Source: Flavobacteriales bacterium (GTDB taxonomy: Bacteria; Bacteroidota; Bacteroidia; Flavobacteriales_E; Vicingaceae). Taken from it: a stretch of DNA of 64,000 nt. The notes beneath the pieces are model-generated. The model saw nothing but the letters and a program-made list of their open reading frames with translations, searched no databases and had not been told where the DNA came from. Below, one piece after another: positions 1 to 64,000 of this stretch. Within the stretch, counting starts at the first letter, position 1; every line of letters starts with the position of its first letter. Location of the stretch: contig CAJPFH010000045.1 in NCBI GenBank assembly GCA_905339165.1, positions 1 through 64,000 of the forward strand, read 5' to 3'. The position numbers and the translations under genes were made by a program.

Positions 1-72
1 GTTGCGGTCTTTTTTACAGGTGGCAAACAGTACAAACACCAACAGCAGGTAAAGGAGTTTATGTGCTTTCAT
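1..72 (-). CDS. Lipoprotein N-terminus, partial
   Basis: The reverse strand opens at an ATG at 72 and runs off the left edge after 24 codons. The peptide has a short basic start (MKAHK), a run of Leu/Val/Phe, then ATC-KKD. This is the look of a Bacteroidota lipoprotein signal: a cysteine for lipidation followed by charged residues. Nothing of the mature protein is in the window, so no function can be given. Confidence 0.55.
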   Translation of the reverse strand, partial: MKAHKLLYLLLVFVLFATCKKDRN

Positions 73-115
73 CTTTTTTAATTTTTTGTTTCATCTTTCG
101 TGTTTAGTTACCTTC

Positions 116-202
116 CCCACAGATTCCGAAACAAGTTCGGAGTGAATAGTCTGCTCTCGTTTTGCGTCATGCTGAACTTGTTTCAGCATCTTTATGGTTC
201 GT
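116..202. repeat. REP-like repeat, copy 1
   Basis: About 87 bp that recur at 506-593 in the same orientation with a few substitutions and one extra base. Each copy holds two short palindromes: CCGAA...TTCGG near the left end, and ATGCTGAA...TTCAGCAT further right. The two copies bracket the GIY-YIG gene. Confidence 0.8.
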
Positions 203-491
203 CTATTCCATCAGAGATATCCTTTAAATCAGGGTTTAATGTTTTAATCAAATTCCATTTCCATTGTCTATGCCAGTTCTTTAGTTGTTTTTCTCTTTCA
301 ATAGCTGTCTTTATATCGGGTAATACTTCGAAATAAATCAAATATTTTAATTTGTATTTTTCTGTAAACTTTGAGCCTTCTCCTTTTCCGAATTTATGTT
401 CTTGAACCCTTCTTTCTATATCATTGGTAACTCCTATGTAAAGGGTTGTTCTTTTTAAATTGCTCATTATATAAACGTAACCGTATTTCAT
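192..491 (-). CDS. GIY-YIG nuclease superfamily protein
   Basis: A 99-residue single-domain protein of the small GIY-YIG (UPF0213-like) type. The first signature is YVYIMSN at residues 5-11 and the second is LYIGVTNDIERRVQEH at residues 17-32, with the family's conserved Tyr, Gly, Arg and His. A glutamate near the C-terminal third (IEREKQLKNW) fits the metal-binding position. The length is normal for the family. The gene lies alone between two copies of a palindromic repeat, and its 3' end runs into copy 1 (192-202). Known relatives are uncharacterised or act in DNA cleavage. The repeat association makes a role in spreading or processing that repeat conceivable, but this is inference. Confidence 0.88.
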   Translation of the reverse strand: MKYGYVYIMSNLKRTTLYIGVTNDIERRVQEHKFGKGEGSKFTEKYKLKYLIYFEVLPDIKTAIEREKQLKNWHRQWKWNLIKTLNPDLKDISDGIDEP

Positions 492-505
492 TTTTATTCT
501 TTCTA

Positions 506-593
506 CCCACAGATTCCGAAACCAGTTCGGAATGACTAGCCTGCTCCTCGTTTTGCGTCATGCTGAACTTGTTTCAGCATCTTTATGGTTCGT
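506..593. repeat. REP-like repeat, copy 2
   Basis: Second copy of the repeat at 116-202, same orientation. It begins CCCACAGATTCCGAAACCAG and ends CTTTATGGTTCGT, with the same two inner palindromes. It lies just upstream of the start codon of the GIY-YIG gene. Confidence 0.8.
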
Positions 594-653
594 ATAGCCT
601 CTTTTGTTATTATGCTTCATATTTCAACTTCCTGAATTCATATTTCCTTTCTC

Positions 654-693
654 AAAGGATTGCTTCGCTTGTGCCTCTCTCGCAATGACGTTA
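654..693. repeat. Second type of short palindromic repeat
   Basis: The stretch CAAAGGATTGCTTCGCTTGT followed by GCCTCTCTCGCAATGACG contains the inverted arms ATTGC and GCAAT. It resembles the dispersed 'GGATTGCTTCG...CGCAATGACG' elements familiar from Bacteroidota intergenic DNA, which I recall but could not search for. Only one copy is visible. The surrounding 594-772 is AT-rich, with loose TTTCATATTTCAACTTTC-like repetition and no credible gene. Confidence 0.4.
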
Positions 694-772
694 TGTACGG
701 TGTTCTGTTTCATATTTTACTTTTCCACATTTCAAGATTTTCATATTTCAGCTTTCATATCTCAACTTTCTT

Positions 773-1822
773 TTACCTCTGCTTTTCTTCCAACTTCTCC
801 AAGCGTTTGTTCAGTTCAATAATGTACAAGGCTTGTTCTTCTATTTGTTTGAGCAACCGGGTGTTCATGTCAGAAAGGCTTATGCCTTTTTCCATTACTT
901 CTTTTGCGCTGGGTATGTTGGGTAAATGTTGGTGTTGTTTTATGTATTTCTCTAATTCGTTTATGCTTTGTAATTTGTATTCGGAGGTAAAAACATAGTC
1001 GCACCAACCCAGTACTTTTACTCTTACATCCTTGGCTTCTACGTTGCCATTGCCCCACACCCGAAAAACATCTATTCCGTTGCATCCGTTCTCTGATTTG
1101 TTTGGGTTCAAAACCGAAAAAGCTTTTTCGGTTTCTTCGCTTTGGTTTATTTGCAATTTGGCTTGCGGACTAATTGTTCCTATCCCCACCTTCCCCGTGG
1201 TGTTTATACCATTTGCGGGCGAAATAAACAGCGTAGATAAATTACTATTAGTTCCTAACATAATGGAGTTAGGAATGTATTGTTGCAAATAAGGTCCGTT
1301 GGGCAAAACGCCCGTTCCGATAGCTACACTGTTTTTGGCATTAGCTTCAATGTTTATTCTATGTCCTACGGCTACGGAATAATCGCCCTTGGGGGTTATA
1401 TTCGGGCTGCCCACACCCGTACCTTTGATAATGGGATTCGGAATATCAAAATCGGCTTCGGGGTAAATTAAATGCGAAACAGTATTGACCACCAAGGAGC
1501 TATCGCCAAAATAAACTAAACTATCGCCTATACTTGGGGTAATGCGATGTACTTGCAACACATTAGAAAAAGTGGTATCGGTTATGTATGCGTTTTTTGC
1601 CACAAATAAATGTCCGTTTACCCGTAGGTTGTTATCTATGCGTGCCGAATCAGAAATAGTAATACTACTGTCAACGGTAAGGTTTCCGCTTATTTGGCTT
1701 TGCCCTATTACTTGAAAATTACAACTGGGAGTACTTGTGCCTACGCCTACAAAACCCGTATCGGGCAGGGTGTTGGGCAGGTTTTGGCTAATGGCCGAAG
1801 AGGTAAATATGCTCATAAGCAA
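773..1822 (-). CDS. Tail-fibre-like surface protein with coiled-coil C-terminus
   Basis: A ~349-residue secreted protein. Near the N-terminus is GFVGVGTSTP, followed by low-complexity beta-type segments (ISGNLTVDSSITISDSARI, NLRVNGHLFV) like those of trimeric fibre and adhesin proteins. A second GKVGIGTISPQAKLQI unit follows at about residues 210-225. The C-terminal ~90 residues carry the Bacteroidota-typical block VLGWCDYVF, HLPNIPSAKEVMEKGISL and a leucine-heptad coiled coil (LLKQIEEQALYIIELNKRLE). The in-frame starts (TTG 1822, ATG 1816) give a truncated signal peptide. A better signal starts at ATG 1896 but is separated by a frame break in a run of ten C (sense strand). Surface location is probable; the ligand is unknown. 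Confidence 0.75.
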   Translation of the reverse strand: MLMSIFTSSAISQNLPNTLPDTGFVGVGTSTPSCNFQVIGQSQISGNLTVDSSITISDSARIDNNLRVNGHLFVAKNAYITDTTFSNVLQVHRITPSIGDSLVYFGDSSLVVNTVSHLIYPEADFDIPNPIIKGTGVGSPNITPKGDYSVAVGHRINIEANAKNSVAIGTGVLPNGPYLQQYIPNSIMLGTNSNLSTLFISPANGINTTGKVGIGTISPQAKLQINQSEETEKAFSVLNPNKSENGCNGIDVFRVWGNGNVEAKDVRVKVLGWCDYVFTSEYKLQSINELEKYIKQHQHLPNIPSAKEVMEKGISLSDMNTRLLKQIEEQALYIIELNKRLEKLEEKQR

Positions 1823-1849
1823 GCATAATAAACTAATTTTTAGATAATT

Positions 1850-1859
1850 GGGGGGGGGG
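1850..1859. repeat. Poly-G tract at the start of a surface-protein gene
   Basis: Ten consecutive G (C on the coding strand) lie between the ATG at 1896-1894 and the signal-peptide region of the downstream ORF. With ten bases the ATG frame stops after 18 codons. With eleven it reads straight into the surface protein. Confidence 0.9.
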
Positions 1860-2015
1860 TAAATTTACCCTTCTTGTTTTTGTGTGGTGTTTGCATGGCG
1901 TAAATTTTTGTGCAAGTAAAGTTAACAAAATATTTTTGAGAATAGCAACTGGTTTAATGAGGTATTTAGTTAATTAATCTACTTTACATATTAGAAGAAT
2001 TTTCAATAAAAAAGT

Positions 2016-2131
2016 GTCAGTTCGAGTTTTTTCTGAAAGAAAAAGTATCGAGAACATTCCTTATTTATTAAAAATTTGTATTCTCGATAGAAATTTCACT
2101 CATTTCAATCGTGAAATTCACTCGAATTGAC
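2016..2131. repeat. Large imperfect palindrome (three-stem element)
   Basis: Outer arms GTCAGTTCGAG (2016-2026) and CTCGAATTGAC (2121-2131) pair with one G-T difference. Inside, TATCGAGAAC (2046-2055) pairs with ATTCTCGATA (2080-2089), and GAAATTTCAC (2090-2099) pairs with GTGAAATT (2111-2118). The layout is a closed stem with two inner hairpins, either a palindromic repeat unit or a structured RNA. It accounts for the middle of the 440-base gene-free stretch 1823-2262; the remainder is plain AT-rich sequence. Confidence 0.6.
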
Positions 2132-2238
2132 AAATTTCCTTTCAAATGCACAAGGGTTCTAATAACCACTTTATTGTATTAAAAAGGAAACCTGTATACT
2201 CAATAAGTTTGTACAACAAGTAATACAAATTAATTCAG

Positions 2239-2246
2239 TAGGTTTG
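2239..2246 (+). promoter_or_regulatory. Predicted -7 promoter box of holB
   Basis: TAGGTTTG matches the Bacteroidota -7 consensus TAnnTTTG exactly and lies 16 nt before the holB ATG, so the leader would be about 10 nt. No TTTG -33 box was found at the standard spacing. Confidence 0.4.
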
Positions 2247-2262
2247 AGGCAAGAAAAAAGGA

Positions 2263-3393
2263 ATGAAGTTTTCCGAAATAATAGGTCAGGAGGAAGTAAA
2301 ACAAAGACTACTTCAAACGATTACAGACAATCGCATCAGCCATGCACAATTGTTTTTTGGCAAAGAGGGAACGGGATCTCTACCCTTGGCTTTAGCGTAT
2401 GCCCAATATATTTTTTGCACGCAAAAAACCGAAACCGATTCTTGTGGCTCTTGTCCATCGTGTATCAAAATGCAAAAATTAATTCATCCCGATTTGCATC
2501 TCTTTTTTCCGGTAACTACCACCGAAAAAATAAAAACCAAACCCATCAGTAGTTTTTTTATTGCTGAATGGAGAAAGAGTTTTTTGAAAAATCCCTATTT
2601 GAGTTTAGCACAATGGCTGGAAAATATTGGTTCTGAAAATAAACAAGGAAATATTTCGGTAGAAGAGAGTGCCGAAATAATAAAAGCATTAAACCTAAAA
2701 CCCTACGAAGCAGAGTATCGCATTTTGGTAATTTGGATGGCCGAACGCATGAACATTGCAGCCGCCAACAAGCTCCTTAAAGTATTGGAAGAGCCTCCCG
2801 AAAAAACCGTTTTTTTATTAGTGGTAGAAGACTACGATAAACTGTTGCCCACTATTGTTTCTCGCACTCAACTAGTAAAAATTACCTCTCTAAAAGAGAA
2901 AGAAATAGCCGAAAAACTTAAAGAAGATTATCAGCTAAACCCTGAAACCGCCACGCAGGTAGCCCTTATGGCCGATGGCAACTATGCAGAAGCCTTAACA
3001 TTAATAGAGAAAGAAGAAGAAATATCCTCTCAGTTTAACCTGTTTATTACTTGGTTTCGGTACGCATTTGCCGGAAAAATCCCCGAAATGATTAGGTGGA
3101 GCGAAAGTACAGCCGGTTTACCTAGAGAAAGTATGAAAAACTTTTTACAATACACTACCCGAATGCTTAGAGAGTGTATGGTAATACGTTACCACATAAA
3201 CTATTTGGCAAAAACAGAAGGAGAAACAAAAGAAAGCCTTTCCAAACTCTCGAAATTTGTAAACGAAAAAAATATTATTCCTTTAACCACCGAAATAAGC
3301 AAGGCTATAGCGGATTTAGAACGAAATGCCAATGCAAAAATTTTGTTGCTCGATTTGAGTTTTAAGATAGCCAAATTACTTAAAGCGAATTAA
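2263..3393 (+). CDS. holB: DNA polymerase III subunit delta'
   Basis: A clamp-loader AAA+ subunit of 376 residues. The start MKFSEIIGQEEVKQRL and SHAQLFFGKEGTGSL are diagnostic. The P-loop is degenerate (no GKT), as expected for delta', which does not hydrolyse ATP. A zinc-finger segment with CGSCPSC is near residues 65-72. NKLLKVLEEPPEKTVFLLV and TIVSRTQ follow; the classical SRC motif is SRT here. The gene is followed 34 nt later by ricT, an order also known from Bacillus (holB-yaaT), which supports both calls. Confident on family. Confidence 0.92.
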   Translation: MKFSEIIGQEEVKQRLLQTITDNRISHAQLFFGKEGTGSLPLALAYAQYIFCTQKTETDSCGSCPSCIKMQKLIHPDLHLFFPVTTTEKIKTKPISSFFIAEWRKSFLKNPYLSLAQWLENIGSENKQGNISVEESAEIIKALNLKPYEAEYRILVIWMAERMNIAAANKLLKVLEEPPEKTVFLLVVEDYDKLLPTIVSRTQLVKITSLKEKEIAEKLKEDYQLNPETATQVALMADGNYAEALTLIEKEEEISSQFNLFITWFRYAFAGKIPEMIRWSESTAGLPRESMKNFLQYTTRMLRECMVIRYHINYLAKTEGETKESLSKLSKFVNEKNIIPLTTEISKAIADLERNANAKILLLDLSFKIAKLLKAN

Positions 3394-3427
3394 GTAACTT
3401 TGTCGCTTACTAAATGCAGGAACAAGT

Positions 3428-4603
3428 ATGGAATGTTTATCATGTGCCAATAACAACGGGAGCGGAACCCCTGCCGGCTGCAAAAACAATGGACTTTGTG
3501 CCAGTGGAGGTTGCAATAAACTAAATGTATTTAACTGGCTTGCGGGCATGGAATTACCGCACGGAATAAAACCCTTTGATTGTGTAGAAGTACGCTTTAA
3601 AAACAGCCGTAAAGAGTTTTTTCGTAATGTAAACGAAATAGAACTGAAAGAAGGCGATGCTGTTGCCGTAGAAGGCTCTCCGGGGCACGATATTGGAGTG
3701 GTTTCTTTAACCGGTGAACTGGTAAAACTACAAATGAGCAAAAGAAATGTAAAACCCAATTCGGCCGATATTAAAAAATTATACCGAATCGCAAGACAAA
3801 AAGATATAGACAAGTGGCAGGAATCTAGAAATAAAGAACAAAAAGTAATGGAACGCTCTCGCCAGTTAGCGTTGCAACTAAATTTGGAAATGAAAATAAG
3901 CGATGTGGAATTTCAGGGCGATGGAACCAAAGTAATATTTTACTACACAGCCGAAGGAAGAGTTGATTTCAGAGAGCTAATAAAAAAATATGCCGAAGAA
4001 TTTAAAGTACGCATCGAAATGAAACAAATTGGCATGCGTCAGGAAGCAAGTCGTTTGGGAGGTATTGGTTCTTGCGGCAGAGAATTGTGTTGCTCTACCT
4101 GGCTTACCGATTTTCGTTCGGTTTCTACGGCTGCTGCACGTTACCAACAACTTTCTCTAAACCCCATGAAACTGGCCGGACAGTGCGGAAAACTAAAATG
4201 CTGCCTAAACTACGAACTCGATGCGTATGTAGAATCTATGCGTGATTTTCCCAATACCGAAATAAAATTAGAAACGAAAAGAGGAGCCGCTTTTTTTCAA
4301 AAATTAGATGTGTTTAAAAGAAAAATGTGGTACTCTTATTTCGAAAATCCGGGCGATTTTATTGAGCTGCCATTACCTCGTGTAAAAGAAGTAATAGAAA
4401 TGAACTCTAAAGGAAACAAACCCGATGAGCTTCTCGAAAAAATTTCGATTCCGGTACGCAAACTCCCCGACTTTGAAAACGTGGTAGGGCAAGATAGCCT
4501 CACTCGTTTCGATAAGAAAAAAGGAAAAAAGAAAAAATATTTTAACAAGCAGGGAAACAATAACAAAAATAAATCCCCTAAAAATAACCGCCCCACAAAG
4601 TGA
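3428..4603 (+). CDS. ricT: PSP1/RicT-family regulatory iron-sulfur protein
   Basis: A 391-residue PSP1-domain protein related to RicT (YaaT), which in Bacillus forms a Y-complex that modulates RNA cleavage and phosphorelay. The N-terminus is cysteine-rich (MECLSCANN..., CKNNGLCASGGCN). The PSP1 core has the characteristic motifs EVRFKNSRKEFF, RQEASRLGGIGSCGRELCC and MKLAGQCGKLKCCLNYE, whose cysteines are candidate Fe-S ligands. The C-terminal ~40 residues form a Lys/Asn-rich tail. The stop overlaps the GTG start of gldH by four bases, so the two are translationally coupled. The function in Bacteroidota is unestablished. Confidence 0.88.
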   Translation: MECLSCANNNGSGTPAGCKNNGLCASGGCNKLNVFNWLAGMELPHGIKPFDCVEVRFKNSRKEFFRNVNEIELKEGDAVAVEGSPGHDIGVVSLTGELVKLQMSKRNVKPNSADIKKLYRIARQKDIDKWQESRNKEQKVMERSRQLALQLNLEMKISDVEFQGDGTKVIFYYTAEGRVDFRELIKKYAEEFKVRIEMKQIGMRQEASRLGGIGSCGRELCCSTWLTDFRSVSTAAARYQQLSLNPMKLAGQCGKLKCCLNYELDAYVESMRDFPNTEIKLETKRGAAFFQKLDVFKRKMWYSYFENPGDFIELPLPRVKEVIEMNSKGNKPDELLEKISIPVRKLPDFENVVGQDSLTRFDKKKGKKKKYFNKQGNNNKNKSPKNNRPTK

Positions 4604-5073
4604 AAAATAGTGCCTCATACATCTTTTTATTCTTTCTAAGCTTGGTGTTTTTAGCTTGCGATAAAAACAGAGTGTTCGAACAAAATATAACGGTAGAAGG
4701 AGGCTCTTGGGCAATGGACAACATGGCCACATTTGAATTTGAAATAACCGATACTTTGGCCGAATACAACATTCTAATTAATATTCGCAATCGCAACGAT
4801 TACCCCTATAACAACATTTATCTTTTTTTACAACTTACTGCACCCGATGGAAAAAAAGCCACCGATACCTTAAACTGTTTACTTGCCGATGAAAAAGGCC
4901 GATTTCTTGGAAAGAGTGCAGGTAATTTATGGGATAACCGCATTCCATACAAATGGGGTGTAAAGTTTCCGATGCCTGGCAAATACAAAGTAAATTACAT
5001 ACAAGCAATGCGACACGAAAAATTGGAAGCCATTACCGATGTAGGATTACGCATAGAAAAAAATAGTAAATAG
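4600..5073 (+). CDS. gldH: Gliding motility lipoprotein GldH
   Basis: A 157-residue lipoprotein. The signal peptide ends LVFLAC-DK, giving a lipidated cysteine at about residue 20. The mature part has the GldH pattern: ITDTLAEYNILINIRNRNDYPYNNIYLF, then DTLNCLLAD..GRFLGKSAGNLWDN and the C-terminal MPGKYKVNYIQAMR. GldH is needed for gliding in Flavobacterium and belongs to the set linked to type IX secretion. The start is GTG at 4600, overlapping the ricT stop as GTGA. Only one base separates it from the PBP1A gene. Confidence 0.9.
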   Translation: MKNSASYIFLFFLSLVFLACDKNRVFEQNITVEGGSWAMDNMATFEFEITDTLAEYNILINIRNRNDYPYNNIYLFLQLTAPDGKKATDTLNCLLADEKGRFLGKSAGNLWDNRIPYKWGVKFPMPGKYKVNYIQAMRHEKLEAITDVGLRIEKNSK

Positions 5074-5074
5074 T

Positions 5075-7471
5075 ATGCTGAAAAAAACAGTAAAATATTT
5101 ATGGATTCTTTTTGGTGGCTGTTTTTTAATGTTCCTATTTGTTATGCTTTGTGCCGGAAATGGCTGGCTGGGGTTTCAACCGCTCCCTTCATTCGAAGAA
5201 TTGGAAAACCCCAAAAGCAATTTAGCCAGCGAAATTCTTTCGGCCGATGGTAAAACACTAGGTCGTTACTTTAAAGAGAATCGCGTTAATATCCGTTATT
5301 CTGATTTATCTCCGCATCTTATTACCTCCTTGGTAGCAACTGAAGACGAACGTTTTTATAATCATTCCGGAATCGATTTCAGAGGCTTGGTAAGAGCTGT
5401 GGTAAAACTAGGAAAAGCAGGAGGAGCCAGCACCATTACACAACAATTGGCGAAAATGCTTTTTAACGAACCTGCCAGTAATATGGCAGAACGCATTATG
5501 CAAAAATTACAGGAATGGATTATTGCCGTACGTTTAGAAAGATATTATACCAAAGAAGAAATTATAGCCATGTACTTCAATCGCCTCGATTTTGTAAACA
5601 ATGCCGTAGGCGTAAAATCAGCGGCCAATGTGTATTTTAGCAAAGAACCCAACGAATTGTTATTGGAAGAAGCCGCTATGTTGGTTGGTATGGCAAAAAA
5701 CCCCTCCCTTTTTAATCCTGTAAAAAGACCCGATACCACCATGTTTCGCAGAAATGTGGTTTTAGCACAAATGGTAAAAAATAACACTCTTTCAAAAAAT
5801 GAATTTGATTCACTAAAAGCCGTTCCCTTAAAATTAAATTATAAAGTAGTAGACCATAAAGAAGGAATTGCCCCGTATTTCAGAGAAGTATTAAGAATAG
5901 AACTAGATGTCCTCTTTAAAGAAAAAGATGAAAATGGACATTACAAATTAGCAAAGAAAGATGGCACTCCTTATGACATTTACAAAGACGGATTAAAAAT
6001 TTATACCACCATACATTCCAGAATGCAAGAATATGCCGAATGGGCAGTGCAGGAGCACCTGAAAACACATTTACAACCGGCCCTTTTCAACGATTTAAAA
6101 AGGAAAAAAAATGCCCCTTTCGATTCGCGCGTTTCGCAACGAGAAATAAAACAAATTTTAGATATTGCCATAAAACGTTCGCAACGCTACCGAATTTTTA
6201 TAGGTAATGAATGCCCAAAATGCAACCGAAGAGGAAAATCGATTGAAAAAATTAAAGAAGGCAAAAGTAATTTTTACCATTGCACTTCCAGCGATTGCAA
6301 TACCCAATGGCGAGCTTTACCCTCCGATTCGCTCGATGCCTATTTTGGAAAAAGAACAAAAATGACGGTATTTACATGGAATGGCGATAAAGACACTCTT
6401 CTTGCCCCTATCGATTCTATACGCTATTACAAAAGTTTTTTACAAGCCGGGCTAATGAGTATGGAGCCCCAAACCGGGTATATCCGTGCGTGGGTAGGAG
6501 GAATCAATTTTAAACACTTTGCTTTCGACCATGTATACCAGGCCAAGCGTCAAGTGGGCTCTACATTTAAACCCATTGTATACTCAGTGGCGATGCGAGA
6601 TGGTTTTTCTCCTTGCTACGAATTACCTAACGTACAATATACCTTTAGAAAAGGAGAGTTTGGTTTATTGCAAGATTGGACACCCAAAAATTCTGAGCCT
6701 GATTACGGGTACAATGTAACCCTCAAATATGCATTAGCGAACTCTCTGAATACTGTTACCGCATGGATTATGAAACGCTTTGGCCCGCAAACTGTTGTGG
6801 ATATGGCCCGCGATTTAGGCATTACAAGTCACCTAGAACCCGTTCCTTCATTGTGTTTAGGCGTTGCCGATTTAAATGTATATGAACTTACCGGAGCCAA
6901 TTCCACCTTTGCAAATAAAGGAGTTTGGATTCAGCCTACCTACCTAATGAGAATAGAGGATAAACACGGAAATGTTATCAAAGAATTTATTCCAAAAAGT
7001 AAAGAAGCACTCGATGAACAATCGGCATATGTGATGGTACAGCTTATGAAAGGCGTTGTTGATGGAGCTTACAATAAAGCTAAAGGAAAAACCACAGGTA
7101 CCGGTATGCGATTGCGGGGAAGCGTTACCAAAGATCGTCCCTATGTTGGATTCAGAAACCCCATTGCAGCCAAAACGGGTACTACACAAAATAACTCCGA
7201 TGCATGGTTTATGGGCTTAACTCCAGATTTGGTAACAGGAGTATGGGTAGGTGCCGAAGATCGCAGTGTGCGTTTTTCTTCTACCTATTATGGACAAGGA
7301 GCCAATATGGGCTTACCTATTTGGGGCTATTATATGCAAAAAGTTTTTGCCGATACCAAACTTAAATACTCTCAAGGAGATTTTGAGAAACCAGAAACTC
7401 CTATAAAAGTAGAACTCGATTGCAGCATTTATCAACAACAAAACACAGGCGAAGAAGATTTTAATAAATAA
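5075..7471 (+). CDS. Penicillin-binding protein 1A (class A, bifunctional)
   Basis: A 798-residue peptidoglycan glycosyltransferase/transpeptidase. One N-terminal membrane helix (residues 8-29) is followed by a GT51 domain with EDERFYNHSGID and GGASTITQQLAKML. The transpeptidase domain has STFK (nucleophile Ser496), a SLN motif (ALANSLNT) and KTGT (Lys700). Unusually, about residues 380-410 between the domains hold CPKC and then HC..SDC, resembling a zinc ribbon. The gene is last in the holB-ricT-gldH run. The two enzymatic roles are well supported; the role of the inserted cysteine knuckle is not known to me. Confidence 0.93.
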   Translation: MLKKTVKYLWILFGGCFLMFLFVMLCAGNGWLGFQPLPSFEELENPKSNLASEILSADGKTLGRYFKENRVNIRYSDLSPHLITSLVATEDERFYNHSGIDFRGLVRAVVKLGKAGGASTITQQLAKMLFNEPASNMAERIMQKLQEWIIAVRLERYYTKEEIIAMYFNRLDFVNNAVGVKSAANVYFSKEPNELLLEEAAMLVGMAKNPSLFNPVKRPDTTMFRRNVVLAQMVKNNTLSKNEFDSLKAVPLKLNYKVVDHKEGIAPYFREVLRIELDVLFKEKDENGHYKLAKKDGTPYDIYKDGLKIYTTIHSRMQEYAEWAVQEHLKTHLQPALFNDLKRKKNAPFDSRVSQREIKQILDIAIKRSQRYRIFIGNECPKCNRRGKSIEKIKEGKSNFYHCTSSDCNTQWRALPSDSLDAYFGKRTKMTVFTWNGDKDTLLAPIDSIRYYKSFLQAGLMSMEPQTGYIRAWVGGINFKHFAFDHVYQAKRQVGSTFKPIVYSVAMRDGFSPCYELPNVQYTFRKGEFGLLQDWTPKNSEPDYGYNVTLKYALANSLNTVTAWIMKRFGPQTVVDMARDLGITSHLEPVPSLCLGVADLNVYELTGANSTFANKGVWIQPTYLMRIEDKHGNVIKEFIPKSKEALDEQSAYVMVQLMKGVVDGAYNKAKGKTTGTGMRLRGSVTKDRPYVGFRNPIAAKTGTTQNNSDAWFMGLTPDLVTGVWVGAEDRSVRFSSTYYGQGANMGLPIWGYYMQKVFADTKLKYSQGDFEKPETPIKVELDCSIYQQQNTGEEDFNK

Positions 7472-7479
7472 CTATTTCT

Positions 7480-8190
7480 ATGAATAAAACCGTAGCAAAC
7501 GCAGAAGAAGCCATTAAAGGAATAACAGACAATATGGTGCTTGGCCTTGGAGGCTTTGGCCTATGCGGAATTCCGGAAAATTGCATTTCTGCTATTGTAA
7601 ACAAAGGTATTAAAAATTTAACCTGTATCTCTAACAATGCAGGGGTAGATGATTTTGGAATTGGTTTAATGCTCCAAAAAAAACAAGTTAAAAAAATGAT
7701 TTCCTCTTACGTAGGAGAGAATGCCGAATTTGAACGTCAGCTTTTAAGCGGTGAGTTAGAGGTAGATTTAATTCCGCAAGGCACATTGGCTACACGCCTA
7801 ATGGCATCCGGATACGGAATGCCTGCTATATATACTCCTGCCGGTGTAGGCACTGAAATTGCAAACGGAAAAGAATCGAGAAAATTTATTTTTAACGGAG
7901 AAGAAAAAGAATACCTTATGGAACATGCCTTTGAAATAGATTATTCTATTGTAAAAGCTTGGAAAGGCGATACCATGGGCAATTTAATTTTTAAAGCCAC
8001 TTCACGCAATTTTAATCCACTCATTGCCATGGCAGGTAAAATTACCATTGCCGAGGTAGAAGAGTTGGTGCCTGCCGGAAAATTAGACCCCGACCATATT
8101 CATTTGCCGGGCATATACGTTCACCGCATTTTTCAGGGAGGGAATTACGAAAAGCGAATAGAACAACGTACTCTCAGAAAAAAAGTGTAA
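7480..8190 (+). CDS. scoA: 3-oxoacid CoA-transferase subunit A
   Basis: A 236-residue alpha subunit of the succinyl-CoA:3-ketoacid CoA-transferase family, which activates acetoacetate or related acids with CoA. It shows the family glycine signature GLGGFGLCGIPENCI (residues 22-36), then NNAGVDDFGIGLML and KTS-type segment PAIYTPAGVGTEIANGKE. Length is standard. Its partner subunit B (9995-10651) is separated from it by a 1.8-kb membrane glycosyltransferase gene in the same direction, which is unusual for a pair normally adjacent. Confidence 0.93.
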   Translation: MNKTVANAEEAIKGITDNMVLGLGGFGLCGIPENCISAIVNKGIKNLTCISNNAGVDDFGIGLMLQKKQVKKMISSYVGENAEFERQLLSGELEVDLIPQGTLATRLMASGYGMPAIYTPAGVGTEIANGKESRKFIFNGEEKEYLMEHAFEIDYSIVKAWKGDTMGNLIFKATSRNFNPLIAMAGKITIAEVEELVPAGKLDPDHIHLPGIYVHRIFQGGNYEKRIEQRTLRKKV

Positions 8191-8199
8191 CCCGCACTT

Positions 8200-9990
8200 A
8201 TGAAGGATACTCGAAACCGTACTTTCTTTTGGCTGTTTAGTGCATTTATTTTTATTTTTCTTGTGTGCAAAGCAACACTACAAGCCTTTTCGCACGATGA
8301 GGCGGCTACTTTTTTTCATTACATACATAAAGAAAATTTTTGGCCATGGCGGGCACACTGGGATGCCAATAACCATATCTTAAACTCGGCATCTGCTTGG
8401 ATTTTCTACAAACTTTTCGGATACGATTTAGTCTGGATTCGTTTGCCTAATGTACTTTCCTTTTGGACGTATGCATACTTTATCTATCGTACTTCCTGCT
8501 TTTTAAAACATCTTGTAAGCCGTTATGCTTTTCAGTTGGCTATGCTTACTCCTATTTTTTTACTCGATTTTTTTACTTTGTGCAGAGGCTACGGAATGTC
8601 TATCGCTTTTTGGTGGGGTGCTTTGTTTTATTTTGTATTGTTTTTTCAAACCAATAAAAACCGACATGCACTAAAAGCTTGGTTATTTATGGCATTAGCG
8701 GTATGGGCAAATATGTCGTTATTAAACAACTATTTGATTTTTATAGTAGCCTATGTTTTTTATCTTGTTTTTGTGGCTCGTTCCAAACAATTAGTACACT
8801 ATTTGTTGCTGTTTATTCCGGGTTTATTATTTTATATTCCTGCCGTTGTTTATACTTTTCAGATGAAAGAAAAAGGGCTATTGTACTTGGGCTCTACTGA
8901 TGGTTTTATGGAAGTTACCATGAAAACACTTTCGCTCTACCAATTTGGAAAGAGTGAAACATGGTTTCTCATTCTGCTTACTATTCTTATGGCTTGTTCG
9001 GTATTTATCAATTTGTATAACAAAGCTATTTTTTTCGATGTAAAAAAATATTTTTCTTTCGAAAAATTTTCATCTCTGATATTGTTAGGTAATGTAATAG
9101 CTGTAATTCTGCTAGAAAAAATAGTACATGTAAACTATCCGGAAGATCGTGCCGGAATTTATTTGATACCTCTTTCGATGAGTGTTTTATTTTTTGCTTT
9201 CGATAAACTTTTTACTTGGAATAAAAAGTTTATTTACATCAACTTGCTTGCTTTATACTTTCCTTTTTACACTATTGCAAATACAAGTTTTACCAATACA
9301 CACTTATGGGATTATCTTTATTTAACCAGCAATTTGTACAAGCAAGCCGAAAAGATACAAAACGAAAATAACGAACCTCTGATCATTAATGCGTACCACA
9401 TGTACGAAATGAGCTGGGCTTACTATAATTTAAAATATGGCGGACAGCTGCAAAATATGCACGTACAACCTAAACCCGACTTAAATGCTGATTTAATAGT
9501 AATGCCGTCCTATTACTTTGATACCCTAAAAACCGATTTGTATGAAGAGGTTTTTTCTCAACCATTTAATGCCCTTACTTTATACAAACGAAAAAAGTTT
9601 GCCAAAAAAACACTCTATCCTATCAACATTACAAGTACTAATGGAAGTGGCGATTACGAGTTTTTGGATATCTTTTCCGATACATTGCCTAGCCATTTTA
9701 TGGATATGCAAGTACAGTTTAGTGGCATATTCAGTAGTAAAAAGCACCCTTTTCACGCACAAATTGTATTAGAAACAAAAGATATCCATGGAAATGTGCT
9801 GTTGTACGATTACATTCCACTGCATTGGATAAAATCTAAGTGGAAAGGCGAACAGAAAAAATTTGTACGTACTATTCCCTCAAATAAATACTCACAAGTA
9901 ATTATAAAAATTTACCTTTGGAACATAGATAAACAGCAGTTTTCTGCAAACATAGATTCTCTAAAATGGTTTTACATAGAAAATAAATAA
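8200..9990 (+). CDS. Polytopic membrane glycosyltransferase (GT-C type, putative)
   Basis: A 596-residue integral membrane protein with about ten hydrophobic segments in the first 370 residues and a soluble C-terminal domain. Near the N-terminus [12 protein letters not shown], and later [14 protein letters not shown], fit the acidic loop of GT-C glycosyltransferases (GT39/ArnT-like), which use polyprenyl-phosphate sugars. It starts 9 nt after scoA and ends 4 nt before scoB, so it is co-transcribed with them. The sugar donor and acceptor cannot be read. It may act with the GT genes at 10663-12976. Confidence 0.65.
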
Positions 9991-9994
9991 ACGT

Positions 9995-10651
9995 ATGCTT
10001 ACTAAAGAACAAATTGCACAACGTATTGCAAAAGAACTAAAAGATGGATATTACGTTAATCTTGGCATAGGAATACCTACGCTTGTTGCCAATTATATTC
10101 CCAATGGAATCAATGTAGTGCTGCAATCAGAAAATGGATTATTAGGGATTGGTCCATTTCCGTTCGAGGGAGAAGAAGACCCCGATTTAATTAATGCGGG
10201 GAAACAAACCATTACCACTATTCCGGGTTCTGCCTTTTTCGATTCGGCTTTAAGTTTCGGAATGATTCGTGCCGGAAAAGTACACCTTACCGTATTAGGT
10301 GCTATGGAAGTAAGCGATACAGGCGATATTGCCAACTGGAAAATTCCGGGTAAAATGGTAAAAGGCATGGGTGGGGCTATGGATTTAGTGGCTTCTGCAA
10401 AAAATATTATTGTAGCGATGCAACATTGTAGTAAAGACGGACAAAGCAAATTACTAACGGAGTGTACACTGCCTTTAACAGGCATTAAATGCGTAAAAAA
10501 AATTGTATCGGATTTAGCCGTATTGGAAGTTACCCAAAACGATGGATTCCGTTTATTGGAAAGAGCCCCCGGTGTGAGTGTAGAAGAAATTAAAAGTAAA
10601 ACACAAGGGCGGCTAGTTATAGAGGGAAATATTCCGGAAATGGTTTTTTAA
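9995..10651 (+). CDS. scoB: 3-oxoacid CoA-transferase subunit B
   Basis: A 218-residue beta subunit. It contains [18 protein letters not shown] and the catalytic glutamate in [13 protein letters not shown] (the ENG motif; the Glu forms the covalent CoA thioester). The C-terminal half has [14 protein letters not shown] and [10 protein letters not shown], all typical. Together with the alpha subunit at 7480-8190 it should form an active heterotetramer. Confidence 0.94.
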
Positions 10652-10662
10652 TCTGAAAAAAG

Positions 10663-12270
10663 TTGAAACAATTTTTTAAACGAGATACTGCTGTTTTTAT
10701 CATCAGCTACATCATTATCTCATTATTTTATTCTTATTACAAAATACTTCCATTACGGCCGCAACCGTATCATCAGTGGAGGCAAGCCGATTGTCTTTCT
10801 TTAACCTATAACTATTACGATGGAACAGCCGGTTTTTTTGAACCGGCCATTCATCAGTATTTTAGCGATGAAAACACTTCCGGAAAAAGTGCCGGAGAGT
10901 TTCCGTTGCTCTACTATGTAATGGCTAAAATGTGGCAAGTATTCGGACAAAGTGAGTTTCTATACCGTATGTTTACCTATCTGTTGTGTTTTATTTCTCT
11001 ATTTGCACTTTATAAGTTACTGCAAGAATTGTTAGAGAATAAATTCTATGCGTATATTATTTCTTTGATGGTAATCACATCGCCCGTTATTGCCTACTAC
11101 TCTATTAATTTTTTAACCGATGTTCCTGCTTTTAACTTGGTGTTGCTGGGTTGGTATTATTACTACCAATATTTTAAATGCAGAAAAAAATATCTTTTTC
11201 TAATCAGTGTGTTATTTTTTGCTTTAGGTGCATTACTAAAAATTTCGGCAGGAATGAGTTTAATTGCTTTATTCGGAATTTACAGTATAGAATATTTACT
11301 AGTGCTTTTAAAATTTAGAAAACCAACCGTACTGCACTATAAACTTTATGAGTTCTCACTGTTTTTTATCTCTTTTCTAATCATTGCAGCCTGGTATTTA
11401 TATGCAGAACATTACAATAGCTTACATGGTGGCAAATATACCTTCAACGGTTTTTGGCCCATTTGGGAAATGGATTCCGCTAATATTAACAGAGTATTGG
11501 GGTTTGCAAAAGATTTTATGATACATCAGGTTTTTAGTTTTCCTACTTTAATTATTCTGCTTTTAATGCAACTGCTTTTGTTGTTAAAAAAGCACAACAT
11601 GTTTTTTGCTTTACTCAATTTATTTCTTTTTATTGGGGTGTTGTTGTATTTAATATTATGGTTTAATGCACTCGATAATCACGATTATTATTTAATTAAC
11701 CCTATTATTTTACCACTTGCTGTAATTACTTCGTTTCTATTCTTTCTTAAAGAAAAATACACACATATTTTCCGTTCTTTATCATTCAAAATATTACTTT
11801 CTCTGTTGCTGGTGTTTAATATTGTATATGCATCGAACAACCTAAAGATGCGGCATTGGAATGTATTTAATTTAGAAAAAAGCAACCTATTGCCTATTGC
11901 ATTTAAAAGTGAAGTTGATTTTTGGGATTATATTCGTTGGGGAGTAAATACCAACTTTTATACTATTGAAGATTATAACCGTAGTATAGGTATAAAACCA
12001 AATGATGTGGTAATATCTTTACCGGATAACTCTATAAACATATCTTTGTATTTAATGAACCAAAAGGGGTATAACAATTTTGTAAACAAACTGAGCGATT
12101 CTACCGCCATTATCCAAAGAATTCATTTGGGTGCAAAATATTTATTTATTTCTGATAGTTCTGTTTTTGCTTTACCACATGTAAAACCCTTTTTAAAATA
12201 CCCGCTGGGCAATTACAATCAATCTATTTCTGTTTTCGATTTACAACCCTATAATACAAATGAACATTAA
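10663..12270 (+). CDS. GT39-like membrane glycosyltransferase
   Basis: A 535-residue membrane protein starting at TTG 10663, 11 nt after scoB. The N-terminal helix is followed by a luminal/periplasmic loop with [19 protein letters not shown], a pattern seen in dolichyl-phosphate-mannose-protein mannosyltransferase relatives (GT39). It has about ten further hydrophobic helices and a soluble C-terminal part after residue ~400. It overlaps the next gene, a polyprenyl-phosphate sugar synthase-like GT2, by 11 bases. The pair would make and then use a lipid-linked sugar. Substrate unknown. Confidence 0.7.
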
Positions 12271-12976
12271 GAAACTCTCTATTCTTGTACCCGCTTATAA
12301 CGAAGAAAGTACCATAGAATCTATTTTAAAAAAAATAGATGAAGTGGTACTAATAAATTCTATCAAAAAAGAATTAGTAATTGTAAACGATTGTTCTAAA
12401 GATAATACACAACTAGTTGTAGAAAAGTACATACAACAGCACCCGAGCCAACATATTACTTTGTTCAACCAAAGAGTAAATATGGGTAAAGGGGCAGCTA
12501 TTCACAAAGCCATAGAACTTGCCACAGGCGATTATTTAATTGTTCAAGATGCCGATTTGGAATACGACCCCAGAGAGTTTAACTTACTTTTAAAACCTGT
12601 TGTTGAAGGGTTTGCCGATGTAGTATTCGGTTCCCGTTTTATGGGGCATCACCCACACCGTATTTTATTTTTCTGGCATTCCATAGGAAACAAATTTCTT
12701 ACCTTTCTTTCCAATATGTTTTCCAATTTAAATTTAACCGATATGGAAACATGTTATAAGTTAATACGTGCTGATATTGCAAAAAGCCTTAAGCTAAAAG
12801 AAAAAAGATTTGGTTTTGAACCTGAAGTTACGGCAAAGCTAGCTCGCATACCCGAAATTAGAATTTACGAAGTGGGTATATCTTACTACGGCCGAACATA
12901 TGCCGAGGGGAAAAAAATTGGCTGGAAAGATGGACTAAGAGCCATTTGGTGTATTCTGAAGTATAATTTATTTTAA
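12260..12976 (+). CDS. GT2 glycosyltransferase (DPM1-like)
   Basis: A 238-residue family 2 glycosyltransferase resembling dolichol-phosphate mannose/glucose synthases. It contains [18 protein letters not shown], the nucleotide-binding [40 protein letters not shown] (acidic DAD metal site) and VFGSRFMG. There is no C-terminal membrane helix. It starts inside the end of the preceding GT39-like gene, so the two are coupled. It probably makes the polyprenyl-phosphate sugar used by one of the GT-C enzymes upstream (inference). Confidence 0.88.
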
Positions 12977-12986
12977 AATGTACCTA

Positions 12987-13019
12987 TAAAAAAAGGAGGC
13001 TTTTGGCCTCCTTTTTTTA
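12987..13019. terminator. Bidirectional rho-independent terminator
   Basis: A-run, GGAGGC, a short T/G loop, GCCTCC, then a T-run. It lies between the convergent GT2 gene (ends 12976) and M43 protease gene (ends 13037) and can serve both. Confidence 0.9.
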
Positions 13020-13036
13020 TATATGCTTTTTTTGTT

Positions 13037-15172
13037 TTATTCAATAATAAGTTTTTGAGTAAACACTTGCCCATCGGCTTCCAGTTTAATAAAGTAAACT
13101 CCCGAAGTAAAGTGGCTGAAGTCGTTTATTTCTACGGTATGTTTTCCTTCATTTAGAGATGCCCCATTAAATACTGTTCCTACTACTTTTCCAAGTACAT
13201 CAACAATTTGCAAACGAGCAAAATTTGCCTCTTTCAGTAAAGTAAACGAAACAGTAGCTCCTGTAGTGGCAGGATTGGGATATACTTGCAGGGCATTGCT
13301 TTCTAATAAAGATTCATTGATGCTGTTTGCCCCGCCAATGTTAATATCGTCAATATATATATTGTTGCCTACACCGTTTTTAAAATAAAATTTAATGCGG
13401 AGATTACTATTGCCCGATATTCCACTAAGACTTACTGTTTCTTCTTTCCATTGACTTGGCGAATTTGGAACAAAATTGGTAGCGGTAGGACTAACAGATG
13501 AAAACTGCGAACCCGATTTGGTGTATTTTAATACCCACGATTGTCCGCAGTTAGTAGAGTAATAAACTCTTAAATTATCATTAGAAGAAGAGTTTTTCTG
13601 AGCATAAGCCACTTTAAATTTAAGTTCAGGGTTAGGCACTTGCGAAATATTAAATGAAGGTGAAATAATTTCGTCCCATTCTCCTTCACCATTTCCGGTT
13701 AGGTTCAATATGCGTATGGAAGAAGCACTGTTGTATCCGGTTGTAGTAATACGTTCCCATTTGCGAGTTCCAGAAGGATCAACTACTATCCAGTCGTTGC
13801 TGAAAGTTCCGGCATCTTCAAATCCTTCTTGATAACCCCATCCGGAATAGCTTGCGGTGGTAGAACTAACAATCACTGCTCCGTTTACGGTTTTAGTGCT
13901 GTTTCCTACACCGTTTGCAACAGTTAATGATACGTTATGTTTTCCGACCGTACTGTAACTTACCGATTTGGTAGAATCGGTAGATGAAGCGGGGTTTCCA
14001 TTGGTAAATGTCCAGTTGCGAGTAGTAACAGGTGCATTGTACGACATATCAGAGAAAACTACCGAAGCTCCCGTACAAATCATATTTATACTTTGTTTAA
14101 AATCGGCTATAGGCTTGCAGGTTTGTGTTACATAACCATTATTAGTTCCTGTAGCTATGTTGTTCGAGTTAGAAACAAGTGAAGTTAATTGACTGAATTG
14201 AGCAATGGCGGCATTGATTCTTGCTTTTTGTCCAAGCGAAAACATATTTTGGCAAGCATCGTAACTCATATAATTTTCAATTTGGTCTACTACATTTGTG
14301 TTGTAGGCACTGGGTCCGCTGGCATCATTGGAACAAGTATTTTGAGATAAATTACAGGCGTATGTTGCATCATAGGTTGGTGGGGTATCGCACACATAAT
14401 CGCCACTAGTGCTGCAATTGCTGCCGCAATTTCCCTGAAAGGTGTGTAAAAGACCAAAACAATGCCCTGCTTCGTGGCTCATGGTTCTTCCATCTGCTCC
14501 TGTGGCGGTACCGATGGTTCCAAATTGGTCGTTTCGACAAACTACTCCGTAGGTGTTCCAAGAACCTTGGCCCGGAAACTGAGCATATCCCAAAATAGTT
14601 CCTCCGCCACCTGTAAAATTAGCAATGGTTTTTACTACCCAAATATTAAAGTATTTACTGCTGTTCCAGTAACTCAATGCTTTTACATTTTCGTAGGCAC
14701 TGTTTGTGAGTACTGAATTTACGCGTACAATCCCTTTGGTACAATTTCCATTAGGGTCTATTTTGGCAAGCCTGAATTCTAACTCGCAATTGGCGGCAAA
14801 GGGTTTAAAGAGGGCTCTGGTATCATTAGAGTCTGTATTTAAACGTTTAAAATCTTCTGTCATTACGCGCAAAGCATCTTCTACTTGTTCATCAGAGATA
14901 TTGCCACTCCAGTTATCATGTATAATATGAACTACTACGGGTACAATGCGTAGGGCTTCGTTTCCGTTATTGCCGAGTTGTTCAAAATAAGCTTGTTTTT
15001 GCCTAAGTTGTTCCATTTGGATATCCCACATCTCTTGATTTGATGGGTTTTCATTAAGGTATTGTTGAAGGTGTTGATCGCTTCCGCACCAATTTGTATT
15101 ATTTTGAGCCTGAATAACCAAGCTTAAAGACAATCCGAAAAACGATAATAGAACTTTTTTCATTTTCTTCAT
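13037..15172 (-). CDS. Secreted M43-family metalloprotease with PKD and T9SS sorting domain
   Basis: A 711-residue exported protease. The signal peptide ends VIQAQN. The catalytic zinc site is HEAGHCFGLLH (HExxHxxGxxH) at about residues 235-245, with the Met-turn NYMSYDAC further on, as in pappalysin-like M43 enzymes. A PKD-type Ig domain follows (VSYSTVGKHNVSLTVANGVG), then a jelly-roll-like region (LRVYYSTNCGQSW). The last ~80 residues form a type A sorting domain (LQVYPNPATTGATVSF ... GVYFIKLEADGQVFTQKLI). Disulfide-type cysteines cluster next to the active site. Likely exported by the type IX system and attached or released. Confidence 0.93.
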   Translation of the reverse strand: MKKMKKVLLSFFGLSLSLVIQAQNNTNWCGSDQHLQQYLNENPSNQEMWDIQMEQLRQKQAYFEQLGNNGNEALRIVPVVVHIIHDNWSGNISDEQVEDALRVMTEDFKRLNTDSNDTRALFKPFAANCELEFRLAKIDPNGNCTKGIVRVNSVLTNSAYENVKALSYWNSSKYFNIWVVKTIANFTGGGGTILGYAQFPGQGSWNTYGVVCRNDQFGTIGTATGADGRTMSHEAGHCFGLLHTFQGNCGSNCSTSGDYVCDTPPTYDATYACNLSQNTCSNDASGPSAYNTNVVDQIENYMSYDACQNMFSLGQKARINAAIAQFSQLTSLVSNSNNIATGTNNGYVTQTCKPIADFKQSINMICTGASVVFSDMSYNAPVTTRNWTFTNGNPASSTDSTKSVSYSTVGKHNVSLTVANGVGNSTKTVNGAVIVSSTTASYSGWGYQEGFEDAGTFSNDWIVVDPSGTRKWERITTTGYNSASSIRILNLTGNGEGEWDEIISPSFNISQVPNPELKFKVAYAQKNSSSNDNLRVYYSTNCGQSWVLKYTKSGSQFSSVSPTATNFVPNSPSQWKEETVSLSGISGNSNLRIKFYFKNGVGNNIYIDDINIGGANSINESLLESNALQVYPNPATTGATVSFTLLKEANFARLQIVDVLGKVVGTVFNGASLNEGKHTVEINDFSHFTSGVYFIKLEADGQVFTQKLIIE

Positions 15173-15214
15173 TTTATAATTTGCCTAAAATTAAATATTT
15201 TTTTTCAGAAACAG

Positions 15215-15910
15215 CTATTGATTTATTTCAGTAAACTTTTGAATATCCTTGATGGTTCCGAAAACTACAATAGTATCAGTATCATAGATAATGGTTTCTG
15301 AAGATGGGACTCCAATAATATGCGAAGTTAGTTTGGTTTCATTCCCACTTTTTACCTCGTAATCTCTTTTTATGGTTACTAAATTTAATTTGTATTTATC
15401 GCGGAGTGCAATGTCTGTAAGGGTGCGGTTGTGTACTCCTTTCGGAGCTTTAATTTCGGCTATTTCGTAATCATCAGGTAATTGTAAAAGCCCAACAACA
15501 TTGGGGTTTAATAGTTTTTCGGCTACTACCCGACCTACTTCCTGCTCTGGCGATAGAATTTCTTTAATGCCTATTTTTTCAAGAATCATGCGTTGTTGGG
15601 CTCCGTTTCCGCGGGCTATAATCCGTTTGGCTTTTAATTCTTGCAAAAAAACCGTGCAAAGCAAAAGAGTTTCAAAATCCTCGCCAATGGCTACTACCAC
15701 AGCATCAAACTTTTCTATTTCCTGAGATTTGAGTGCTTTTTTATCGGCTGCATCAAGGCAAACTGCGTAAGCCACTTCGTCTTTAATGTTTTCGATGTGT
15801 GTTTCGTTATTATCTATGGCCATTACTTCGGCTCCTTTTTTGGCAAGAATACGGGCTATTTCACTACCAAATTGCCCTAGACCAATTACAGCAAAACGAC
15901 TTCCTTTCAT
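15215..15910 (-). CDS. TrkA/KtrA-type potassium channel regulatory protein
   Basis: A 231-residue cytoplasmic protein. The N-terminal Rossmann fold shows FAVIGLGQFGSEIARIL (GxGxxG) and an acidic end to strand 2 (MAIDNNE), fitting NAD(H)/nucleotide binding. A TrkA-C (RCK-C) domain follows from about residue 145. Such proteins gate a membrane potassium transporter (KtrB/TrkH), but no transporter gene is next to it here. It lies 17 nt downstream of the trans-sulfuration gene and probably shares its transcript. Confidence 0.88.
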   Translation of the reverse strand: MKGSRFAVIGLGQFGSEIARILAKKGAEVMAIDNNETHIENIKDEVAYAVCLDAADKKALKSQEIEKFDAVVVAIGEDFETLLLCTVFLQELKAKRIIARGNGAQQRMILEKIGIKEILSPEQEVGRVVAEKLLNPNVVGLLQLPDDYEIAEIKAPKGVHNRTLTDIALRDKYKLNLVTIKRDYEVKSGNETKLTSHIIGVPSSETIIYDTDTIVVFGTIKDIQKFTEINQ

Positions 15911-15927
15911 AGGTTTTTATTTTTATG

Positions 15928-17064
15928 CTAAGATAATGCTTGTTTTAAATCTTCTAATAAGTCTTCGATATCTTCTACTCCAACGCTTAAACGTAGTAGT
16001 GAATCTACTACTCCTGCTTTTTCTCTTTCGAGTTTTGGAATCGATGCGTGTGTCATAGTGGCGGGGTGATTGACTAGAGATTCTACTCCACCTAACGATT
16101 CGGCTAAGGAAAATACCTTAAATGTAGAAGCTACCTTGAATGTTTCTTCCATATTGCCTTTTACCACAAAAGAAATCATTCCTCCGAATCCTTTCATTTG
16201 TTTTTTAGCGATGGCATGGTTGGGATGGTCTTCAAACCCGGGCCAGTACACTTTTTCTACTTTTGGGTGCGAACGTAAGAAGTGGGCTATTTTTTCGCCA
16301 TTACTACAGTGCCTTTCCATTCGTAAGTGCAGGGTTTTAATGCCTCGTATCACTAAAAAAGAATCCATTGGGCCCGGAGTGGCTCCGCATGAATTGTGAA
16401 TAAAAGCGAGTTGATTATAAATTTCATCGCTATTGGTTACTAGGGCTCCCATTACCACATCAGAATGCCCTCCCAAATATTTGGTTACCGAGTGCATTAC
16501 GATATCGGCTCCTAAATCTATTGGGTTTTGCAGGTAGGGCGAAGCAAAGGTGTTGTCTACCGTAAAAAGTATTTGGTGTTTTTTGGCAATAGAGGCACAT
16601 GCTGCAATATCTATAATTTGCATAGTAGGATTGGTGGGTGTTTCTAACCAAAGTAGTTTGGTGTTTGCATTAATGTAGTGCTCTATATTTTCGGCTTTGC
16701 TCAAATTAATAAAGTGAAATTTGATTCCCATGGGTTCGAATATTTTTGTAAACATCCGGTAGGAGCCTCCATATAAATCGTTTCCGGTAATTACTTCATC
16801 TCCGGGTTTTAAAAGTTTTATAACGGCATCGGTAGCTCCCATACCACTAGAAAAGCAGAGACCATGTTTCGCATTTTCTAGAGCTGCAATGTTTTTTTCA
16901 AGTACGTTGCGTGTTGGGTTTTTTCCTCTGGCATAAGCGTATCCTTTGTGTGTTCCCGGATGTTCTTGCACAAAGGTAGAGGTTTGATAAATGGGTGTCA
17001 TGATGGCTCCTGTGGTGGGGTCTGGTTCTACCCCCGCGTGAATGGCTTTTGTTCCGAATTTCAT
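15928..17064 (-). CDS. Trans-sulfuration PLP enzyme (cystathionine synthase/lyase family)
   Basis: A 378-residue Cys/Met metabolism PLP enzyme. Diagnostic pieces are FGTKAIHAGVEPDPTTGAI, YARGKNPTRNVLE, FSSGMGATDAV and the PLP lysine in HSVTKYLGGHSDVVMG, with SLGGVESLVNHPATMTHAS near the C-terminus. Cystathionine gamma-synthase, beta-lyase and gamma-lyase are hard to separate by reading alone; the overall look is closest to gamma-synthase/gamma-lyase. Full length. Soluble and cytoplasmic. Confidence 0.9.
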   Translation of the reverse strand: MKFGTKAIHAGVEPDPTTGAIMTPIYQTSTFVQEHPGTHKGYAYARGKNPTRNVLEKNIAALENAKHGLCFSSGMGATDAVIKLLKPGDEVITGNDLYGGSYRMFTKIFEPMGIKFHFINLSKAENIEHYINANTKLLWLETPTNPTMQIIDIAACASIAKKHQILFTVDNTFASPYLQNPIDLGADIVMHSVTKYLGGHSDVVMGALVTNSDEIYNQLAFIHNSCGATPGPMDSFLVIRGIKTLHLRMERHCSNGEKIAHFLRSHPKVEKVYWPGFEDHPNHAIAKKQMKGFGGMISFVVKGNMEETFKVASTFKVFSLAESLGGVESLVNHPATMTHASIPKLEREKAGVVDSLLRLSVGVEDIEDLLEDLKQALS

Positions 17065-17134
17065 TGTTAGTAGTATAAAAAAATTAGTTATGTGAGGGTA
17101 AAATTACGTGTTTCGCAGTCATGTCAAAGAAAAA

Positions 17135-18190
17135 TTAATGGGTATTCGTTGGGAAAACTCTTTTTACCCAACGCGGAAGCACAATAGCTCCAATAAACAA
17201 ATACGGGTAATAGCTGATGAAACGCCATAAAAGAGCTAATGCTTCGGATAATCCAGCGGGGGTAAATTCTCTTAAAAATCCTGAAAAGGCAAACTCGGCA
17301 ACCCCACTGCTGCCCGGAGTAGGGCTTATGAGCATAATAACCCACATTACTAACTGGCGGGCATAAATTAACAGGTGTTCTTGAAAAGAGGCTGAAGCAA
17401 AGGCTAGAATAATAAAATTTACTACCCAAAAACGAGCAGTCCACGAAAATAATGTACTACCAAATGCCTTTGCCCAAAAGGATAATGGTTTTTCTTTCAG
17501 TTCGGCCGAAGTAATGATTAAATCGTTTGAAGTACGCACTGCTGCTAATCTCCATTTTTTTAGAATACGCATTTTAAAAACAGAAAAAAGTGCTTTTTTA
17601 AAACGTATAGGGCTTATAAAAACTGCATAAATAATGGTTATGGTAAGGAATAAAATAAACACATATCCTGCAATAAAAATTTCTTTTGTGCCTAGAGTTA
17701 TTCCAAAAATTTCTTTTTGCAATTCGACCGGAAAGAGATTATTAACACCTACTGCAAGCAATACTAAAGGAACCATAATAATGTAAAATAGCTCATCTAA
17801 AAAAGCAGTAACCATCACTACCGCTGTGCTTCTTCCTAGATTGATTCCTTCTTTATTTAAAATAAAAAGAGCCACGCCCGATCCACCTACTACGGAAGGG
17901 GTAATAGCCGATGCAAACTCCCAAAGCATAATGACATCAAATGATTTTCGCCAGGAGAGTTGTTGGTCGGTTAGCACTCGAATACGATACATATAAGCCA
18001 AATCGCGTATAAGCATCATGATGAATGCAAGAAAAATAAAAAAAATAAAGGTTCCGGTAATTTCTACTTTCTTCAATGCTTGTGCATCGAAATTAGAATA
18101 GAGCATATAACCTGCTGCCCCTAATCCAATTACTATCGGTATCGCTATTCTACGGGGTGTAAAGAGTTTTAGGGCGTCTTGTGTTTTCAT
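17135..18190 (-). CDS. UPF0104 / LPG synthetase-like membrane protein
   Basis: A 351-residue polytopic protein with about eight hydrophobic helices, matching the 'lysylphosphatidylglycerol synthase transmembrane' family (UPF0104). Typical pieces are FASAITPSVVGGSGVALFIL, MVTAFLDELFYIIMVPLVLL and ISPTPGSSGVAEFAFSGFL. It lacks the C-terminal aminoacyl-transfer domain of MprF, so lysyl-lipid synthesis is not implied. Family members are often flippase-like, with unknown cargo. Confidence 0.8.
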   Translation of the reverse strand: MKTQDALKLFTPRRIAIPIVIGLGAAGYMLYSNFDAQALKKVEITGTFIFFIFLAFIMMLIRDLAYMYRIRVLTDQQLSWRKSFDVIMLWEFASAITPSVVGGSGVALFILNKEGINLGRSTAVVMVTAFLDELFYIIMVPLVLLAVGVNNLFPVELQKEIFGITLGTKEIFIAGYVFILFLTITIIYAVFISPIRFKKALFSVFKMRILKKWRLAAVRTSNDLIITSAELKEKPLSFWAKAFGSTLFSWTARFWVVNFIILAFASASFQEHLLIYARQLVMWVIMLISPTPGSSGVAEFAFSGFLREFTPAGLSEALALLWRFISYYPYLFIGAIVLPRWVKRVFPTNTH

Positions 18191-18334
18191 AAATTATGCG
18201 GCTGTTAAATTATTACTTTTGTTTTATTAAAACCGGTTTCAAATTTTATTTTTGCCTATTCCTTTATTCCTTACGATGAATCTTGTTTGCTTTCTGATAG
18301 AGGTCTTTACTTTTTACATTAAAAAGTTTTCAGT

Positions 18335-19219
18335 TTGAAAAAGATTGTTTATGCCCATTTGGCTGTCATTACAGCGAATCTGATTTATGGATTAAATTTT
18401 ACCATAGCAAAAGATGTAATGCCGGTTTATGTAAAACCGTATGGTTTTATTTTTTGCCGGGTAGCTACTGCAACACTTCTATTTTGGGTTATGCATTATT
18501 TTTTTGTAAAAGAAAAAATTCAGAAACAAGATATAAAACGATTGATTATTTGCGGAATTTCCGGAGTAGCCATAAATCAGCTTATGTTTTTTGGAGGGTT
18601 AAATATAACTACTCCCATTAATGCGGCCATTATAATGACAACCAACCCCATATTGGTTTTACTTGCTGCCACTCTTCTTATAGGCGAAAGGCTAAGCAAC
18701 CGAAAAATACTGGGTGTATTGTGTGGCATGGCCGGTGCCTTATTTTTACTTTTAAATTCCGGACAAGCAGCCGTTAGTCAAAATACTTTAACGGGTGATG
18801 TGTTTATTTTTTTAAATGCTGCCAGTTATGCTTTTTACATGGTTTGGGTAAAACCTTTGATGTACCGCTATCATCCGGTTACAGTAATTAAGTGGGTGTT
18901 TTTGTTTGGTTTTATTTTTGTTATTCCTTTTGGCTGGAATGAGTTTGCCGAAATTAAATGGCAAGAGTTTAGCCCCATTATTTGGAGCGAATTTGCTTTT
19001 GTTATTTTTGCTACTACTTTTTTAGCCTATCTGTTTAATATTATCGGACTAAAAAAATTAAGTCCTTCTGTGGTTTCAACGTATATTTATCTGCAACCTT
19101 TATTTGCTGCTTTTATTGCGGTGTTACTTTCAAAAGACAATATTAATCACGTAAAAATTATTTCGGCTTTACTTATCTTTACAGGTGTGTTTATGGTAAG
19201 TATTCCTTTTAAAAAATAA
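18335..19219 (+). CDS. EamA/DMT-family transporter
   Basis: A 294-residue inner-membrane protein with ten predicted helices in two EamA repeats (first around residues 8-135, second 150-290). Typical pieces are ANLIYGLNFTIAKDVMP, ITTPINAAIIMTTNPI and SPSVVSTYIYLQPLFAAF. Start is TTG at 18335. Substrate cannot be inferred. Divergent from the UPF0104 gene; the 145-bp gap holds TATTTTTG at 18247-18254, a possible -7 box. Confidence 0.88.
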   Translation: MKKIVYAHLAVITANLIYGLNFTIAKDVMPVYVKPYGFIFCRVATATLLFWVMHYFFVKEKIQKQDIKRLIICGISGVAINQLMFFGGLNITTPINAAIIMTTNPILVLLAATLLIGERLSNRKILGVLCGMAGALFLLLNSGQAAVSQNTLTGDVFIFLNAASYAFYMVWVKPLMYRYHPVTVIKWVFLFGFIFVIPFGWNEFAEIKWQEFSPIIWSEFAFVIFATTFLAYLFNIIGLKKLSPSVVSTYIYLQPLFAAFIAVLLSKDNINHVKIISALLIFTGVFMVSIPFKK

Positions 19220-19228
19220 CTCGTTTTT

Positions 19229-21529
19229 ATGCCAAATTCGAAAAAATATAAAAAACAATATTCCGAATTTCGTGAGAGTAAAGGCATAAGGAATAATACA
19301 TTTATTTTACTGATGTACCTTGCGATTCCATATTGTTCAGCTACTGCACAACAGTTAACCCCGAAATCTATTTCGTGTTTGAATTTAATTAAACAATCGA
19401 ATTTAAATTTACACATGCAACCCGACTCGGTAAAACATATTCCTGCGAATATGGATAAGCCTACCATTGATGCCGCTTGGTTTGAACCAAACGCCACACC
19501 CTGCTTGGTTGGGAAATACCAAAAAATGGAAATAGGGCTTAAATTACCCGAAATTGTACAGGAAAAAATAGATAATTTTTTAAAGAGAATCCAGCCGGAA
19601 AATCAGCTAAACCCTTATGACCCCGAATTGTTAGACGTAAAAATTATATTACAATCACCCTCTAACCAACAATACATAAAGCCGGCATTTTACTATGAAC
19701 CTTACGAAAATGTTGGAGGAATTTATGTAAAACAAAATACCGATTTTCCTTTTCGCTTTAGATTTGCACCCGATGAGTTAGGTTCTTGGAAACTGAGCGT
19801 AAGTGTGGTAATGCCCAATCAAACCATTAATGGGAATTATGTAATTACATTTGTTTGCGTCCCCTCTAATCACAACGGCTACCTTGTAAAAGGAAACTAT
19901 GGCGATGAAAGAGACCGCTACCTTTACTTCAAAGAAAGCAAAACCACATTTAAAGGAATAGGTATGAATATTACCCATTCTACCTATGATGACAATTGGA
20001 CCCCCACCGAGTTGGCACAACACAAAACATGGATACAAAACTTTGCAAATAATGGAGGTAATTTTTTGCGACTGGAATTGGGAGCACAAAATGCGTTACC
20101 CGATTGGATTGAGTTCAACAACTATACACCACGCATGAAACACATGCAGATGTTTGATGAACTGATTGATTTAGCTGAAGAAAAGAATATTTATTTTATG
20201 TTGTTCAGGCATCACGTAGAAGTTCTTAAAGATGGTCCTGAATGGGATCATGTAAGTTGGGTGGAGAATCCCTATAAAAAAGCATTTAATCTTACACAAA
20301 GAATAGATTTTTTTACTCATCCGGAGGTAATAAAATGGCAAAAACATTGTCTCCGTTACATCATGGCTCGTTGGGGATATAGCTCTAATATGTCGGTATA
20401 TGAATATTCGGAATTAGACCTCTTTATTCCGGAAAGCGAAGGGAGAGGGGATATATTTGGTAAACCATCAAAATCGACAGAACAAACTTCGATACGAGAT
20501 TGGCTAGCTCAAATGGCATTTACCACAAAAAGGCATAATCCTAATTTATTATTTACCATCACTTTTACACAGGGTAAATCTCCGGGCAGACTGAAAGAAT
20601 TATATGAATTGCCAAAAAAAAATAGTTATGATTTTAACCATGTGGTAGATTTAGTAGGTTTTCACCAGTACCACGATGAACGTAAATACACCAATTATGA
20701 AGACCGTTTTGAACAAACTGATAAATTATGGAAATATTTTAACAAACCGGTCATTTGTGAAGAAATAGGTTTTAGCGATGACCCTACCAATTTAATTTAT
20801 TGCTGCGAACCCTATGAATTTAAAAATAATGTATGGGCCACTTTTATGATGGGCAATATGAGCAGTGGTATGCACTGGTGGTGGGATAGGGGAATATTTA
20901 AAAGTGGGCACGAGCAGTATTTTCAGTATTTAAATAACTTTTTAAATTCAGAAAATTTAGAATCGTTTTCATACAAGCCTAATAAGTGGAAAGATGGTAG
21001 TATAGATAAAATGAAAATAGCAAATTACTATTTGCTTTCAAACAATAACGATCGTGTTCTTGGCTGGGTACACAATGCCACCTATCGGTGGCGTAATTTA
21101 CTTAACACCTCAAATTGCATACAGCAAATTTTTAACCATACCTTTCGTTGTGTATGTGAAGACGGACATACTCTAATAACAACAAACCCCTCAACCAATC
21201 AGCCCTTTGATTATTATTCAAAGAAATATAAAGACGAATATGAAAGCAATGTATCAGATGTAGTGAGTGAAAGTTTTAAAGTAGAAGGATTAAAAAAATC
21301 TATAAATCTCACAAAAAAACATTGGTATCTGATAGAGTTTTACCATACACAAGGTGTTTTGCCCGAGAAACTGTTTAGCCATTCCTTTGTGTTATATTCT
21401 AATAGCAGTGGGAGTATTAAAATTCCCATTACTCTTAATACACTGGCTCCCGATTATGCTTATAAGGTAAGTTATCTAGGCTACCATAAAAACAAGCCGA
21501 ATGTACAATTAACGGATAATGGAAAATAG
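19229..21529 (+). CDS. Putative secreted glycoside hydrolase (DUF5060 + TIM barrel)
   Basis: A 766-residue protein. A hydrophobic stretch at residues 24-40 ending in SATAQQ looks like a signal peptide behind a long basic N-region. Residues ~85-210 resemble the DUF5060 Ig-like domain (GKYQKMEIGL, FRFRFAPDELGSWKLSV). Residues ~240-600 look like a TIM barrel, with FLRLELGAQNALPDW, YEYSELDLFIPES and VICEEIGFSDDP; the acidic pairs suit a retaining hydrolase. A C-terminal beta domain follows. No sorting domain is seen. Substrate unknown. It starts 9 nt after the transporter gene. Confidence 0.7.
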   Translation: MPNSKKYKKQYSEFRESKGIRNNTFILLMYLAIPYCSATAQQLTPKSISCLNLIKQSNLNLHMQPDSVKHIPANMDKPTIDAAWFEPNATPCLVGKYQKMEIGLKLPEIVQEKIDNFLKRIQPENQLNPYDPELLDVKIILQSPSNQQYIKPAFYYEPYENVGGIYVKQNTDFPFRFRFAPDELGSWKLSVSVVMPNQTINGNYVITFVCVPSNHNGYLVKGNYGDERDRYLYFKESKTTFKGIGMNITHSTYDDNWTPTELAQHKTWIQNFANNGGNFLRLELGAQNALPDWIEFNNYTPRMKHMQMFDELIDLAEEKNIYFMLFRHHVEVLKDGPEWDHVSWVENPYKKAFNLTQRIDFFTHPEVIKWQKHCLRYIMARWGYSSNMSVYEYSELDLFIPESEGRGDIFGKPSKSTEQTSIRDWLAQMAFTTKRHNPNLLFTITFTQGKSPGRLKELYELPKKNSYDFNHVVDLVGFHQYHDERKYTNYEDRFEQTDKLWKYFNKPVICEEIGFSDDPTNLIYCCEPYEFKNNVWATFMMGNMSSGMHWWWDRGIFKSGHEQYFQYLNNFLNSENLESFSYKPNKWKDGSIDKMKIANYYLLSNNNDRVLGWVHNATYRWRNLLNTSNCIQQIFNHTFRCVCEDGHTLITTNPSTNQPFDYYSKKYKDEYESNVSDVVSESFKVEGLKKSINLTKKHWYLIEFYHTQGVLPEKLFSHSFVLYSNSSGSIKIPITLNTLAPDYAYKVSYLGYHKNKPNVQLTDNGK

Positions 21530-21590
21530 TATTTAAAATGCTTGTTACGGTTTGGGGATTACAGTTGCAGTAATATGGCTAAATCAAAGG

Positions 21591-21612
21591 GTAAATTTAT
21601 TAGGAAATTTAC
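21591..21612 (+). terminator. Possible terminator after the hydrolase gene
   Basis: GTAAATTT, six-base loop, AAATTTAC, then TTTTCAACTTTT. An AT-only stem, so weak. It overlaps the end of the convergent MORN-repeat gene. Confidence 0.35.
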
Positions 21613-23321
21613 TTTTCAACTTTTACTCCGTTTTTAAAATGCATTTCCGTAACCGGGTCAGTTGGTTTTTTTCCATAATAAATCCATTTGCCATGAGGCA
21701 CACCGTTTTTATAATTTAATTCGCTTTGGATGCTACCCCAAGGATACCATGAGGTTATTTTACCGTCTTGTCTTCCATTTACATAGGTGGCTTCCCGTAA
21801 TTTATTTCCTGTATCGTAGTAGTAAATCCACCAGGCATGCTGTTTTCCGTTAAGGTAAGTACCTTCCGAATCTTTTTTTCCGTTTTCGAAGTATGAAATA
21901 TATGCTCCGTTTAGTGTGCCATTGGTATAGTTTTCAAATAATTTATCCAATCCGTTTTCGAAATAATATTTCCACGAATCGTCTTTTACTCCGTTAACAT
22001 AGAAACCAATGTAGTTTATATTACCATTAGGATACCATGCTTTCCATTCCCCGTCCATGATTCCTTGTTTGTAAGAGCCTTCTTGCATAGGTTTGCCATC
22101 ATCGTACCACGCTTTCCATAAACCTTCTTCCAGTCCATTTAAAAAATTACCCTGTTTTACTAAAATGCCTTTATCCGACCAGGTAAGCCATTCTCCCTCA
22201 CGTTTTCCATTTTTGTACATTCCTTCTTTCCATTTCAACCCGCTTTTATACCAATACGTCCAAAGGCTGTCTCTCAGTTCCTCTTTATAAAATCCTCCAT
22301 ATTCCTTGCTCCCAACATCGTGGTAATAAAATAGCCATTTTCCGTGGCGCAACCCTTCTTTAAATTCGCCTTCAAAATCTTTGTTTCCGTTGGGTAAAAA
22401 ATAAACCCATCGGCCCTCTTTACTTCCGTTTATATAATGGCCTTCCGTGCTAGGTTTTCCGTTAGAGAACCATTCTTTGCATGGGCCATTTTCTTTTCCA
22501 TTTGTAAAATATAATTCTTTAATTATAGTGCCGTTTTCGTTCCAATAAATCCATAATCCTTCTTTCTGTCCTTTATTTAATTTTCCTTCTAATCTTTTTT
22601 GACCATTATTGAAATAGTAGGTCCATTTTCCATGCATTACATCATTTTCGTAAAAGCCTTCGTAATCGGTTTTTCCATTTTCGAACCATGTTTTCCATTT
22701 CCCTTCCTTTTTCCCTTTTTCGTAGGTGCCGTCTATTTTTTTCAACCCGTTTTTATGTGTTTCAATAACACGGCCTTTTCCATTTTCAACCAAGGGGTTG
22801 TTTTGGGCATCGAAATAGCTGATTAGGAATGAAACTCCATTTTCGTATTTAGAAATTGATTTAATATTTCCGTTTTCGTGCCATTCGGTGGAAGTTCCCT
22901 GCAGCGTATCGTTTTTATAAATAACTTCTCGTTGAGGTTTTCCGTTTTCGAAAAAACTGATCCAAATACTATCCCTATACCCAATGTTGTATTTTCCTTT
23001 TTGTTGTGGGTTTCCGTTTTCGTAGTAGGCTATAAACATACCATGTTTGCGGTTTCTGCTAAAATTCCCTTGTTCCCGAATTTTTCCGTTTTCCCAGAAA
23101 TAAGTGTACTCTCCATTGTATAAGCCTTCTTTGTAGGTTATTTGCTGAATAAGTATTCCGTTTTCGTTCCAAAATTTCCATATACCATCTTCCAGCCCGT
23201 CAGTAATCTTACCTTCGGCTTTTTTCTTCTCGTTTTTCCAGTAGTAAGTTTCTATCTGTTGAGCAAAAAGGCTTACAGAAAAAACCACTAAAAAAATGGA
23301 TATGAATAATTTTTTTATCAT
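21609..23321 (-). CDS. Exported protein of ~22 MORN-like (YwqK-type) repeats
   Basis: About 570 residues from ATG 23321, which gives a clean signal peptide (MIKKLFISIFLVVFSVSLFAQ). An upstream TTG at 23336 lies inside the likely promoter and is rejected. The mature protein is made almost wholly of ~24-residue units of the form W-x-Y/W-x-x-NG-x4-EG-x-Y-x-NG-x3-GxW; I count 22. One longer linker (YFDAQNNPLVENGKGR) sits after unit 6. This MORN_2 pattern is often labelled 'YwqK antitoxin', but there is no toxin gene alongside and the protein is exported. A periplasmic or surface scaffold is more likely. Confidence 0.85.
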   Translation of the reverse strand: MIKKLFISIFLVVFSVSLFAQQIETYYWKNEKKKAEGKITDGLEDGIWKFWNENGILIQQITYKEGLYNGEYTYFWENGKIREQGNFSRNRKHGMFIAYYENGNPQQKGKYNIGYRDSIWISFFENGKPQREVIYKNDTLQGTSTEWHENGNIKSISKYENGVSFLISYFDAQNNPLVENGKGRVIETHKNGLKKIDGTYEKGKKEGKWKTWFENGKTDYEGFYENDVMHGKWTYYFNNGQKRLEGKLNKGQKEGLWIYWNENGTIIKELYFTNGKENGPCKEWFSNGKPSTEGHYINGSKEGRWVYFLPNGNKDFEGEFKEGLRHGKWLFYYHDVGSKEYGGFYKEELRDSLWTYWYKSGLKWKEGMYKNGKREGEWLTWSDKGILVKQGNFLNGLEEGLWKAWYDDGKPMQEGSYKQGIMDGEWKAWYPNGNINYIGFYVNGVKDDSWKYYFENGLDKLFENYTNGTLNGAYISYFENGKKDSEGTYLNGKQHAWWIYYYDTGNKLREATYVNGRQDGKITSWYPWGSIQSELNYKNGVPHGKWIYYGKKPTDPVTEMHFKNGVKVEK

Positions 23322-23333
23322 AAAATTTGAACG

Positions 23334-23341
23334 CAAAATTA
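23334..23341 (-). promoter_or_regulatory. Predicted -7 box of the MORN-repeat gene
   Basis: TAATTTTG on the reverse strand, an exact TAnnTTTG match, 12 nt before ATG 23321. The transcript leader would be only a few bases. Confidence 0.4.
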
Positions 23342-23396
23342 TTTTTACACAAAGAGTGAAATTTTTTGTTTCAGAATAATTACCAACATTTGTACC

Positions 23397-24581
23397 ATGA
23401 TAACTATTGAAAAAGCCAAGGAACTAATACAAAAACAGCAAGTTAATAGCACCTTAAAATCCCTTGCTGTTAAAGAAGCATTAGATTATGTACTCAGTGA
23501 AAATATTTATGCCGTTATGGATTTGCCCCCCTTTCCCCAATCGGCAGTAGATGGATATGCGGCTTGTTTTGATGATGTAAAAGAAGTAAATACATTTCTT
23601 CCGGTAAGAAATGAGGCTGCTGCGGGAAATACACAATACCTTACTCTCGAAAGAGGAACCTGTATTCGTATTTTTACGGGAGCTCCGGTTCCTGAAGATG
23701 CCAATGTAGTGGTAATGCAAGAAAAAACACAAACTGCCGATGGGGGTATTATTATTCAGGAGTTTCCATTAAGAAAAGAACAAAACATAAGGCCCATTGG
23801 CGATGAAATAAAGAAAGGAGAAATTCTATTACCCAAAGGATTAAAATTAAATCCGGCAAGCATAGCCGTTCTCCTTTCGCAAGGGATACTTTCTGTGAAA
23901 GTATCTGAAAAACCAACGATAGGAATATTGGTAACAGGAACAGAATTGGTGCAACCGGGAAATGAACTAAAGCACGGACAGATTTATGAGTCGAATTCTG
24001 CCGCCATCGAAAACGCACTTAAAAAATTCTCTTATTATGTACAGAATGTATCGAAAGCTGATGATGACTATACCCTACTTGTAAAAACATTGAAAACATT
24101 ATTCGAAAGGAATGAGATAGTGATTGTATCGGGAGGTATCTCGGTGGGCGATTACGATTTTACAGGAAAGGCCCTTAAAGAGTTAGGGGTAGAAGAAATC
24201 TTTTACAAGGTAAATCAAAAGCCCGGAAAACCCGTCTTTTTCGGCAAGAGAGGTAATACCTTTGTTTTCGGATTACCCGGAAATCCTGCTGCTGCATTAG
24301 TGTGCTTGTATCAGTATGTAATTCCTTTACTGGCAAAAATAGAAGGACAAAGTGATGCCCCGTTTCCTATTATATATGCAGCAAGCGAAGAGGAGATACA
24401 TGTAAAAGACAGTCGCGGACATTTTTTAAAGGCTTTTTTAAGAAATGGACGGGTTTGTTTACTTGGCAAACAAGGTTCTCATATGTTGCAATCTTTTGCT
24501 ACATCTAATGCATTAATCTATTTACCGGCCGGAAAAAACGAAGTAAAAAAAGGAGAAATCGTAGAGGTGCATTTGGTGTAA
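23397..24581 (+). CDS. moeA: Molybdopterin molybdenumtransferase MoeA
   Basis: A 394-residue MoeA, which inserts molybdate into adenylylated molybdopterin. Conserved pieces are DLPPFPQSAVDGYA (residues ~42-55), RIFTGAPVPEDANVVVMQE, RPIGDEIKKGE, GTELVQPG, SGGISVGDYDF and VFGLPGNPAAALV. All domains are present, including the C-terminal beta domain. It stands apart from the other cofactor genes (moaE, moaC-mogA at 54758-56092), but serves the same enzyme, nitrate reductase NarG. A near-consensus -7 box AACATTTG ends 4 nt before the ATG, so the mRNA may be almost leaderless. Confidence 0.95.
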   Translation: MITIEKAKELIQKQQVNSTLKSLAVKEALDYVLSENIYAVMDLPPFPQSAVDGYAACFDDVKEVNTFLPVRNEAAAGNTQYLTLERGTCIRIFTGAPVPEDANVVVMQEKTQTADGGIIIQEFPLRKEQNIRPIGDEIKKGEILLPKGLKLNPASIAVLLSQGILSVKVSEKPTIGILVTGTELVQPGNELKHGQIYESNSAAIENALKKFSYYVQNVSKADDDYTLLVKTLKTLFERNEIVIVSGGISVGDYDFTGKALKELGVEEIFYKVNQKPGKPVFFGKRGNTFVFGLPGNPAAALVCLYQYVIPLLAKIEGQSDAPFPIIYAASEEEIHVKDSRGHFLKAFLRNGRVCLLGKQGSHMLQSFATSNALIYLPAGKNEVKKGEIVEVHLV

Positions 24582-24608
24582 ATAACCTCTTGTATGCCCT
24601 TATTTTTA

Positions 24609-24630
24609 AAAGGTTTTCAACCTTTTGGTT
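24609..24630 (+). terminator. Terminator-like hairpin after moeA
   Basis: AAAAGGTT, a three-base loop and AACCTTTT, followed by GGTTTTC. It lies in the 255-bp gap 24582-24836 before nrdJ. The rest of that gap is AT-rich, with no conserved cobalamin-riboswitch box seen. Confidence 0.5.
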
Positions 24631-24836
24631 TTCTGTTTAAATAAATTTTTACAATTTATTTAAATAAAAGTGCGGCCCTATTTTATAAATTTTTTTTATA
24701 AAACCAAAATCAATTTGTAAGATAAATTTTGTTGATAAAATATATCGGCAAGAAAAAAACTAAAAGTATAGTCTTTCTATCTTGCAGTGGTCAAAAAAGC
24801 ACTCCAAAAAACTTTACAAAATACTTAACTATTTAT

Positions 24837-27449
24837 ATGGAACAACTTATTAATCAAGCAGAAACAGCAAATCAAGAAGAAGTGAAATCAAATAAAAAGA
24901 AGCAAAACTCTGAAACAAAATCTAATTCTTATACCTACGAAGAGGTACTCGAAAGTTCTATTGCCTATTTTAAGGGTGATGAGCTAGCTGCAAATGTTTG
25001 GTTAAATAAATATGCATTAAAAGATTCTTATGGAAATTTCTTCGAAAAAAATCCCGATGAAATGCATTGGAGAATTGCAAAAGAAGTAGCACGCATAGAA
25101 GAAAAATACGAGAGCCCCCTTTCCCTGCAGGAAATTTATGATGTACTAAAAGACTTTAAATACATCGTACCACAAGGTGGTCCTATGACAGGTATAGGAA
25201 ACGATTATCAAATTGCTTCTCTATCGAATTGCTTCGTAATAGGAAATGATGGTCCTTCCGATTCGTACGGTGCCGTAATGAAAATAGATGAAGAACAAGT
25301 ACAGCTAATGAAAAGAAGAGGAGGAGTGGGGCACGATCTTTCTCACATTCGACCTAAGGGAACGCCCGTATTAAACAGTGCCCTCACATCAACTGGAGTA
25401 GTGCCCTTTATGGAGCGTTATTCAAACTCTACTCGTGAAGTAGCTCAAGATGGAAGAAGAGGAGCATTGATGCTTTCCATCTCGATAAAACACCCCGATG
25501 CCGAAGGATTTATTGATGCTAAGATGGATGGCACTAAAGTAACAGGAGCCAATGTTTCGGTAAAAATAGACGATGAGTTTATGAATGCGGTGGTACAAAA
25601 TACCCCCTATAAACAACAATTTCCCATTAATACAGAAAAACCAAAAATTGAAGTAGAGGCCGATGCCCAAAAAATTTGGAATAAAATCATACATAACGCG
25701 TGGAAATCGGCAGAACCCGGAGTGCTTTTTTGGGATACCGTAATCCGTGAATCTATACCCGATTGTTATTCGGACTTAGGTTTCAGAACCGTATCTACCA
25801 ACCCTTGCGGAGAAATTCCACTTTGCCCGTACGATAGCTGTCGGTTGTTAGCGGTAAACTTATATAGTTATGTAGAAAACCCTTTTACAAAACAAGCGAA
25901 GTTTAATTTCGATTTGTTTAAAAAACATGCCGGATTAGCATTAAGGATTATGGACGATATTGTAGATTTAGAAATAGAAAAAATAGATAAAATTATCCAC
26001 AAAATAGAGTCCGATCCCGAATCGATGGAAACCAAAAGAGTAGAATTCGATTTGTGGAAAAAAATAAAAACAAAATGCCTTAAAGGAAGAAGAACCGGTG
26101 TTGGAATAACAGCCGAAGGCGATATGTTTGCCGCACTTGGAATGAGATACGGCACCGATGAGGCTCTCGATTTCTCTGTACAAGTACATAAAACATTGGC
26201 CATAGAATGTTTCAGGAGTTCGGTACAGCTAGCAAAAGACAGAGGCTCCTTCCCTATTTATGATGCGATACGCGAAGAGAAAAATCCATTTATTCAACGC
26301 ATTAAAAAAGAAGACGAAGCTCTTTATAACGAGATGACAAAAGTAGGCAGAAGAAATATTGCCATGCTTACGATTGCCCCTACAGGTACAACAAGCATCA
26401 TGACACAGACTACCTCGGGAATAGAACCTGTGTTTTTACCTGCTTATAAAAGAAGAAAAAAAGTAAACCCAAATGATAAAAATGCAAAAGTATCCTTTGT
26501 TGATGAGGTTGGAGACTCATGGGAAGAATACCACGTATTTCATCACAAGTTTACCGAATGGCTAAAAATTAACGGATACAATGTAGAAGAAGTTGAAAAA
26601 ATGGACGATGCCAAACTGCAAAAAATTGTTACTAAATCGCCCTTCTACAAAGCAACAGCAAATGATGTAGATTGGGTGGCAAAAGTAAAAATGCAGGGAG
26701 CCATTCAAAAATGGGTAGACCACTCCATTAGCGTTACCGTAAATGTTCCTAACGATGTAACTGAAGAATTAATAAGCGAAATATACCTTACCGCATGGAA
26801 AAGCGGTTGCAAAGGCATTACCGTTTACAGAGATGGCTCACGCTCAGGAGTATTAGTTTCCGATAGCGATAAAAAGAAAGAAAAACAAAATATATTTACA
26901 GAAACAAATGCACCAAAACGCCCACAAGTTTTAGATGCTGAGATTATAAAATTTAAAAATAACGAAGAAGACTGGATTGCTGTTGTGGGTTTATTAAACG
27001 AGAGGCCCTACGAAATTTTTACCGGAAAAGCAGAAGAATCATTTGCCATACTATCTAAAGTAGATAAAGGATGGGTAATAAAAAGTAAAAATGGTGATGG
27101 TAAATCTCGATACGATTTTCAATATACTGATAAAAGTGGATACAAAACCACTATAGAAGGACTTTCTAGAACATTTAACAAAGAGTATTGGAACTATGCC
27201 CGCTTAATATCGGGTGTATTACGCCACGGAATGCCCATAGAATATGTAGTTGATATGGTTTCTGACTTACAACTTAGTGACGACTTGTTAAACACATGGA
27301 AAAACGGTGTAGTGAGAGCACTTAAAAAATTTATTCCAAATGGCACCATACCCTCAGATAATGTATGCCCAAGTTGCGGAGACGAATCTTTGGTGTATGA
27401 AGAAGGTTGCTTAAACTGTAAAAGTTGCGGCCACTCTAAATGTGGTTAG
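24837..27449 (+). CDS. nrdJ: Adenosylcobalamin-dependent ribonucleotide reductase (class II)
   Basis: About 870 residues from ATG 24837; an open frame continues upstream to TTG 24729, but that part is not reductase-like. Landmarks are SNCFVIGNDGPSDSYGAVM, RRGGVGHDLSHIRP, TNPCGEIPLCPYDSCRLLAVN (N-x-C-G-E radical site) and IAPTGTTSIMTQTTSGIEP. A C-terminal zinc/redox tail has CPSCG, GCLNCKSCG and CG. Family members reduce ribonucleotides with B12 as radical source and work with or without oxygen, which fits a facultative anaerobe. No NrdB partner is nearby. Confidence 0.93.
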   Translation: MEQLINQAETANQEEVKSNKKKQNSETKSNSYTYEEVLESSIAYFKGDELAANVWLNKYALKDSYGNFFEKNPDEMHWRIAKEVARIEEKYESPLSLQEIYDVLKDFKYIVPQGGPMTGIGNDYQIASLSNCFVIGNDGPSDSYGAVMKIDEEQVQLMKRRGGVGHDLSHIRPKGTPVLNSALTSTGVVPFMERYSNSTREVAQDGRRGALMLSISIKHPDAEGFIDAKMDGTKVTGANVSVKIDDEFMNAVVQNTPYKQQFPINTEKPKIEVEADAQKIWNKIIHNAWKSAEPGVLFWDTVIRESIPDCYSDLGFRTVSTNPCGEIPLCPYDSCRLLAVNLYSYVENPFTKQAKFNFDLFKKHAGLALRIMDDIVDLEIEKIDKIIHKIESDPESMETKRVEFDLWKKIKTKCLKGRRTGVGITAEGDMFAALGMRYGTDEALDFSVQVHKTLAIECFRSSVQLAKDRGSFPIYDAIREEKNPFIQRIKKEDEALYNEMTKVGRRNIAMLTIAPTGTTSIMTQTTSGIEPVFLPAYKRRKKVNPNDKNAKVSFVDEVGDSWEEYHVFHHKFTEWLKINGYNVEEVEKMDDAKLQKIVTKSPFYKATANDVDWVAKVKMQGAIQKWVDHSISVTVNVPNDVTEELISEIYLTAWKSGCKGITVYRDGSRSGVLVSDSDKKKEKQNIFTETNAPKRPQVLDAEIIKFKNNEEDWIAVVGLLNERPYEIFTGKAEESFAILSKVDKGWVIKSKNGDGKSRYDFQYTDKSGYKTTIEGLSRTFNKEYWNYARLISGVLRHGMPIEYVVDMVSDLQLSDDLLNTWKNGVVRALKKFIPNGTIPSDNVCPSCGDESLVYEEGCLNCKSCGHSKCG

Positions 27450-27451
27450 TG

Positions 27452-27498
27452 GAAAGCCTCATTTATCTTACGTTCTAAAATAAGTGAGGCTTTCTTTA
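27452..27498 (+). terminator. Terminator after nrdJ
   Basis: GAAAGCCTCA (27452-27461) pairs perfectly with TGAGGCTTTC (27485-27494), followed by TTTA. The loop is 23 nt. Confidence 0.75.
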
Positions 27499-27520
27499 AA
27501 GTACTGAGTTTACACGCTAA

Positions 27521-28939
27521 ATGATATTTAACTCTTTTGTTTTTCTCCTCTTTATATTTTTATTTTTTTCTTTTTGGAAACTCGCAAATAAAAAAGACAA
27601 AAGCAGATGGATTTATATTACGATTGCATCATTTGTCTTTTATGGTTGGTGGGATTGGCGTTTCCTTTTTCTCATTATTGGTAGTGGACTGATAGATTTC
27701 TTTGCAGGAAAAGCCATCGTAAAATTCCCGAATTACCGAAAACACTTTTTTATACTTTCATTACTCGGAAATATTGGTTCGCTGGCCGTCTTTAAATACA
27801 GTAGTTTTTTTGCATCGATAATAGACCGTGGTTTTTTTGCAGCAGGAATACAAATAAATCTGCAGGAACAAATTCCTGAATTTGCCCTCATTGTTCCGGT
27901 GGGCATTAGTTTCTACACATTTCAGTCTATGAGTTACACCATAGATATTTATAGAAACAGACTTTCACCGGTTAAAAATGTTTTTCACTTTTTTGCTTAC
28001 CTCTCTATGTTTCCGCAATTAGTGGCAGGACCTATTATTCGTGCAAAAGATATACTGGGGCAGTTATTGCAAGAAAGAAAAGCAAATGCAATACAAATTT
28101 GGCACGGAACAAAACTAGTGGCCTATGGATTTTTTCAAAAAACTGCCATTGCCGATAATTTATCTACTATTGTAAACGATGCTTTTTCCGGAAAAGCATC
28201 ATTCTCTTCTTCCGAATTTTGGTGGATAACAATGTTATGTTTTGCCTTTCAAATTTATTTCGACTTTAGTGGATACAGCCTTATTGCAAGAGGAACAGCA
28301 AAATGGATGGGATATCATTTCAAAATGAATTTCAATCATCCCTATTTGGCCACCTCAATGAAAGATTTTTGGAGCCGCTGGCATATTTCACTTTCCACAT
28401 GGTTCCGAGATTATGTTTACATCCCTTTAGGAGGTTCTAAAAATGGAAAATTAAACGCCCACAAAAACATGTGGGTTACAATGATAATTTCAGGTTTATG
28501 GCATGGAGCGTCCTTTACATTTATTATTTGGGGAATGGTACATGCCTTTTTTTTAAGTGTAGAAAGAATTTTTAATGGAGCAAAAACATTTCCGAAAAAC
28601 CGGATAAGCGACCTATTAATGTTTGTATTAGTTTTATTTCAAGTATTATTAGCTTGGGTTTTTTTTAGAGCAAACGATGTACAACAAGCAATACATATAG
28701 TAGGCACACTTTTTTTATTTACAACCGAATCGGGTATATTTAGCGTATATACTGCCGCAATACTTTTTTTATGCCTAGGAATTTTATCAGAATTAACATA
28801 TTATTTAAAATGCAAATCAGAAAGAGTTAAAAATATTTCGAAAATAAATTGGGTTGAAGTTTTTACAGTGAGCTTTTGTGTCTTCTCCTCTATTTATTTC
28901 AGAGGGCCGGAGGCTGCATTTATTTATTTTCAGTTTTAG
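27521..28939 (+). CDS. MBOAT-family O-acyltransferase (AlgI/PatA-like)
   Basis: A 472-residue polytopic membrane protein with about eleven helices. Landmarks are FYTFQSMSYTIDIYR, QLVAGPIIRAKD, DFWSRWHISLSTWFRDYVYIPLGGS and the catalytic histidine in SGLWHGASFTFIIWG. Such enzymes move acyl groups across the membrane for O-acetylation of polysaccharides. The next gene encodes a membrane-anchored SGNH-like protein, the usual partner that finishes the transfer. Acceptor polymer unknown. Confidence 0.92.
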   Translation: MIFNSFVFLLFIFLFFSFWKLANKKDKSRWIYITIASFVFYGWWDWRFLFLIIGSGLIDFFAGKAIVKFPNYRKHFFILSLLGNIGSLAVFKYSSFFASIIDRGFFAAGIQINLQEQIPEFALIVPVGISFYTFQSMSYTIDIYRNRLSPVKNVFHFFAYLSMFPQLVAGPIIRAKDILGQLLQERKANAIQIWHGTKLVAYGFFQKTAIADNLSTIVNDAFSGKASFSSSEFWWITMLCFAFQIYFDFSGYSLIARGTAKWMGYHFKMNFNHPYLATSMKDFWSRWHISLSTWFRDYVYIPLGGSKNGKLNAHKNMWVTMIISGLWHGASFTFIIWGMVHAFFLSVERIFNGAKTFPKNRISDLLMFVLVLFQVLLAWVFFRANDVQQAIHIVGTLFLFTTESGIFSVYTAAILFLCLGILSELTYYLKCKSERVKNISKINWVEVFTVSFCVFSSIYFRGPEAAFIYFQF

Positions 28940-28951
28940 CATAGATACAAA

Positions 28952-29866
28952 ATGAATAACAGATATTACAAAAAACTGGCTCTTACAATTGCCCTGTTTC
29001 TAACTTTGGTAGGTATTGCGGGAATTGTAAAAAAGAATGAGCCTTCATCGGAAATTTTCCGAAAACACTTTTGGACATACAAGGTACATAGCAGCAAAAA
29101 ATACAATATAATTTTTGAGGGAGACTCTAGAATTTACAGAGGAATAGATGTCAATAGTTTTAATAAAGGAATAAACATAAACTCTATACACACACTCAAT
29201 TTCGGATTTTCATCAGGCGGACACAATAAAGATATTTTTAACGCAGTAGAAAACAAACTGCTCCACACCTCTTTAAACATAGTGGTACTAGGTATAACTC
29301 CTTTTTCATTAACTCCTAAAGCTCAGCTAAACGAGCATTTTATAGAAGAACAAAACCGAAACAAAGGTGAAACAATAGAACGAATGTATTTCTATCCGTT
29401 TTTATCTTTTTTCGAACCTTTTAATATTCAAAAACTACTACATCCAGATACCGTTACATACTACGAAAAATTCCATAAAAACGGTTGGGTAGAATCATAC
29501 AAAATTCCGGCAAACCCCAATGAAGCATTAACCTCATACAAAAAGGAATTTGAAAACAACCAAGTAAGCGATACGGTAATTGCGGTATTGTTGCAAAAAG
29601 TAAAAGAATGGAAAAATAAACACATAAAAGTATATGCTTTTCGTCCGCCAACAACAGTCAACATGGAAACTTTAGAAAATAATATCAGCGGTTTTAACGA
29701 GAAAGAGTTCATTAAAAAATTTGAAACGGTAGGCGGAAAATGGATTGAAATAGAAAACCGATTTAATTATAATTCTTATGATGGATCCCATCTGCATTTT
29801 TATTCGGCACAGCAACTTTCCTACTATTTGGGTGAAAAAATAAAAGCAGATGTTGTCCCAAAGTAA
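28952..29866 (+). CDS. Membrane-anchored SGNH-like protein, MBOAT partner
   Basis: A 304-residue protein with one N-terminal helix (residues 8-25) and a periplasmic domain. IIFEGDSRIYRGID supplies a GDS-type block I serine. DGSHLHFYS near the C-terminus supplies a D-x-x-H block, so a catalytic Ser/Asp/His arrangement is plausible. It starts 12 nt after the MBOAT gene, like AlgJ/AlgX or PatB behind AlgI/PatA. Sequence similarity to those proteins is not evident by eye, so the name rests on motifs plus context. Confidence 0.65.
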   Translation: MNNRYYKKLALTIALFLTLVGIAGIVKKNEPSSEIFRKHFWTYKVHSSKKYNIIFEGDSRIYRGIDVNSFNKGININSIHTLNFGFSSGGHNKDIFNAVENKLLHTSLNIVVLGITPFSLTPKAQLNEHFIEEQNRNKGETIERMYFYPFLSFFEPFNIQKLLHPDTVTYYEKFHKNGWVESYKIPANPNEALTSYKKEFENNQVSDTVIAVLLQKVKEWKNKHIKVYAFRPPTTVNMETLENNISGFNEKEFIKKFETVGGKWIEIENRFNYNSYDGSHLHFYSAQQLSYYLGEKIKADVVPK

Positions 29867-29998
29867 ACCTATACATTTCTCTACAGTTTAAATTCTTTTA
29901 TTTTCGGATATCATATCGTAGGAAACTCAATAAATTTTGCATAGTTGTTTTCATTTAAAGCCTCATGGAAAGCACACCTATTTGAAAAAGAGCCCACT

Positions 29999-30036
29999 GT
30001 GTTATTTATGATTTATCTCATAAATTAACATAACAC
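29999..30036. promoter_or_regulatory. Nested inverted repeat with a degenerate FNR-like core, distal to nar
   Basis: GTGTTAT (29999-30005) and ATAACAC (30030-30036) enclose TTTATGATTTATCTCATAAA (30005-30024). The core ATGAT-TTAT-CTCAT differs from ATGAT-N4-ATCAT by one base. A further inverted repeat ATCATTG/CAATGAT follows at 30039-30063. All lie in the 366-base gene-free stretch 29867-30232, which is otherwise AT-rich non-coding DNA. Confidence 0.5.
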
Positions 30037-30114
30037 GAATCATTGTTTGGGTACTCCAATGATAGATATTTTCGCTCAATATTAAACGTATGCGACATTT
30101 TTCAAAGCTTTTAA

Positions 30115-30132
30115 TTATGATAAGTATCATAA
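30115..30132. promoter_or_regulatory. FNR-like palindrome upstream of the nar operon
   Basis: TTATGATAAGTATCATAA, with perfect 8-bp arms around AG. Its core ATGATAAGTATCAT (30117-30130) matches the motif found at three other promoters in the window. The nearest -7-like box, TCATTTTG (30149-30156), is centred 29 nt downstream, and the first ATG of the operon is 103 nt beyond the core. Confidence 0.65.
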
Positions 30133-30232
30133 ATAGAACTGAGAATAATCATTTTGCTTGCGAACAGTCAATAGCACTTTTACAAACGGAAAGAACAACC
30201 ACAATACATAAAAATTAAAAAGGTATAATTCC

Positions 30233-31129
30233 ATGAACAACAAAAGAAAAATCAAAACGAATTTAAAGACAGCACTCTTGTGGAGTGCACTTTTTTTCCC
30301 TACTGGTTTGTTAATGGCACAAGACGGTGCCGCTTTATTTAAAACAAACTGTAGTGCCTGTCATAATATAGGTAAAGGCAGATTAGTAGGTCCCGACTTA
30401 AAAGGCGTAACCAATAAACGCACCGAAGAGTGGCTTGGTAAATTTATAAAGGCCTCTCAAAATTTTATAAATAGCGGAGATGCCGATGCTAAGGCTATTT
30501 TTGATGAATACAAGGTAGTAATGCCCGACTTTAATTTGCCCGATGCTGACATTAAAGCTATAATAGCACATATTGCCAGTCAAAGCCCTGCTGAAGCCGA
30601 GCAAACAGCAACGGTAGAAGTAGTTGAAACAGCCACATCAAGTGAACCTGCAATGCCTGGTTCTGAAGTTGCTTCAAAAGAAGATATTAAGAAAGGTTCC
30701 GAGTTATTTAGCGGAAAAACCTCTTTTGTAAACGGAGGACCATCATGTCTTTCTTGTCATAATGTTTCAAATGAGCAAGTGCCTGCCGGAGGTTTATTGG
30801 CCAAAGATTTAACATCGGTTTATAGCCGATTAGGAGGCGATGCAGGTCTGCAAGGTATCTTAAAATCTTTCCCATTTCCGGCTATGGCTCATTCCTATAA
30901 AAACAGACCTTTAACCGATGAGGAAGTTAGGTTGGTATCGGCTTTTTTATACGATGCCGATAAAAGCAATATTTATCAGGTAAGCAATTCAGGAAACGGC
31001 ATCTTTATCTATGGTGGAGGTATTGCCTTGGTAGTGCTCCTTATTCTAATTGCATTGCTTTGGTACAACCGCAAAAAAAATAATGTTAAATACGATATCT
31101 ATAATCGTCAAATAAAGTCATCTAATTAA
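30233..31129 (+). CDS. Membrane-anchored diheme cytochrome c of the nar operon
   Basis: A 298-residue exported cytochrome. A signal peptide (to about residue 29) is followed by domain 1 with CSACH (Cys40-His44) and VGPDLKGV. Domain 2 has CLSCH at about residue 170 and a distal Met region (FPAMAHSY). A C-terminal membrane helix lies at about residues 260-283. First gene of the nar operon, 20 nt before narG, comparable in position to the diheme NarC of Thermus. Domain 1 is very close in sequence to the N-terminal domain of ActA at 38058. It probably carries electrons to or from the membrane on the periplasmic face. Confidence 0.88.
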   Translation: MNNKRKIKTNLKTALLWSALFFPTGLLMAQDGAALFKTNCSACHNIGKGRLVGPDLKGVTNKRTEEWLGKFIKASQNFINSGDADAKAIFDEYKVVMPDFNLPDADIKAIIAHIASQSPAEAEQTATVEVVETATSSEPAMPGSEVASKEDIKKGSELFSGKTSFVNGGPSCLSCHNVSNEQVPAGGLLAKDLTSVYSRLGGDAGLQGILKSFPFPAMAHSYKNRPLTDEEVRLVSAFLYDADKSNIYQVSNSGNGIFIYGGGIALVVLLILIALLWYNRKKNNVKYDIYNRQIKSSN

Positions 31130-31149
31130 GAAATTAAAAACCAAATAAT

Positions 31150-34100
31150 ATGAGCTGGATAGAAGATATTATATCACCCAAAACCCGTAAATGGGAAGAG
31201 TTTTATCGTAACCGTTGGCAATACGATAAGGTAGTACGTAGTACACACGGTGTAAACTGTACCGGTGGCTGCTCTTGGGCAATACACGTTAAAGACGGTA
31301 TTGTTGTGTGGGAAATGCAACAAGTGGATTATCCACAATTTAATAAAGAAGTACCACCCTACGAACCTAGAGGTTGCCAAAGAGGGATTTCGTATTCTTG
31401 GTATTTATACAGTCCGATAAGGGTTAAGTATCCGCTTATAAGAGGGGCATTAATGGATTTATTTAATGCTGAGAAGGAAGCAGCAGGCGGAGATATAGTA
31501 AAAGCTTGGGAAAACTTGCAATCAAACCCCGAAAAACGCAAACGCTATCAAAGAGCAAGAGGAAAGGGAGGTTTCAGAAGAGCAAAGTGGAATGAAGTAG
31601 TAGATTTAATTACTGCGGCAAATATATATACTATTAAGAAATATGGTTCCGATAGAATCATCGGATTTGCACCGATTCCTGCAAAAAGTATGTTAAGTTA
31701 TGCATCCGGAGCACGCTATATTCAGTTAATGGGTGGTGTAAATTTAAGTTTCTACGATTGGTATTGCGATTTACCAAACGCATACCCTGAAATTTGGGGA
31801 GAGCAAACAGACGTGTGCGAAAGTGCCGACTGGTACCATTCTAAGTTCTGTGTTTCTATGGGAGCTAACCTAGGGATGACTAGAACACCCGATATTCACT
31901 TTTTCTCTGAGGCACGTCATAATGGAACTAAAACCGTTGTGATGTCGCCCGACTTCAGCATGGTAACCAAGCATGCCGACCAATGGATTCCAGTTCATGC
32001 AGGTTCTGACGGTGCATTTTGGATGGCGGTTACACACGTTATCTTACAAGAATATCATGTAAACAGACAGGTACCCTACTTTATTGACTACGTAAAAAGA
32101 TATACCGATTGTCCGTTTTTAGTACGATTAAATAAGGAAGGCGACAAGTTAGTACCCGGAAGAATGGTAAGAGCAAATGAAATGGCACAATACAAAGACA
32201 TTTCGAATGGCGATTGGAAATTTTTGAATTTCGATACCCAAACAGGAAACTTAGTTGTACCAAAAGGAACCATGGGACACCGTTGGGATGATAAACAAGG
32301 TAATTGGAATTTGAAATACGAAGATAGTGTAACCAATAATGAATACGATCCTGAACTTACATTTTTAAATAAGAATGAAGGAGTACTACAAGTAGAATTT
32401 GTAGAGTATGGTTTAGATAAAAAAGCATTAAGAGGTGTTCCTGTTAGGTACATAAATGCTGCAAATGGAGAGAAAATCCCGGTGGCTACCATCTACGATT
32501 TAACAATGGCTCAGTATGGGGTAGGTAGAGGATTAGAAGGAAACTATCCAAAAACATACGATGAAAAAGACCAAGCCTATACACCTGCATGGCAAGAAAT
32601 ATTTACCGGAATAGGAAAAGATACCGTAATCCAATTAGCTCGGGAATGGGCAAATACGGCCGAGGTAACCGAAGGCAAATGTATGGTAATTGTAGGTGCA
32701 GCCATTAATCACTGGTTTCATGGAAACTTGATGTACCGTGCCGCTATCATGGCTCAAATGTTAACCGGTTGCAACGGTAAAAATGGTGGCGGAATGAACC
32801 ACTATGTTGGTCAGGAAAAATTAGCCCCTATGGATTCTTGGGCTACCGTGATGAGTTCTAAAGATTGGGGAACTATCCCAAGACTACAGCAAGGACCTAT
32901 TTGGCACTATATCAACTCATCTCAATGGAGATACGATGGAAATCAAAAATTCTATAATTCAGTTCCAGAAAATAAATTGGCACACACACATACTGCCGAT
33001 TGGGCCGTAAAAGCTGTTCGTAACGGTTGGATGCCTTACTATCCTCAATACAACAAAAATAACTTCGAAATTGTAAAAGACGCTCAAAATTCCGGATGTA
33101 AAACAGATGATGAAATAAGAAATTATATTGTAAACCAGCTAAAATCGGGAGAATTAAAACATGCGGTGGTTGAACCCGATGAAGAAATTAATTTTCCCCG
33201 TGTTTGGTTTATTTGGAAAGGAAATGCAATTGGAACATCTGCAAAAGGGCATGAGTACTTTCTTGACCATTATTTAGGAACTCATACGAACAAAATTGCT
33301 GATGAAGTGGCTGGTGATATTGTCGAAGATATCGCTTTCAAAAAAGAAGGAGCGAGAGGTAAAATGGATTTAGTAATAGATGTCAATTTCCGTATGGATA
33401 CCTCTGCATTGTATTCGGATATTGTTCTTCCAACTGCCTCGTGGTATGAAAAGGCTGATATCAATTCAACCGATATGCACTCCTTTATTCACCCATTATC
33501 AGCTGCAATTGACCCTGTTTGGGAATCAAAGTCTGACTGGCAAATTTTCGAACTTTTAGCACTTAGAATAAGTGAAATGGCCAAACAATACCTTCCAGAC
33601 GTAATGAAAGATGTTGTAAATTCTCCTCTTTCTCACGATTCGAAAGATGAGATTACTCAACCACGTTTGCAAGACTGGAGCAAGGGAGAATGCGAAGCGA
33701 TACCCGGCAAAACCATGCATAAAATAGCGTTTGTAGAAAGAGATTATACGAAGATTTATAACAAATACATTTCATTAGGAGAAGGTGTCGCTAAAAGTGG
33801 TTTAGGTGCACATGGAAATCATTATCATTGTGATGATGTATATGCCGAAATGTTAGCAGACAGAAAACATATTCAAAAATGGGAAGGCAAAGAATACCCC
33901 TCATTAAAAGAAGATGTAGAAGCAGTAAATGCAGTTTTAAAATTATCCTCCCTTACCAATGGAAAATTAACAAAACGTGCTTACGAAATAATGGGCAAAA
34001 AAATTGGTGTGGAAGCAGTAGAAAGATTAGGAGACGGATACGAGCAAATTGAAATGGAATACCGCGATTTACAGGCTCAACCCAAGCGTTACAATTCTTC

Positions 34101-34788
34101 GCCTCTTTGGTCTGGATTAATGCATGAAGGTAGAACTTATGCCGCATATACTTATAACGTAGATTACTTGGTGCCATGGAGAACACTTACCGGAAGACAA
34201 CATTTTTATCTCGACCACGATGCTTATATCGCTTTTGGAGAACATTTATCTACCTATAAACCTTCTCCAACTCCCGAAGCTTATGGCGACTTAAGAAAAA
34301 CCGTAAACGATGGAAAAGCAAGAGTGTTAAATTGTTTAACTCCTCATGGAAAATGGCATATTCACTCTACATATGGCGACACATTAAGAATGTTAACTCT
34401 TTCAAGAGGCGGAGAGCCTTGTTGGTTGAGTGAAACCGATGCGGAAGAATTAGGAATAAAAGATAACGATTATGTAGAAGTGTATAACGACCACGGAACA
34501 TACGTTACCCGTGCTTGTGTGAGTGCTCGTATTCCTAAAGGTGTTTGTATTGTTTACCATGCTGTAGAAAGAACATACAACATACCAAAATCGCAAGAAA
34601 GAAGAGGTAAAAATGGAGAACCTAGAAGAGGTGGAATGAACAACTCATTCACCAGGGTTCACTTAAAACCCAATTTAATGTGCGGTGGATATGGACAATT
34701 TACTTACCACTTCAACTATTGGGGGCCGGTAGGCGTAAACCGCGATACGCACGTACTAGTAAGAAAAATGGAAAAAGTAGAGTATTAA
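31150..34788 (+). CDS. narG: Respiratory nitrate reductase alpha subunit
   Basis: The 1212-residue molybdenum subunit that reduces nitrate to nitrite. It tracks E. coli NarG through its length. The FS0 cluster ligands start [13 protein letters not shown] (His33, Cys37, Cys41), then EPRGCQRG supplies the last cysteine. The molybdenum-ligating aspartate is in [11 protein letters not shown] near residue 200. Other matches are GEQTDV.ESADWY, SSQWRY and [27 protein letters not shown]. There is no twin-arginine signal, so the active site should face the cytoplasm. Needs bis-MGD cofactor, to which moeA and the moa genes in this window contribute. Confidence 0.98.
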
Positions 34789-34813
34789 TAAAAACGAATT
34801 TAAACTATAACTT

Positions 34814-36307
34814 ATGGATATCAGATCACAAGTTTCGATGGTGTTTCACCTTGACAAGTGCATAGGTTGTCATACCTGTTCTATTGCCTGTAAAAATATT
34901 TGGACAGACCGCAAAGGGGCCGAATATATGTGGTGGAACAATGTAGAAACCAAACCAGGCACAGGCTACCCAACTAAATGGGAAGACCAAGAAATATACA
35001 AAGGCGGTTGGGAAAAAAACGGAGATTCCGTATCGCTTAAAGGAGCAGGAAAACTGAAAGGTTTAAAGAACATCTTTCACAATCCAAATATGCCTTCCTT
35101 AGAAGATTACTACGAACCATGGGCATACCGCTATACAGATTTATTTGAAGCTCCGGAAGGAGATGATCAACCTATTGGAAGAGCCGTATCTCTGATTACC
35201 GGAGAGCCTATCGAAATACAAGCCGGCCCAAACTGGGATGATGATTTGTCGGGAACTCCCGATTATGCTCGTCAGGATGTTAATTTCAAACATTTAAGCA
35301 AGGCCGAGCAGGAATCTATGTTCCAATTGGAAAGAATGACCTTTCATTACCTTCCAAGAATTTGTAATCACTGTTTAAATCCGGCTTGTGTGGGTTCATG
35401 CCCATCGGGTGCGTTATACAAAAGAGGAGAAGATGGTGTGGTTTTAATTAATCAGGAACGTTGCAGAGCCTGGAGAATGTGTGTTACGGCCTGCCCTTAC
35501 AAAAAGAGCTATTACAACTGGAACACCGGCAAATCTGAAAAATGCGTACTGTGTTATCCTCGTTTAGAGTCCGGACAAGCACCTGCTTGTATGCACTCCT
35601 GCGTTGGTAGAATTCGTTACCTTGGAGTAATGTTATACGATGCAGACAGGATTGAAGCCGTAGCATCTTGTGATGAGGCCGAATTGATTGACAGACAAAT
35701 GGAAATATACCTAGATCCTTTTGACCCTGCAGTAATCAAAGCGGCAAAAGAAAACGGAATATCTGATTCTACGATTGTTGCAGCACAAAATTCTCCGGTA
35801 TATAAGTTTGTGAAAAAATGGAGAATAGCTCTTCCGCTTCATCCGGAATTCCGCACAATTCCTAACTTATTTTACGTACTACCATTGTTGCCCGCTATGG
35901 CTTCCGTTAGTGAAGACGGAGTGTACGACTCTCTTTCCGAAAATTTACTTTCAGGAGTAGAAAAATTGAGAGTACCTATTCGTTACTTATCTTCTTTGTT
36001 TGCTGCCGGAAACGATAATAAAATTATAGAAGTATTTAAACGACTACATGCAGTACGTGTATCGAGGAGAGACACAACAGTAAAAGATGTTACTGAAACA
36101 CAACTAAACAAAGTAATGAGCGAAGCAAATATGGATATTCATGAAGCAAATGAGATTTTCAGACTCACATCATTAGCCACTTTTGAAGAACGCTTTGTTG
36201 TGCCTGCTGCTCACCGTGAAGAAGCCATAGAAATGCTAGAAAACACAGGTGATGTAAAAGGCAATACAGGTTTCGGATTTAAAATGAAACCCGAAAGAGG
36301 ATTATAA
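34814..36307 (+). CDS. narH: Respiratory nitrate reductase beta subunit
   Basis: The 497-residue iron-sulfur subunit that passes electrons from NarI heme to NarG. Cluster motifs run in order: CIGCHTCSIACKN at residues ~16-28, then NHCLNPACVGSCPSGALY, then CRAWRMCVTACPYKK, where Trp replaces a cysteine to hold the [3Fe-4S] cluster, and CVLCYPRLESGQ. The rest follows E. coli NarH closely (ETKPGTGYPTKWE, SCVGRIRYLG). Starts 25 nt after narG; narJ follows after 2 nt. Confidence 0.97.
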   Translation: MDIRSQVSMVFHLDKCIGCHTCSIACKNIWTDRKGAEYMWWNNVETKPGTGYPTKWEDQEIYKGGWEKNGDSVSLKGAGKLKGLKNIFHNPNMPSLEDYYEPWAYRYTDLFEAPEGDDQPIGRAVSLITGEPIEIQAGPNWDDDLSGTPDYARQDVNFKHLSKAEQESMFQLERMTFHYLPRICNHCLNPACVGSCPSGALYKRGEDGVVLINQERCRAWRMCVTACPYKKSYYNWNTGKSEKCVLCYPRLESGQAPACMHSCVGRIRYLGVMLYDADRIEAVASCDEAELIDRQMEIYLDPFDPAVIKAAKENGISDSTIVAAQNSPVYKFVKKWRIALPLHPEFRTIPNLFYVLPLLPAMASVSEDGVYDSLSENLLSGVEKLRVPIRYLSSLFAAGNDNKIIEVFKRLHAVRVSRRDTTVKDVTETQLNKVMSEANMDIHEANEIFRLTSLATFEERFVVPAAHREEAIEMLENTGDVKGNTGFGFKMKPERGL

Positions 36308-36309
36308 AA

Positions 36310-37026
36310 ATGAACAACATTCAGCCATATAGTTTATTTGCACCTATTTTTGCTTATCCCTCAGAGACTTATAAAAGGGAAGTAGATAATTTGCAGACAT
36401 TTTTAAATAAATATTACCCTTTGGCGGCCCAATGTTTTCAACCTTTTTCTGATTATGTGGCTTCTAACCCCCTAGAACAAATAGAGGAGGTGTATACCAA
36501 AACTTTTCATATACAGGCTGTTTGTTACTTAGATTTAGGATACGTTATTTTTGGGGAAGACTACAAGCGAGGAGAGTTTTTGGTTAATATGAAACACGAG
36601 CAAGATTTAGCCGAAAATGATTGCGGAAATGATTTAGCCGACAATTTGGTAAATGTACTTACCCTTTTACCAAAACTGAAAGATCAAGCATTTAAAGAGG
36701 AATTAATAGTTCGCATTTTAATACCTGCACTCGAGAAAATGCTTGCAGAATTTAAGTCTTCTAAAATGGATTTAAGAGAAAAGGTATTAAAAAAAGTGCA
36801 AAAAGTGGTAATACAACAAGGGCTACCTTTTGGAAACATATTTCAGAGTGCGTTATCTGCTTTGTTAGAGGTGTGCAAAACAGCGTATTCATCTACCACA
36901 CTTAAAGCCTATACTCAAGTGCCCGAGGGGTATTACGGTAATTTTTTATCGGGTTGCGGAATCAGTTGCTCAACATCATCAAATACAACAAATACAAATA
37001 CAACATCAACCATTAAAACTTTATAA
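36310..37026 (+). CDS. narJ: Nitrate reductase assembly chaperone NarJ
   Basis: A 238-residue member of the NarJ/TorD/DmsD chaperone family that holds NarG for molybdenum cofactor insertion and membrane attachment. The conserved region is EVYTKTFHIQAVCYLDLGYVIFGEDYKRGEFL (residues ~60-95; read in two parts), embedded in an all-helical protein. The last ~20 residues are a Ser/Thr/Asn-rich tail encoded by near-repetitive ACA/AAT codons, not a family feature. Its position between narH and narI is canonical. Confidence 0.9.
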   Translation: MNNIQPYSLFAPIFAYPSETYKREVDNLQTFLNKYYPLAAQCFQPFSDYVASNPLEQIEEVYTKTFHIQAVCYLDLGYVIFGEDYKRGEFLVNMKHEQDLAENDCGNDLADNLVNVLTLLPKLKDQAFKEELIVRILIPALEKMLAEFKSSKMDLREKVLKKVQKVVIQQGLPFGNIFQSALSALLEVCKTAYSSTTLKAYTQVPEGYYGNFLSGCGISCSTSSNTTNTNTTSTIKTL

Positions 37027-37028
37027 TC

Positions 37029-37751
37029 ATGCTAAACTATCTTTTATTTATTGCTTTGCCATACGCTGCCTTGGCTGTATTTATTATAGGTTCAATATTC
37101 CGTTATCGTTTTATGGGATTCAAAGTATCCTCTTTATCAAGCCAGTTTTTAGAAGGTAAAAATTTGTTTTGGGGCAGCCAGCCCTTTCACTGGGGAATGT
37201 TCTTTTTGTTTTTCGGACATTTAACTGCATTTTTAATCCCTCGAGCAGTTATTGCATGGAATGGAGACCCATTGCGTTTGATAATTTTAGAAGTTACCGG
37301 TTTTGCATTTGGTTTGTCGGCACTTTTGGGCATACTACTACTTATTTTTAGAAGACTCACAAACAAACGACTTCAGATGGTTACCAATTACATGGATGTA
37401 GTGGTGTATATTGTATTATTAGTACAAATCACCTCCGGTTTATGGGTGGCATTTTTTAACAGATGGGGTTCTTCTTGGTTTGCTTCTACTTTAACCCCCT
37501 ACCTGAGGTCTATCTTTTCTTTCGACCCACAGGTAGATGCAGTAAGCATGATGCCTCTTTCTGTTCAGATTCATATCGTTTCAGCATTTTCTATCATTGC
37601 CATTATCCCTTTTACCCGTTTTGTACACTTTTTGGTTTACCCAGTAGATTATTTGTGGAGAAGATACCAACAGGTAATTTGGAATTGGGATAGAAAAGAT
37701 ATAAGAGCTTCTAGAAAACATGTGTATGGAGAGAGAACAAAAAATAACTAA
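37029..37751 (+). CDS. narI: Respiratory nitrate reductase gamma subunit (cytochrome b)
   Basis: A 240-residue, five-helix membrane subunit that oxidises quinol and anchors NarGH. The four heme-ligand histidines are all present: His54 and His64 in FHWGMFFLFFGHL, and His182 and His200 in QIHIVSAF...RFVHFL, matching E. coli His56, His66, His187 and His205. So both b hemes should be bound. Last gene of the operon before a terminator. No narK transporter gene accompanies it. Confidence 0.97.
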   Translation: MLNYLLFIALPYAALAVFIIGSIFRYRFMGFKVSSLSSQFLEGKNLFWGSQPFHWGMFFLFFGHLTAFLIPRAVIAWNGDPLRLIILEVTGFAFGLSALLGILLLIFRRLTNKRLQMVTNYMDVVVYIVLLVQITSGLWVAFFNRWGSSWFASTLTPYLRSIFSFDPQVDAVSMMPLSVQIHIVSAFSIIAIIPFTRFVHFLVYPVDYLWRRYQQVIWNWDRKDIRASRKHVYGERTKNN

Positions 37752-37772
37752 GCAAATAAAACATTGAAACCT

Positions 37773-37807
37773 AAAAAAAGTCTAGTTTAAAAATTAGACT
37801 TTTTTTG
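37773..37807 (+). terminator. Terminator of the nar operon
   Basis: AAGTCTA and TAGACTT form the stem around a T/A-rich loop, with an A-run before and a T-run after, 21 nt past the narI stop. It separates nar from the act operon. Confidence 0.85.
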
Positions 37808-37913
37808 TTGTCTTTTTGTGCATATTATGCTAATAATGAAAGAGTTTTTTAAGTAGATTTTTTTTAACCAAGAAAAGAAATTAAACCAACATAGCAAATA
37901 CAAGAAAACTTCA

Positions 37914-38023
37914 TATATTTGGCACGTTAATTTCGGTGAAAAAATATGCTTTTTAGTGTAATTGCTGCGTTTTCAGGCTCTTAAACATAGTTAAAAATCT
38001 TAAATTTACAAGATATAATTTTG
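37914..38023 (+). promoter_or_regulatory. Promoter region of the act operon
   Basis: Two exact TAnnTTTG boxes occur: TATATTTG at 37914-37921 and TAATTTTG at 38016-38023. The second would give a ~28-nt leader to the ATG at 38058. Neither has a TTTG box at the standard -33 distance, so the choice is open. No FNR-like palindrome is present. The rest of the 306-base gap holds the nar terminator and AT-rich DNA. Confidence 0.45.
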
Positions 38024-38057
38024 AATAGTAAGTTGCATTGGTTTTTAAATTAAAATA

Positions 38058-39338
38058 ATGATACTCGATAAAAATAAAAAAGATAACAATTACATGAAGG
38101 AGTTAGTTAAATGTTTTCTATCGCATGGTAAAATAAATGTAGTTAAGCCTGTATTATTTGCGGCTTTATGTTTAATTTCCGCAGTTACATTTTCGCAAGA
38201 AGGCGAAAAACTTTTCAAACAAAATTGTGCAAGTTGCCATGCTCTTACCGACAAAAAAATGGTGGGGCCCGGTTTAAAGGGAATAACAGAAAAAAGGTCT
38301 GAAGAGTGGCTGCTAAAATGGACTAAAAATTCTGCGGAGTTTATCTCCTCTGGAGACGCTGATGCGAAAGCCATTTTTGAAGAGTTCAATAAAATTCCAA
38401 TGCCTCCTTTTGCCCTCTCAGATGATGAAATAAAAGCGATTTTTTCTTACGTTAAATCTCCTGATCAAAAAACGGCACAAGCAGCAACAGGAAATGCTGC
38501 AGCTACTGTAACTACGGCAGTAAATGAGCCAACCCCAGAAACTACCGGTGGTATGAATTTAACATCCATTATTATACTAATAGTGGTAGGATTGATGTTA
38601 ATATTGGCTCTCATTGTTAGAGCGAATGCAAACAAAATTATACAAAACCAAACCGGAGGCGTTGTTGCTTCTGGAGGCATTTTAGCTAACAATAAGAAAA
38701 TCTTTGCAGTTCTATTCATCGTTTTAGCTCTGTTTGGTCTAAAAGGTTTATGGGACACTTTGTTTAATATTGGGGTTGCACAAGGATATCAGCCTGTTCA
38801 ACCAATAAAATTCTCTCATAAAGTACACGTTGCTCAAAATAAAATCAGTTGCAACTATTGCCATACAGGTGCCAGAAATGGCAAAGTAGCAGGTATTCCA
38901 CCGGCAAGTACGTGTATGAATTGTCATAAGTATGTTTCAGAAGGACCATTGACCGGAACAGTTGAGATAGCAAAAATATACAAGGCTCTTGACTACAATA
39001 CAGAAACACAAACTTATGGAAACAACCCGCAACCCATAGAGTGGGTAAGAGTGCATAATCTTCCTGATCATGCCTATTTTAACCATGCTCAACACGTATC
39101 GGTCGGAAAGGTTGAGTGTCAAACATGCCATGGACCCATTCAAGAAATGGACGAGGCAAAACAATTCTCTCCTTTAACTATGGGTTGGTGTGTAGAGTGT
39201 CATCGAACTACTGAAGTGAAAATGGAAGGAAACAGTTATTACACGAAATTACACGATAAACTTAGAAATAAATACAAAGGACAACCTATAACTGTCGATA
39301 AAATGGGCGGTTTAGATTGTTCAAAATGTCATTACTAA
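38058..39338 (+). CDS. actA: Alternative complex III, cytochrome c subunit ActA
   Basis: A 426-residue multiheme cytochrome. After a signal peptide ending VTFSQ there is a single-heme cytochrome c domain (CASCH), a membrane helix (TSIIILIVVGLMLILALIV) and a second hydrophobic segment. A pentaheme domain then has CNYCH, CMNCH, CQTCH, CVECH and CSKCH: six heme sites in all. The pentaheme part is standard ActA. The N-terminal domain is a fused extra cytochrome, nearly identical in pattern to domain 1 of the nar cytochrome. ATG 38094 is a possible alternative start. The complex oxidises menaquinol and reduces a c-type acceptor. Confidence 0.93.
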   Translation: MILDKNKKDNNYMKELVKCFLSHGKINVVKPVLFAALCLISAVTFSQEGEKLFKQNCASCHALTDKKMVGPGLKGITEKRSEEWLLKWTKNSAEFISSGDADAKAIFEEFNKIPMPPFALSDDEIKAIFSYVKSPDQKTAQAATGNAAATVTTAVNEPTPETTGGMNLTSIIILIVVGLMLILALIVRANANKIIQNQTGGVVASGGILANNKKIFAVLFIVLALFGLKGLWDTLFNIGVAQGYQPVQPIKFSHKVHVAQNKISCNYCHTGARNGKVAGIPPASTCMNCHKYVSEGPLTGTVEIAKIYKALDYNTETQTYGNNPQPIEWVRVHNLPDHAYFNHAQHVSVGKVECQTCHGPIQEMDEAKQFSPLTMGWCVECHRTTEVKMEGNSYYTKLHDKLRNKYKGQPITVDKMGGLDCSKCHY

Positions 39339-39360
39339 AATTACTTAGATAAAAGTTGAT

Positions 39361-42300
39361 ATGGCAAATCAGAAAAAATACTGGAAAGGCATTGAACAGG
39401 TAGAAAAAACACCTGAGTTTTTAATTCAACAAGAAAATGAATTCGCTCAGGAACTACCCATTGATGAATTTTTAAATACAGATGCAGCAAAGGATAACGC
39501 AGCGTCTAGGAGAGATTTTCTTAAATTTCTTGGATTTACTACGGCTGCTGCTACTTTAGCTGCGTGTGAAGCTCCTATAGTAAAGTCTGTGCCTTATTTA
39601 ATTAAACCTGAAGAAATTACTCCGGGCAAAGCGAACTGGTATGCCTCTGCGTATTATGACGGTCATGATTATTGTGATGTACTTATTAAAACAAGAGAAG
39701 GAAGACCTATTAAAATCGAAGGAAATAAAAAATCAAAATTTACCAAAGGTGGAGTGAATGCAAGAGTTCATGCTTCAGTTTTATCATTATATGATTCTGC
39801 AAGAATCAAAGGCCCTGTGGCAAATAAAAAAGATTACGATTGGGAGTCTATAGATAACACAGTAATACAAAAACTCAATGCAGCAGCTAATGCAGGAAAA
39901 CAAATAACCATTGTTACATCTACAGTAGTTAGTCCGGCAACCAACAAGGTAATCAGCGATTTTGCAACAAAGTATCCTACCACTAAACATATTACTTACG
40001 ATGCAATTTCTTACTCTGCTATTGCAGATGCCAATGAAAAAACTTTTGGAAATAGAGTGATTCCTTCATACGATTTCAGCAAAGCAAATGTAATAGTTAG
40101 TTTTGCTGCCGATTTTTTGGGTAATTGGCTTTCTTCTACCGAATACGCCTCACAATATGCACAAGCTCGTAAGGTTTCAGAAAGAAAGGATTTGTCATTA
40201 CATGTACAATTAGAAACGAATTTATCTTTAACAGGAAGTAATGCTGACAAACGGTTTTCTTTCAAACCAGCCGATTTAAAAATTGCTTTAGTTTCTTTAT
40301 ATAATTCAATTGCGCAAGCAAATGGAGTTTCTGGTGTATCTGTAAAGGAAACCGAATTTGATGTACAAATAAAAGAAATAGCATCAGCCTTAATTTCAGC
40401 AAAAGGAAAATCGCTTATTGTATGCGGAATCAACGATATACATATGCAGCTAGTTTGCAATGAAATAAACAAATTGCTTGGAAACTACAGTAACACAATA
40501 GACCTCAACACCCCTTTACATCTTAAAAAAGGAAAAGATAGCGATATCGCTTCTCTGGTTGAGGATATGAAAGCAGGAAATGTTGGAATAGTCCTTTTTT
40601 ACAATACGAATCCGGTCTATACTCTTCCAAAATCATTTGATTTTGAAAATAATCTAAAAAATGTAGATTTTAAAATTTCTTTTGCCGATAGATTGGACGA
40701 AACAGCCGCTCTTTGTGATGTAGTATGTCCCGATAGTCATCCTTTTGAGTCATGGAATGATGCTTTACCTAAAGCAGGCTATTTTGCCATAACACAACCT
40801 GTAATCAACCCCTTATTCAATACACGTCAGGCTCAAGATAGCTTATTGAAATGGGCGGGAAGTGAAATATCTTACTATGATTATTTAAAAAAATATTGGC
40901 AGGAAAATATTTTCACTAAACAAACAGAATACACTCTGTTCGATTCTTTTTGGGTAAATTCTCTTCAGCAAGGTGTTTTTTATCCATTAGCAGCAGAACC
41001 TGTTAATGACGTATTATCTCAAGCACAAGTAGCAACCGGAGTTGAACAAGCGACTTTTTCTATTAACGATTCTTTAATAGCCCTTGCAAATTCTGCAAGT
41101 AAAGAAAATTTTGATTTAGTGTTGTACGAGAAAATATCTATTGGAAACGGTCAGCAAGCCAATAACCCTTGGTTGCAGGAATTACCCGACCCAATTTCTA
41201 AAGTAACTTGGGACAACTACATTACCATGTCGCCACTGCAAATGAAAAGTTTAGGCTTAAATGTACTGCAAGGCGAACAACAAATGGCTGATGTAGTAAA
41301 AGTTTCTGTTAATGGCGAGTCCATAGAGTTACCAGTAGTAGCTCAACCCGGGCAAAAGATGGGCACTATTGGTATTGCTCTTGGTTATGGCAGAAAAAAT
41401 GCGGGAAAAACAGCCAATCATTTAGGCGTTAATGTCTATCCTTTTGCCGTTTACGAAAACGGAACGATACAATATATTCTTCAAAATGTAAGCGTTTCTG
41501 CAAGCGTTGGCAAGTATCAAATTGCCAGCACACAAACCCACCACACCATGATGGGGAGAGCTATTGTAAAAGAGACCACGCTGCACGACTATGTGAATGA
41601 TCCTGCTTCGGGAAATGAGAAAGCCACGGTTACCGTAAAAAAAGGAAGAGAAACAGAAAAGATAGAAGTAGATAAAATAAGTTTATGGCAGGGTTATGAA
41701 AGTCTTGGGCACTTGTGGAATTTATCAATTGATTTAAATGCATGTATTGGTTGTGGAGCATGTGCTATCAGTTGCCATGCCGAAAATAATGTGCCGGTGG
41801 TAGGTAAAGATGAAATACGCAGAACTCGCGATATGTTTTGGATGAGAATAGATCGTTACTATTCTAGCGATGCAGAAGAAGGGAATTTAAGCGAGATGGA
41901 AATAGCCTCAGAAAATCCGGAAGTAGTTTTTCAGCCGGTAATGTGTCAACACTGTAATAATGCCCCTTGTGAAACAGTTTGTCCGGTTATTGCAACCAGT
42001 CATAGTACAGAGGGGTTAAATCAAATGACATATAATCGTTGTGTGGGCACAAGGTACTGTGCAAACAACTGCCCTTACAAGGTTAGAAGATTTAACTGGT
42101 TTAATTATTTTAAAGACGAAAAATTTGTTGGATTTAATCCATCAATGGATGATTTATCTAGAATGGTATTAAATCCTGATGTAGTAGTACGCTCCAGAGG
42201 GGTAATAGAGAAATGTAGTATGTGTGTACAACGCATTCAAGAGGGAAAATTAAATGCGAAACTCGAAAACAGAGAATTAAACGATGGAGAAATTCAAACG

Positions 42301-42477
42301 GCATGTTCTCAGTCTTGCCCCACAAATGCTATTGTTTTTGGCGATATAAATAATCCGAACACAGAAGTAAGAAAAAGAAAGGATGATGAGCGAAGCTACT
42401 TACTTTTAGAAGAAGTAGGGATAAGACCAAACGTATTCTATCAAACAAAAGTTAGAAACAAACAACATAAAGCTTAA
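39361..42477 (+). CDS. actB: Alternative complex III, iron-sulfur subunit ActB
   Basis: A 1038-residue fusion. A perfect twin-arginine motif SRRDFLK (residues 49-55), a hydrophobic stretch and a possible lipobox LAAC (Cys69) show export to the periplasmic face. Residues ~80-750 resemble a molybdopterin oxidoreductase but, as in known ActB, are not expected to hold the cofactor. The C-terminal part has the cluster motifs CIGCGACAISC, CQHCNNAPCETVCP, CVGTRYCANNCPYK and CSMC...CSQSCP, for four Fe-S clusters. Lies 22 nt after actA. Confidence 0.95.
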   Translation: MANQKKYWKGIEQVEKTPEFLIQQENEFAQELPIDEFLNTDAAKDNAASRRDFLKFLGFTTAAATLAACEAPIVKSVPYLIKPEEITPGKANWYASAYYDGHDYCDVLIKTREGRPIKIEGNKKSKFTKGGVNARVHASVLSLYDSARIKGPVANKKDYDWESIDNTVIQKLNAAANAGKQITIVTSTVVSPATNKVISDFATKYPTTKHITYDAISYSAIADANEKTFGNRVIPSYDFSKANVIVSFAADFLGNWLSSTEYASQYAQARKVSERKDLSLHVQLETNLSLTGSNADKRFSFKPADLKIALVSLYNSIAQANGVSGVSVKETEFDVQIKEIASALISAKGKSLIVCGINDIHMQLVCNEINKLLGNYSNTIDLNTPLHLKKGKDSDIASLVEDMKAGNVGIVLFYNTNPVYTLPKSFDFENNLKNVDFKISFADRLDETAALCDVVCPDSHPFESWNDALPKAGYFAITQPVINPLFNTRQAQDSLLKWAGSEISYYDYLKKYWQENIFTKQTEYTLFDSFWVNSLQQGVFYPLAAEPVNDVLSQAQVATGVEQATFSINDSLIALANSASKENFDLVLYEKISIGNGQQANNPWLQELPDPISKVTWDNYITMSPLQMKSLGLNVLQGEQQMADVVKVSVNGESIELPVVAQPGQKMGTIGIALGYGRKNAGKTANHLGVNVYPFAVYENGTIQYILQNVSVSASVGKYQIASTQTHHTMMGRAIVKETTLHDYVNDPASGNEKATVTVKKGRETEKIEVDKISLWQGYESLGHLWNLSIDLNACIGCGACAISCHAENNVPVVGKDEIRRTRDMFWMRIDRYYSSDAEEGNLSEMEIASENPEVVFQPVMCQHCNNAPCETVCPVIATSHSTEGLNQMTYNRCVGTRYCANNCPYKVRRFNWFNYFKDEKFVGFNPSMDDLSRMVLNPDVVVRSRGVIEKCSMCVQRIQEGKLNAKLENRELNDGEIQTACSQSCPTNAIVFGDINNPNTEVRKRKDDERSYLLLEEVGIRPNVFYQTKVRNKQHKA

Positions 42478-42505
42478 TAATAACTAACAGGAAACCTTAT
42501 AAATC

Positions 42506-43879
42506 ATGCATATTCAAGAGTCTTCATACAGGGAACCATTAATTATTGGAAGAAAGGATTATAAACAAATTACAGATGATGTATGCAAAGGGGTAGAAGG
42601 GAAGCCCAATAAATACTGGTACATCGCATTTACCATATCCTTTTTGGGATTACTTTGGTACATAGGGTGTGTAAGCTATACTATTGGTAGAGGAATAGGA
42701 ACCTGGGGCTTAAACAGAACCGTAGACTGGGCTTGGGATATTACAAACTTTGTTTGGTGGGTGGGTATAGGTCACGCAGGTACACTTATTTCAGCTATAT
42801 TACTTTTATTCCGCCAAAAATGGCGTCTATCCATAAACCGCTCGGCAGAAGCAATGACTATTTTCGCAGTAATTTGTGCAGCCATGTTCCCTATTATACA
42901 CATGGGAAGACCGTGGTTGTTTTTATGGGTGTTTCCCTTACCAAACCAGTTCGGTTCCTTATGGGTAAACTTTAACTCCCCTTTATTATGGGACGTATTT
43001 GCCATATCAACCTACTTTACCGTTTCTCTTGTTTTTTGGTATGTGGGATTAATACCCGATTTTGCTACTATTCGCGATAGGGCGATTACTCCTATGCGAA
43101 AAAAAATATACAGAGCGTTAAGTTTTGGTTGGAGCGGAAAAGCAAAAGACTGGGCTCGTTTCGAAGAGGTTTCTTTAGTGTTGGCAGGTTTAGCAACACC
43201 ACTTGTACTTTCTGTACACACTATTGTAAGTATGGACTTTGCCACTTCCGTGATACCCGGTTGGCATACTACCATTTTTCCTCCATATTTCGTTGCGGGT
43301 GCCATATTCTCAGGTTTTGCTATGGTGCTTACACTGCTTATTATCATGCGTAAGGTAATGAGTTTGGAAAGCTATATCACTATCAAGCATATAGAGTACA
43401 TGAACATTATCATAATCGTTACCGGTTCAATAGTGGGTGTAGCTTATTTAACAGAACTTTTTATCAGTTGGTATTCAGGAGTAGAGTACGAGCAGTATGC
43501 ATTCATTAATCGTGCAACAGGACCCTATTGGTGGGCCTATTGGTCTATGATGACTTGTAATGTGGTGACTCCTCAACTATTTTGGTTCAGAGGAATCAGA
43601 ACCAACTTAACAGCTACATTTATTATTTCTATTTTCGTAAACATTGGTATGTGGTTTGAACGGTTTGTGATTATTGTAACGTCTATTCACCGAGATTATC
43701 TTCCAGCCAACTGGTCTATGTTTCACCCCACTTTTGTAGATATAGGAATTTACGTAGGTTCCATAGGATTATTCTTTACTTGCTTCCTATTATTTGCGAG
43801 GTTTTTCCCAGTAATAGCACAAAGCGAATTAAAAACAATTGTAAAATCATCGGCTGACCACCATAAAAGTAACCACTAA
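42506..43879 (+). CDS. actC: Alternative complex III, membrane subunit ActC (NrfD-like)
   Basis: A 457-residue polytopic protein of the NrfD/PsrC family with about ten helices. Typical features are [40 protein letters not shown] and [21 protein letters not shown]. It is the quinol-binding membrane partner of ActB. The N-terminal ~40 residues ([21 protein letters not shown]) are cytoplasmic. Followed after 2 nt by actD. Confidence 0.96.
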
Positions 43880-43881
43880 TT

Positions 43882-44406
43882 ATGAAACGAGTACATTACG
43901 GAATATATGATGATGAGGAAATACTTTTAAGTGCCGTAAAGCAACTTAAAAGTAAAAATTGGAATATAAAAGAAGTTTATACTCCATTTCCTGTTCATGG
44001 TTTAGAGCACGCATTGGGGTATAAACACACCCGCTTATCTACAGCCTCTTTTATATACGGTTTAACCGGTTTGTCATTAGGCATGTTAATGACATGGTAT
44101 ATGCTTATTCAAGACTGGCCCATAAACATTGGTGGTAAACCCAACTTTACCTTTGCCGACAACTTTACCAGTTTCATTCCGGTATTGTTCGAACTTACCA
44201 TTTTTTGTGCAGCACATGGTATGGTTCTTTCTTTTTTAATAGTATGCGGTTTATTTCCGGGGGCCAAAGAGTCAAATCCAATTCCCGAAACCACCAGCCA
44301 TTTATTTGCCATTGAATTAGATGATAACAATGCCAATGCCGAAGAAGTAAATCAAATTCTTTTAAGCACTAAAGCAATTGAAGTAAAAACATTAGAAAGA
44401 GATTAA
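43882..44406 (+). CDS. actD: Alternative complex III subunit ActD (DUF3341)
   Basis: A 174-residue protein. The soluble N-terminal part (HYGIYDDEEILLSAVKQLK, YTPFPVHGLEHALG) is followed by two membrane helices around residues 57-76 and 100-128. This is the DUF3341 family found only as ActD in these operons. It has no cofactor motif; it helps hold the membrane subunits together. Confidence 0.95.
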   Translation: MKRVHYGIYDDEEILLSAVKQLKSKNWNIKEVYTPFPVHGLEHALGYKHTRLSTASFIYGLTGLSLGMLMTWYMLIQDWPINIGGKPNFTFADNFTSFIPVLFELTIFCAAHGMVLSFLIVCGLFPGAKESNPIPETTSHLFAIELDDNNANAEEVNQILLSTKAIEVKTLERD

Positions 44407-44412
44407 AGAAAT

Positions 44413-44979
44413 ATGCAAACACATTTTCAATTAACCATTACAAAAACGGCCTCGTTGGCATTGCTTCTTGCTGCATTCTCCTCATGCAACAACGATCCAA
44501 GGCACCCTGGGTATGAATTTATGCCCGATATGTATCGTTCACCTTCGTACGAGGTAAATTCGTATAACGAAAATTTTAAAAACGGACAAGTAAATATGCA
44601 GCCTGTAAAAGGTACTGTTGCTCAGAATCATGAGGTATATTTATATCCGAATACCATTGAAGGATATGAGGCTGCAGGTACCGAATTAAAAAATCCAATT
44701 GAAAAATCAGAAATAGTTTTAGAAGAAGGAAAAGTGTTGTACAATGATTTTTGTTCTCATTGCCACGGAGAAAAAGGAGAAGGCAACGGAACCATTGTGG
44801 ATCTTGGAAAATTCCCTCCACCCCCTTCATTTTCCAATCAACTTAAGGAATTGCCCGATGGCAAAATGTATCACAGCATCACTTACGGAAAAAATTTAAT
44901 GGGGCCTCATGGTTTAATTCTGAGTCCGGAAGAAAGATGGAAGATAATTCATCACTTAAATAAATTACAGGGTAAATAG
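44413..44979 (+). CDS. actE: Alternative complex III, monoheme cytochrome ActE
   Basis: A 188-residue lipoprotein; the signal ends AAFSSC with Cys25 as lipid site. The Act-typical segment GYEFMPDMYRSPSYE follows. One heme site, CSHCHGEKGEGNG, lies near residue 115, and a distal methionine is likely in NLMGPHG. In the known complex this heme is the electron exit point to soluble or membrane acceptors. Confidence 0.94.
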   Translation: MQTHFQLTITKTASLALLLAAFSSCNNDPRHPGYEFMPDMYRSPSYEVNSYNENFKNGQVNMQPVKGTVAQNHEVYLYPNTIEGYEAAGTELKNPIEKSEIVLEEGKVLYNDFCSHCHGEKGEGNGTIVDLGKFPPPPSFSNQLKELPDGKMYHSITYGKNLMGPHGLILSPEERWKIIHHLNKLQGK

Positions 44980-44997
44980 GAAAAAATTATAGATTTT

Positions 44998-46176
44998 ATG
45001 AATACCATAGATTTAAAAAAAATAAAGACCATATCAATCATTCTTGCGGCTATCGGAATGGTTTCTATTATTATTGGATTTCTTACCGATGTGCAAAGAG
45101 AATGGGCCTCGCTATTGTTTAATAATTTCTTCTTTTTTGCAATTGCTTTAGCTGCTGCATTTTTTGTAGCTGTACAATATGTTTCAAACTCGGGTTGGTC
45201 TATCGTGATACAACGCGTACCCGAAGCAATAGGAACCTATTTGCCTGTGGCTCTTGTTCTCATGGCTATTATTATTTTAGGGGGTATGCACTCTATATAC
45301 CATTGGAGTCATCATGATTTGTACGACCCTAATTCGGAGCATTATGACCCTATTATTGCAGGAAAACAAGCTTTCCTAAATCTTCCTTTTTTTATTATTA
45401 GAATGGTGGTGTATATGGCCGGTTGGTTAGGTTTGTTTTATTTAATTAGAAAAAACTCTATAGCTGCCGATTTCGCACCTCTTGGAGACAACACTCTTTA
45501 CAAGAAAAACTTCAGATTATCAGCTATTTTTATTGTTTTCTTTGCTGTTACTTCTTCCGCTTCTTCTTGGGATTGGCTTATGTCTATTGATACACATTGG
45601 TTCAGCACTCTTTTTGGATGGTATATTTTTTCGGGAATGTTTGTTAGTTCTTTAGTGGTAATTACACTAACCGTATTGTATTTAAAAAGCAAAGGAGCTT
45701 TGCCAAGTGTAAATGATAGTCATATACATGATTTAGGAAAATTTGTATTTGCATTCAGTATTTTCTGGACTTATTTGTGGGTATCACAATTTTTACTTTA
45801 TTGGTATGCCAATATTCCTGAAGAAATTACGTATTATCAGGAACGATTCCAAAACTTTAAAACACCATTATTAATTATGTTGGCTATTAACTTTGTAATG
45901 CCCGTATTAATTTTAATGACTAGGGCTGCCAAACAAAATGCAAAAATTTTAATGATTTTAGGAGCTATTTTATTAATTGGCCACTGGGTTGATTTATACT
46001 TGTTGGTTATGCCTGGAATAATGGGTAACGAGGCTTCGGTGGGTATTCATGAAATTGGTTCTTTCTTCTTTTTTGCAGGTGCATTTCTTTTCGTTGTGTT
46101 TAACAATATGTCTAAGGTTTCACTCGAAATAAAAAATCATCCGTATATCGAAGAATCGGTACACCACCACAGCTAA
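44998..46176 (+). CDS. actF: Alternative complex III, membrane subunit ActF (NrfD-like)
   Basis: A 392-residue second NrfD-like subunit with about ten helices. Landmarks are GGMHSIYHWSHHDLYDP, FLNLPFFIIRMVVYMAGWLGLFY, SSASSWDWLMSIDTHWFST and LLIGHWVDLYLLVMPG. The His-rich end (SVHHHS) is natural. This closes actABCDEF. Cytochrome oxidase genes, which often follow in Bacteroidota, are absent here. Confidence 0.95.
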   Translation: MNTIDLKKIKTISIILAAIGMVSIIIGFLTDVQREWASLLFNNFFFFAIALAAAFFVAVQYVSNSGWSIVIQRVPEAIGTYLPVALVLMAIIILGGMHSIYHWSHHDLYDPNSEHYDPIIAGKQAFLNLPFFIIRMVVYMAGWLGLFYLIRKNSIAADFAPLGDNTLYKKNFRLSAIFIVFFAVTSSASSWDWLMSIDTHWFSTLFGWYIFSGMFVSSLVVITLTVLYLKSKGALPSVNDSHIHDLGKFVFAFSIFWTYLWVSQFLLYWYANIPEEITYYQERFQNFKTPLLIMLAINFVMPVLILMTRAAKQNAKILMILGAILLIGHWVDLYLLVMPGIMGNEASVGIHEIGSFFFFAGAFLFVVFNNMSKVSLEIKNHPYIEESVHHHS

Positions 46177-46191
46177 GCCTACTAAGTACTT

Positions 46192-46254
46192 TATTTTTGT
46201 ACATGTGTAACAATGGTTGCACTGAAAATTTCAGTTTACTGTTAATTTTACACA
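46192..46254 (+). promoter_or_regulatory. -7 box and hairpin leader of the thioredoxin-like gene
   Basis: TATTTTTG (46192-46199) matches TAnnTTTG. Downstream, TGTGTAA (46204-46210) pairs with TTACACA (46248-46254) around the near-perfect palindrome ACTGAAAATTTCAGT (46221-46235). The predicted leader would thus be almost entirely a hairpin, ending 9 nt before the ATG. Confidence 0.4.
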
Positions 46255-46263
46255 AAAAACACT

Positions 46264-46860
46264 ATGAACCTTAATGATGTAAAAATTAGAGGAAACGCAT
46301 ATTCCTACAATGAATTTATTCAACAAGTAAAAAAGTTATTCAACCAGAAACAAGTTACAGGCTCAGAACAAAGTGAGGCCAAGTTGGAAGCAACTAAAAT
46401 TAATATTCAGCGATTCGATAGACTATATAAAACTACTGTTTTGAGTGAAGTGTTAACCCTAACCATAAAATCAATAAAAGCTCCTCAGATGTGGTATCTT
46501 ATTGTAGAAGGTTGGTGCGGAGACTGTGCCCAAATAGTACCGGTAGTGGCAAAAATTTCGGAAGTAAACCCTTTTATTGAATTGAAAATGGTAATACGAG
46601 ACGAAAACCCCGAGTTTATGGATTCATATTTAACCAATGGCGGAAAGTCGGTTCCTAAGCTAGTTTGTTACGATAAACAAACGGGTAATGAGGTAGCTCA
46701 ATGGGGACCAAGACCACAAAAAATCCAAGAAAAGGTTAAAGCATTAAAAACATCAAATCCGGAAATTAGTCACGATGAGTTTGTGTTGAATGTACACACT
46801 TGGTACGCACAAGATAAAACCCAATCTATTCAAAGCGACTTTATAAATTTGTTTTCTTAG
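46264..46860 (+). CDS. Thioredoxin-family protein (CGDC type)
   Basis: A 198-residue cytoplasmic protein with a thioredoxin-like fold. The active site is WCGDC at about residue 84, in WYLIVEGWCGDCAQIVPVV, and the cis-proline loop may be KSVPKLVCYD. The N-terminal ~60 residues are helical and charged. No signal peptide. Bacteroidota genomes hold many of these (Thioredoxin_9 type) and their partners are unknown. Confidence 0.82.
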   Translation: MNLNDVKIRGNAYSYNEFIQQVKKLFNQKQVTGSEQSEAKLEATKINIQRFDRLYKTTVLSEVLTLTIKSIKAPQMWYLIVEGWCGDCAQIVPVVAKISEVNPFIELKMVIRDENPEFMDSYLTNGGKSVPKLVCYDKQTGNEVAQWGPRPQKIQEKVKALKTSNPEISHDEFVLNVHTWYAQDKTQSIQSDFINLFS

Positions 46861-46938
46861 CTGCCTTTTTTTACGGAAAATTTTCTTGTTCAATATATTA
46901 AAATGAATGTGTTTTTTTGCAATTCTAAAAATGAGATC

Positions 46939-48321
46939 ATGCAAACATATAAAACCATCATAGAGCCTTTTAGAATTAAAATGGTAGAAGCCATTCAGGT
47001 TACTACAGCAGAGCAAAGAGAAAGCTATTTAAAAAAGGCATACTATAATCCTTTTTTATTGGAGGCAAAAGATGTAATGATTGATTTTTTAACCGATAGC
47101 GGAACTTCTGCTATGAGTTCTGAACAATGGGCAGGAATGATGCGGGGTGATGAATCGTATGCCGGAGCGATAAGCTGGCACAGAATGAGAAATGAAATAA
47201 ACGAGTTAACAGGTTTTGAATATATTTTACCTACTCACCAAGGTAGAGCTGCAGAAAGAATTTTGTACGGATATTTAGGAGGAAAAGGAAAAACATTTAT
47301 TAGTAATACACATTTTGATACTACCCGTGCAAATATTGAATATTCAGGAGCAGAAGCTATTGATATAGTAATTCCTGAAGGTACGCAGCCCTCTACCGAG
47401 CACCCTTTTAAGGGAAACATAGATACTGAAAAACTGGAAAAACTGATTCTTGAAAAAGGAAAAGAAAATATAGGTGCAGTTATATTAACCGTTACCAATA
47501 ACAGCGGAGGGGGGCAGCCTGTGAGTATGCAAAATGCTAAAAAGGTAAAAGAAATATGCAAAAAATATGGTGTTTTATTTATACTCGATTGCTGCCGAAT
47601 TGCTGAGAATGCTTATTTTATAAAGCATCGCGAAAAAGGTTTTGAAAATAAAACATACAGGGAAATAGCTCAAGAAATGTTTGCTCTAACAGATGGGGCT
47701 ATTATGAGTGCAAAAAAAGATGCACTTGTAAATATGGGAGGTTTTTTAGTGTTGAAGGATAAAGCGTTGGCTGCCGAATGTAAAAATAAATTAATTATTA
47801 CCGAAGGTTATGCCACATACGGAGGTCTTTCTGGCCGAGATATGGAAGCCATAGCCATCGGATTGCAAGAAGTGTTTGAGCCCGCCTACTTGGAATATAG
47901 AATTAAAAGCACCCAATATCTTGGCGAAAAATTGAAAGAATTAGGAGTGCCGTTAATTTGGCCCATAGGAGGGCATGCTGTTTATTTAGATGCAAAAGAT
48001 TTTTACCCCAATATTCCTGTTCATGAATATCCCGGACAGGCATTGGTTTGTGAGTTGTATCTTAAAGGAGGAATAAGAGCCGTAGAAATTGGCTCAGTAA
48101 TGTTTGGTAAATACAATGAAAACAAGAAACTTATTCCTTCGCCCATGGAATTGGTACGTTTAGCTATTCCACGCAGGGTTTATACCCAAAGCCATATAGA
48201 ATATGTGGTGGAGGTAATTGCCGATTTGTGGAATAACAGAGAAAAAGTAAAAGGAGTAAAAATAATTGAAGAACCTTTGTTTTTAAGACACTTTACCGCA
48301 AAGTTTGAACGAATAATGTAG
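46939..48321 (+). CDS. tnaA: Tryptophanase
   Basis: A beta-eliminating PLP lyase of ~460 residues from ATG 46939; a 12-codon upstream extension to 46903 is not family-like. Landmarks are EPFRIKMVEAIQV, DSGTSAMSSEQWAGMMRGDESYAG, PTHQGRAAERIL, the PLP lysine in GAIMSAKKDALVNMGGF, and LSGRDMEA. IRAVEIGSVMFG near the C-terminus matches tryptophanase; tyrosine phenol-lyase has an arginine there (MERG). Cleaves tryptophan to indole, pyruvate and ammonia. No tnaC-like leader peptide or permease was recognised. Confidence 0.9.
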   Translation: MQTYKTIIEPFRIKMVEAIQVTTAEQRESYLKKAYYNPFLLEAKDVMIDFLTDSGTSAMSSEQWAGMMRGDESYAGAISWHRMRNEINELTGFEYILPTHQGRAAERILYGYLGGKGKTFISNTHFDTTRANIEYSGAEAIDIVIPEGTQPSTEHPFKGNIDTEKLEKLILEKGKENIGAVILTVTNNSGGGQPVSMQNAKKVKEICKKYGVLFILDCCRIAENAYFIKHREKGFENKTYREIAQEMFALTDGAIMSAKKDALVNMGGFLVLKDKALAAECKNKLIITEGYATYGGLSGRDMEAIAIGLQEVFEPAYLEYRIKSTQYLGEKLKELGVPLIWPIGGHAVYLDAKDFYPNIPVHEYPGQALVCELYLKGGIRAVEIGSVMFGKYNENKKLIPSPMELVRLAIPRRVYTQSHIEYVVEVIADLWNNREKVKGVKIIEEPLFLRHFTAKFERIM

Positions 48322-48327
48322 TAGGTT

Positions 48328-49239
48328 TTACAAGCAGAAATTCTTTATTAAGCTAACCGAAAAAGAGTACTTACTGGAAAGTTGTCTTCCGTTAAAATTT
48401 CTGTAAACAGGAATATCTATTAAAGAGTAAAAGAAAAATTTAGGAGCAATTTCATAACTAACCTGAGGTGAAATAGAACCAACAAAACCTCCTGTATTAT
48501 TTACGTTTTTTTCGAACTGAAAATCGGCCTCTTTGTAATCAGCACGTGTTTGGAGAGTTAAAATAATACGCGATGTAAACAAATGCGAAACAAAAGAAGA
48601 CAAAGAATAGGTGCTGCCATAACGGTAATCTTCTGTAATACAATCAAAATTATTTTCGTTTCGGTTATACAAAACAAGTGATGTTTTATTGTTCGAAAAA
48701 CGTTTTAAAAAAAATAACTGCGAAACTACTCCATATGCAAGGGTAGAGGTTTGTATGTCATAGGGGTAGGTTACATTATTTATTACTCTTCTTTCTGATT
48801 CTACAGGTACTTTAATTCCTATGGCAGGGGTAATTTCAATACGTTTTTCTGTGTTTTTATACAGAGCATATTTAATGGTTCCTACTACATTATTAAAACC
48901 ATAATTGTTTTTTGTAGAGAAACTGTATTTTAATGTTTTGTTAAAGAAATAACCTACTTCTGCCTCAAGGGTTAATTTCTTCATTAATCCGTATGAAATA
49001 ATGGTACTGGTATAATTGAAATTAGATTCTTCGGCTATTTTAAAATCGGTTTTATTTGTGTGGTCGTAGTACGTGTTACCGTAGTTGTAACGGTGAGCAA
49101 GGATAATTCTTAAGTTATTTTTATCAACGGTACCCACATTGGTAGTGCCATTTATGGGGCTTCCTTGTGAGCAACACTGGGCATTTAAAAAGTTGGCAAA
49201 TAAAAAGAAAAGAGAGAAAAAAAATAAACGATAAAGCAT
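48328..49239 (-). CDS. Outer-membrane beta-barrel protein, unknown role
   Basis: 303 residues with a signal peptide ending NFLNAQ. The mature part alternates hydrophobic and polar residues in ~10-residue strands (NFNYTSTIISYGLMKKLTLEAEVGYFF... ), and the last strand ends in an aromatic/hydrophobic residue pattern typical of barrels. Cysteine pair QCCSQGSP at the mature N-terminus. It recalls the MetA-pathway-type channel proteins. Likely co-transcribed with the lipoprotein gene 2 nt upstream. Confidence 0.6.
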   Translation of the reverse strand: MLYRLFFFSLFFLFANFLNAQCCSQGSPINGTTNVGTVDKNNLRIILAHRYNYGNTYYDHTNKTDFKIAEESNFNYTSTIISYGLMKKLTLEAEVGYFFNKTLKYSFSTKNNYGFNNVVGTIKYALYKNTEKRIEITPAIGIKVPVESERRVINNVTYPYDIQTSTLAYGVVSQLFFLKRFSNNKTSLVLYNRNENNFDCITEDYRYGSTYSLSSFVSHLFTSRIILTLQTRADYKEADFQFEKNVNNTGGFVGSISPQVSYEIAPKFFFYSLIDIPVYRNFNGRQLSSKYSFSVSLIKNFCL

Positions 49240-49241
49240 AA

Positions 49242-49595
49242 TCAGGGATTAGCAAAAATATTTATCGTTTTTTCGGAAGAGTTTCCTTTGCTGTCTTTTA
49301 CTTTACAGGTAACAGGATGGTCGCCTTCGCAACAAGCTGTAAACTGTATTGTTTTCCCTTCTCCGCTAAGAATACCAATTGGGGCTGTCCATTCGTAGGT
49401 TAAGCCGGAACCATTTGCGGTGGCAGTAATATCGGTTTGTTCGCCAACCACCAACACCTCTTTTGCCGCAGTTAACGAAAGGAATGCGAAATCGGAATTG
49501 TTATCGGGTATTTTTACGGGTTCGGGCGTTTTTTTTGTACAAGAGGCAAGAGTAAGAGAAAGCAATAATACAAAAAGTAGTATACTATTTTTCAT
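49242..49595 (-). CDS. Small lipoprotein with an Ig-like domain
   Basis: 117 residues. The signal ends TLASC-TKK (Cys19 lipidated). The remaining ~90 residues look like one PKD/Ig-type beta sandwich: VVGEQTDITATANGSGLTYEW, GEGKTIQFTACCEGDHPVTCKV and GNSSEKTINIF. A Cys-Cys pair and one more Cys may form a disulfide. Possibly an adaptor for the barrel protein encoded next. Confidence 0.7.
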   Translation of the reverse strand: MKNSILLFVLLLSLTLASCTKKTPEPVKIPDNNSDFAFLSLTAAKEVLVVGEQTDITATANGSGLTYEWTAPIGILSGEGKTIQFTACCEGDHPVTCKVKDSKGNSSEKTINIFANP

Positions 49596-49632
49596 AGGGT
49601 ATGTTTTGGAACACTAAGTTAATCAAATAAAT

Positions 49633-50814
49633 TTATTTCAATAGTTTTTGTTCTTTTCTTCGTTGTTTTTCTTTTATAAGAAGTTGTAGTTCTCTGCTTG
49701 CTTGGCCCTTAATAGAAGTATTTTCTTCGGCTCTTCGGATTAAGTAAGGTATAACAGATTTAATAGGTCCATAAGGCAGATATTTAGTTACGTTGTACCC
49801 TTCACCGGCAAGAGTGTAGCTAATATGGTCGCTCATGCCATATAGTTGAGAGAAATACACATTCGGATGATTGTTTGGAATGTTTTTATCGGACATTAGT
49901 TTTATAAGATGGAGCGTGCTTTCTTCGTTGTGGGTGCCCGCACAAAGCACTATGGTGTCTAAATTAATTAAACAAATTTCTACCGCTTGGTTAAAACTGG
50001 CATCAGTAGCCTCTTTGGTTTGGTGCACCACCGAAGGAATATTTCTTTGGGTGGCATAGTTATTTTCTTTTTCCCAGTAGGCTCCGCGAACCAATTTAAC
50101 GCCTAAGAAAAATTTATTTTCTCGTGCTCTTGCAATTAAATTATTTAAGTGTTCAATTTTATCGTTTCGGTACATTTGAAGGGTAGTAGAAATAATAGCC
50201 CTATTTTTATTAAACTGTTCCATTAAATGTTCTGTTAATTCATCAATGGTTTTTTGTATCCAGCTTTCTTCGGCATCAATAAAAATGGGAACATTGTTTA
50301 CATAAGCAGTTTCGCATATTTCGTAAAATCGTTTTTTCAAGCTTTCGAATTCGGTTTGTTCTTCGGTAGTTAAAGGAGCGTGGGCATTTATTTTTTCAAG
50401 CAGTTCAAAGCGGGCTATTCCTGTTATTTTAAGACAAGAATAGGGAATAGACAAGTTATTTTTTGCTTTAAGAATAATTTTAATGAGTTCTTTTTTTACA
50501 TTTTCAAAACTTTCTTCATCGTGGTTTCCTTCAACTGAATAATCTAAAATAGCCCCTATTCCCGATTTGCTCATTCTGTTTAGTGTGGTATCACATTCTT
50601 GCATATTTTCTCCTCCGCAGAATTGTTGAAAAATGGTTGAACGCACAATCCAGTCTATAGGCAGGTGCAGTTTGTATGCAAGCAGTGTTAGTTTAGTTAA
50701 TAGCTTAACCGTATTCGGATTATTCATTACCTTAAAAATGAACGAAGCCTTGTTTAGTTCTTTGTTACTGCGGTTTTTATAAGCAAATTCGGTATTATTA
50801 AAATTAATAGGCAT
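49633..50814 (-). CDS. Proline dehydrogenase
   Basis: A 393-residue FAD-linked ProDH of the monofunctional type, oxidising proline to pyrroline-5-carboxylate and passing electrons to quinone. Landmarks are KLTLLAYKLHLPIDWIVRSTIF, ILDYSVEG, IDAEESWIQ, LGVKLVRGAYWEKE and the C-terminal YLPYGPIKSVIPYLIRRAEENT. No aldehyde dehydrogenase domain is fused. Last gene of the operon Crp/Fnr-PNPOx-hemN-ProDH, 7 nt after hemN. Confidence 0.92.
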   Translation of the reverse strand: MPINFNNTEFAYKNRSNKELNKASFIFKVMNNPNTVKLLTKLTLLAYKLHLPIDWIVRSTIFQQFCGGENMQECDTTLNRMSKSGIGAILDYSVEGNHDEESFENVKKELIKIILKAKNNLSIPYSCLKITGIARFELLEKINAHAPLTTEEQTEFESLKKRFYEICETAYVNNVPIFIDAEESWIQKTIDELTEHLMEQFNKNRAIISTTLQMYRNDKIEHLNNLIARARENKFFLGVKLVRGAYWEKENNYATQRNIPSVVHQTKEATDASFNQAVEICLINLDTIVLCAGTHNEESTLHLIKLMSDKNIPNNHPNVYFSQLYGMSDHISYTLAGEGYNVTKYLPYGPIKSVIPYLIRRAEENTSIKGQASRELQLLIKEKQRRKEQKLLK

Positions 50815-50821
50815 GAGTAGG

Positions 50822-52156
50822 TTATACTAGTTTAAGGGTGGTGTTTTCTGAAAGGGTTTTATTTTCTTCAAAAGATTGCAGCAAAATTGAATAAAGTTTG
50901 GAAATGTTTTTAATTCCTTTTTTTCGTATTTTTATTTCGTTGGTTTTTAGATCTAACCATTTTTCATCTTCCATTTTTTCTATGGTTTGCAGTATGTTTT
51001 TGTTAAAAAGTTTTGCATCGTTTTGGTTTGCAATTTTTGTTTTTCCTTTACACATTAAGTTTAGCAAATGCTTTCGGAGCAGTAACCTTTCTTTAGTAAA
51101 GTAATGAGTTTTTTCTATAGGAAACTCATTGTTATCTATGCTATAATAATAATCTTCCGTTTTCATGCAATTTCTGGAAAGCATGGTAAAGGTGTCGGTG
51201 GCAGCTCTGGCTCCAATTCCTATGCAAAGTTTAGTATTAGAAAAATTAAAGCCTATATAATTATAGTGCAAATGGCCTATTTTATACTCGTTGTAAACTT
51301 TGCTGTTTTTAAGTACAAAATGGTTGTTACCTATCTCTGTATAACCCGATTCTATTATCATTTCTTTTCCCAAAGTGTAAAAAATTTCTTTTTCGGAAGG
51401 AAAGGGTAGTAGGTTTTGAAATGATAACTGTGCGGCATTTACTTCGGGCATGTGTATGTATTCGGTCCAGTTGATGCGTTCGGGCTTAATTTGGCGTATT
51501 TTGTAGATAGTATCTATTATGGAAGACCTTGTTTGGTGAGGTAATCCGTAAAGCAAATCAACACACAGCGTTTCGTAGCCCATAAAACGGGCTTGTTTGG
51601 TAAGTTCTAGTACATCTTCTATTTTTTGCCTACGTTTTAAAATTTCCTGAACATGAGGATCGAAATCTTGTAAACCCATCACAATAGTATTAAATCCGTA
51701 TTTTCTAAAAAGTGCTAAGTGCTCCTTGTTGGTGTGGTTAATATGCATTTCAAAACTAAGCTCTGCATTAGAGGTTATAAAAGAAGTGGATTTTATTTCG
51801 AGCAACATTTTTTCAATATTTTCCAAGCTAAAAAATGTAGGTGTTCCTCCCCCAATATGCAATTGTTTAATGGTAGGTTTTTCCTGAAAAAGGTTCAAAT
51901 ACATTCTCCATTCTTTTATAAGATATTCTATGTAGCGGTTTTCTACTGCATGATTTTTACTAATAATGGGTTCGAAACAGCAATAGGTGCAAAGAGCTTC
52001 ACAAAAAGGCAGGTGAATGTAAAGTGATATGTTTTTTCCTGAAAATGAGCTGCTGAAAATATTTTTTACTTCTTTGGCCCACTTGGTTTTATTTGGTTTT
52101 CTTTTATCCCAACTGGTGGCAAACGGATAATTTTCGCTAATTAAAAGGGTATTCAT
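50822..52156 (-). CDS. hemN: Oxygen-independent coproporphyrinogen III oxidase-like radical SAM protein
   Basis: 444 residues from ATG 52156, whose first bases overlap the upstream stop (ATGA). The radical-SAM cysteines are in HLPFCEALCTYCCFEP (Cx3Cx2C plus the HemN-type fourth cysteine), followed by LHIGGGTPTFFS and GLQDFDPHVQEILKR, and ERINWTEYIHMPE as in HemN. It decarboxylates coproporphyrinogen III without oxygen, which anaerobic heme supply for NarI and the cytochromes requires. An open frame extends 13 codons upstream to 52195 through a poly-C run, but that part overlaps the previous gene. Confidence 0.9.
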   Translation of the reverse strand: MNTLLISENYPFATSWDKRKPNKTKWAKEVKNIFSSSFSGKNISLYIHLPFCEALCTYCCFEPIISKNHAVENRYIEYLIKEWRMYLNLFQEKPTIKQLHIGGGTPTFFSLENIEKMLLEIKSTSFITSNAELSFEMHINHTNKEHLALFRKYGFNTIVMGLQDFDPHVQEILKRRQKIEDVLELTKQARFMGYETLCVDLLYGLPHQTRSSIIDTIYKIRQIKPERINWTEYIHMPEVNAAQLSFQNLLPFPSEKEIFYTLGKEMIIESGYTEIGNNHFVLKNSKVYNEYKIGHLHYNYIGFNFSNTKLCIGIGARAATDTFTMLSRNCMKTEDYYYSIDNNEFPIEKTHYFTKERLLLRKHLLNLMCKGKTKIANQNDAKLFNKNILQTIEKMEDEKWLDLKTNEIKIRKKGIKNISKLYSILLQSFEENKTLSENTTLKLV

Positions 52157-52617
52157 TTTAATGGGGGGGGTTGATTTAAATCCAGCGAGTTCCATTTAAT
52201 TTTTTTACCAAAGCCAAGGGAGTTATCGGTTAATTTAAAATAGAGAGGTTTTAACATCCAAAGGCTTAGCTTCATTTTTTTTGTAAATGGGAATACGCCA
52301 TGGTATAACTGTTCTATGTTTTCTTTTTCGGCAGTACTTAAATCTAAAATTATTTTTCCGGTAAATTGTAATCCCTTAACAGATGCAATAGTGTTTTGTT
52401 TTTTATAAATGCTTCCGGCAACAAAGGGTTGAATTAAAAAATCGGAAACGTGCTTTGTTCTTTTATCAGAGGTAAAAACAAAATAATTTTCGGACATATG
52501 GTATGCATAAAAACAAATGGCCGAGTAAGGTATGTTTTGGAAAGAGGTGGCTAAAGTAAAAACTTTGTTTTCTTTAATATACTTTATAATTTGCGTGTTA
52601 ACGGGTTCAATTTTCAT
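52153..52617 (-). CDS. Pyridoxamine 5'-phosphate oxidase-related FMN-barrel protein
   Basis: A 154-residue split-barrel protein. FTLATSFQNIPYSAICFYAYH and NYFVFTSDKRTKHVSDFL are typical of the PNPOx-like/YhbP group that binds FMN, and in some relatives heme. Catalytic role unknown; its place before hemN hints at heme or redox work. It overlaps the regulator gene upstream by 11 bases and hemN by four. The final codons pass through an eight-base C-run; one extra base would fuse it in frame to hemN. Confidence 0.78.
   Translation of the reverse strand: MKIEPVNTQIIKYIKENKVFTLATSFQNIPYSAICFYAYHMSENYFVFTSDKRTKHVSDFLIQPFVAGSIYKKQNTIASVKGLQFTGKIILDLSTAEKENIEQLYHGVFPFTKKMKLSLWMLKPLYFKLTDNSLGFGKKIKWNSLDLNQPPPLK
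52163..52170. repeat. Eight-base poly-G tract at a gene junction
   Basis: Read as CCCCCCCC on the coding strand near the end of the FMN-barrel gene. Adding one C would continue the frame into hemN; losing one would stop it at a TAA two codons early. Confidence 0.9.
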
Positions 52618-53299
52618 GCTCTCCTATAAATTTCAGTCGCTGCAAATTATTTATTCTTATGCTTTGTTTTGTTAGCGTTAATATATCGCTTTTTGAAAGT
52701 TCATTAATAACTTTGTACAAATAATTCTTTGTGGTTCCGGCTAAGCTGGCAATATCATCTAAATTATAAGATAGGGTATGAGGATTTTGTCCTCTTCCGT
52801 TTATTTGGCAAAGTGAAATGAGTAGTTCAATCACTCTTTGTTTGGTGGTTTTATAAAATAATCCGTTCGTTCGGTTTTCTATTAAATAAATGTTGTAACA
52901 TAAAATTTTCATTAATTCTAAAGCCGATTCAGAATTTGAACTCACCATTTGTTGAAAATTGTCGGCAGGCATAAAAAGTGTTTCTGTTTTTTCCAATGCA
53001 ATGGCAGAGAAGGTATAATTATTTTCGAAGATATAGGAGCTTACTCCAATCAATTCACCCGGAACAACATAGCGAATAATAGAACTATGGTTTTCGTTTT
53101 CGCCTTTTATAATTTTTGCAACGCCCTTGTTTATGAAGTACACTCCATTGTAAGGACTGGATTGTTTAATAATGTAATCGTTTTTTTGGAAAGAAATCTT
53201 TTCTACCCCCTTTAAATTCTTAGATAAGATTATTTCAGGGCATTTGTCAAATAGCGGATTTTGTTTTAAGTGCGTTATGTATGGTAATAATTCAGACAT
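52607..53299 (-). CDS. Crp/Fnr-family transcriptional regulator
   Basis: A 230-residue regulator. A cNMP-fold sensor domain (GVYFINKGVAKIIKG, VVPGELIGVSS) is followed by a dimer helix and a winged HTH (LDDIASLAGTTKNYLYKVINEL). The recognition helix differs from that of FNR: it lacks the E-x3-R pattern. Cysteines are few and do not form an FNR-like set. It heads the operon with the FMN-barrel, HemN and ProDH genes. Its own promoter carries an FNR-like palindrome (53358-53371), so another regulator probably controls it. Confidence 0.9.
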   Translation of the reverse strand: MSELLPYITHLKQNPLFDKCPEIILSKNLKGVEKISFQKNDYIIKQSSPYNGVYFINKGVAKIIKGENENHSSIIRYVVPGELIGVSSYIFENNYTFSAIALEKTETLFMPADNFQQMVSSNSESALELMKILCYNIYLIENRTNGLFYKTTKQRVIELLISLCQINGRGQNPHTLSYNLDDIASLAGTTKNYLYKVINELSKSDILTLTKQSIRINNLQRLKFIGEHEN

Positions 53300-53327
53300 A
53301 TTACAGAATCCTTTTTATAGGGTATAA

Positions 53328-53335
53328 CAAAGGTA
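53328..53335 (-). promoter_or_regulatory. -7 box of the Crp/Fnr-hemN operon
   Basis: TACCTTTG on the reverse strand, an exact TAnnTTTG match. Its centre is 33 nt downstream of the centre of the palindrome at 53358-53371. Confidence 0.6.
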
Positions 53336-53357
53336 AAGTGGTAATTAGCAGTTAAAT

Positions 53358-53371
53358 ATGATACGAATCAT
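53358..53371. promoter_or_regulatory. FNR-like palindrome upstream of the hemN operon
   Basis: ATGATACGAATCAT: half-sites ATGAT/ATCAT with a 4-bp spacer, placed about -40 relative to the start predicted from the -7 box. This suits activation from a class II position. Confidence 0.7.
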
Positions 53372-53408
53372 AACGGAATATGATATTCACTATACTATGC
53401 AAAATCCG

Positions 53409-54122
53409 CTAATCAATGATATTCGCTAATTTAACTAAGCGACTCATATTTAGGATTTTTATTTTCTTGCCGTCTAGCTTTATTATTTTTTCTGCTTTAA
53501 ATTCCGATAAGGTGCGTATGGTGGTTTCTGTGGTAACTCCAGCCACATCGCCAATTTCCCTGCGTGTAAGAATAGCGGCAATTGTTTGCTCATCGTTTTC
53601 TAGTCCGTAACACTCTTTTATCAATAAAAGTGCTTCAGCAATTCTTTCTCGCACAGGTTTCTGAGCCATATTTAAAATGCGTTTTTCGGCCGCTTTTAAA
53701 TCATTTGTTAGCATTTGTATGGTTAGCATGGAGAGCTGACCATTCTTTTTTATTTGTTCTATAAAATCGTTTTTAGGAATGTAGCAAATTAGGGTGTTTT
53801 CTAAAGCGGTGGCCGATGCTTTATATGGTTCGTTGCTTAAAAGTGCTCTATAGCCTAATAAACCTCCCGGTTTTACAAATCGTACAATTTGATCATCGCC
53901 TTCTCCTCCCATTTTATGTACTTTCACTTTACCGCTCTTAATGCAAAAAAGACCATGAGGTTGGTTTCCTTCATAAAAAATGATTTGTCCTTTTTTGTAA
54001 ACATTAAACGATTTTGTTTTCGAAAATTCAGCTAATTCGCTTTTATTCATGCTGCAAAGAATAATAGAATCTTTATTATCGCAGGTATCGCAGTTTGGAG
54101 GGCTTATTTTTTTGGAAATCAT
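53409..54122 (-). CDS. FNR-like regulator with a four-cysteine set (candidate oxygen sensor)
   Basis: A 237-residue Crp/Fnr protein. The N-terminus has Cys11, Cys14 and Cys23, and Cys113 lies in the sensor domain, parallel to FNR Cys20, Cys23, Cys29 and Cys122 that bind the oxygen-labile [4Fe-4S] cluster. The spacing is CX2CX8C, not FNR's CX2CX5C. The HTH (RREIGDVAGVTTETTIRTLSEF) keeps the Glu and Arg that read GA/TC in FNR, while FNR's Ser212 is Ile here. That would agree with a half-site ATGAT in place of TTGAT. Sensor chemistry is inferred; the family call is firm. Confidence 0.9.
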   Translation of the reverse strand: MISKKISPPNCDTCDNKDSIILCSMNKSELAEFSKTKSFNVYKKGQIIFYEGNQPHGLFCIKSGKVKVHKMGGEGDDQIVRFVKPGGLLGYRALLSNEPYKASATALENTLICYIPKNDFIEQIKKNGQLSMLTIQMLTNDLKAAEKRILNMAQKPVRERIAEALLLIKECYGLENDEQTIAAILTRREIGDVAGVTTETTIRTLSEFKAEKIIKLDGKKIKILNMSRLVKLANIID

Positions 54123-54153
54123 AATTGCAAATGTTGATTTTTTGAATCGCTAC

Positions 54154-54161
54154 CAAAATTC
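54154..54161 (-). promoter_or_regulatory. Probable -7 box of the FNR-like gene
   Basis: GAATTTTG on the reverse strand, one mismatch to TAnnTTTG, centred 33 nt from the palindrome at 54184-54197. Confidence 0.4.
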
Positions 54162-54183
54162 AAGAGTATTATCATAATTAAAC

Positions 54184-54197
54184 ATGATGAAAATCAT
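54184..54197. promoter_or_regulatory. FNR-like palindrome upstream of the FNR-like gene
   Basis: ATGATGAAAATCAT. It lies 62 bp from the regulator's ATG, which suggests autoregulation. It is also in the gap shared with the divergent modE-moa operon. Confidence 0.65.
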
Positions 54198-54322
54198 ACA
54201 TTTGTTGTGATTTAGGGAAATTTTAAATGATGCAACTGAAAATACCAAAATATATATAATGTATTTAAAATCAATTAGTAAAACAGAAATTTTATTGAAA
54301 ATCATTTTGCCTAAAATACGAT

Positions 54323-54366
54323 ATGATTTGAGTCATATTTTCCTTTATTTACAGGGCATAGATTTA
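54323..54366 (+). promoter_or_regulatory. FNR-like palindrome and -7 box of the modE-moa operon
   Basis: ATGATTTGAGTCAT (54323-54336) has one mismatch to ATGAT-N4-ATCAT but lies within longer arms ATATGA/TCATAT. TAGATTTA (54359-54366) has one mismatch to TAnnTTTG. Their centres are 33 nt apart, as at the other two promoters. The ATG is at 54398. Confidence 0.55.
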
Positions 54367-54397
54367 CTTCGTTATTGTTTATATGAAATAACGATAA

Positions 54398-54739
54398 ATG
54401 ACAAAGAGACAAAAATACCGCATCGATTGCCGAATATGGATTGTTGGCGAAAATGGTACATTTTTAGGGGCAGGTAGGGTAAAACTGATGCAAGAAATAG
54501 GTAAATGGGGTTCTATAAGTAAAGCAGCAAAAAAATTGGGAATGTCGTATCGAAAGGCATGGGAATCGGTAGAGGCTATCAATATGGAGGCCGAAAAGCC
54601 ATTGGTTGTTAAAACCTCGGGAGGAAAAGGTGGAGGAGGCGCCATTCTAACCTTAGAAGGGAAAAAAGCAATAAAAAATTATCTTAGAATTGTAAAAAAT
54701 ACAGAAGTATATATTACCAAACAATTACAAACATTCTGA
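54398..54739 (+). CDS. ModE-like winged-helix DNA-binding protein
   Basis: 113 residues equal to the N-terminal DNA-binding half of ModE: LGAGRVKLMQEIGKWGSISKAAKKLGMSYRKAWESVEAIN, then a glycine-rich wing (SGGKGGGGAILT). The molybdate-binding TOBE domains of full ModE are missing, so it cannot sense molybdate as E. coli ModE does. First gene of a run with moaE and moaC-mogA, so it likely regulates or is tied to molybdenum cofactor supply. Confidence 0.85.
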   Translation: MTKRQKYRIDCRIWIVGENGTFLGAGRVKLMQEIGKWGSISKAAKKLGMSYRKAWESVEAINMEAEKPLVVKTSGGKGGGGAILTLEGKKAIKNYLRIVKNTEVYITKQLQTF

Positions 54740-54757
54740 TGTTAGGTAAAATAAAAT

Positions 54758-55195
54758 ATGAAAAAAGAAAACATTTTTGTAAAAGGAGCAATAAGTGCCA
54801 GTTTAGTGGCAGAAGAGATATTGACTGTTCAGCAAAATAAAAAGGTAGGGGCTCATACCATTTTTATCGGTCAAGTGCGTAACGATACCATAAAAGAGAA
54901 AAAGATTATAGCCATAGAATATTCGGCCTACGAAGAAATGGCCGATGCTACGTTTTTTAAAATTATGGAGGAGGCAAGTGAAAAGTTTAATATCGAAGCA
55001 TTAGTTATTAAACACAGTTTGCAAAAAGTAAAATGTGGAGAGATGTGTTTGTTTGTTTTAGTGGCAACAGCTCACCGCAACGAGGCTTATGACGCTTCTC
55101 GTTTTGTGGTTGAGGCCATTAAAAAGCAGGTGCCGGTTTTTGGTAAAGAAATTTTTGAAGATGAAAGTCACACATGGAAAATAAATAAATTTTAA
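54758..55195 (+). CDS. moaE: Molybdopterin synthase catalytic subunit MoaE
   Basis: 145 residues. GAHTIFIGQVRNDT, IEYSAYEEMADATF, VKCGEMCLFVLVATAHRNEAYDASRFVVEAIKKQVPVFGKE (read in pieces) and the C-terminal SHTWKIN are the MoaE signatures, including the Lys pair near the active site. It adds two sulfurs to cyclic pyranopterin together with MoaD, for which no gene is present in this window. Its stop is immediately followed by the moaC ATG. Confidence 0.93.
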   Translation: MKKENIFVKGAISASLVAEEILTVQQNKKVGAHTIFIGQVRNDTIKEKKIIAIEYSAYEEMADATFFKIMEEASEKFNIEALVIKHSLQKVKCGEMCLFVLVATAHRNEAYDASRFVVEAIKKQVPVFGKEIFEDESHTWKINKF

Positions 55196-56092
55196 ATGGT
55201 AGATATTACCCATAAATCAAATTCGCTCCGGGAAGCCGTATCTAGAGCCATAGTAAAGGTTGGAAACCCCGATACCATTACAGCCTTAAATGAGCGAAAG
55301 GTGCCAAAGGGCGATGTTTTTGAAATGGCTAAAGCAGCCGGATTATTAGCCGTAAAAAATACGTTTAATGTTATACCAGATTGTCACCCACTGCCTGTTG
55401 AATTTGCAAAAGTTGCATACCAAATAGAGGGAAACGAAATCTCTATAGAAATGCATGTAAAAACCATCTATAAAACAGGAGTAGAAGTAGAAGCTATGCA
55501 CGGAGTAGCAGTAGTAGCTCTTACATTTTACGATATGTTAAAACCCATAGACAAAAATATAGAGATACTTTCCATTAAACTAGTATCTAAAAAAGGAGGC
55601 AAATCGGATTTTAAAGATAAATTCAGAAAAGATATTAAAGCGGCAGTAGTAGTATGTTCTGACATGATTCTTGCCGGAAAAAAAGAAGATAAGGCGGGTA
55701 AGTTGGTTGAAAAAAAGCTATTGGAAAACAATGTGCAAATTTCTGAATACGTAAATATACCAGATGATGAAATGGTGATTGCTGAAAAAATAACCGATTT
55801 GTGCAAAAGCAATCATTTGGTTTTGGTTGTAGGAGGAACAGGTATTTCGGTACGCGATGTAACCACCAAAGCAGTAAAAAAAATTATTGATTCGGAAATA
55901 CCCGGAATAATGGAATACGCCAGAAGTTATGGGCAACAACGTACCCCTTTTTCAATGCTTTCAAGAAGTATTGCCGGTCTTAAAAACAATACGTTGGTTT
56001 TAGCGATACCGGGTTCCGGCAATGGGGCATCGGAAACAATAGACGCTTTATTTCCTTTTGTGCTCCATGCGTTTAAAACACTACCGGTTTAG
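55196..56092 (+). CDS. MoaC-MogA/MoaB fusion
   Basis: A 298-residue bifunctional protein. Residues 1-150 are MoaC (cyclic pyranopterin monophosphate synthase): MVDITHKSNSLREAV, NVIPDCHPLPVEF and TGVEVEAMHGVAVVALTFYDMLK. Residues 155-298 are MogA/MoaB (molybdopterin adenylyltransferase): AAVVVCSDMILAGKKEDKAG, LVVGGTGISVRDVT, and IPGIMEYARSYGQQRTPFSMLSRS. In MogA the triad GGTG usually continues P/D-RD; here it is GGTGISVRD. One polypeptide thus covers an early and a late step of the cofactor pathway. Confidence 0.92.
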   Translation: MVDITHKSNSLREAVSRAIVKVGNPDTITALNERKVPKGDVFEMAKAAGLLAVKNTFNVIPDCHPLPVEFAKVAYQIEGNEISIEMHVKTIYKTGVEVEAMHGVAVVALTFYDMLKPIDKNIEILSIKLVSKKGGKSDFKDKFRKDIKAAVVVCSDMILAGKKEDKAGKLVEKKLLENNVQISEYVNIPDDEMVIAEKITDLCKSNHLVLVVGGTGISVRDVTTKAVKKIIDSEIPGIMEYARSYGQQRTPFSMLSRSIAGLKNNTLVLAIPGSGNGASETIDALFPFVLHAFKTLPV

Positions 56093-56104
56093 TACTTTAA
56101 TTTT

Positions 56105-56548
56105 ATGCGAATTTTCAAATATCGTTACCAAAGTTATCATAAGCCCATTACAGCTCTTATCATCTTGGTAGTTATTTGGATTTTTTATTATTTCTCCGAT
56201 TCGGGAGAACATAAATTTTACCCAAACGGGCAAATGATTTATGATGGAGCTACCCTGAATAACCAAAACCATGGGCTTTGGACTTGGTGGTACGAAAATG
56301 GAAAAAAAGAAATGCAAGGTCATTTTGAATTTGGAAAGCGAGTAGGAGTTTGGTACACGTGGGATAGAGCCGGTATTTTAAGAAGCGAAGGAATGTACAA
56401 AAACGATAAACTGAACGGTTCCTACAAACAATACAACGAAAAAGGAAATTTAATTCGCGAATCGAATTATATAGATGACGAACTGTTTGGCCCTCAGAAA
56501 GTATATGACAACGAAGGAAAATTGATTAGTAACGAAAACAATCAATAA
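56105..56548 (+). CDS. Small membrane-anchored MORN-like repeat protein
   Basis: 147 residues with an N-terminal membrane helix (ITALIILVVIWIFYYF) and about four YwqK-type repeats: HKFYPNGQMIYDGATLNNQNHGLW, TWWYENGKKEMQGHF (parts), and so on. The repeats are the same kind as the 22-repeat protein at 21609-23321. It starts 12 nt after the moaC-mogA fusion, so may ride on that transcript. Role unknown. Confidence 0.72.
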   Translation: MRIFKYRYQSYHKPITALIILVVIWIFYYFSDSGEHKFYPNGQMIYDGATLNNQNHGLWTWWYENGKKEMQGHFEFGKRVGVWYTWDRAGILRSEGMYKNDKLNGSYKQYNEKGNLIRESNYIDDELFGPQKVYDNEGKLISNENNQ

Positions 56549-56594
56549 GTTTATAAAAGCGTATAATTCTATACCTTTAAATTTTAAAATATAC

Positions 56595-57314
56595 TTACCG
56601 CTGTATGTTTTTTTCGATTTCCTTTTTTTCTATAAATCCGCTATGAGTCCATGTTTTCTTAGCGTTTTTATAAAATTCTAATACAGGCACTTCGGTTACA
56701 TTCAATTCTTTTGCTAACTGTTTGTTTTTGTCTACATCAATGCGTACAATTTCTATTTTTCCTTTTAGCTCGGAAGAAAGCTCATTTATAAAAGGTTTCA
56801 TTTTTTTGCAGGGCACACACCATTCGGCATAGTAGTTTATAAGAATGGCTTTATTGTCGGCAATGAGTTGCTGAAATTCTTTTAAACTCATTTCATGTTG
56901 GTTAGCTGTTTTGGTAGTGGTTTCGGGCAGTTTAGCTGCTCTCCATTTTAATATTCCTCCGTTTAGTTCGTACACTTCTTTAAAGCCGTTTTTTCTCATG
57001 TAGGAAGCGGCCGAAGCACTGCGTGCTCCGCTAAAACAATATACAAATACCGGTTTTGATTTATCTAATGTTTGAATGTCGTTGCCAAAGGAATTATTGT
57101 TCCAATTTATATTTAACGCTTCGGCAATAAAGCCCTCATTAAACTCTTCCGGAGTTCTTACGTCTATCAACTGAGCATTTTTTTCTTGTTTTAGTTTTTC
57201 GGAAAACTCAGATGCCGAAAGGTTGGTATTGTTGATGTCTGGTGTTTGTCCGTTAGAGCATGCTACAAGGAATAGGGCAAAAAAAGTGTAGAGATAAATG
57301 ATTTTGCTTTTCAT
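56595..57314 (-). CDS. Lipoprotein with rhodanese and thioredoxin domains
   Basis: 239 residues from ATG 57314, which gives a lipoprotein signal ending LFLVAC-SNG; the longer frame to 57383 overlaps the preceding thioredoxin gene. A rhodanese domain with YCFSGARSA (active Cys in a CxxxxR loop) is followed by a thioredoxin domain with YAEWCVPCKKMKP. So persulfide transfer and disulfide chemistry are joined on one periplasm-side protein. Last gene of the cluster 56595-59091. Confidence 0.88.
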   Translation of the reverse strand: MKSKIIYLYTFFALFLVACSNGQTPDINNTNLSASEFSEKLKQEKNAQLIDVRTPEEFNEGFIAEALNINWNNNSFGNDIQTLDKSKPVFVYCFSGARSASAASYMRKNGFKEVYELNGGILKWRAAKLPETTTKTANQHEMSLKEFQQLIADNKAILINYYAEWCVPCKKMKPFINELSSELKGKIEIVRIDVDKNKQLAKELNVTEVPVLEFYKNAKKTWTHSGFIEKKEIEKNIQR

Positions 57315-57319
57315 AATGA

Positions 57320-57616
57320 TTATACAAATTGAGTGATGATTTTTTTTAAATTTTTTGCGTCTACTACTCCGGATTGTCTCCAAAGCACCTTTCCTTTTTT
57401 AAATAATATAAGTGTGGGAACTCCTTGTATTTTGTACTGCATGGCGGCATGAGGATTTCTATCTACATCGACTTTTAAGATATTAACTTTATCCGCCACT
57501 TCTTGTTTTACATTTTCTAAAATAGGTTTCATCATTTTACAAGGCCCACACCATTCGGCAAAAAAGTCTACTAATACTGGTTTTTCCGAATTTATTAATT
57601 CTGCGAATTTCGACAT
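57320..57616 (-). CDS. trxA: Thioredoxin
   Basis: 98 residues, a plain cytoplasmic thioredoxin: VDFFAEWCGPCKMMKPILE with the WCGPC active site at about residues 22-26, and the cis-proline in IQGVPTLILFKKGK. Lies between the rhodanese genes, 1 nt after one and 5 nt before the lipoprotein gene. Confidence 0.93.
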   Translation of the reverse strand: MSKFAELINSEKPVLVDFFAEWCGPCKMMKPILENVKQEVADKVNILKVDVDRNPHAAMQYKIQGVPTLILFKKGKVLWRQSGVVDAKNLKKIITQFV

Positions 57617-57617
57617 C

Positions 57618-57932
57618 TTATTGTATTTTATGTTTTAAATGAATCCAACCCCCGCCATTATGTACTTCGGTAAAACCGTGTGTTTTTAAAATATTTTTAG
57701 CCGAAGCACTTCGCATACCGGAAGCACAACAAGTTATAATGGGTTTCCCTTTGTTTATTTTGGAAATATTGCTTTCCAATTTATCCAAAGGAATGTTAAT
57801 GGAACCCTTAATATGGCCATTTTGGTATTCCGCTTTCGTTCTTACATCTAAAATGGTGGCTCCATTATTTATTAGTTCTTTCGGGTTTACTTTTTCTTTT
57901 ACTCCAAATAAATTTTTTAGTAATTCAATCAT
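57618..57932 (-). CDS. Rhodanese-like protein
   Basis: A 104-residue single rhodanese domain. ATILDVRTKAEYQNGHIKGSIN is the CH2-type entry motif and ITCCASGMRSASAKN holds the persulfide-forming cysteine in a six-residue loop. Cytoplasmic. It resembles the next protein (57936-58184), probably by duplication. Confidence 0.9.
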   Translation of the reverse strand: MIELLKNLFGVKEKVNPKELINNGATILDVRTKAEYQNGHIKGSINIPLDKLESNISKINKGKPIITCCASGMRSASAKNILKTHGFTEVHNGGGWIHLKHKIQ

Positions 57933-57935
57933 TTC

Positions 57936-58184
57936 TTAACATTTTATATTTAACCAACTTCCTGCATTTATGCAATCAATACCATTGTTTTTCAAAAACT
58001 GCTCTGCCTGATAACTCCTTGCTCCGCTGGCACAACAAAGCAAAATGGGTGGGGCTAATTTTTTTATTTTTTCTAATTGTTCAGGAATATCTTGTAAGGG
58101 AATATTAATACTGCCCGATACATTACCGGAAACAAATTCTTCTTTGGTTCTTACGTCTAATATGGTTTTAAAATCTTGATTCAT
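57936..58184 (-). CDS. Rhodanese-like protein (short)
   Basis: An 82-residue rhodanese: ILDVRTKEEFVSGNVSGSINIPL and LLCCASGARSYQAEQFLKNNG with the catalytic cysteine. Shorter than most single-domain rhodaneses, but both key motifs are present. The genes on either side are only 2-3 nt away. Confidence 0.88.
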   Translation of the reverse strand: MNQDFKTILDVRTKEEFVSGNVSGSINIPLQDIPEQLEKIKKLAPPILLCCASGARSYQAEQFLKNNGIDCINAGSWLNIKC

Positions 58185-58186
58185 GG

Positions 58187-58390
58187 CTATTTGTTTTTAT
58201 GGGTATTTATTTTAAACAAGGTGTACAAAGGGCAAAACCCGATAAAACTTGTAGCAATAAAAATTCCTGAAAGAATAAGAAGGACAATAGCCAGCGTACC
58301 GGAAATAGTGCTAGTAATATATAATGCCGTAATGATGATTGCGATAAGAATACGTATTACTTTATCGGCAGTTCCCATGTTTTTTTTCAT
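58187..58390 (-). CDS. DUF2892 membrane protein (YgaP-like)
   Basis: 67 residues with two hydrophobic helices. MGTADKVIRILIAIIITALYI and SFIGFCPLYTLFKINT are the DUF2892 signature; the CPLY cysteine is conserved. In other bacteria this unit is fused to rhodanese (YgaP), which supports a shared role with its neighbours here. Confidence 0.9.
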   Translation of the reverse strand: MKKNMGTADKVIRILIAIIITALYITSTISGTLAIVLLILSGIFIATSFIGFCPLYTLFKINTHKNK

Positions 58391-58461
58391 TTTTTAAAAT
58401 TTTAAGGTGAATTATTGGAACAAAGTTCGGTAGCCAAAAAGCTATTATACGGTTACTTTTG

Positions 58462-59091
58462 TTACAGAAGAGTAATTTTATTTCGTCCCAATAAAATATA
58501 GCCTTCTGTTTCCATTTGTTTAAGCAGCCTTGAGATAACAACCCGTGCCGTTCCCAGTTCATTGGCTAACTGTTCGTGGGTAACATTCAGCGTTTTTTTA
58601 TGGGTAATTAGGGCCTTATTTTTCAGAAAATGTAAAAGTCGTTCATCCATTTTTTTAAATGCTACGGCATTCACTACTTCCAAGAGTTCTTCGAAGCGTT
58701 TATGATAAAGTTTAAAAATATAATCGAGCCATTCTGGAAATTCCTTTATGAGTTCGCTTACTTTTTGTATGGGGATAAATAAAATTTCTGTTTCGTCTTC
58801 GGCTATGGCTTTTACTTTACTGGTGTCTTGGTGTATACCACCCAAAAACGACATGATACAACTTTCTCCGGTATTGATGTAGTAAAGTAAAATCTCTCTT
58901 CCATCATCATCTACTCTAAAAACTTTTATGTTACCTCTCATTACAATGGGAATGGCTTTGATGTATGCGTTTTCGTTTAAAATAATCTCACCTGCTTTAA
59001 ATATTTTTGAAAACCCGTATTCTATTAGTTTTTCTTTAATTTTTGGAGAGGCTTGAAACTCTGAAATTTGATTTAGTGAGTTCGTATTCAT
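58462..59091 (-). CDS. Crp/Fnr-family regulator of the rhodanese cluster
   Basis: 209 residues. Sensor fold (IPIVMRGNIKVFRVDDDGREILLYYI, GESCIMSFLGG) and HTH (VTHEQLANELGTARVVISRLLKQMETEGYI). The Cys in ESCIMSF is a common feature of the Bacteroidota group of these regulators found beside rhodanese/thioredoxin genes. It is the first gene of the cluster and probably its controller, sensing a redox or sulfur signal (inference). Confidence 0.9.
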   Translation of the reverse strand: MNTNSLNQISEFQASPKIKEKLIEYGFSKIFKAGEIILNENAYIKAIPIVMRGNIKVFRVDDDGREILLYYINTGESCIMSFLGGIHQDTSKVKAIAEDETEILFIPIQKVSELIKEFPEWLDYIFKLYHKRFEELLEVVNAVAFKKMDERLLHFLKNKALITHKKTLNVTHEQLANELGTARVVISRLLKQMETEGYILLGRNKITLL

Positions 59092-59118
59092 TTTCTTTAA
59101 ATATTATGGGTTTCTAAG

Positions 59119-59126
59119 CAAATGTA
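59119..59126 (-). promoter_or_regulatory. Predicted -7 box of the rhodanese cluster
   Basis: TACATTTG on the reverse strand, exact TAnnTTTG, 28 nt upstream of the regulator's ATG. Confidence 0.45.
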
Positions 59127-59243
59127 CAGAGGCTTTGTTTTAATTTAAGAAAGTACGACACATGTTTTAATTATTTGTGTATACAGCACAACAAAGAAAA
59201 ATTCAATTAAGTTCAAGAACGTGGCAATGAAACATTAAAAATC

Positions 59244-59978
59244 TTAAAGTGTTTTATTCAATAATTCTAAAGCCATTAATTTATGAAAGTAGGGTAAGTG
59301 AAGATTTTCGCTCAGTAATTGCAAGTGAAACTTGCTGTGTGCATCGCTGCCACAGAAATCAATTTTTCGGAAATCTATTAGTTTTTGTGCTGTTTTTTTT
59401 ACTTCTGCGGAGTATGCTCCGGTTAACGAAAGTAGGTTTAATTGTAACAAAACTCCTTTTGAACGAAGTTCATCGTATTGGTCTATATTTTTATGCCAGT
59501 ACGGATAGCGTTCCGGATGAGCCAGAACAGGGGTATATCCCGCTACTTGCAATTCGAAAATTACATTGGCTAAATGAGGTGGCTCCGAAAACATGGAAAG
59601 TTCAAAAAGTACATAGTTTTTTCCGAAAGAAAGTAGTTTTTTGGTTTTTATTTTTTCTTCAAAGTTTTCATCTAAATAATATTCGGCAGCAGCTTCTATT
59701 TCTATTTCAATATGGTTTTTAGCCAGTTCATTTTTTACTTTTTCCAGCCCGTTTAAAATAATATCGGGAGTGTTTTTGTAATAATCACTCATAATGTGTG
59801 GTGTAGTAATTATTTTTTTATATCCAAGTTCTTTAAACGCACGAATCATTTCTATACTTTGTTCTAAATCTTTCGCTCCATCGTCAATACCGGGAATAAG
59901 ATGCGAGTGCATATCGCAACAAAGTAGTTCGAGGGTTACTTTTTCTTTTTTAGAAAAAATATTTTTTAACCAATGCAT
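59244..59978 (-). CDS. CpsB/CapC-family PHP phosphatase
   Basis: A 244-residue metal-dependent tyrosine phosphatase of the PHP fold. Metal ligands are seen in DMHSHLIPGIDDGAKD (residues ~22-37), TTPH, AAAEYYLD, LAHPERY and CGSDAHS. Such enzymes dephosphorylate the capsule-export kinase (Wzc/CpsD type). Lies one base after the epimerase gene in a polysaccharide operon, though no kinase gene is in view. Confidence 0.9.
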   Translation of the reverse strand: MHWLKNIFSKKEKVTLELLCCDMHSHLIPGIDDGAKDLEQSIEMIRAFKELGYKKIITTPHIMSDYYKNTPDIILNGLEKVKNELAKNHIEIEIEAAAEYYLDENFEEKIKTKKLLSFGKNYVLFELSMFSEPPHLANVIFELQVAGYTPVLAHPERYPYWHKNIDQYDELRSKGVLLQLNLLSLTGAYSAEVKKTAQKLIDFRKIDFCGSDAHSKFHLQLLSENLHLPYFHKLMALELLNKTL

Positions 59979-59979
59979 A

Positions 59980-60972
59980 TTATTTTCTGTTTTCGAGAAA
60001 CCACTCTACGGTTTGTTCTATTCCTTTTTCAAATAAAACTCCGGGGATATAATTCAGCCATTCTTTAGCGTTAGATATATCGGCTAGGGAATTACGCACA
60101 TCACCTATCCTTTCTTCTCGGTAAATGGGTTCTTTTTTTAATTGTAAGGCATTGGAAATTTTATGGTAAATCTGGTTTACCGAAATTTTTTGTCCGCAGG
60201 CAATATTTACCACTTTGCCAAAGGCTTCGGTTTTATTCGTAAAAAGGGCTTTGATATTGGCCTGAACCGCATTTTCTATAAAGGTAAAATCTCGGCTTTG
60301 TTCTCCATCGCCATTAATGTAGCAGGAGTGGTTATTTAGCAACGATTCAATAAAAAGAGGAATGGCTGCGGCATAAGGGCCTTTTGTGTTTTGCCTTGGG
60401 CCAAAAATATTAAAATACCGGAGGCCTATTACAGGCATCTTGTGTATCTGTGCGTAGGTGTGGGCATACAATTCGTTGGTAATTTTCGAAACAGCATAAG
60501 GCGAAAGTGGAAGTCCTGTTTTATGTTCAACTTTCGGAAGGTCGCTATTATCGCCATAAACCGAAGAGGAACTAGCATAAACCATTCGTTTTATACCCGA
60601 AACACGAGCTGCCTCCAACATATTTAAAAAACCGGTTGAGTTAGAGGCGTGCGTATCTAAAGGGTTTGCGATGGAACGAGGCACAGAACCTAATGCAGCC
60701 TGATGCAAAACAAAATCAACCTGTTTGCAAAAAGAAAGGCAATCTTTAAAATCGGTAATATCGGCTTTGTGAAATTCAAAATTTTCTGAGCATAAAAATG
60801 CAGCTATATTTTTTTCGTCCCCATTGCTTAAATTATCTATTCCAATCACTTTTCCGGCTTTGTGTTGCAGCAGGTATTCTACAAGGTGCGAGCCAATGAA
60901 TCCTGCCGCTCCGGTAACTAAAAAAGTATAATCGTCCAAGCTTCCAGTATGAAAAGCCTTTGAGTAATTCAT
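59980..60972 (-). CDS. NAD-dependent sugar epimerase (WbpP/TviC-like)
   Basis: A 330-residue extended SDR. NAD motif TGAAGFIGSHLVEYLL, VLHQAALGSVPRSI (the serine-rich SVPRS stretch typical of UDP-GlcNAc/UDP-GalNAc 4-epimerases of the WbpP group), ASSSSVYGD, and catalytic Y-x3-K in SPYAVSKITNE. Its ATG overlaps the stop of the dTDP-glucose dehydratase gene as ATGA. Makes an activated N-acetyl sugar for surface polysaccharide. Confidence 0.86.
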   Translation of the reverse strand: MNYSKAFHTGSLDDYTFLVTGAAGFIGSHLVEYLLQHKAGKVIGIDNLSNGDEKNIAAFLCSENFEFHKADITDFKDCLSFCKQVDFVLHQAALGSVPRSIANPLDTHASNSTGFLNMLEAARVSGIKRMVYASSSSVYGDNSDLPKVEHKTGLPLSPYAVSKITNELYAHTYAQIHKMPVIGLRYFNIFGPRQNTKGPYAAAIPLFIESLLNNHSCYINGDGEQSRDFTFIENAVQANIKALFTNKTEAFGKVVNIACGQKISVNQIYHKISNALQLKKEPIYREERIGDVRNSLADISNAKEWLNYIPGVLFEKGIEQTVEWFLENRK

Positions 60973-62018
60973 CGTGGGGTATATTGTTTTTCGTAGTATG
61001 TGCGGTATTCGCCCGAGGTAACTTTATTTAACCAATCCTCGTTTTTCAAGTACCAGTCTACGGTCTTCTCTAAGCCTTCTTCGAACTGAAGAGAGGGTTT
61101 CCAATGGAGTTCGTTTTGTAATTTAGAGGAATCGATGGCGTAACGTAAATCATGTCCTTTGCGGTCGGTAACGAATGTAATCAGTTTTTCCGAAGAGCCT
61201 GATTCGCGATGTAATTTTTGATCCATTATTCTACACAGCAATTTAACCAAATCAATGTTGGTCCACTCGTTTTGTCCACCAATGTTGTAGGTTTCTCCAA
61301 TTTTTCCATTATGAAAAATGGTATCAATTGCACGGGCGTGGTCTTCTACCCAAAGCCAGTCGCGTATATTTTCGCCTTTCCCGTATATAGGAATAGGGCG
61401 GGAATTTTTTATATTGTGAATACAAAGCGGAATCAGTTTTTCAGGAAACTGGTGCGAACCGTAGTTGTTAGAACAGTTAGAAAGAACTACGGGTAATTTG
61501 TAAGTATGGTAGTAGGCTCTCACAAAATGGTCAGACGATGCTTTTGAGGCCGAATAAGGGCTGCGTGGGTCATACGATGTTTCTTCGGTAAAGTAGCCTT
61601 CCTTTCCAAGTGAACCATATACTTCATCGGTAGAAATATGATAGAATTTTTTGCCTTCAGAATTTTTTGCCCATTGCTGTTGTGCTGCATTAAGAAGATT
61701 AGCTGTTCCTATTACATTGGTAAGCACAAATTGCATGGGGGTTTCTATCGAACGGTCAACATGGCTTTCGGCTGCAAGGTGAATAATTCCATCAAAGCTG
61801 TGTTTCTTAAAAAGATTCTGAATAAAAGGTTGGTCGGTAATATCGCCTTTAATAAAAGTGTAGTGATCTTTCTTTTCTATGTCTCTCAGGTTTTCTAAAT
61901 TGCCTGCATAGGTTAGGCTATCTAAATTAAAAATTTGATATTTTGGATATTTATTTACGAAAAGTCTTACGGTATGAGAACCTATAAAACCGGCTCCTCC
62001 TGTAATTAAAATTCTCAT
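60969..62018 (-). CDS. rfbB: dTDP-glucose 4,6-dehydratase
   Basis: 349 residues from ATG 62018. The longer frame to TTG 62048 is rejected because its start lies upstream of the probable -7 box. Landmarks are MRILITGGAGFIGSHTVRLF, AAESHVDRSIETP, FYHISTDEVYGSLG, SPYSASKASSDHFVRAYYHTY (catalytic YxxxK) and NYGSHQFPEKLIPL. It makes dTDP-4-keto-6-deoxyglucose, the entry to rhamnose and related deoxysugars. The later enzymes are not in this window. Confidence 0.95.
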   Translation of the reverse strand: MRILITGGAGFIGSHTVRLFVNKYPKYQIFNLDSLTYAGNLENLRDIEKKDHYTFIKGDITDQPFIQNLFKKHSFDGIIHLAAESHVDRSIETPMQFVLTNVIGTANLLNAAQQQWAKNSEGKKFYHISTDEVYGSLGKEGYFTEETSYDPRSPYSASKASSDHFVRAYYHTYKLPVVLSNCSNNYGSHQFPEKLIPLCIHNIKNSRPIPIYGKGENIRDWLWVEDHARAIDTIFHNGKIGETYNIGGQNEWTNIDLVKLLCRIMDQKLHRESGSSEKLITFVTDRKGHDLRYAIDSSKLQNELHWKPSLQFEEGLEKTVDWYLKNEDWLNKVTSGEYRTYYEKQYTPR

Positions 62019-62037
62019 TTTGTTTTTTATAAGAGAG

Positions 62038-62045
62038 CAAAGGTA
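62038..62045 (-). promoter_or_regulatory. -7 box of the polysaccharide operon
   Basis: TACCTTTG on the reverse strand, exact TAnnTTTG, 19 nt before ATG 62018. TTTA lies at the -33 spacing in place of TTTG. Confidence 0.55.
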
Positions 62046-62069
62046 CAAAACTTAGAGTGGTATGTAAAA

Positions 62070-62106
62070 AACAAAAAGAGCCGATTTATATCGGCTCTTT
62101 TTGTTT
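62070..62106 (-). terminator. Strong terminator after the T9SS-secreted protein gene
   Basis: AAAAAGAGCCGAT, loop TTAT, ATCGGCTCTTTTT: a 13-bp perfect stem with A- and T-runs. It ends transcripts of the gene at 62129 just before the rfbB promoter. Confidence 0.92.
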
Positions 62107-62128
62107 TTTATAATAAAGGGTTTTGATG

Positions 62129-64000
62129 TTATTGCTTCATTATTTTCATATTTACTTCTCCGTTGTCAGAGCTTAGTCTAAGTAGGTACAATCCTTTGTT
62201 GTACTGGCTTAAATCTAATTGAACAGTATTGGTGTTATTTGCAAAAGAGGAATATACCAATTGTCCGTTGTACGAAAGAATCTCAATCTTTGTATTTGAA
62301 ACCATGTACCCAAATTGGATATTCAACTCGTTGTTTGCAGGGTTAGGGAAAACAGATATGTTTTCTGTGTTTAGCTCATTAATACCTACGCAGTCATAAA
62401 CTGTAATGTAAGAGGTGTCTGAATTTACACAGCCATTGTTATCGGTATAGGTGTACACCACGGGGTGTGTTCCAAAGCCCACAATATTTGAGGCAAAGTA
62501 GTAATTACCTCCTCCATATAGTACTCCGCTTCCTGTATATACTCCGCCTGAAGGGTTTCCACCGGTAAGCTGAACTACACTGGAAGAGATACAAATTAAA
62601 TTGGGATTGGCTTCATAAGAAACAACGGGTAGTGGGTTTACTACTACTGTAACCGGAGTAAGTTGACTTACACAAGCAAAGCCACATTCACTCATATAGG
62701 TAAGTACATTTGCTCTGAAATTTCCTGCTTCTGGTGCAGGCGAGTGAAAATTATGATTGGTCATTCCTCCAAACATTACTTTACCGTTTCCCCATGTTTT
62801 TTCGGCTAGAACAACATCACTTGGGGTCCATTGGTCAACCAAAATAGTGTCTAATGAAGAGCCTGAAATGGTTGCGTGAGCATAGCTTCCTCCACTCATA
62901 GGTAATATGGTATTAAAAGGCCCAGCAAATACGGGATGGTTGGGATTTGGACTAGTAACATCTCCTGGCCAAGAATAGGGGTAGTTTAAGGTGGTATTTC
63001 CAAAACCGAAGTTCATATTACTCGATAAACAGTTTGGGGCGGAATTTAAAAATAAATGACCTCCGGAGTTCACCCATGCTTCTAGTGCAGAAAGGTTACT
63101 AATTAAGAACTGTTCCATCAACACATCATTACAATCGCTTCCTTCTGCGTATATAAAGCAAGTAGAATTGTTAAGGTAAGAATTAATGTTTACATTTTGG
63201 TAGTACAGTGTAGTCCAGTTACCTGGGCCAAATGCCTGATCCATGGCATCAATGTTTGAGTTGTCCCACCATGGCTCATTATTTTGAGAGGTAAGATAGT
63301 AAACACCAGGTCCAAATCCACCTGTATCTGCATTTTGTATATAGTATGTAGTAGTGGTAGTGCCATTAAACATCATGCTATCACCTGTAAAAATTAGGTT
63401 TCCTCCGGGAGTATCAAACCATTCAAAAATTCCTGTATTTCCAATAACTAAAGCAGAACTGTCCCCATAGCAAATGGTATCGTTTGCCAAAATAGGTGCC
63501 GGTGCAGCCGAAAGTACTTTTACATTGATAATGTTTGAAGACTCACTAGGACAACCATTTCCATCAAATATCATAACGCTGTACGAGCCGGAACTTGTTA
63601 CCACAATAGATTGTGTGGTATCGCCATTAGACCACTGGTATTTAGAAGCAGAGGTAGAACTAAGTATTACACTATCTCCGGGACAAAATACAATTGGGCC
63701 TTGAGCGGTAACAGTGGGTGTTGGAGCAAAGCCTTGAATTACCATTACATCATCTACATAGATACCGTCATAAGCATTTCCCCATCCATCTTTAGAGTTG
63801 AAACGAAATCTGATAATTATAGTTTGTCCTGCGTAAGATGATAAATTATATTGAAAAGAATGCCATCCTCCGTTTACTAAGGGGCCGCTTTCAGAGCTGG
63901 CAATAGTGGTGTAAGAAATACCACCATTGTTAGAAATCTCAAAGTACAATGCATCATACCAACAAGTATTTCCACCAATTCCACATTCGTTACTGATATA
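62129..64000 (-). CDS. Large secreted protein with T9SS sorting domain, 5' end missing
   Basis: At least 623 residues; the frame stays open to the right edge, so the TTG at 63949 is not a true start. The first visible part (NGGWHSFQYNLSSYAGQTIIIRFRF, DGIYVDDVMV) is a jelly-roll MAM/immune-inhibitor-like domain. Ig-like segments with GDSVILSSTSASKYQWSNGDTTQSI follow, then a ~230-residue region (about residues 250-440) with AWVNSGGHLFLNSAPN and VVLAEKTWGNGKVMFGGMTNH that looks like a glutamine-amidotransferase-type fold. A type A sorting domain ends the protein (ISVFPNPANNELNIQFG ... GLYLLRLSS). Probably a large cell-surface or released protein. Confidence 0.85.
   Translation of the reverse strand, partial: YISNECGIGGNTCWYDALYFEISNNGGISYTTIASSESGPLVNGGWHSFQYNLSSYAGQTIIIRFRFNSKDGWGNAYDGIYVDDVMVIQGFAPTPTVTAQGPIVFCPGDSVILSSTSASKYQWSNGDTTQSIVVTSSGSYSVMIFDGNGCPSESSNIINVKVLSAAPAPILANDTICYGDSSALVIGNTGIFEWFDTPGGNLIFTGDSMMFNGTTTTTYYIQNADTGGFGPGVYYLTSQNNEPWWDNSNIDAMDQAFGPGNWTTLYYQNVNINSYLNNSTCFIYAEGSDCNDVLMEQFLISNLSALEAWVNSGGHLFLNSAPNCLSSNMNFGFGNTTLNYPYSWPGDVTSPNPNHPVFAGPFNTILPMSGGSYAHATISGSSLDTILVDQWTPSDVVLAEKTWGNGKVMFGGMTNHNFHSPAPEAGNFRANVLTYMSECGFACVSQLTPVTVVVNPLPVVSYEANPNLICISSSVVQLTGGNPSGGVYTGSGVLYGGGNYYFASNIVGFGTHPVVYTYTDNNGCVNSDTSYITVYDCVGINELNTENISVFPNPANNELNIQFGYMVSNTKIEILSYNGQLVYSSFANNTNTVQLDLSQYNKGLYLLRLSSDNGEVNMKIMKQ

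Follow-up and report, generated by a model that had tools for sequence, protein, structure and literature searches.

A conserved FNR-type promoter architecture fitted to the Bacteroidota promoter in a Flavobacteriales genome and its family

In a Flavobacteriales bacterium (GenBank assembly GCA_905339165.1) and in other genomes of its family, genes for nitrate respiration and molybdenum cofactor synthesis, as well as the gene for an FNR-like protein, stand behind a real and conserved FNR-type promoter architecture that is fitted to the Bacteroidota promoter: the palindrome nTGAY-N4-RTCAT, centred 33 nt from the centre of a TAnnTTTG-like -7 box. From these sites, their spacing and conservation, the genes behind them and the cysteines of the protein, we infer that this protein, which belongs to a Bacteroidota clade of FNR-type regulators here called FNR-A, probably binds the palindrome as an oxygen-responsive class II activator centred at -41.5 (rough probability 0.78).

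The analysis began from a 64,000-nt stretch of contig CAJPFH010000045.1 (the window), for which an original prediction, made from the sequence alone, had proposed three neighbouring promoters with a palindrome at a fixed distance from the -7 box. The palindromes ATGATACGAATCAT (53358-53371), ATGATGAAAATCAT (54184-54197) and ATGATTTGAGTCAT (54323-54336) were read in the window and each lies 33 nt from its box, centre to centre, exactly reproducing the predicted positions and distances; two of the three have the longer perfect form TATGA-N6-TCATA. A fourth intergenic promoter of the same build (30139-30182), before a cytochrome c gene and narG, had been overlooked, as had all three palindromes ahead of these genes (starting at 30007, 30116 and 30139). 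Features are collected in Table 1. The three nar palindromes all fall in a stretch of 150 bp ahead of cytochrome c-narG, and the proximal pair is 22 bp, or about two helical turns, apart centre to centre. Downstream of narGHJI, a run of genes at 39361-46176 resembles alternative complex III when its translations are read.

Table 1. Sites, boxes and genes at the four intergenic promoters of the window.
Feature	Position	Strand	Remark
Palindrome TATGATTTATCTCATA	30007..30022	+	distal, upstream of cytochrome c-narG
Palindrome TATGATAAGTATCATA	30116..30131	+	centre 22 bp upstream of promoter-proximal nar site
Palindrome CTGAGAATAATCAT	30139..30152	+	promoter-proximal site of nar operon
-7 box CACTTTTA	30175..30182	+	33 nt from site 30139-30152
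Cytochrome c	30233..31129	+	first gene of nar operon
NarG, nitrate reductase alpha subunit	31150..34788	+	TIGR01580, 1434.6 bits, over cut-off
narH, narJ, narI	34814..37751	+	named by gene order and by-eye likeness to nar operon of genome G008
Proline dehydrogenase	49633..50814	-	last gene of likely operon
HemN-like radical SAM protein	50822..52195	-	below HemN cut-off
YhbP-like protein	52153..52617	-	NCBIfam NF002900, 102.4 bits, below cut-off 176
Second CRP/FNR-superfamily regulator	52607..53299	-	first gene of likely operon
-7 box TACCTTTG	53328..53335	-	crp-like-led operon, 33 nt from palindrome centre
Palindrome TATGATACGAATCATA (plus-strand letters)	53357..53372	-	before crp-like/yhbP-like/hemN-like/proDH operon
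FNR-like regulator	53409..54122	-	237 aa; cysteines 11, 14, 23, 113; conserved C60
-7 box GAATTTTG	54154..54161	-	fnr
Palindrome TATGATTTTCATCATG (minus-strand letters)	54183..54198	-	before fnr
Palindrome TATGATTTGAGTCATA	54322..54337	+	before modE-moaE-moaCB
-7 box TAGATTTA	54359..54366	+	modE-moaE-moaCB
ModE-type DNA-binding domain protein	54398..54739	+	TIGR00637, 83.5 bits, below cut-off 98.5
MoaE	54758..55195	+	
Bifunctional MoaC/MoaB	55196..56092	+	

Within the window the motif is far commoner than in shuffled DNA: TATGA-N6-TCATA occurs four times (0.11 expected; none of 100 shuffles reaches four) and the combined pattern TGA-N6-TCAT-N23-ANNTTTR five times (0.04 expected; none of 100 shuffles reaches five), four of these five matches being intergenic and one (46280-46322) lying inside a predicted gene. 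The genome-wide scan that had been proposed gave a divided answer. The strict palindrome ATGAT-N4-ATCAT was in excess in the same genome, with 17 sites (ten between predicted ORFs) and seven for a reversed control, and exact TATGA-N6-TCATA fell between predicted ORFs in 12 of 14 cases; the palindrome with one mismatch allowed was rarer than its reversed control (132 against 183), so that well-formed palindromes and their spacing carry the signal. Reversed patterns are imperfect controls because they alter dinucleotides, and genomes that carry neither FNR-A nor a second regulator, FNR-B, served as another.

To describe the spacing, centre distances of 18-48 nt were tabulated from good palindromes to a NANNTTTR box, with the stricter NANNTTTG for a set of ten other genomes of the family, hand-chosen among carriers of FNR-A or FNR-B. 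In the window's own genome eight of 35 palindrome-box pairs lie at 33 nt (two of them, C5:96600 and C32:62271, inside predicted ORFs) and the next highest distance has four; in a genome of the same genus (G005) the figures are seven of 33 and, again, four. The ten-genome set has 31 of 85 pairs at 33 nt, nine at 34 and seven at 38, for which a Poisson calculation gives 1.7e-27, a figure that is too small owing to kinship among the genomes. When all distances from 18 to 48 nt are added up, no excess of pairs is seen relative to the reversed pattern (35 against 39 in the window's genome, 33 against 29 in G005); what stands out is the one distance of 33 nt. In the start-site map of Flavobacterium psychrophilum the TAnnTTTG box lies at -12 to -5 (PMC9723704). 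If that map, made in a relative only, also holds here, the fixed 33 nt would place the centre of the site at -41.5, which we interpret as the position of a class II activator; the position of about -41 that had been proposed would then accord with the spacing statistics, the conservation before fnr orthologues and the list of targets.

With a looser pattern, TGA-N6-TCA-N24-ANNTTTR, 19 matches were found in the window's genome (five in the reversed control) and likewise 19 in G005 (seven in the control). Thirteen of the former are intergenic, five lie in predicted ORFs and one (C132:17081) was left unclassified. Each of the 13 intergenic promoters has a similar partner, by eye, in the G005 list, which is weak evidence because the fnr-modE intergenic DNA is 95% identical in G005 and a match inside a gene, at 46280, is paired there as well. 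Four matches to the pattern (C4:113649, C5:889, C5:96600 and C32:62271) were rejected, since they fall within predicted ORFs and lack a G005 partner. For three of the 13 intergenic promoters (C14, C32:20622 and C32:26843) the start of the longest ORF would come before the box and has probably been called too early.

The 13 promoters comprise the four in the window (fnr, modE-moaE-moaCB, the crp-like/yhbP-like/hemN-like/proDH operon and cytochrome c-narG) and those of a cytochrome d1 (nirS-like) gene (PF02239), a NarK-family transporter (below the NCBI cut-off), a porin-like gene followed by MbnP and a diheme peroxidase, hemerythrin-moaA, a MocA-like gene (below cut-off) followed by an XdhC-like gene (by eye) and then a molybdenum hydroxylase, a COX2/COX1 heme-copper oxidase, 6-oxocyclohex-1-ene-1-carbonyl-CoA hydratase (oah; TIGR03200, over cut-off) and two genes without assignment. 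At 34 nt, AGTGATATAAGTCATA faces TAGATTTG before a small gene that is followed by nosZ (over cut-off), and a further NarK-family gene on contig C7 likewise has its box at 34 nt. Several palindromes were set aside: those at korA/nuo, an ECF sigma gene and an enoyl-CoA hydratase fusion are exact but have no box at 33 nt; a near-exact one between bcrC and an SDR gene also has none and was not counted in the regulon, and the same holds for palindromes at NIF3-like, universal-stress-like, PKD-repeat and C26 cation efflux genes. As a separate observation, two genes of anaerobic benzoate degradation, that for benzoyl-CoA reductase subunit C (TIGR02263, over cut-off) and oah, lie at C6:163277-188843 (L053, L054), in a genome with denitrification genes elsewhere.

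Another genome of the family, G008, yielded 22 matches to a pattern restricted to A or C before TGA and G or T after TCA (one in the control), 20 of them intergenic. First genes behind these include fnr, MoeA, cytochrome c followed by narG (over cut-off), hemerythrin, MoaC/MoaB, FeoA, a fusion of copper nitrite reductase (nirK; TIGR02376, over cut-off) with cytochrome c, a CRP-type regulator, a short cNMP-binding ORF and a heavy-metal P-type ATPase, together with a beta-eliminating lyase, an FG-GAP protein, a DUF4920 protein and a PAPS reductase domain protein, for which an anaerobic role is not evident; the others had no family match in a scan of all but L192. The proposed tie to molybdenum cofactor synthesis is supported by the moa genes among the probable targets in both genomes, by the spacing and by the conservation before fnr orthologues; a full HemN is missing from the list.

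The sites share the core TGAY-N4-RTCA with FNR and extend to the consensus nTGAY-N4-RTCAT. Across the 13 promoters of the window's genome the base before TGA is A in six, T in three, C in three and G in one, and the base after TCA is T in all 13; the promoter-proximal half-site is stricter there than the distal one, possibly through an asymmetry of contacts. In the 20 intergenic G008 promoters the counts are A14 and C6 before TGA, T17 and G3 after TCA, the only bases that the pattern allowed. The proposed FNR-like box is supported by spacing, conservation and the list of targets; the strict form ATGAT-N4-ATCAT was rejected as consensus because seven of its 17 sites in the window's genome lie in predicted ORFs and the distal outer base varies.

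A tie to anaerobic heme synthesis, also proposed, fared poorly. The HemN-like gene of the window scores 251.3 bits against a TIGR00538 cut-off of 324.95 and comes third in an operon led by the CRP-like regulator, and a different gene, on contig C31, exceeds the HemN cut-off (434.9 bits), but no TGA-N6-TCA occurs in the 1500 bp that precede it. We therefore reject the statement that a hemN operon controls anaerobic heme synthesis here. The C31 gene seems to follow other open frames closely and its promoter may lie farther upstream; the crp-like-led operon of the window may still matter for tetrapyrroles.

The FNR-like protein combines a cyclic-nucleotide-binding-type roll with a Crp-type helix-turn-helix. 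Its best NCBIfam match is the E. coli-type Fnr model NF008365 (104.1 bits, below the cut-off of 228), and the solved structures nearest to it by sequence are 2GAU of Porphyromonas gingivalis, followed by FNR entries that the fold search identifies as FNR of Aliivibrio fischeri. The AlphaFold model (mean pLDDT 81) superposes on 2GAU with a TM score of 0.84 and on holo-FNR with 0.77-0.78, CRP-type chains of other bacteria matching about equally well; it is silent on the cluster site because the N-terminus (residues 1-19 below 50) is not confidently modelled. Among 15 aligned homologues, C11, C14, C113 and likewise C60 are invariant and C23 is conserved in at least 90%. C14 and C113 align opposite cysteines of solved FNR, C113 with the distal one, and C23 falls three residues from its partner in an ungapped alignment. 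Judged by sequence, the protein keeps counterparts of the four cluster-ligand cysteines of FNR, three N-terminal and one in the beta-roll. Its recognition helix reads TTETTIRTL, with an isoleucine at the place of Ser212 of E. coli FNR; this exchange could explain the altered outer base of the half-site.

Conservation was followed in 30 loci of homologues taken from 46 genomes of the family. TGA-N6-TCA lies at most 250 bp upstream of 29 of them, the exception (L017) having none in its 165 bp of upstream DNA. The 20 group-A loci, the window included, have a box at 33 nt in 17 cases (NANNTTTR) or 19 (NWNNTTTR), and any other single distance in at most three; several of these loci are near-identical copies, so that 20 loci are not 20 independent events. 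Autocontrol of the regulator, as proposed for the window, gains support from a site and box kept before its orthologues. A single palindrome at each of L012-L015 is flanked on both sides by a box at 33 nt, one toward fnr and one toward a divergent ORF, which in G008 (L014) encodes MoeA.

A maximum-likelihood tree of 97 homologues (L006, L026, L034 and L119 were deliberately excluded, and nine more for being shorter than 200 aa or duplicates) has a branch with support 100/99, root unplaced, whose group-A side comprises 30 rows: 21 have a site with a relaxed box at 33 nt, eight a site without such a box and one neither. Outside group A a site is mostly lacking, and 45 of the 46 rows without one lie there. 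Among 80 named loci, TGA-N6-TCA occurs within 220 bp upstream in 34 and a strict box at 33 nt in eight; four group-A homologues of Crocinitomicaceae have the palindrome and no box at 33 nt. Counts of site-plus-box matches per genome, using the restricted pattern applied to G008, average 14.8 (8-25) in 20 genomes with FNR-A, 8.1 in 12 with FNR-B only and 5.4 (1-9) in 14 with neither, against 1.1 to 1.5 in reversed controls; these groups were assigned by hand (G018, G031 and G003 from partial hits) and genome completeness varies. Within genus g8, six FNR-A genomes have 10-17 matches and eight without it 1-8.

The mean of 5.4 in genomes with neither regulator, compared with 1.5 in the control, is what would be expected if the sites were read mainly by another CRP/FNR paralogue, with the 237-aa protein sharing or borrowing them. 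Several paralogues may share one box, as in Pseudomonas, where DNR shares the box type of FNR/ANR. Candidate readers in the window's genome are C7:42965-43675 (in a moaA-nadA gene run, with no N-terminal cysteine set), a receiver-fused protein on C35 and two further paralogues, on C7 and C32, in which an FNR-like set of four cysteines was recognised by eye and with which sites may be shared; the helix letters ETxIRTL are common to C7:42965, the C35 fusion and FNR-A. Against this stand the palindrome and relaxed box that 19 of 20 loci keep ahead of the gene for FNR-A and the higher match counts where FNR-A is present, and we regard a mainly paralogous reader as unlikely. In the C35 protein (C35:34232-35293; L069:2233-3294) an N-terminus that looks receiver-like by eye is fused to an effector domain of CRP/FNR type and the ETxIRTL helix-turn-helix; its homologues recur in the family as open frames of about 350-370 aa.

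FNR-B presents a different arrangement. At its ten loci (L024-L033) the palindrome core begins 16-67 nt before the matched regulator start, and the divergent ORF, cut by locus ends, encodes in all ten a P-type ATPase with a PF12156 metal-binding domain, presumably CcoI-like, an assembly factor of cbb3 oxidase. A box at 33 nt faces the ATPase in seven loci. Toward fnrB, the palindrome itself contains a -7-like box, GATATTTG in seven loci and GATATTTA in one (the latter by eye), and touches TATTTTTG at its edge in the remaining two. This layout predicts that FNR-B would activate the ATPase operon and repress itself. We give roughly even odds to the family having a two-regulator FNR network with one operator type and opposite wiring, in which FNR-A would activate its own gene and the nitrate and molybdenum genes from -41.5, FNR-B would switch the ATPase on and itself off, and one palindrome could drive two divergent promoters at exactly 33 nt each way.

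Repression is plausible at fnrB, and the palindromes at large might be repressor operators, the 33 nt reflecting overlap with upstream promoter contacts. A repressor does not need one exact distance, however, and the gathering of more than a third of the ten-genome pairs at a single distance is what contact with the polymerase demands; moreover, lack of oxygen is expected to turn nitrate respiration genes on. We hold general repression to be quite improbable. Chance matches in the intergenic DNA of an AT-rich genome, which would fit the lack of excess among one-mismatch palindromes and all-distance pairs, are refuted for the set as a whole by the window shuffles, the spacing peak and conservation across genera, although single sites may be due to chance.

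Activation by FNR-A is the reading we prefer. At low oxygen the protein would hold an iron-sulphur cluster, probably through cysteines 11, 14, 23 and 113, dimerise, bind nTGAY-N4-RTCAT and, from -41.5, contact RNA polymerase directly as a class II activator. Its predicted targets would include its own gene, modE-moaE-moaCB, cytochrome c-narGHJI, the narK-like and cytochrome d1 (nirS-like) genes and hemerythrin-moaA, and further the molybdenum hydroxylase operon, the heme-copper oxidase, oah (anaerobic ring hydrolysis) and, at 34 nt, the nosZ operon.

The nearest known system is FNR of Escherichia coli and Aliivibrio fischeri, which is alike in fold, in four cysteines at like places, in the TGAT/ATCA half-site core, in a site that would lie at -41.5 (here by box distance) and in molybdenum cofactor, nitrate and oxidase targets. 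FNR of E. coli recognises TTGAT-N4-ATCAA, with T as the outer base of the half-site, whereas this base is A or variable here; the cysteine loop is CX2CX7-10C here and CX2CX5C in E. coli-type FNR; TAnnTTTG takes the place of the -10/-35 promoter used by E. coli FNR, and the score lies below the NCBI FNR cut-off. ANR/DNR of Pseudomonas likewise place an FNR-like box before denitrification genes and differ in phylum, promoter type and box, that of DNR in denitrifiers being CTTGATnnnnATCAAG (PMC1274295). HcpR and HcpR2 of Bacteroides and Porphyromonas are also Bacteroidota members of the CRP/FNR superfamily; the HcpR2 motif is GTAACnnnnGTTAC, and in most Bacteroides hcp alone makes up the regulon predicted for it (PMC1274295), unlike TGAY-N4-RTCAT before many other genes here, and HcpR is described as heme-dependent (PMC12750200). 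CrpPg of P. gingivalis (2GAU), the closest solved structure by sequence and fold, is described as a cAMP-independent Crp homologue that is not assigned to a known family (PMC12040651); its match starts at residue 41 of the FNR-like protein, past the N-terminal cysteines.

A text search, mostly of papers outside subscription journals, found no paper with the site written as ATGATNNNNATCAT, TATGANNNNNNTCATA or ATGAYNNNNRTCAT, and among the titles and opening lines of abstracts on FNR regulons in Bacteroidetes or Flavobacteria we found none reporting it; the closest published statement found runs the opposite way (PMC8510549). Within the literature searched, FNR-type class II activation at Bacteroidota TAnnTTTG promoters would be described here for the first time, and little was found in print there on oxygen control of Bacteroidota denitrification. 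Many Bacteroidota denitrify or consume N2O. If our reading is true, site, spacing and regulator would together define, for the nar, nir, nos and molybdenum-cofactor genes of the phylum, a regulon of FNR type that can be tested directly, and the simple rule of a palindrome centred 33 nt from TAnnTTTG would predict the regulon in other genomes: an oxygen switch already known elsewhere appears to operate at the unusual Bacteroidota promoters.
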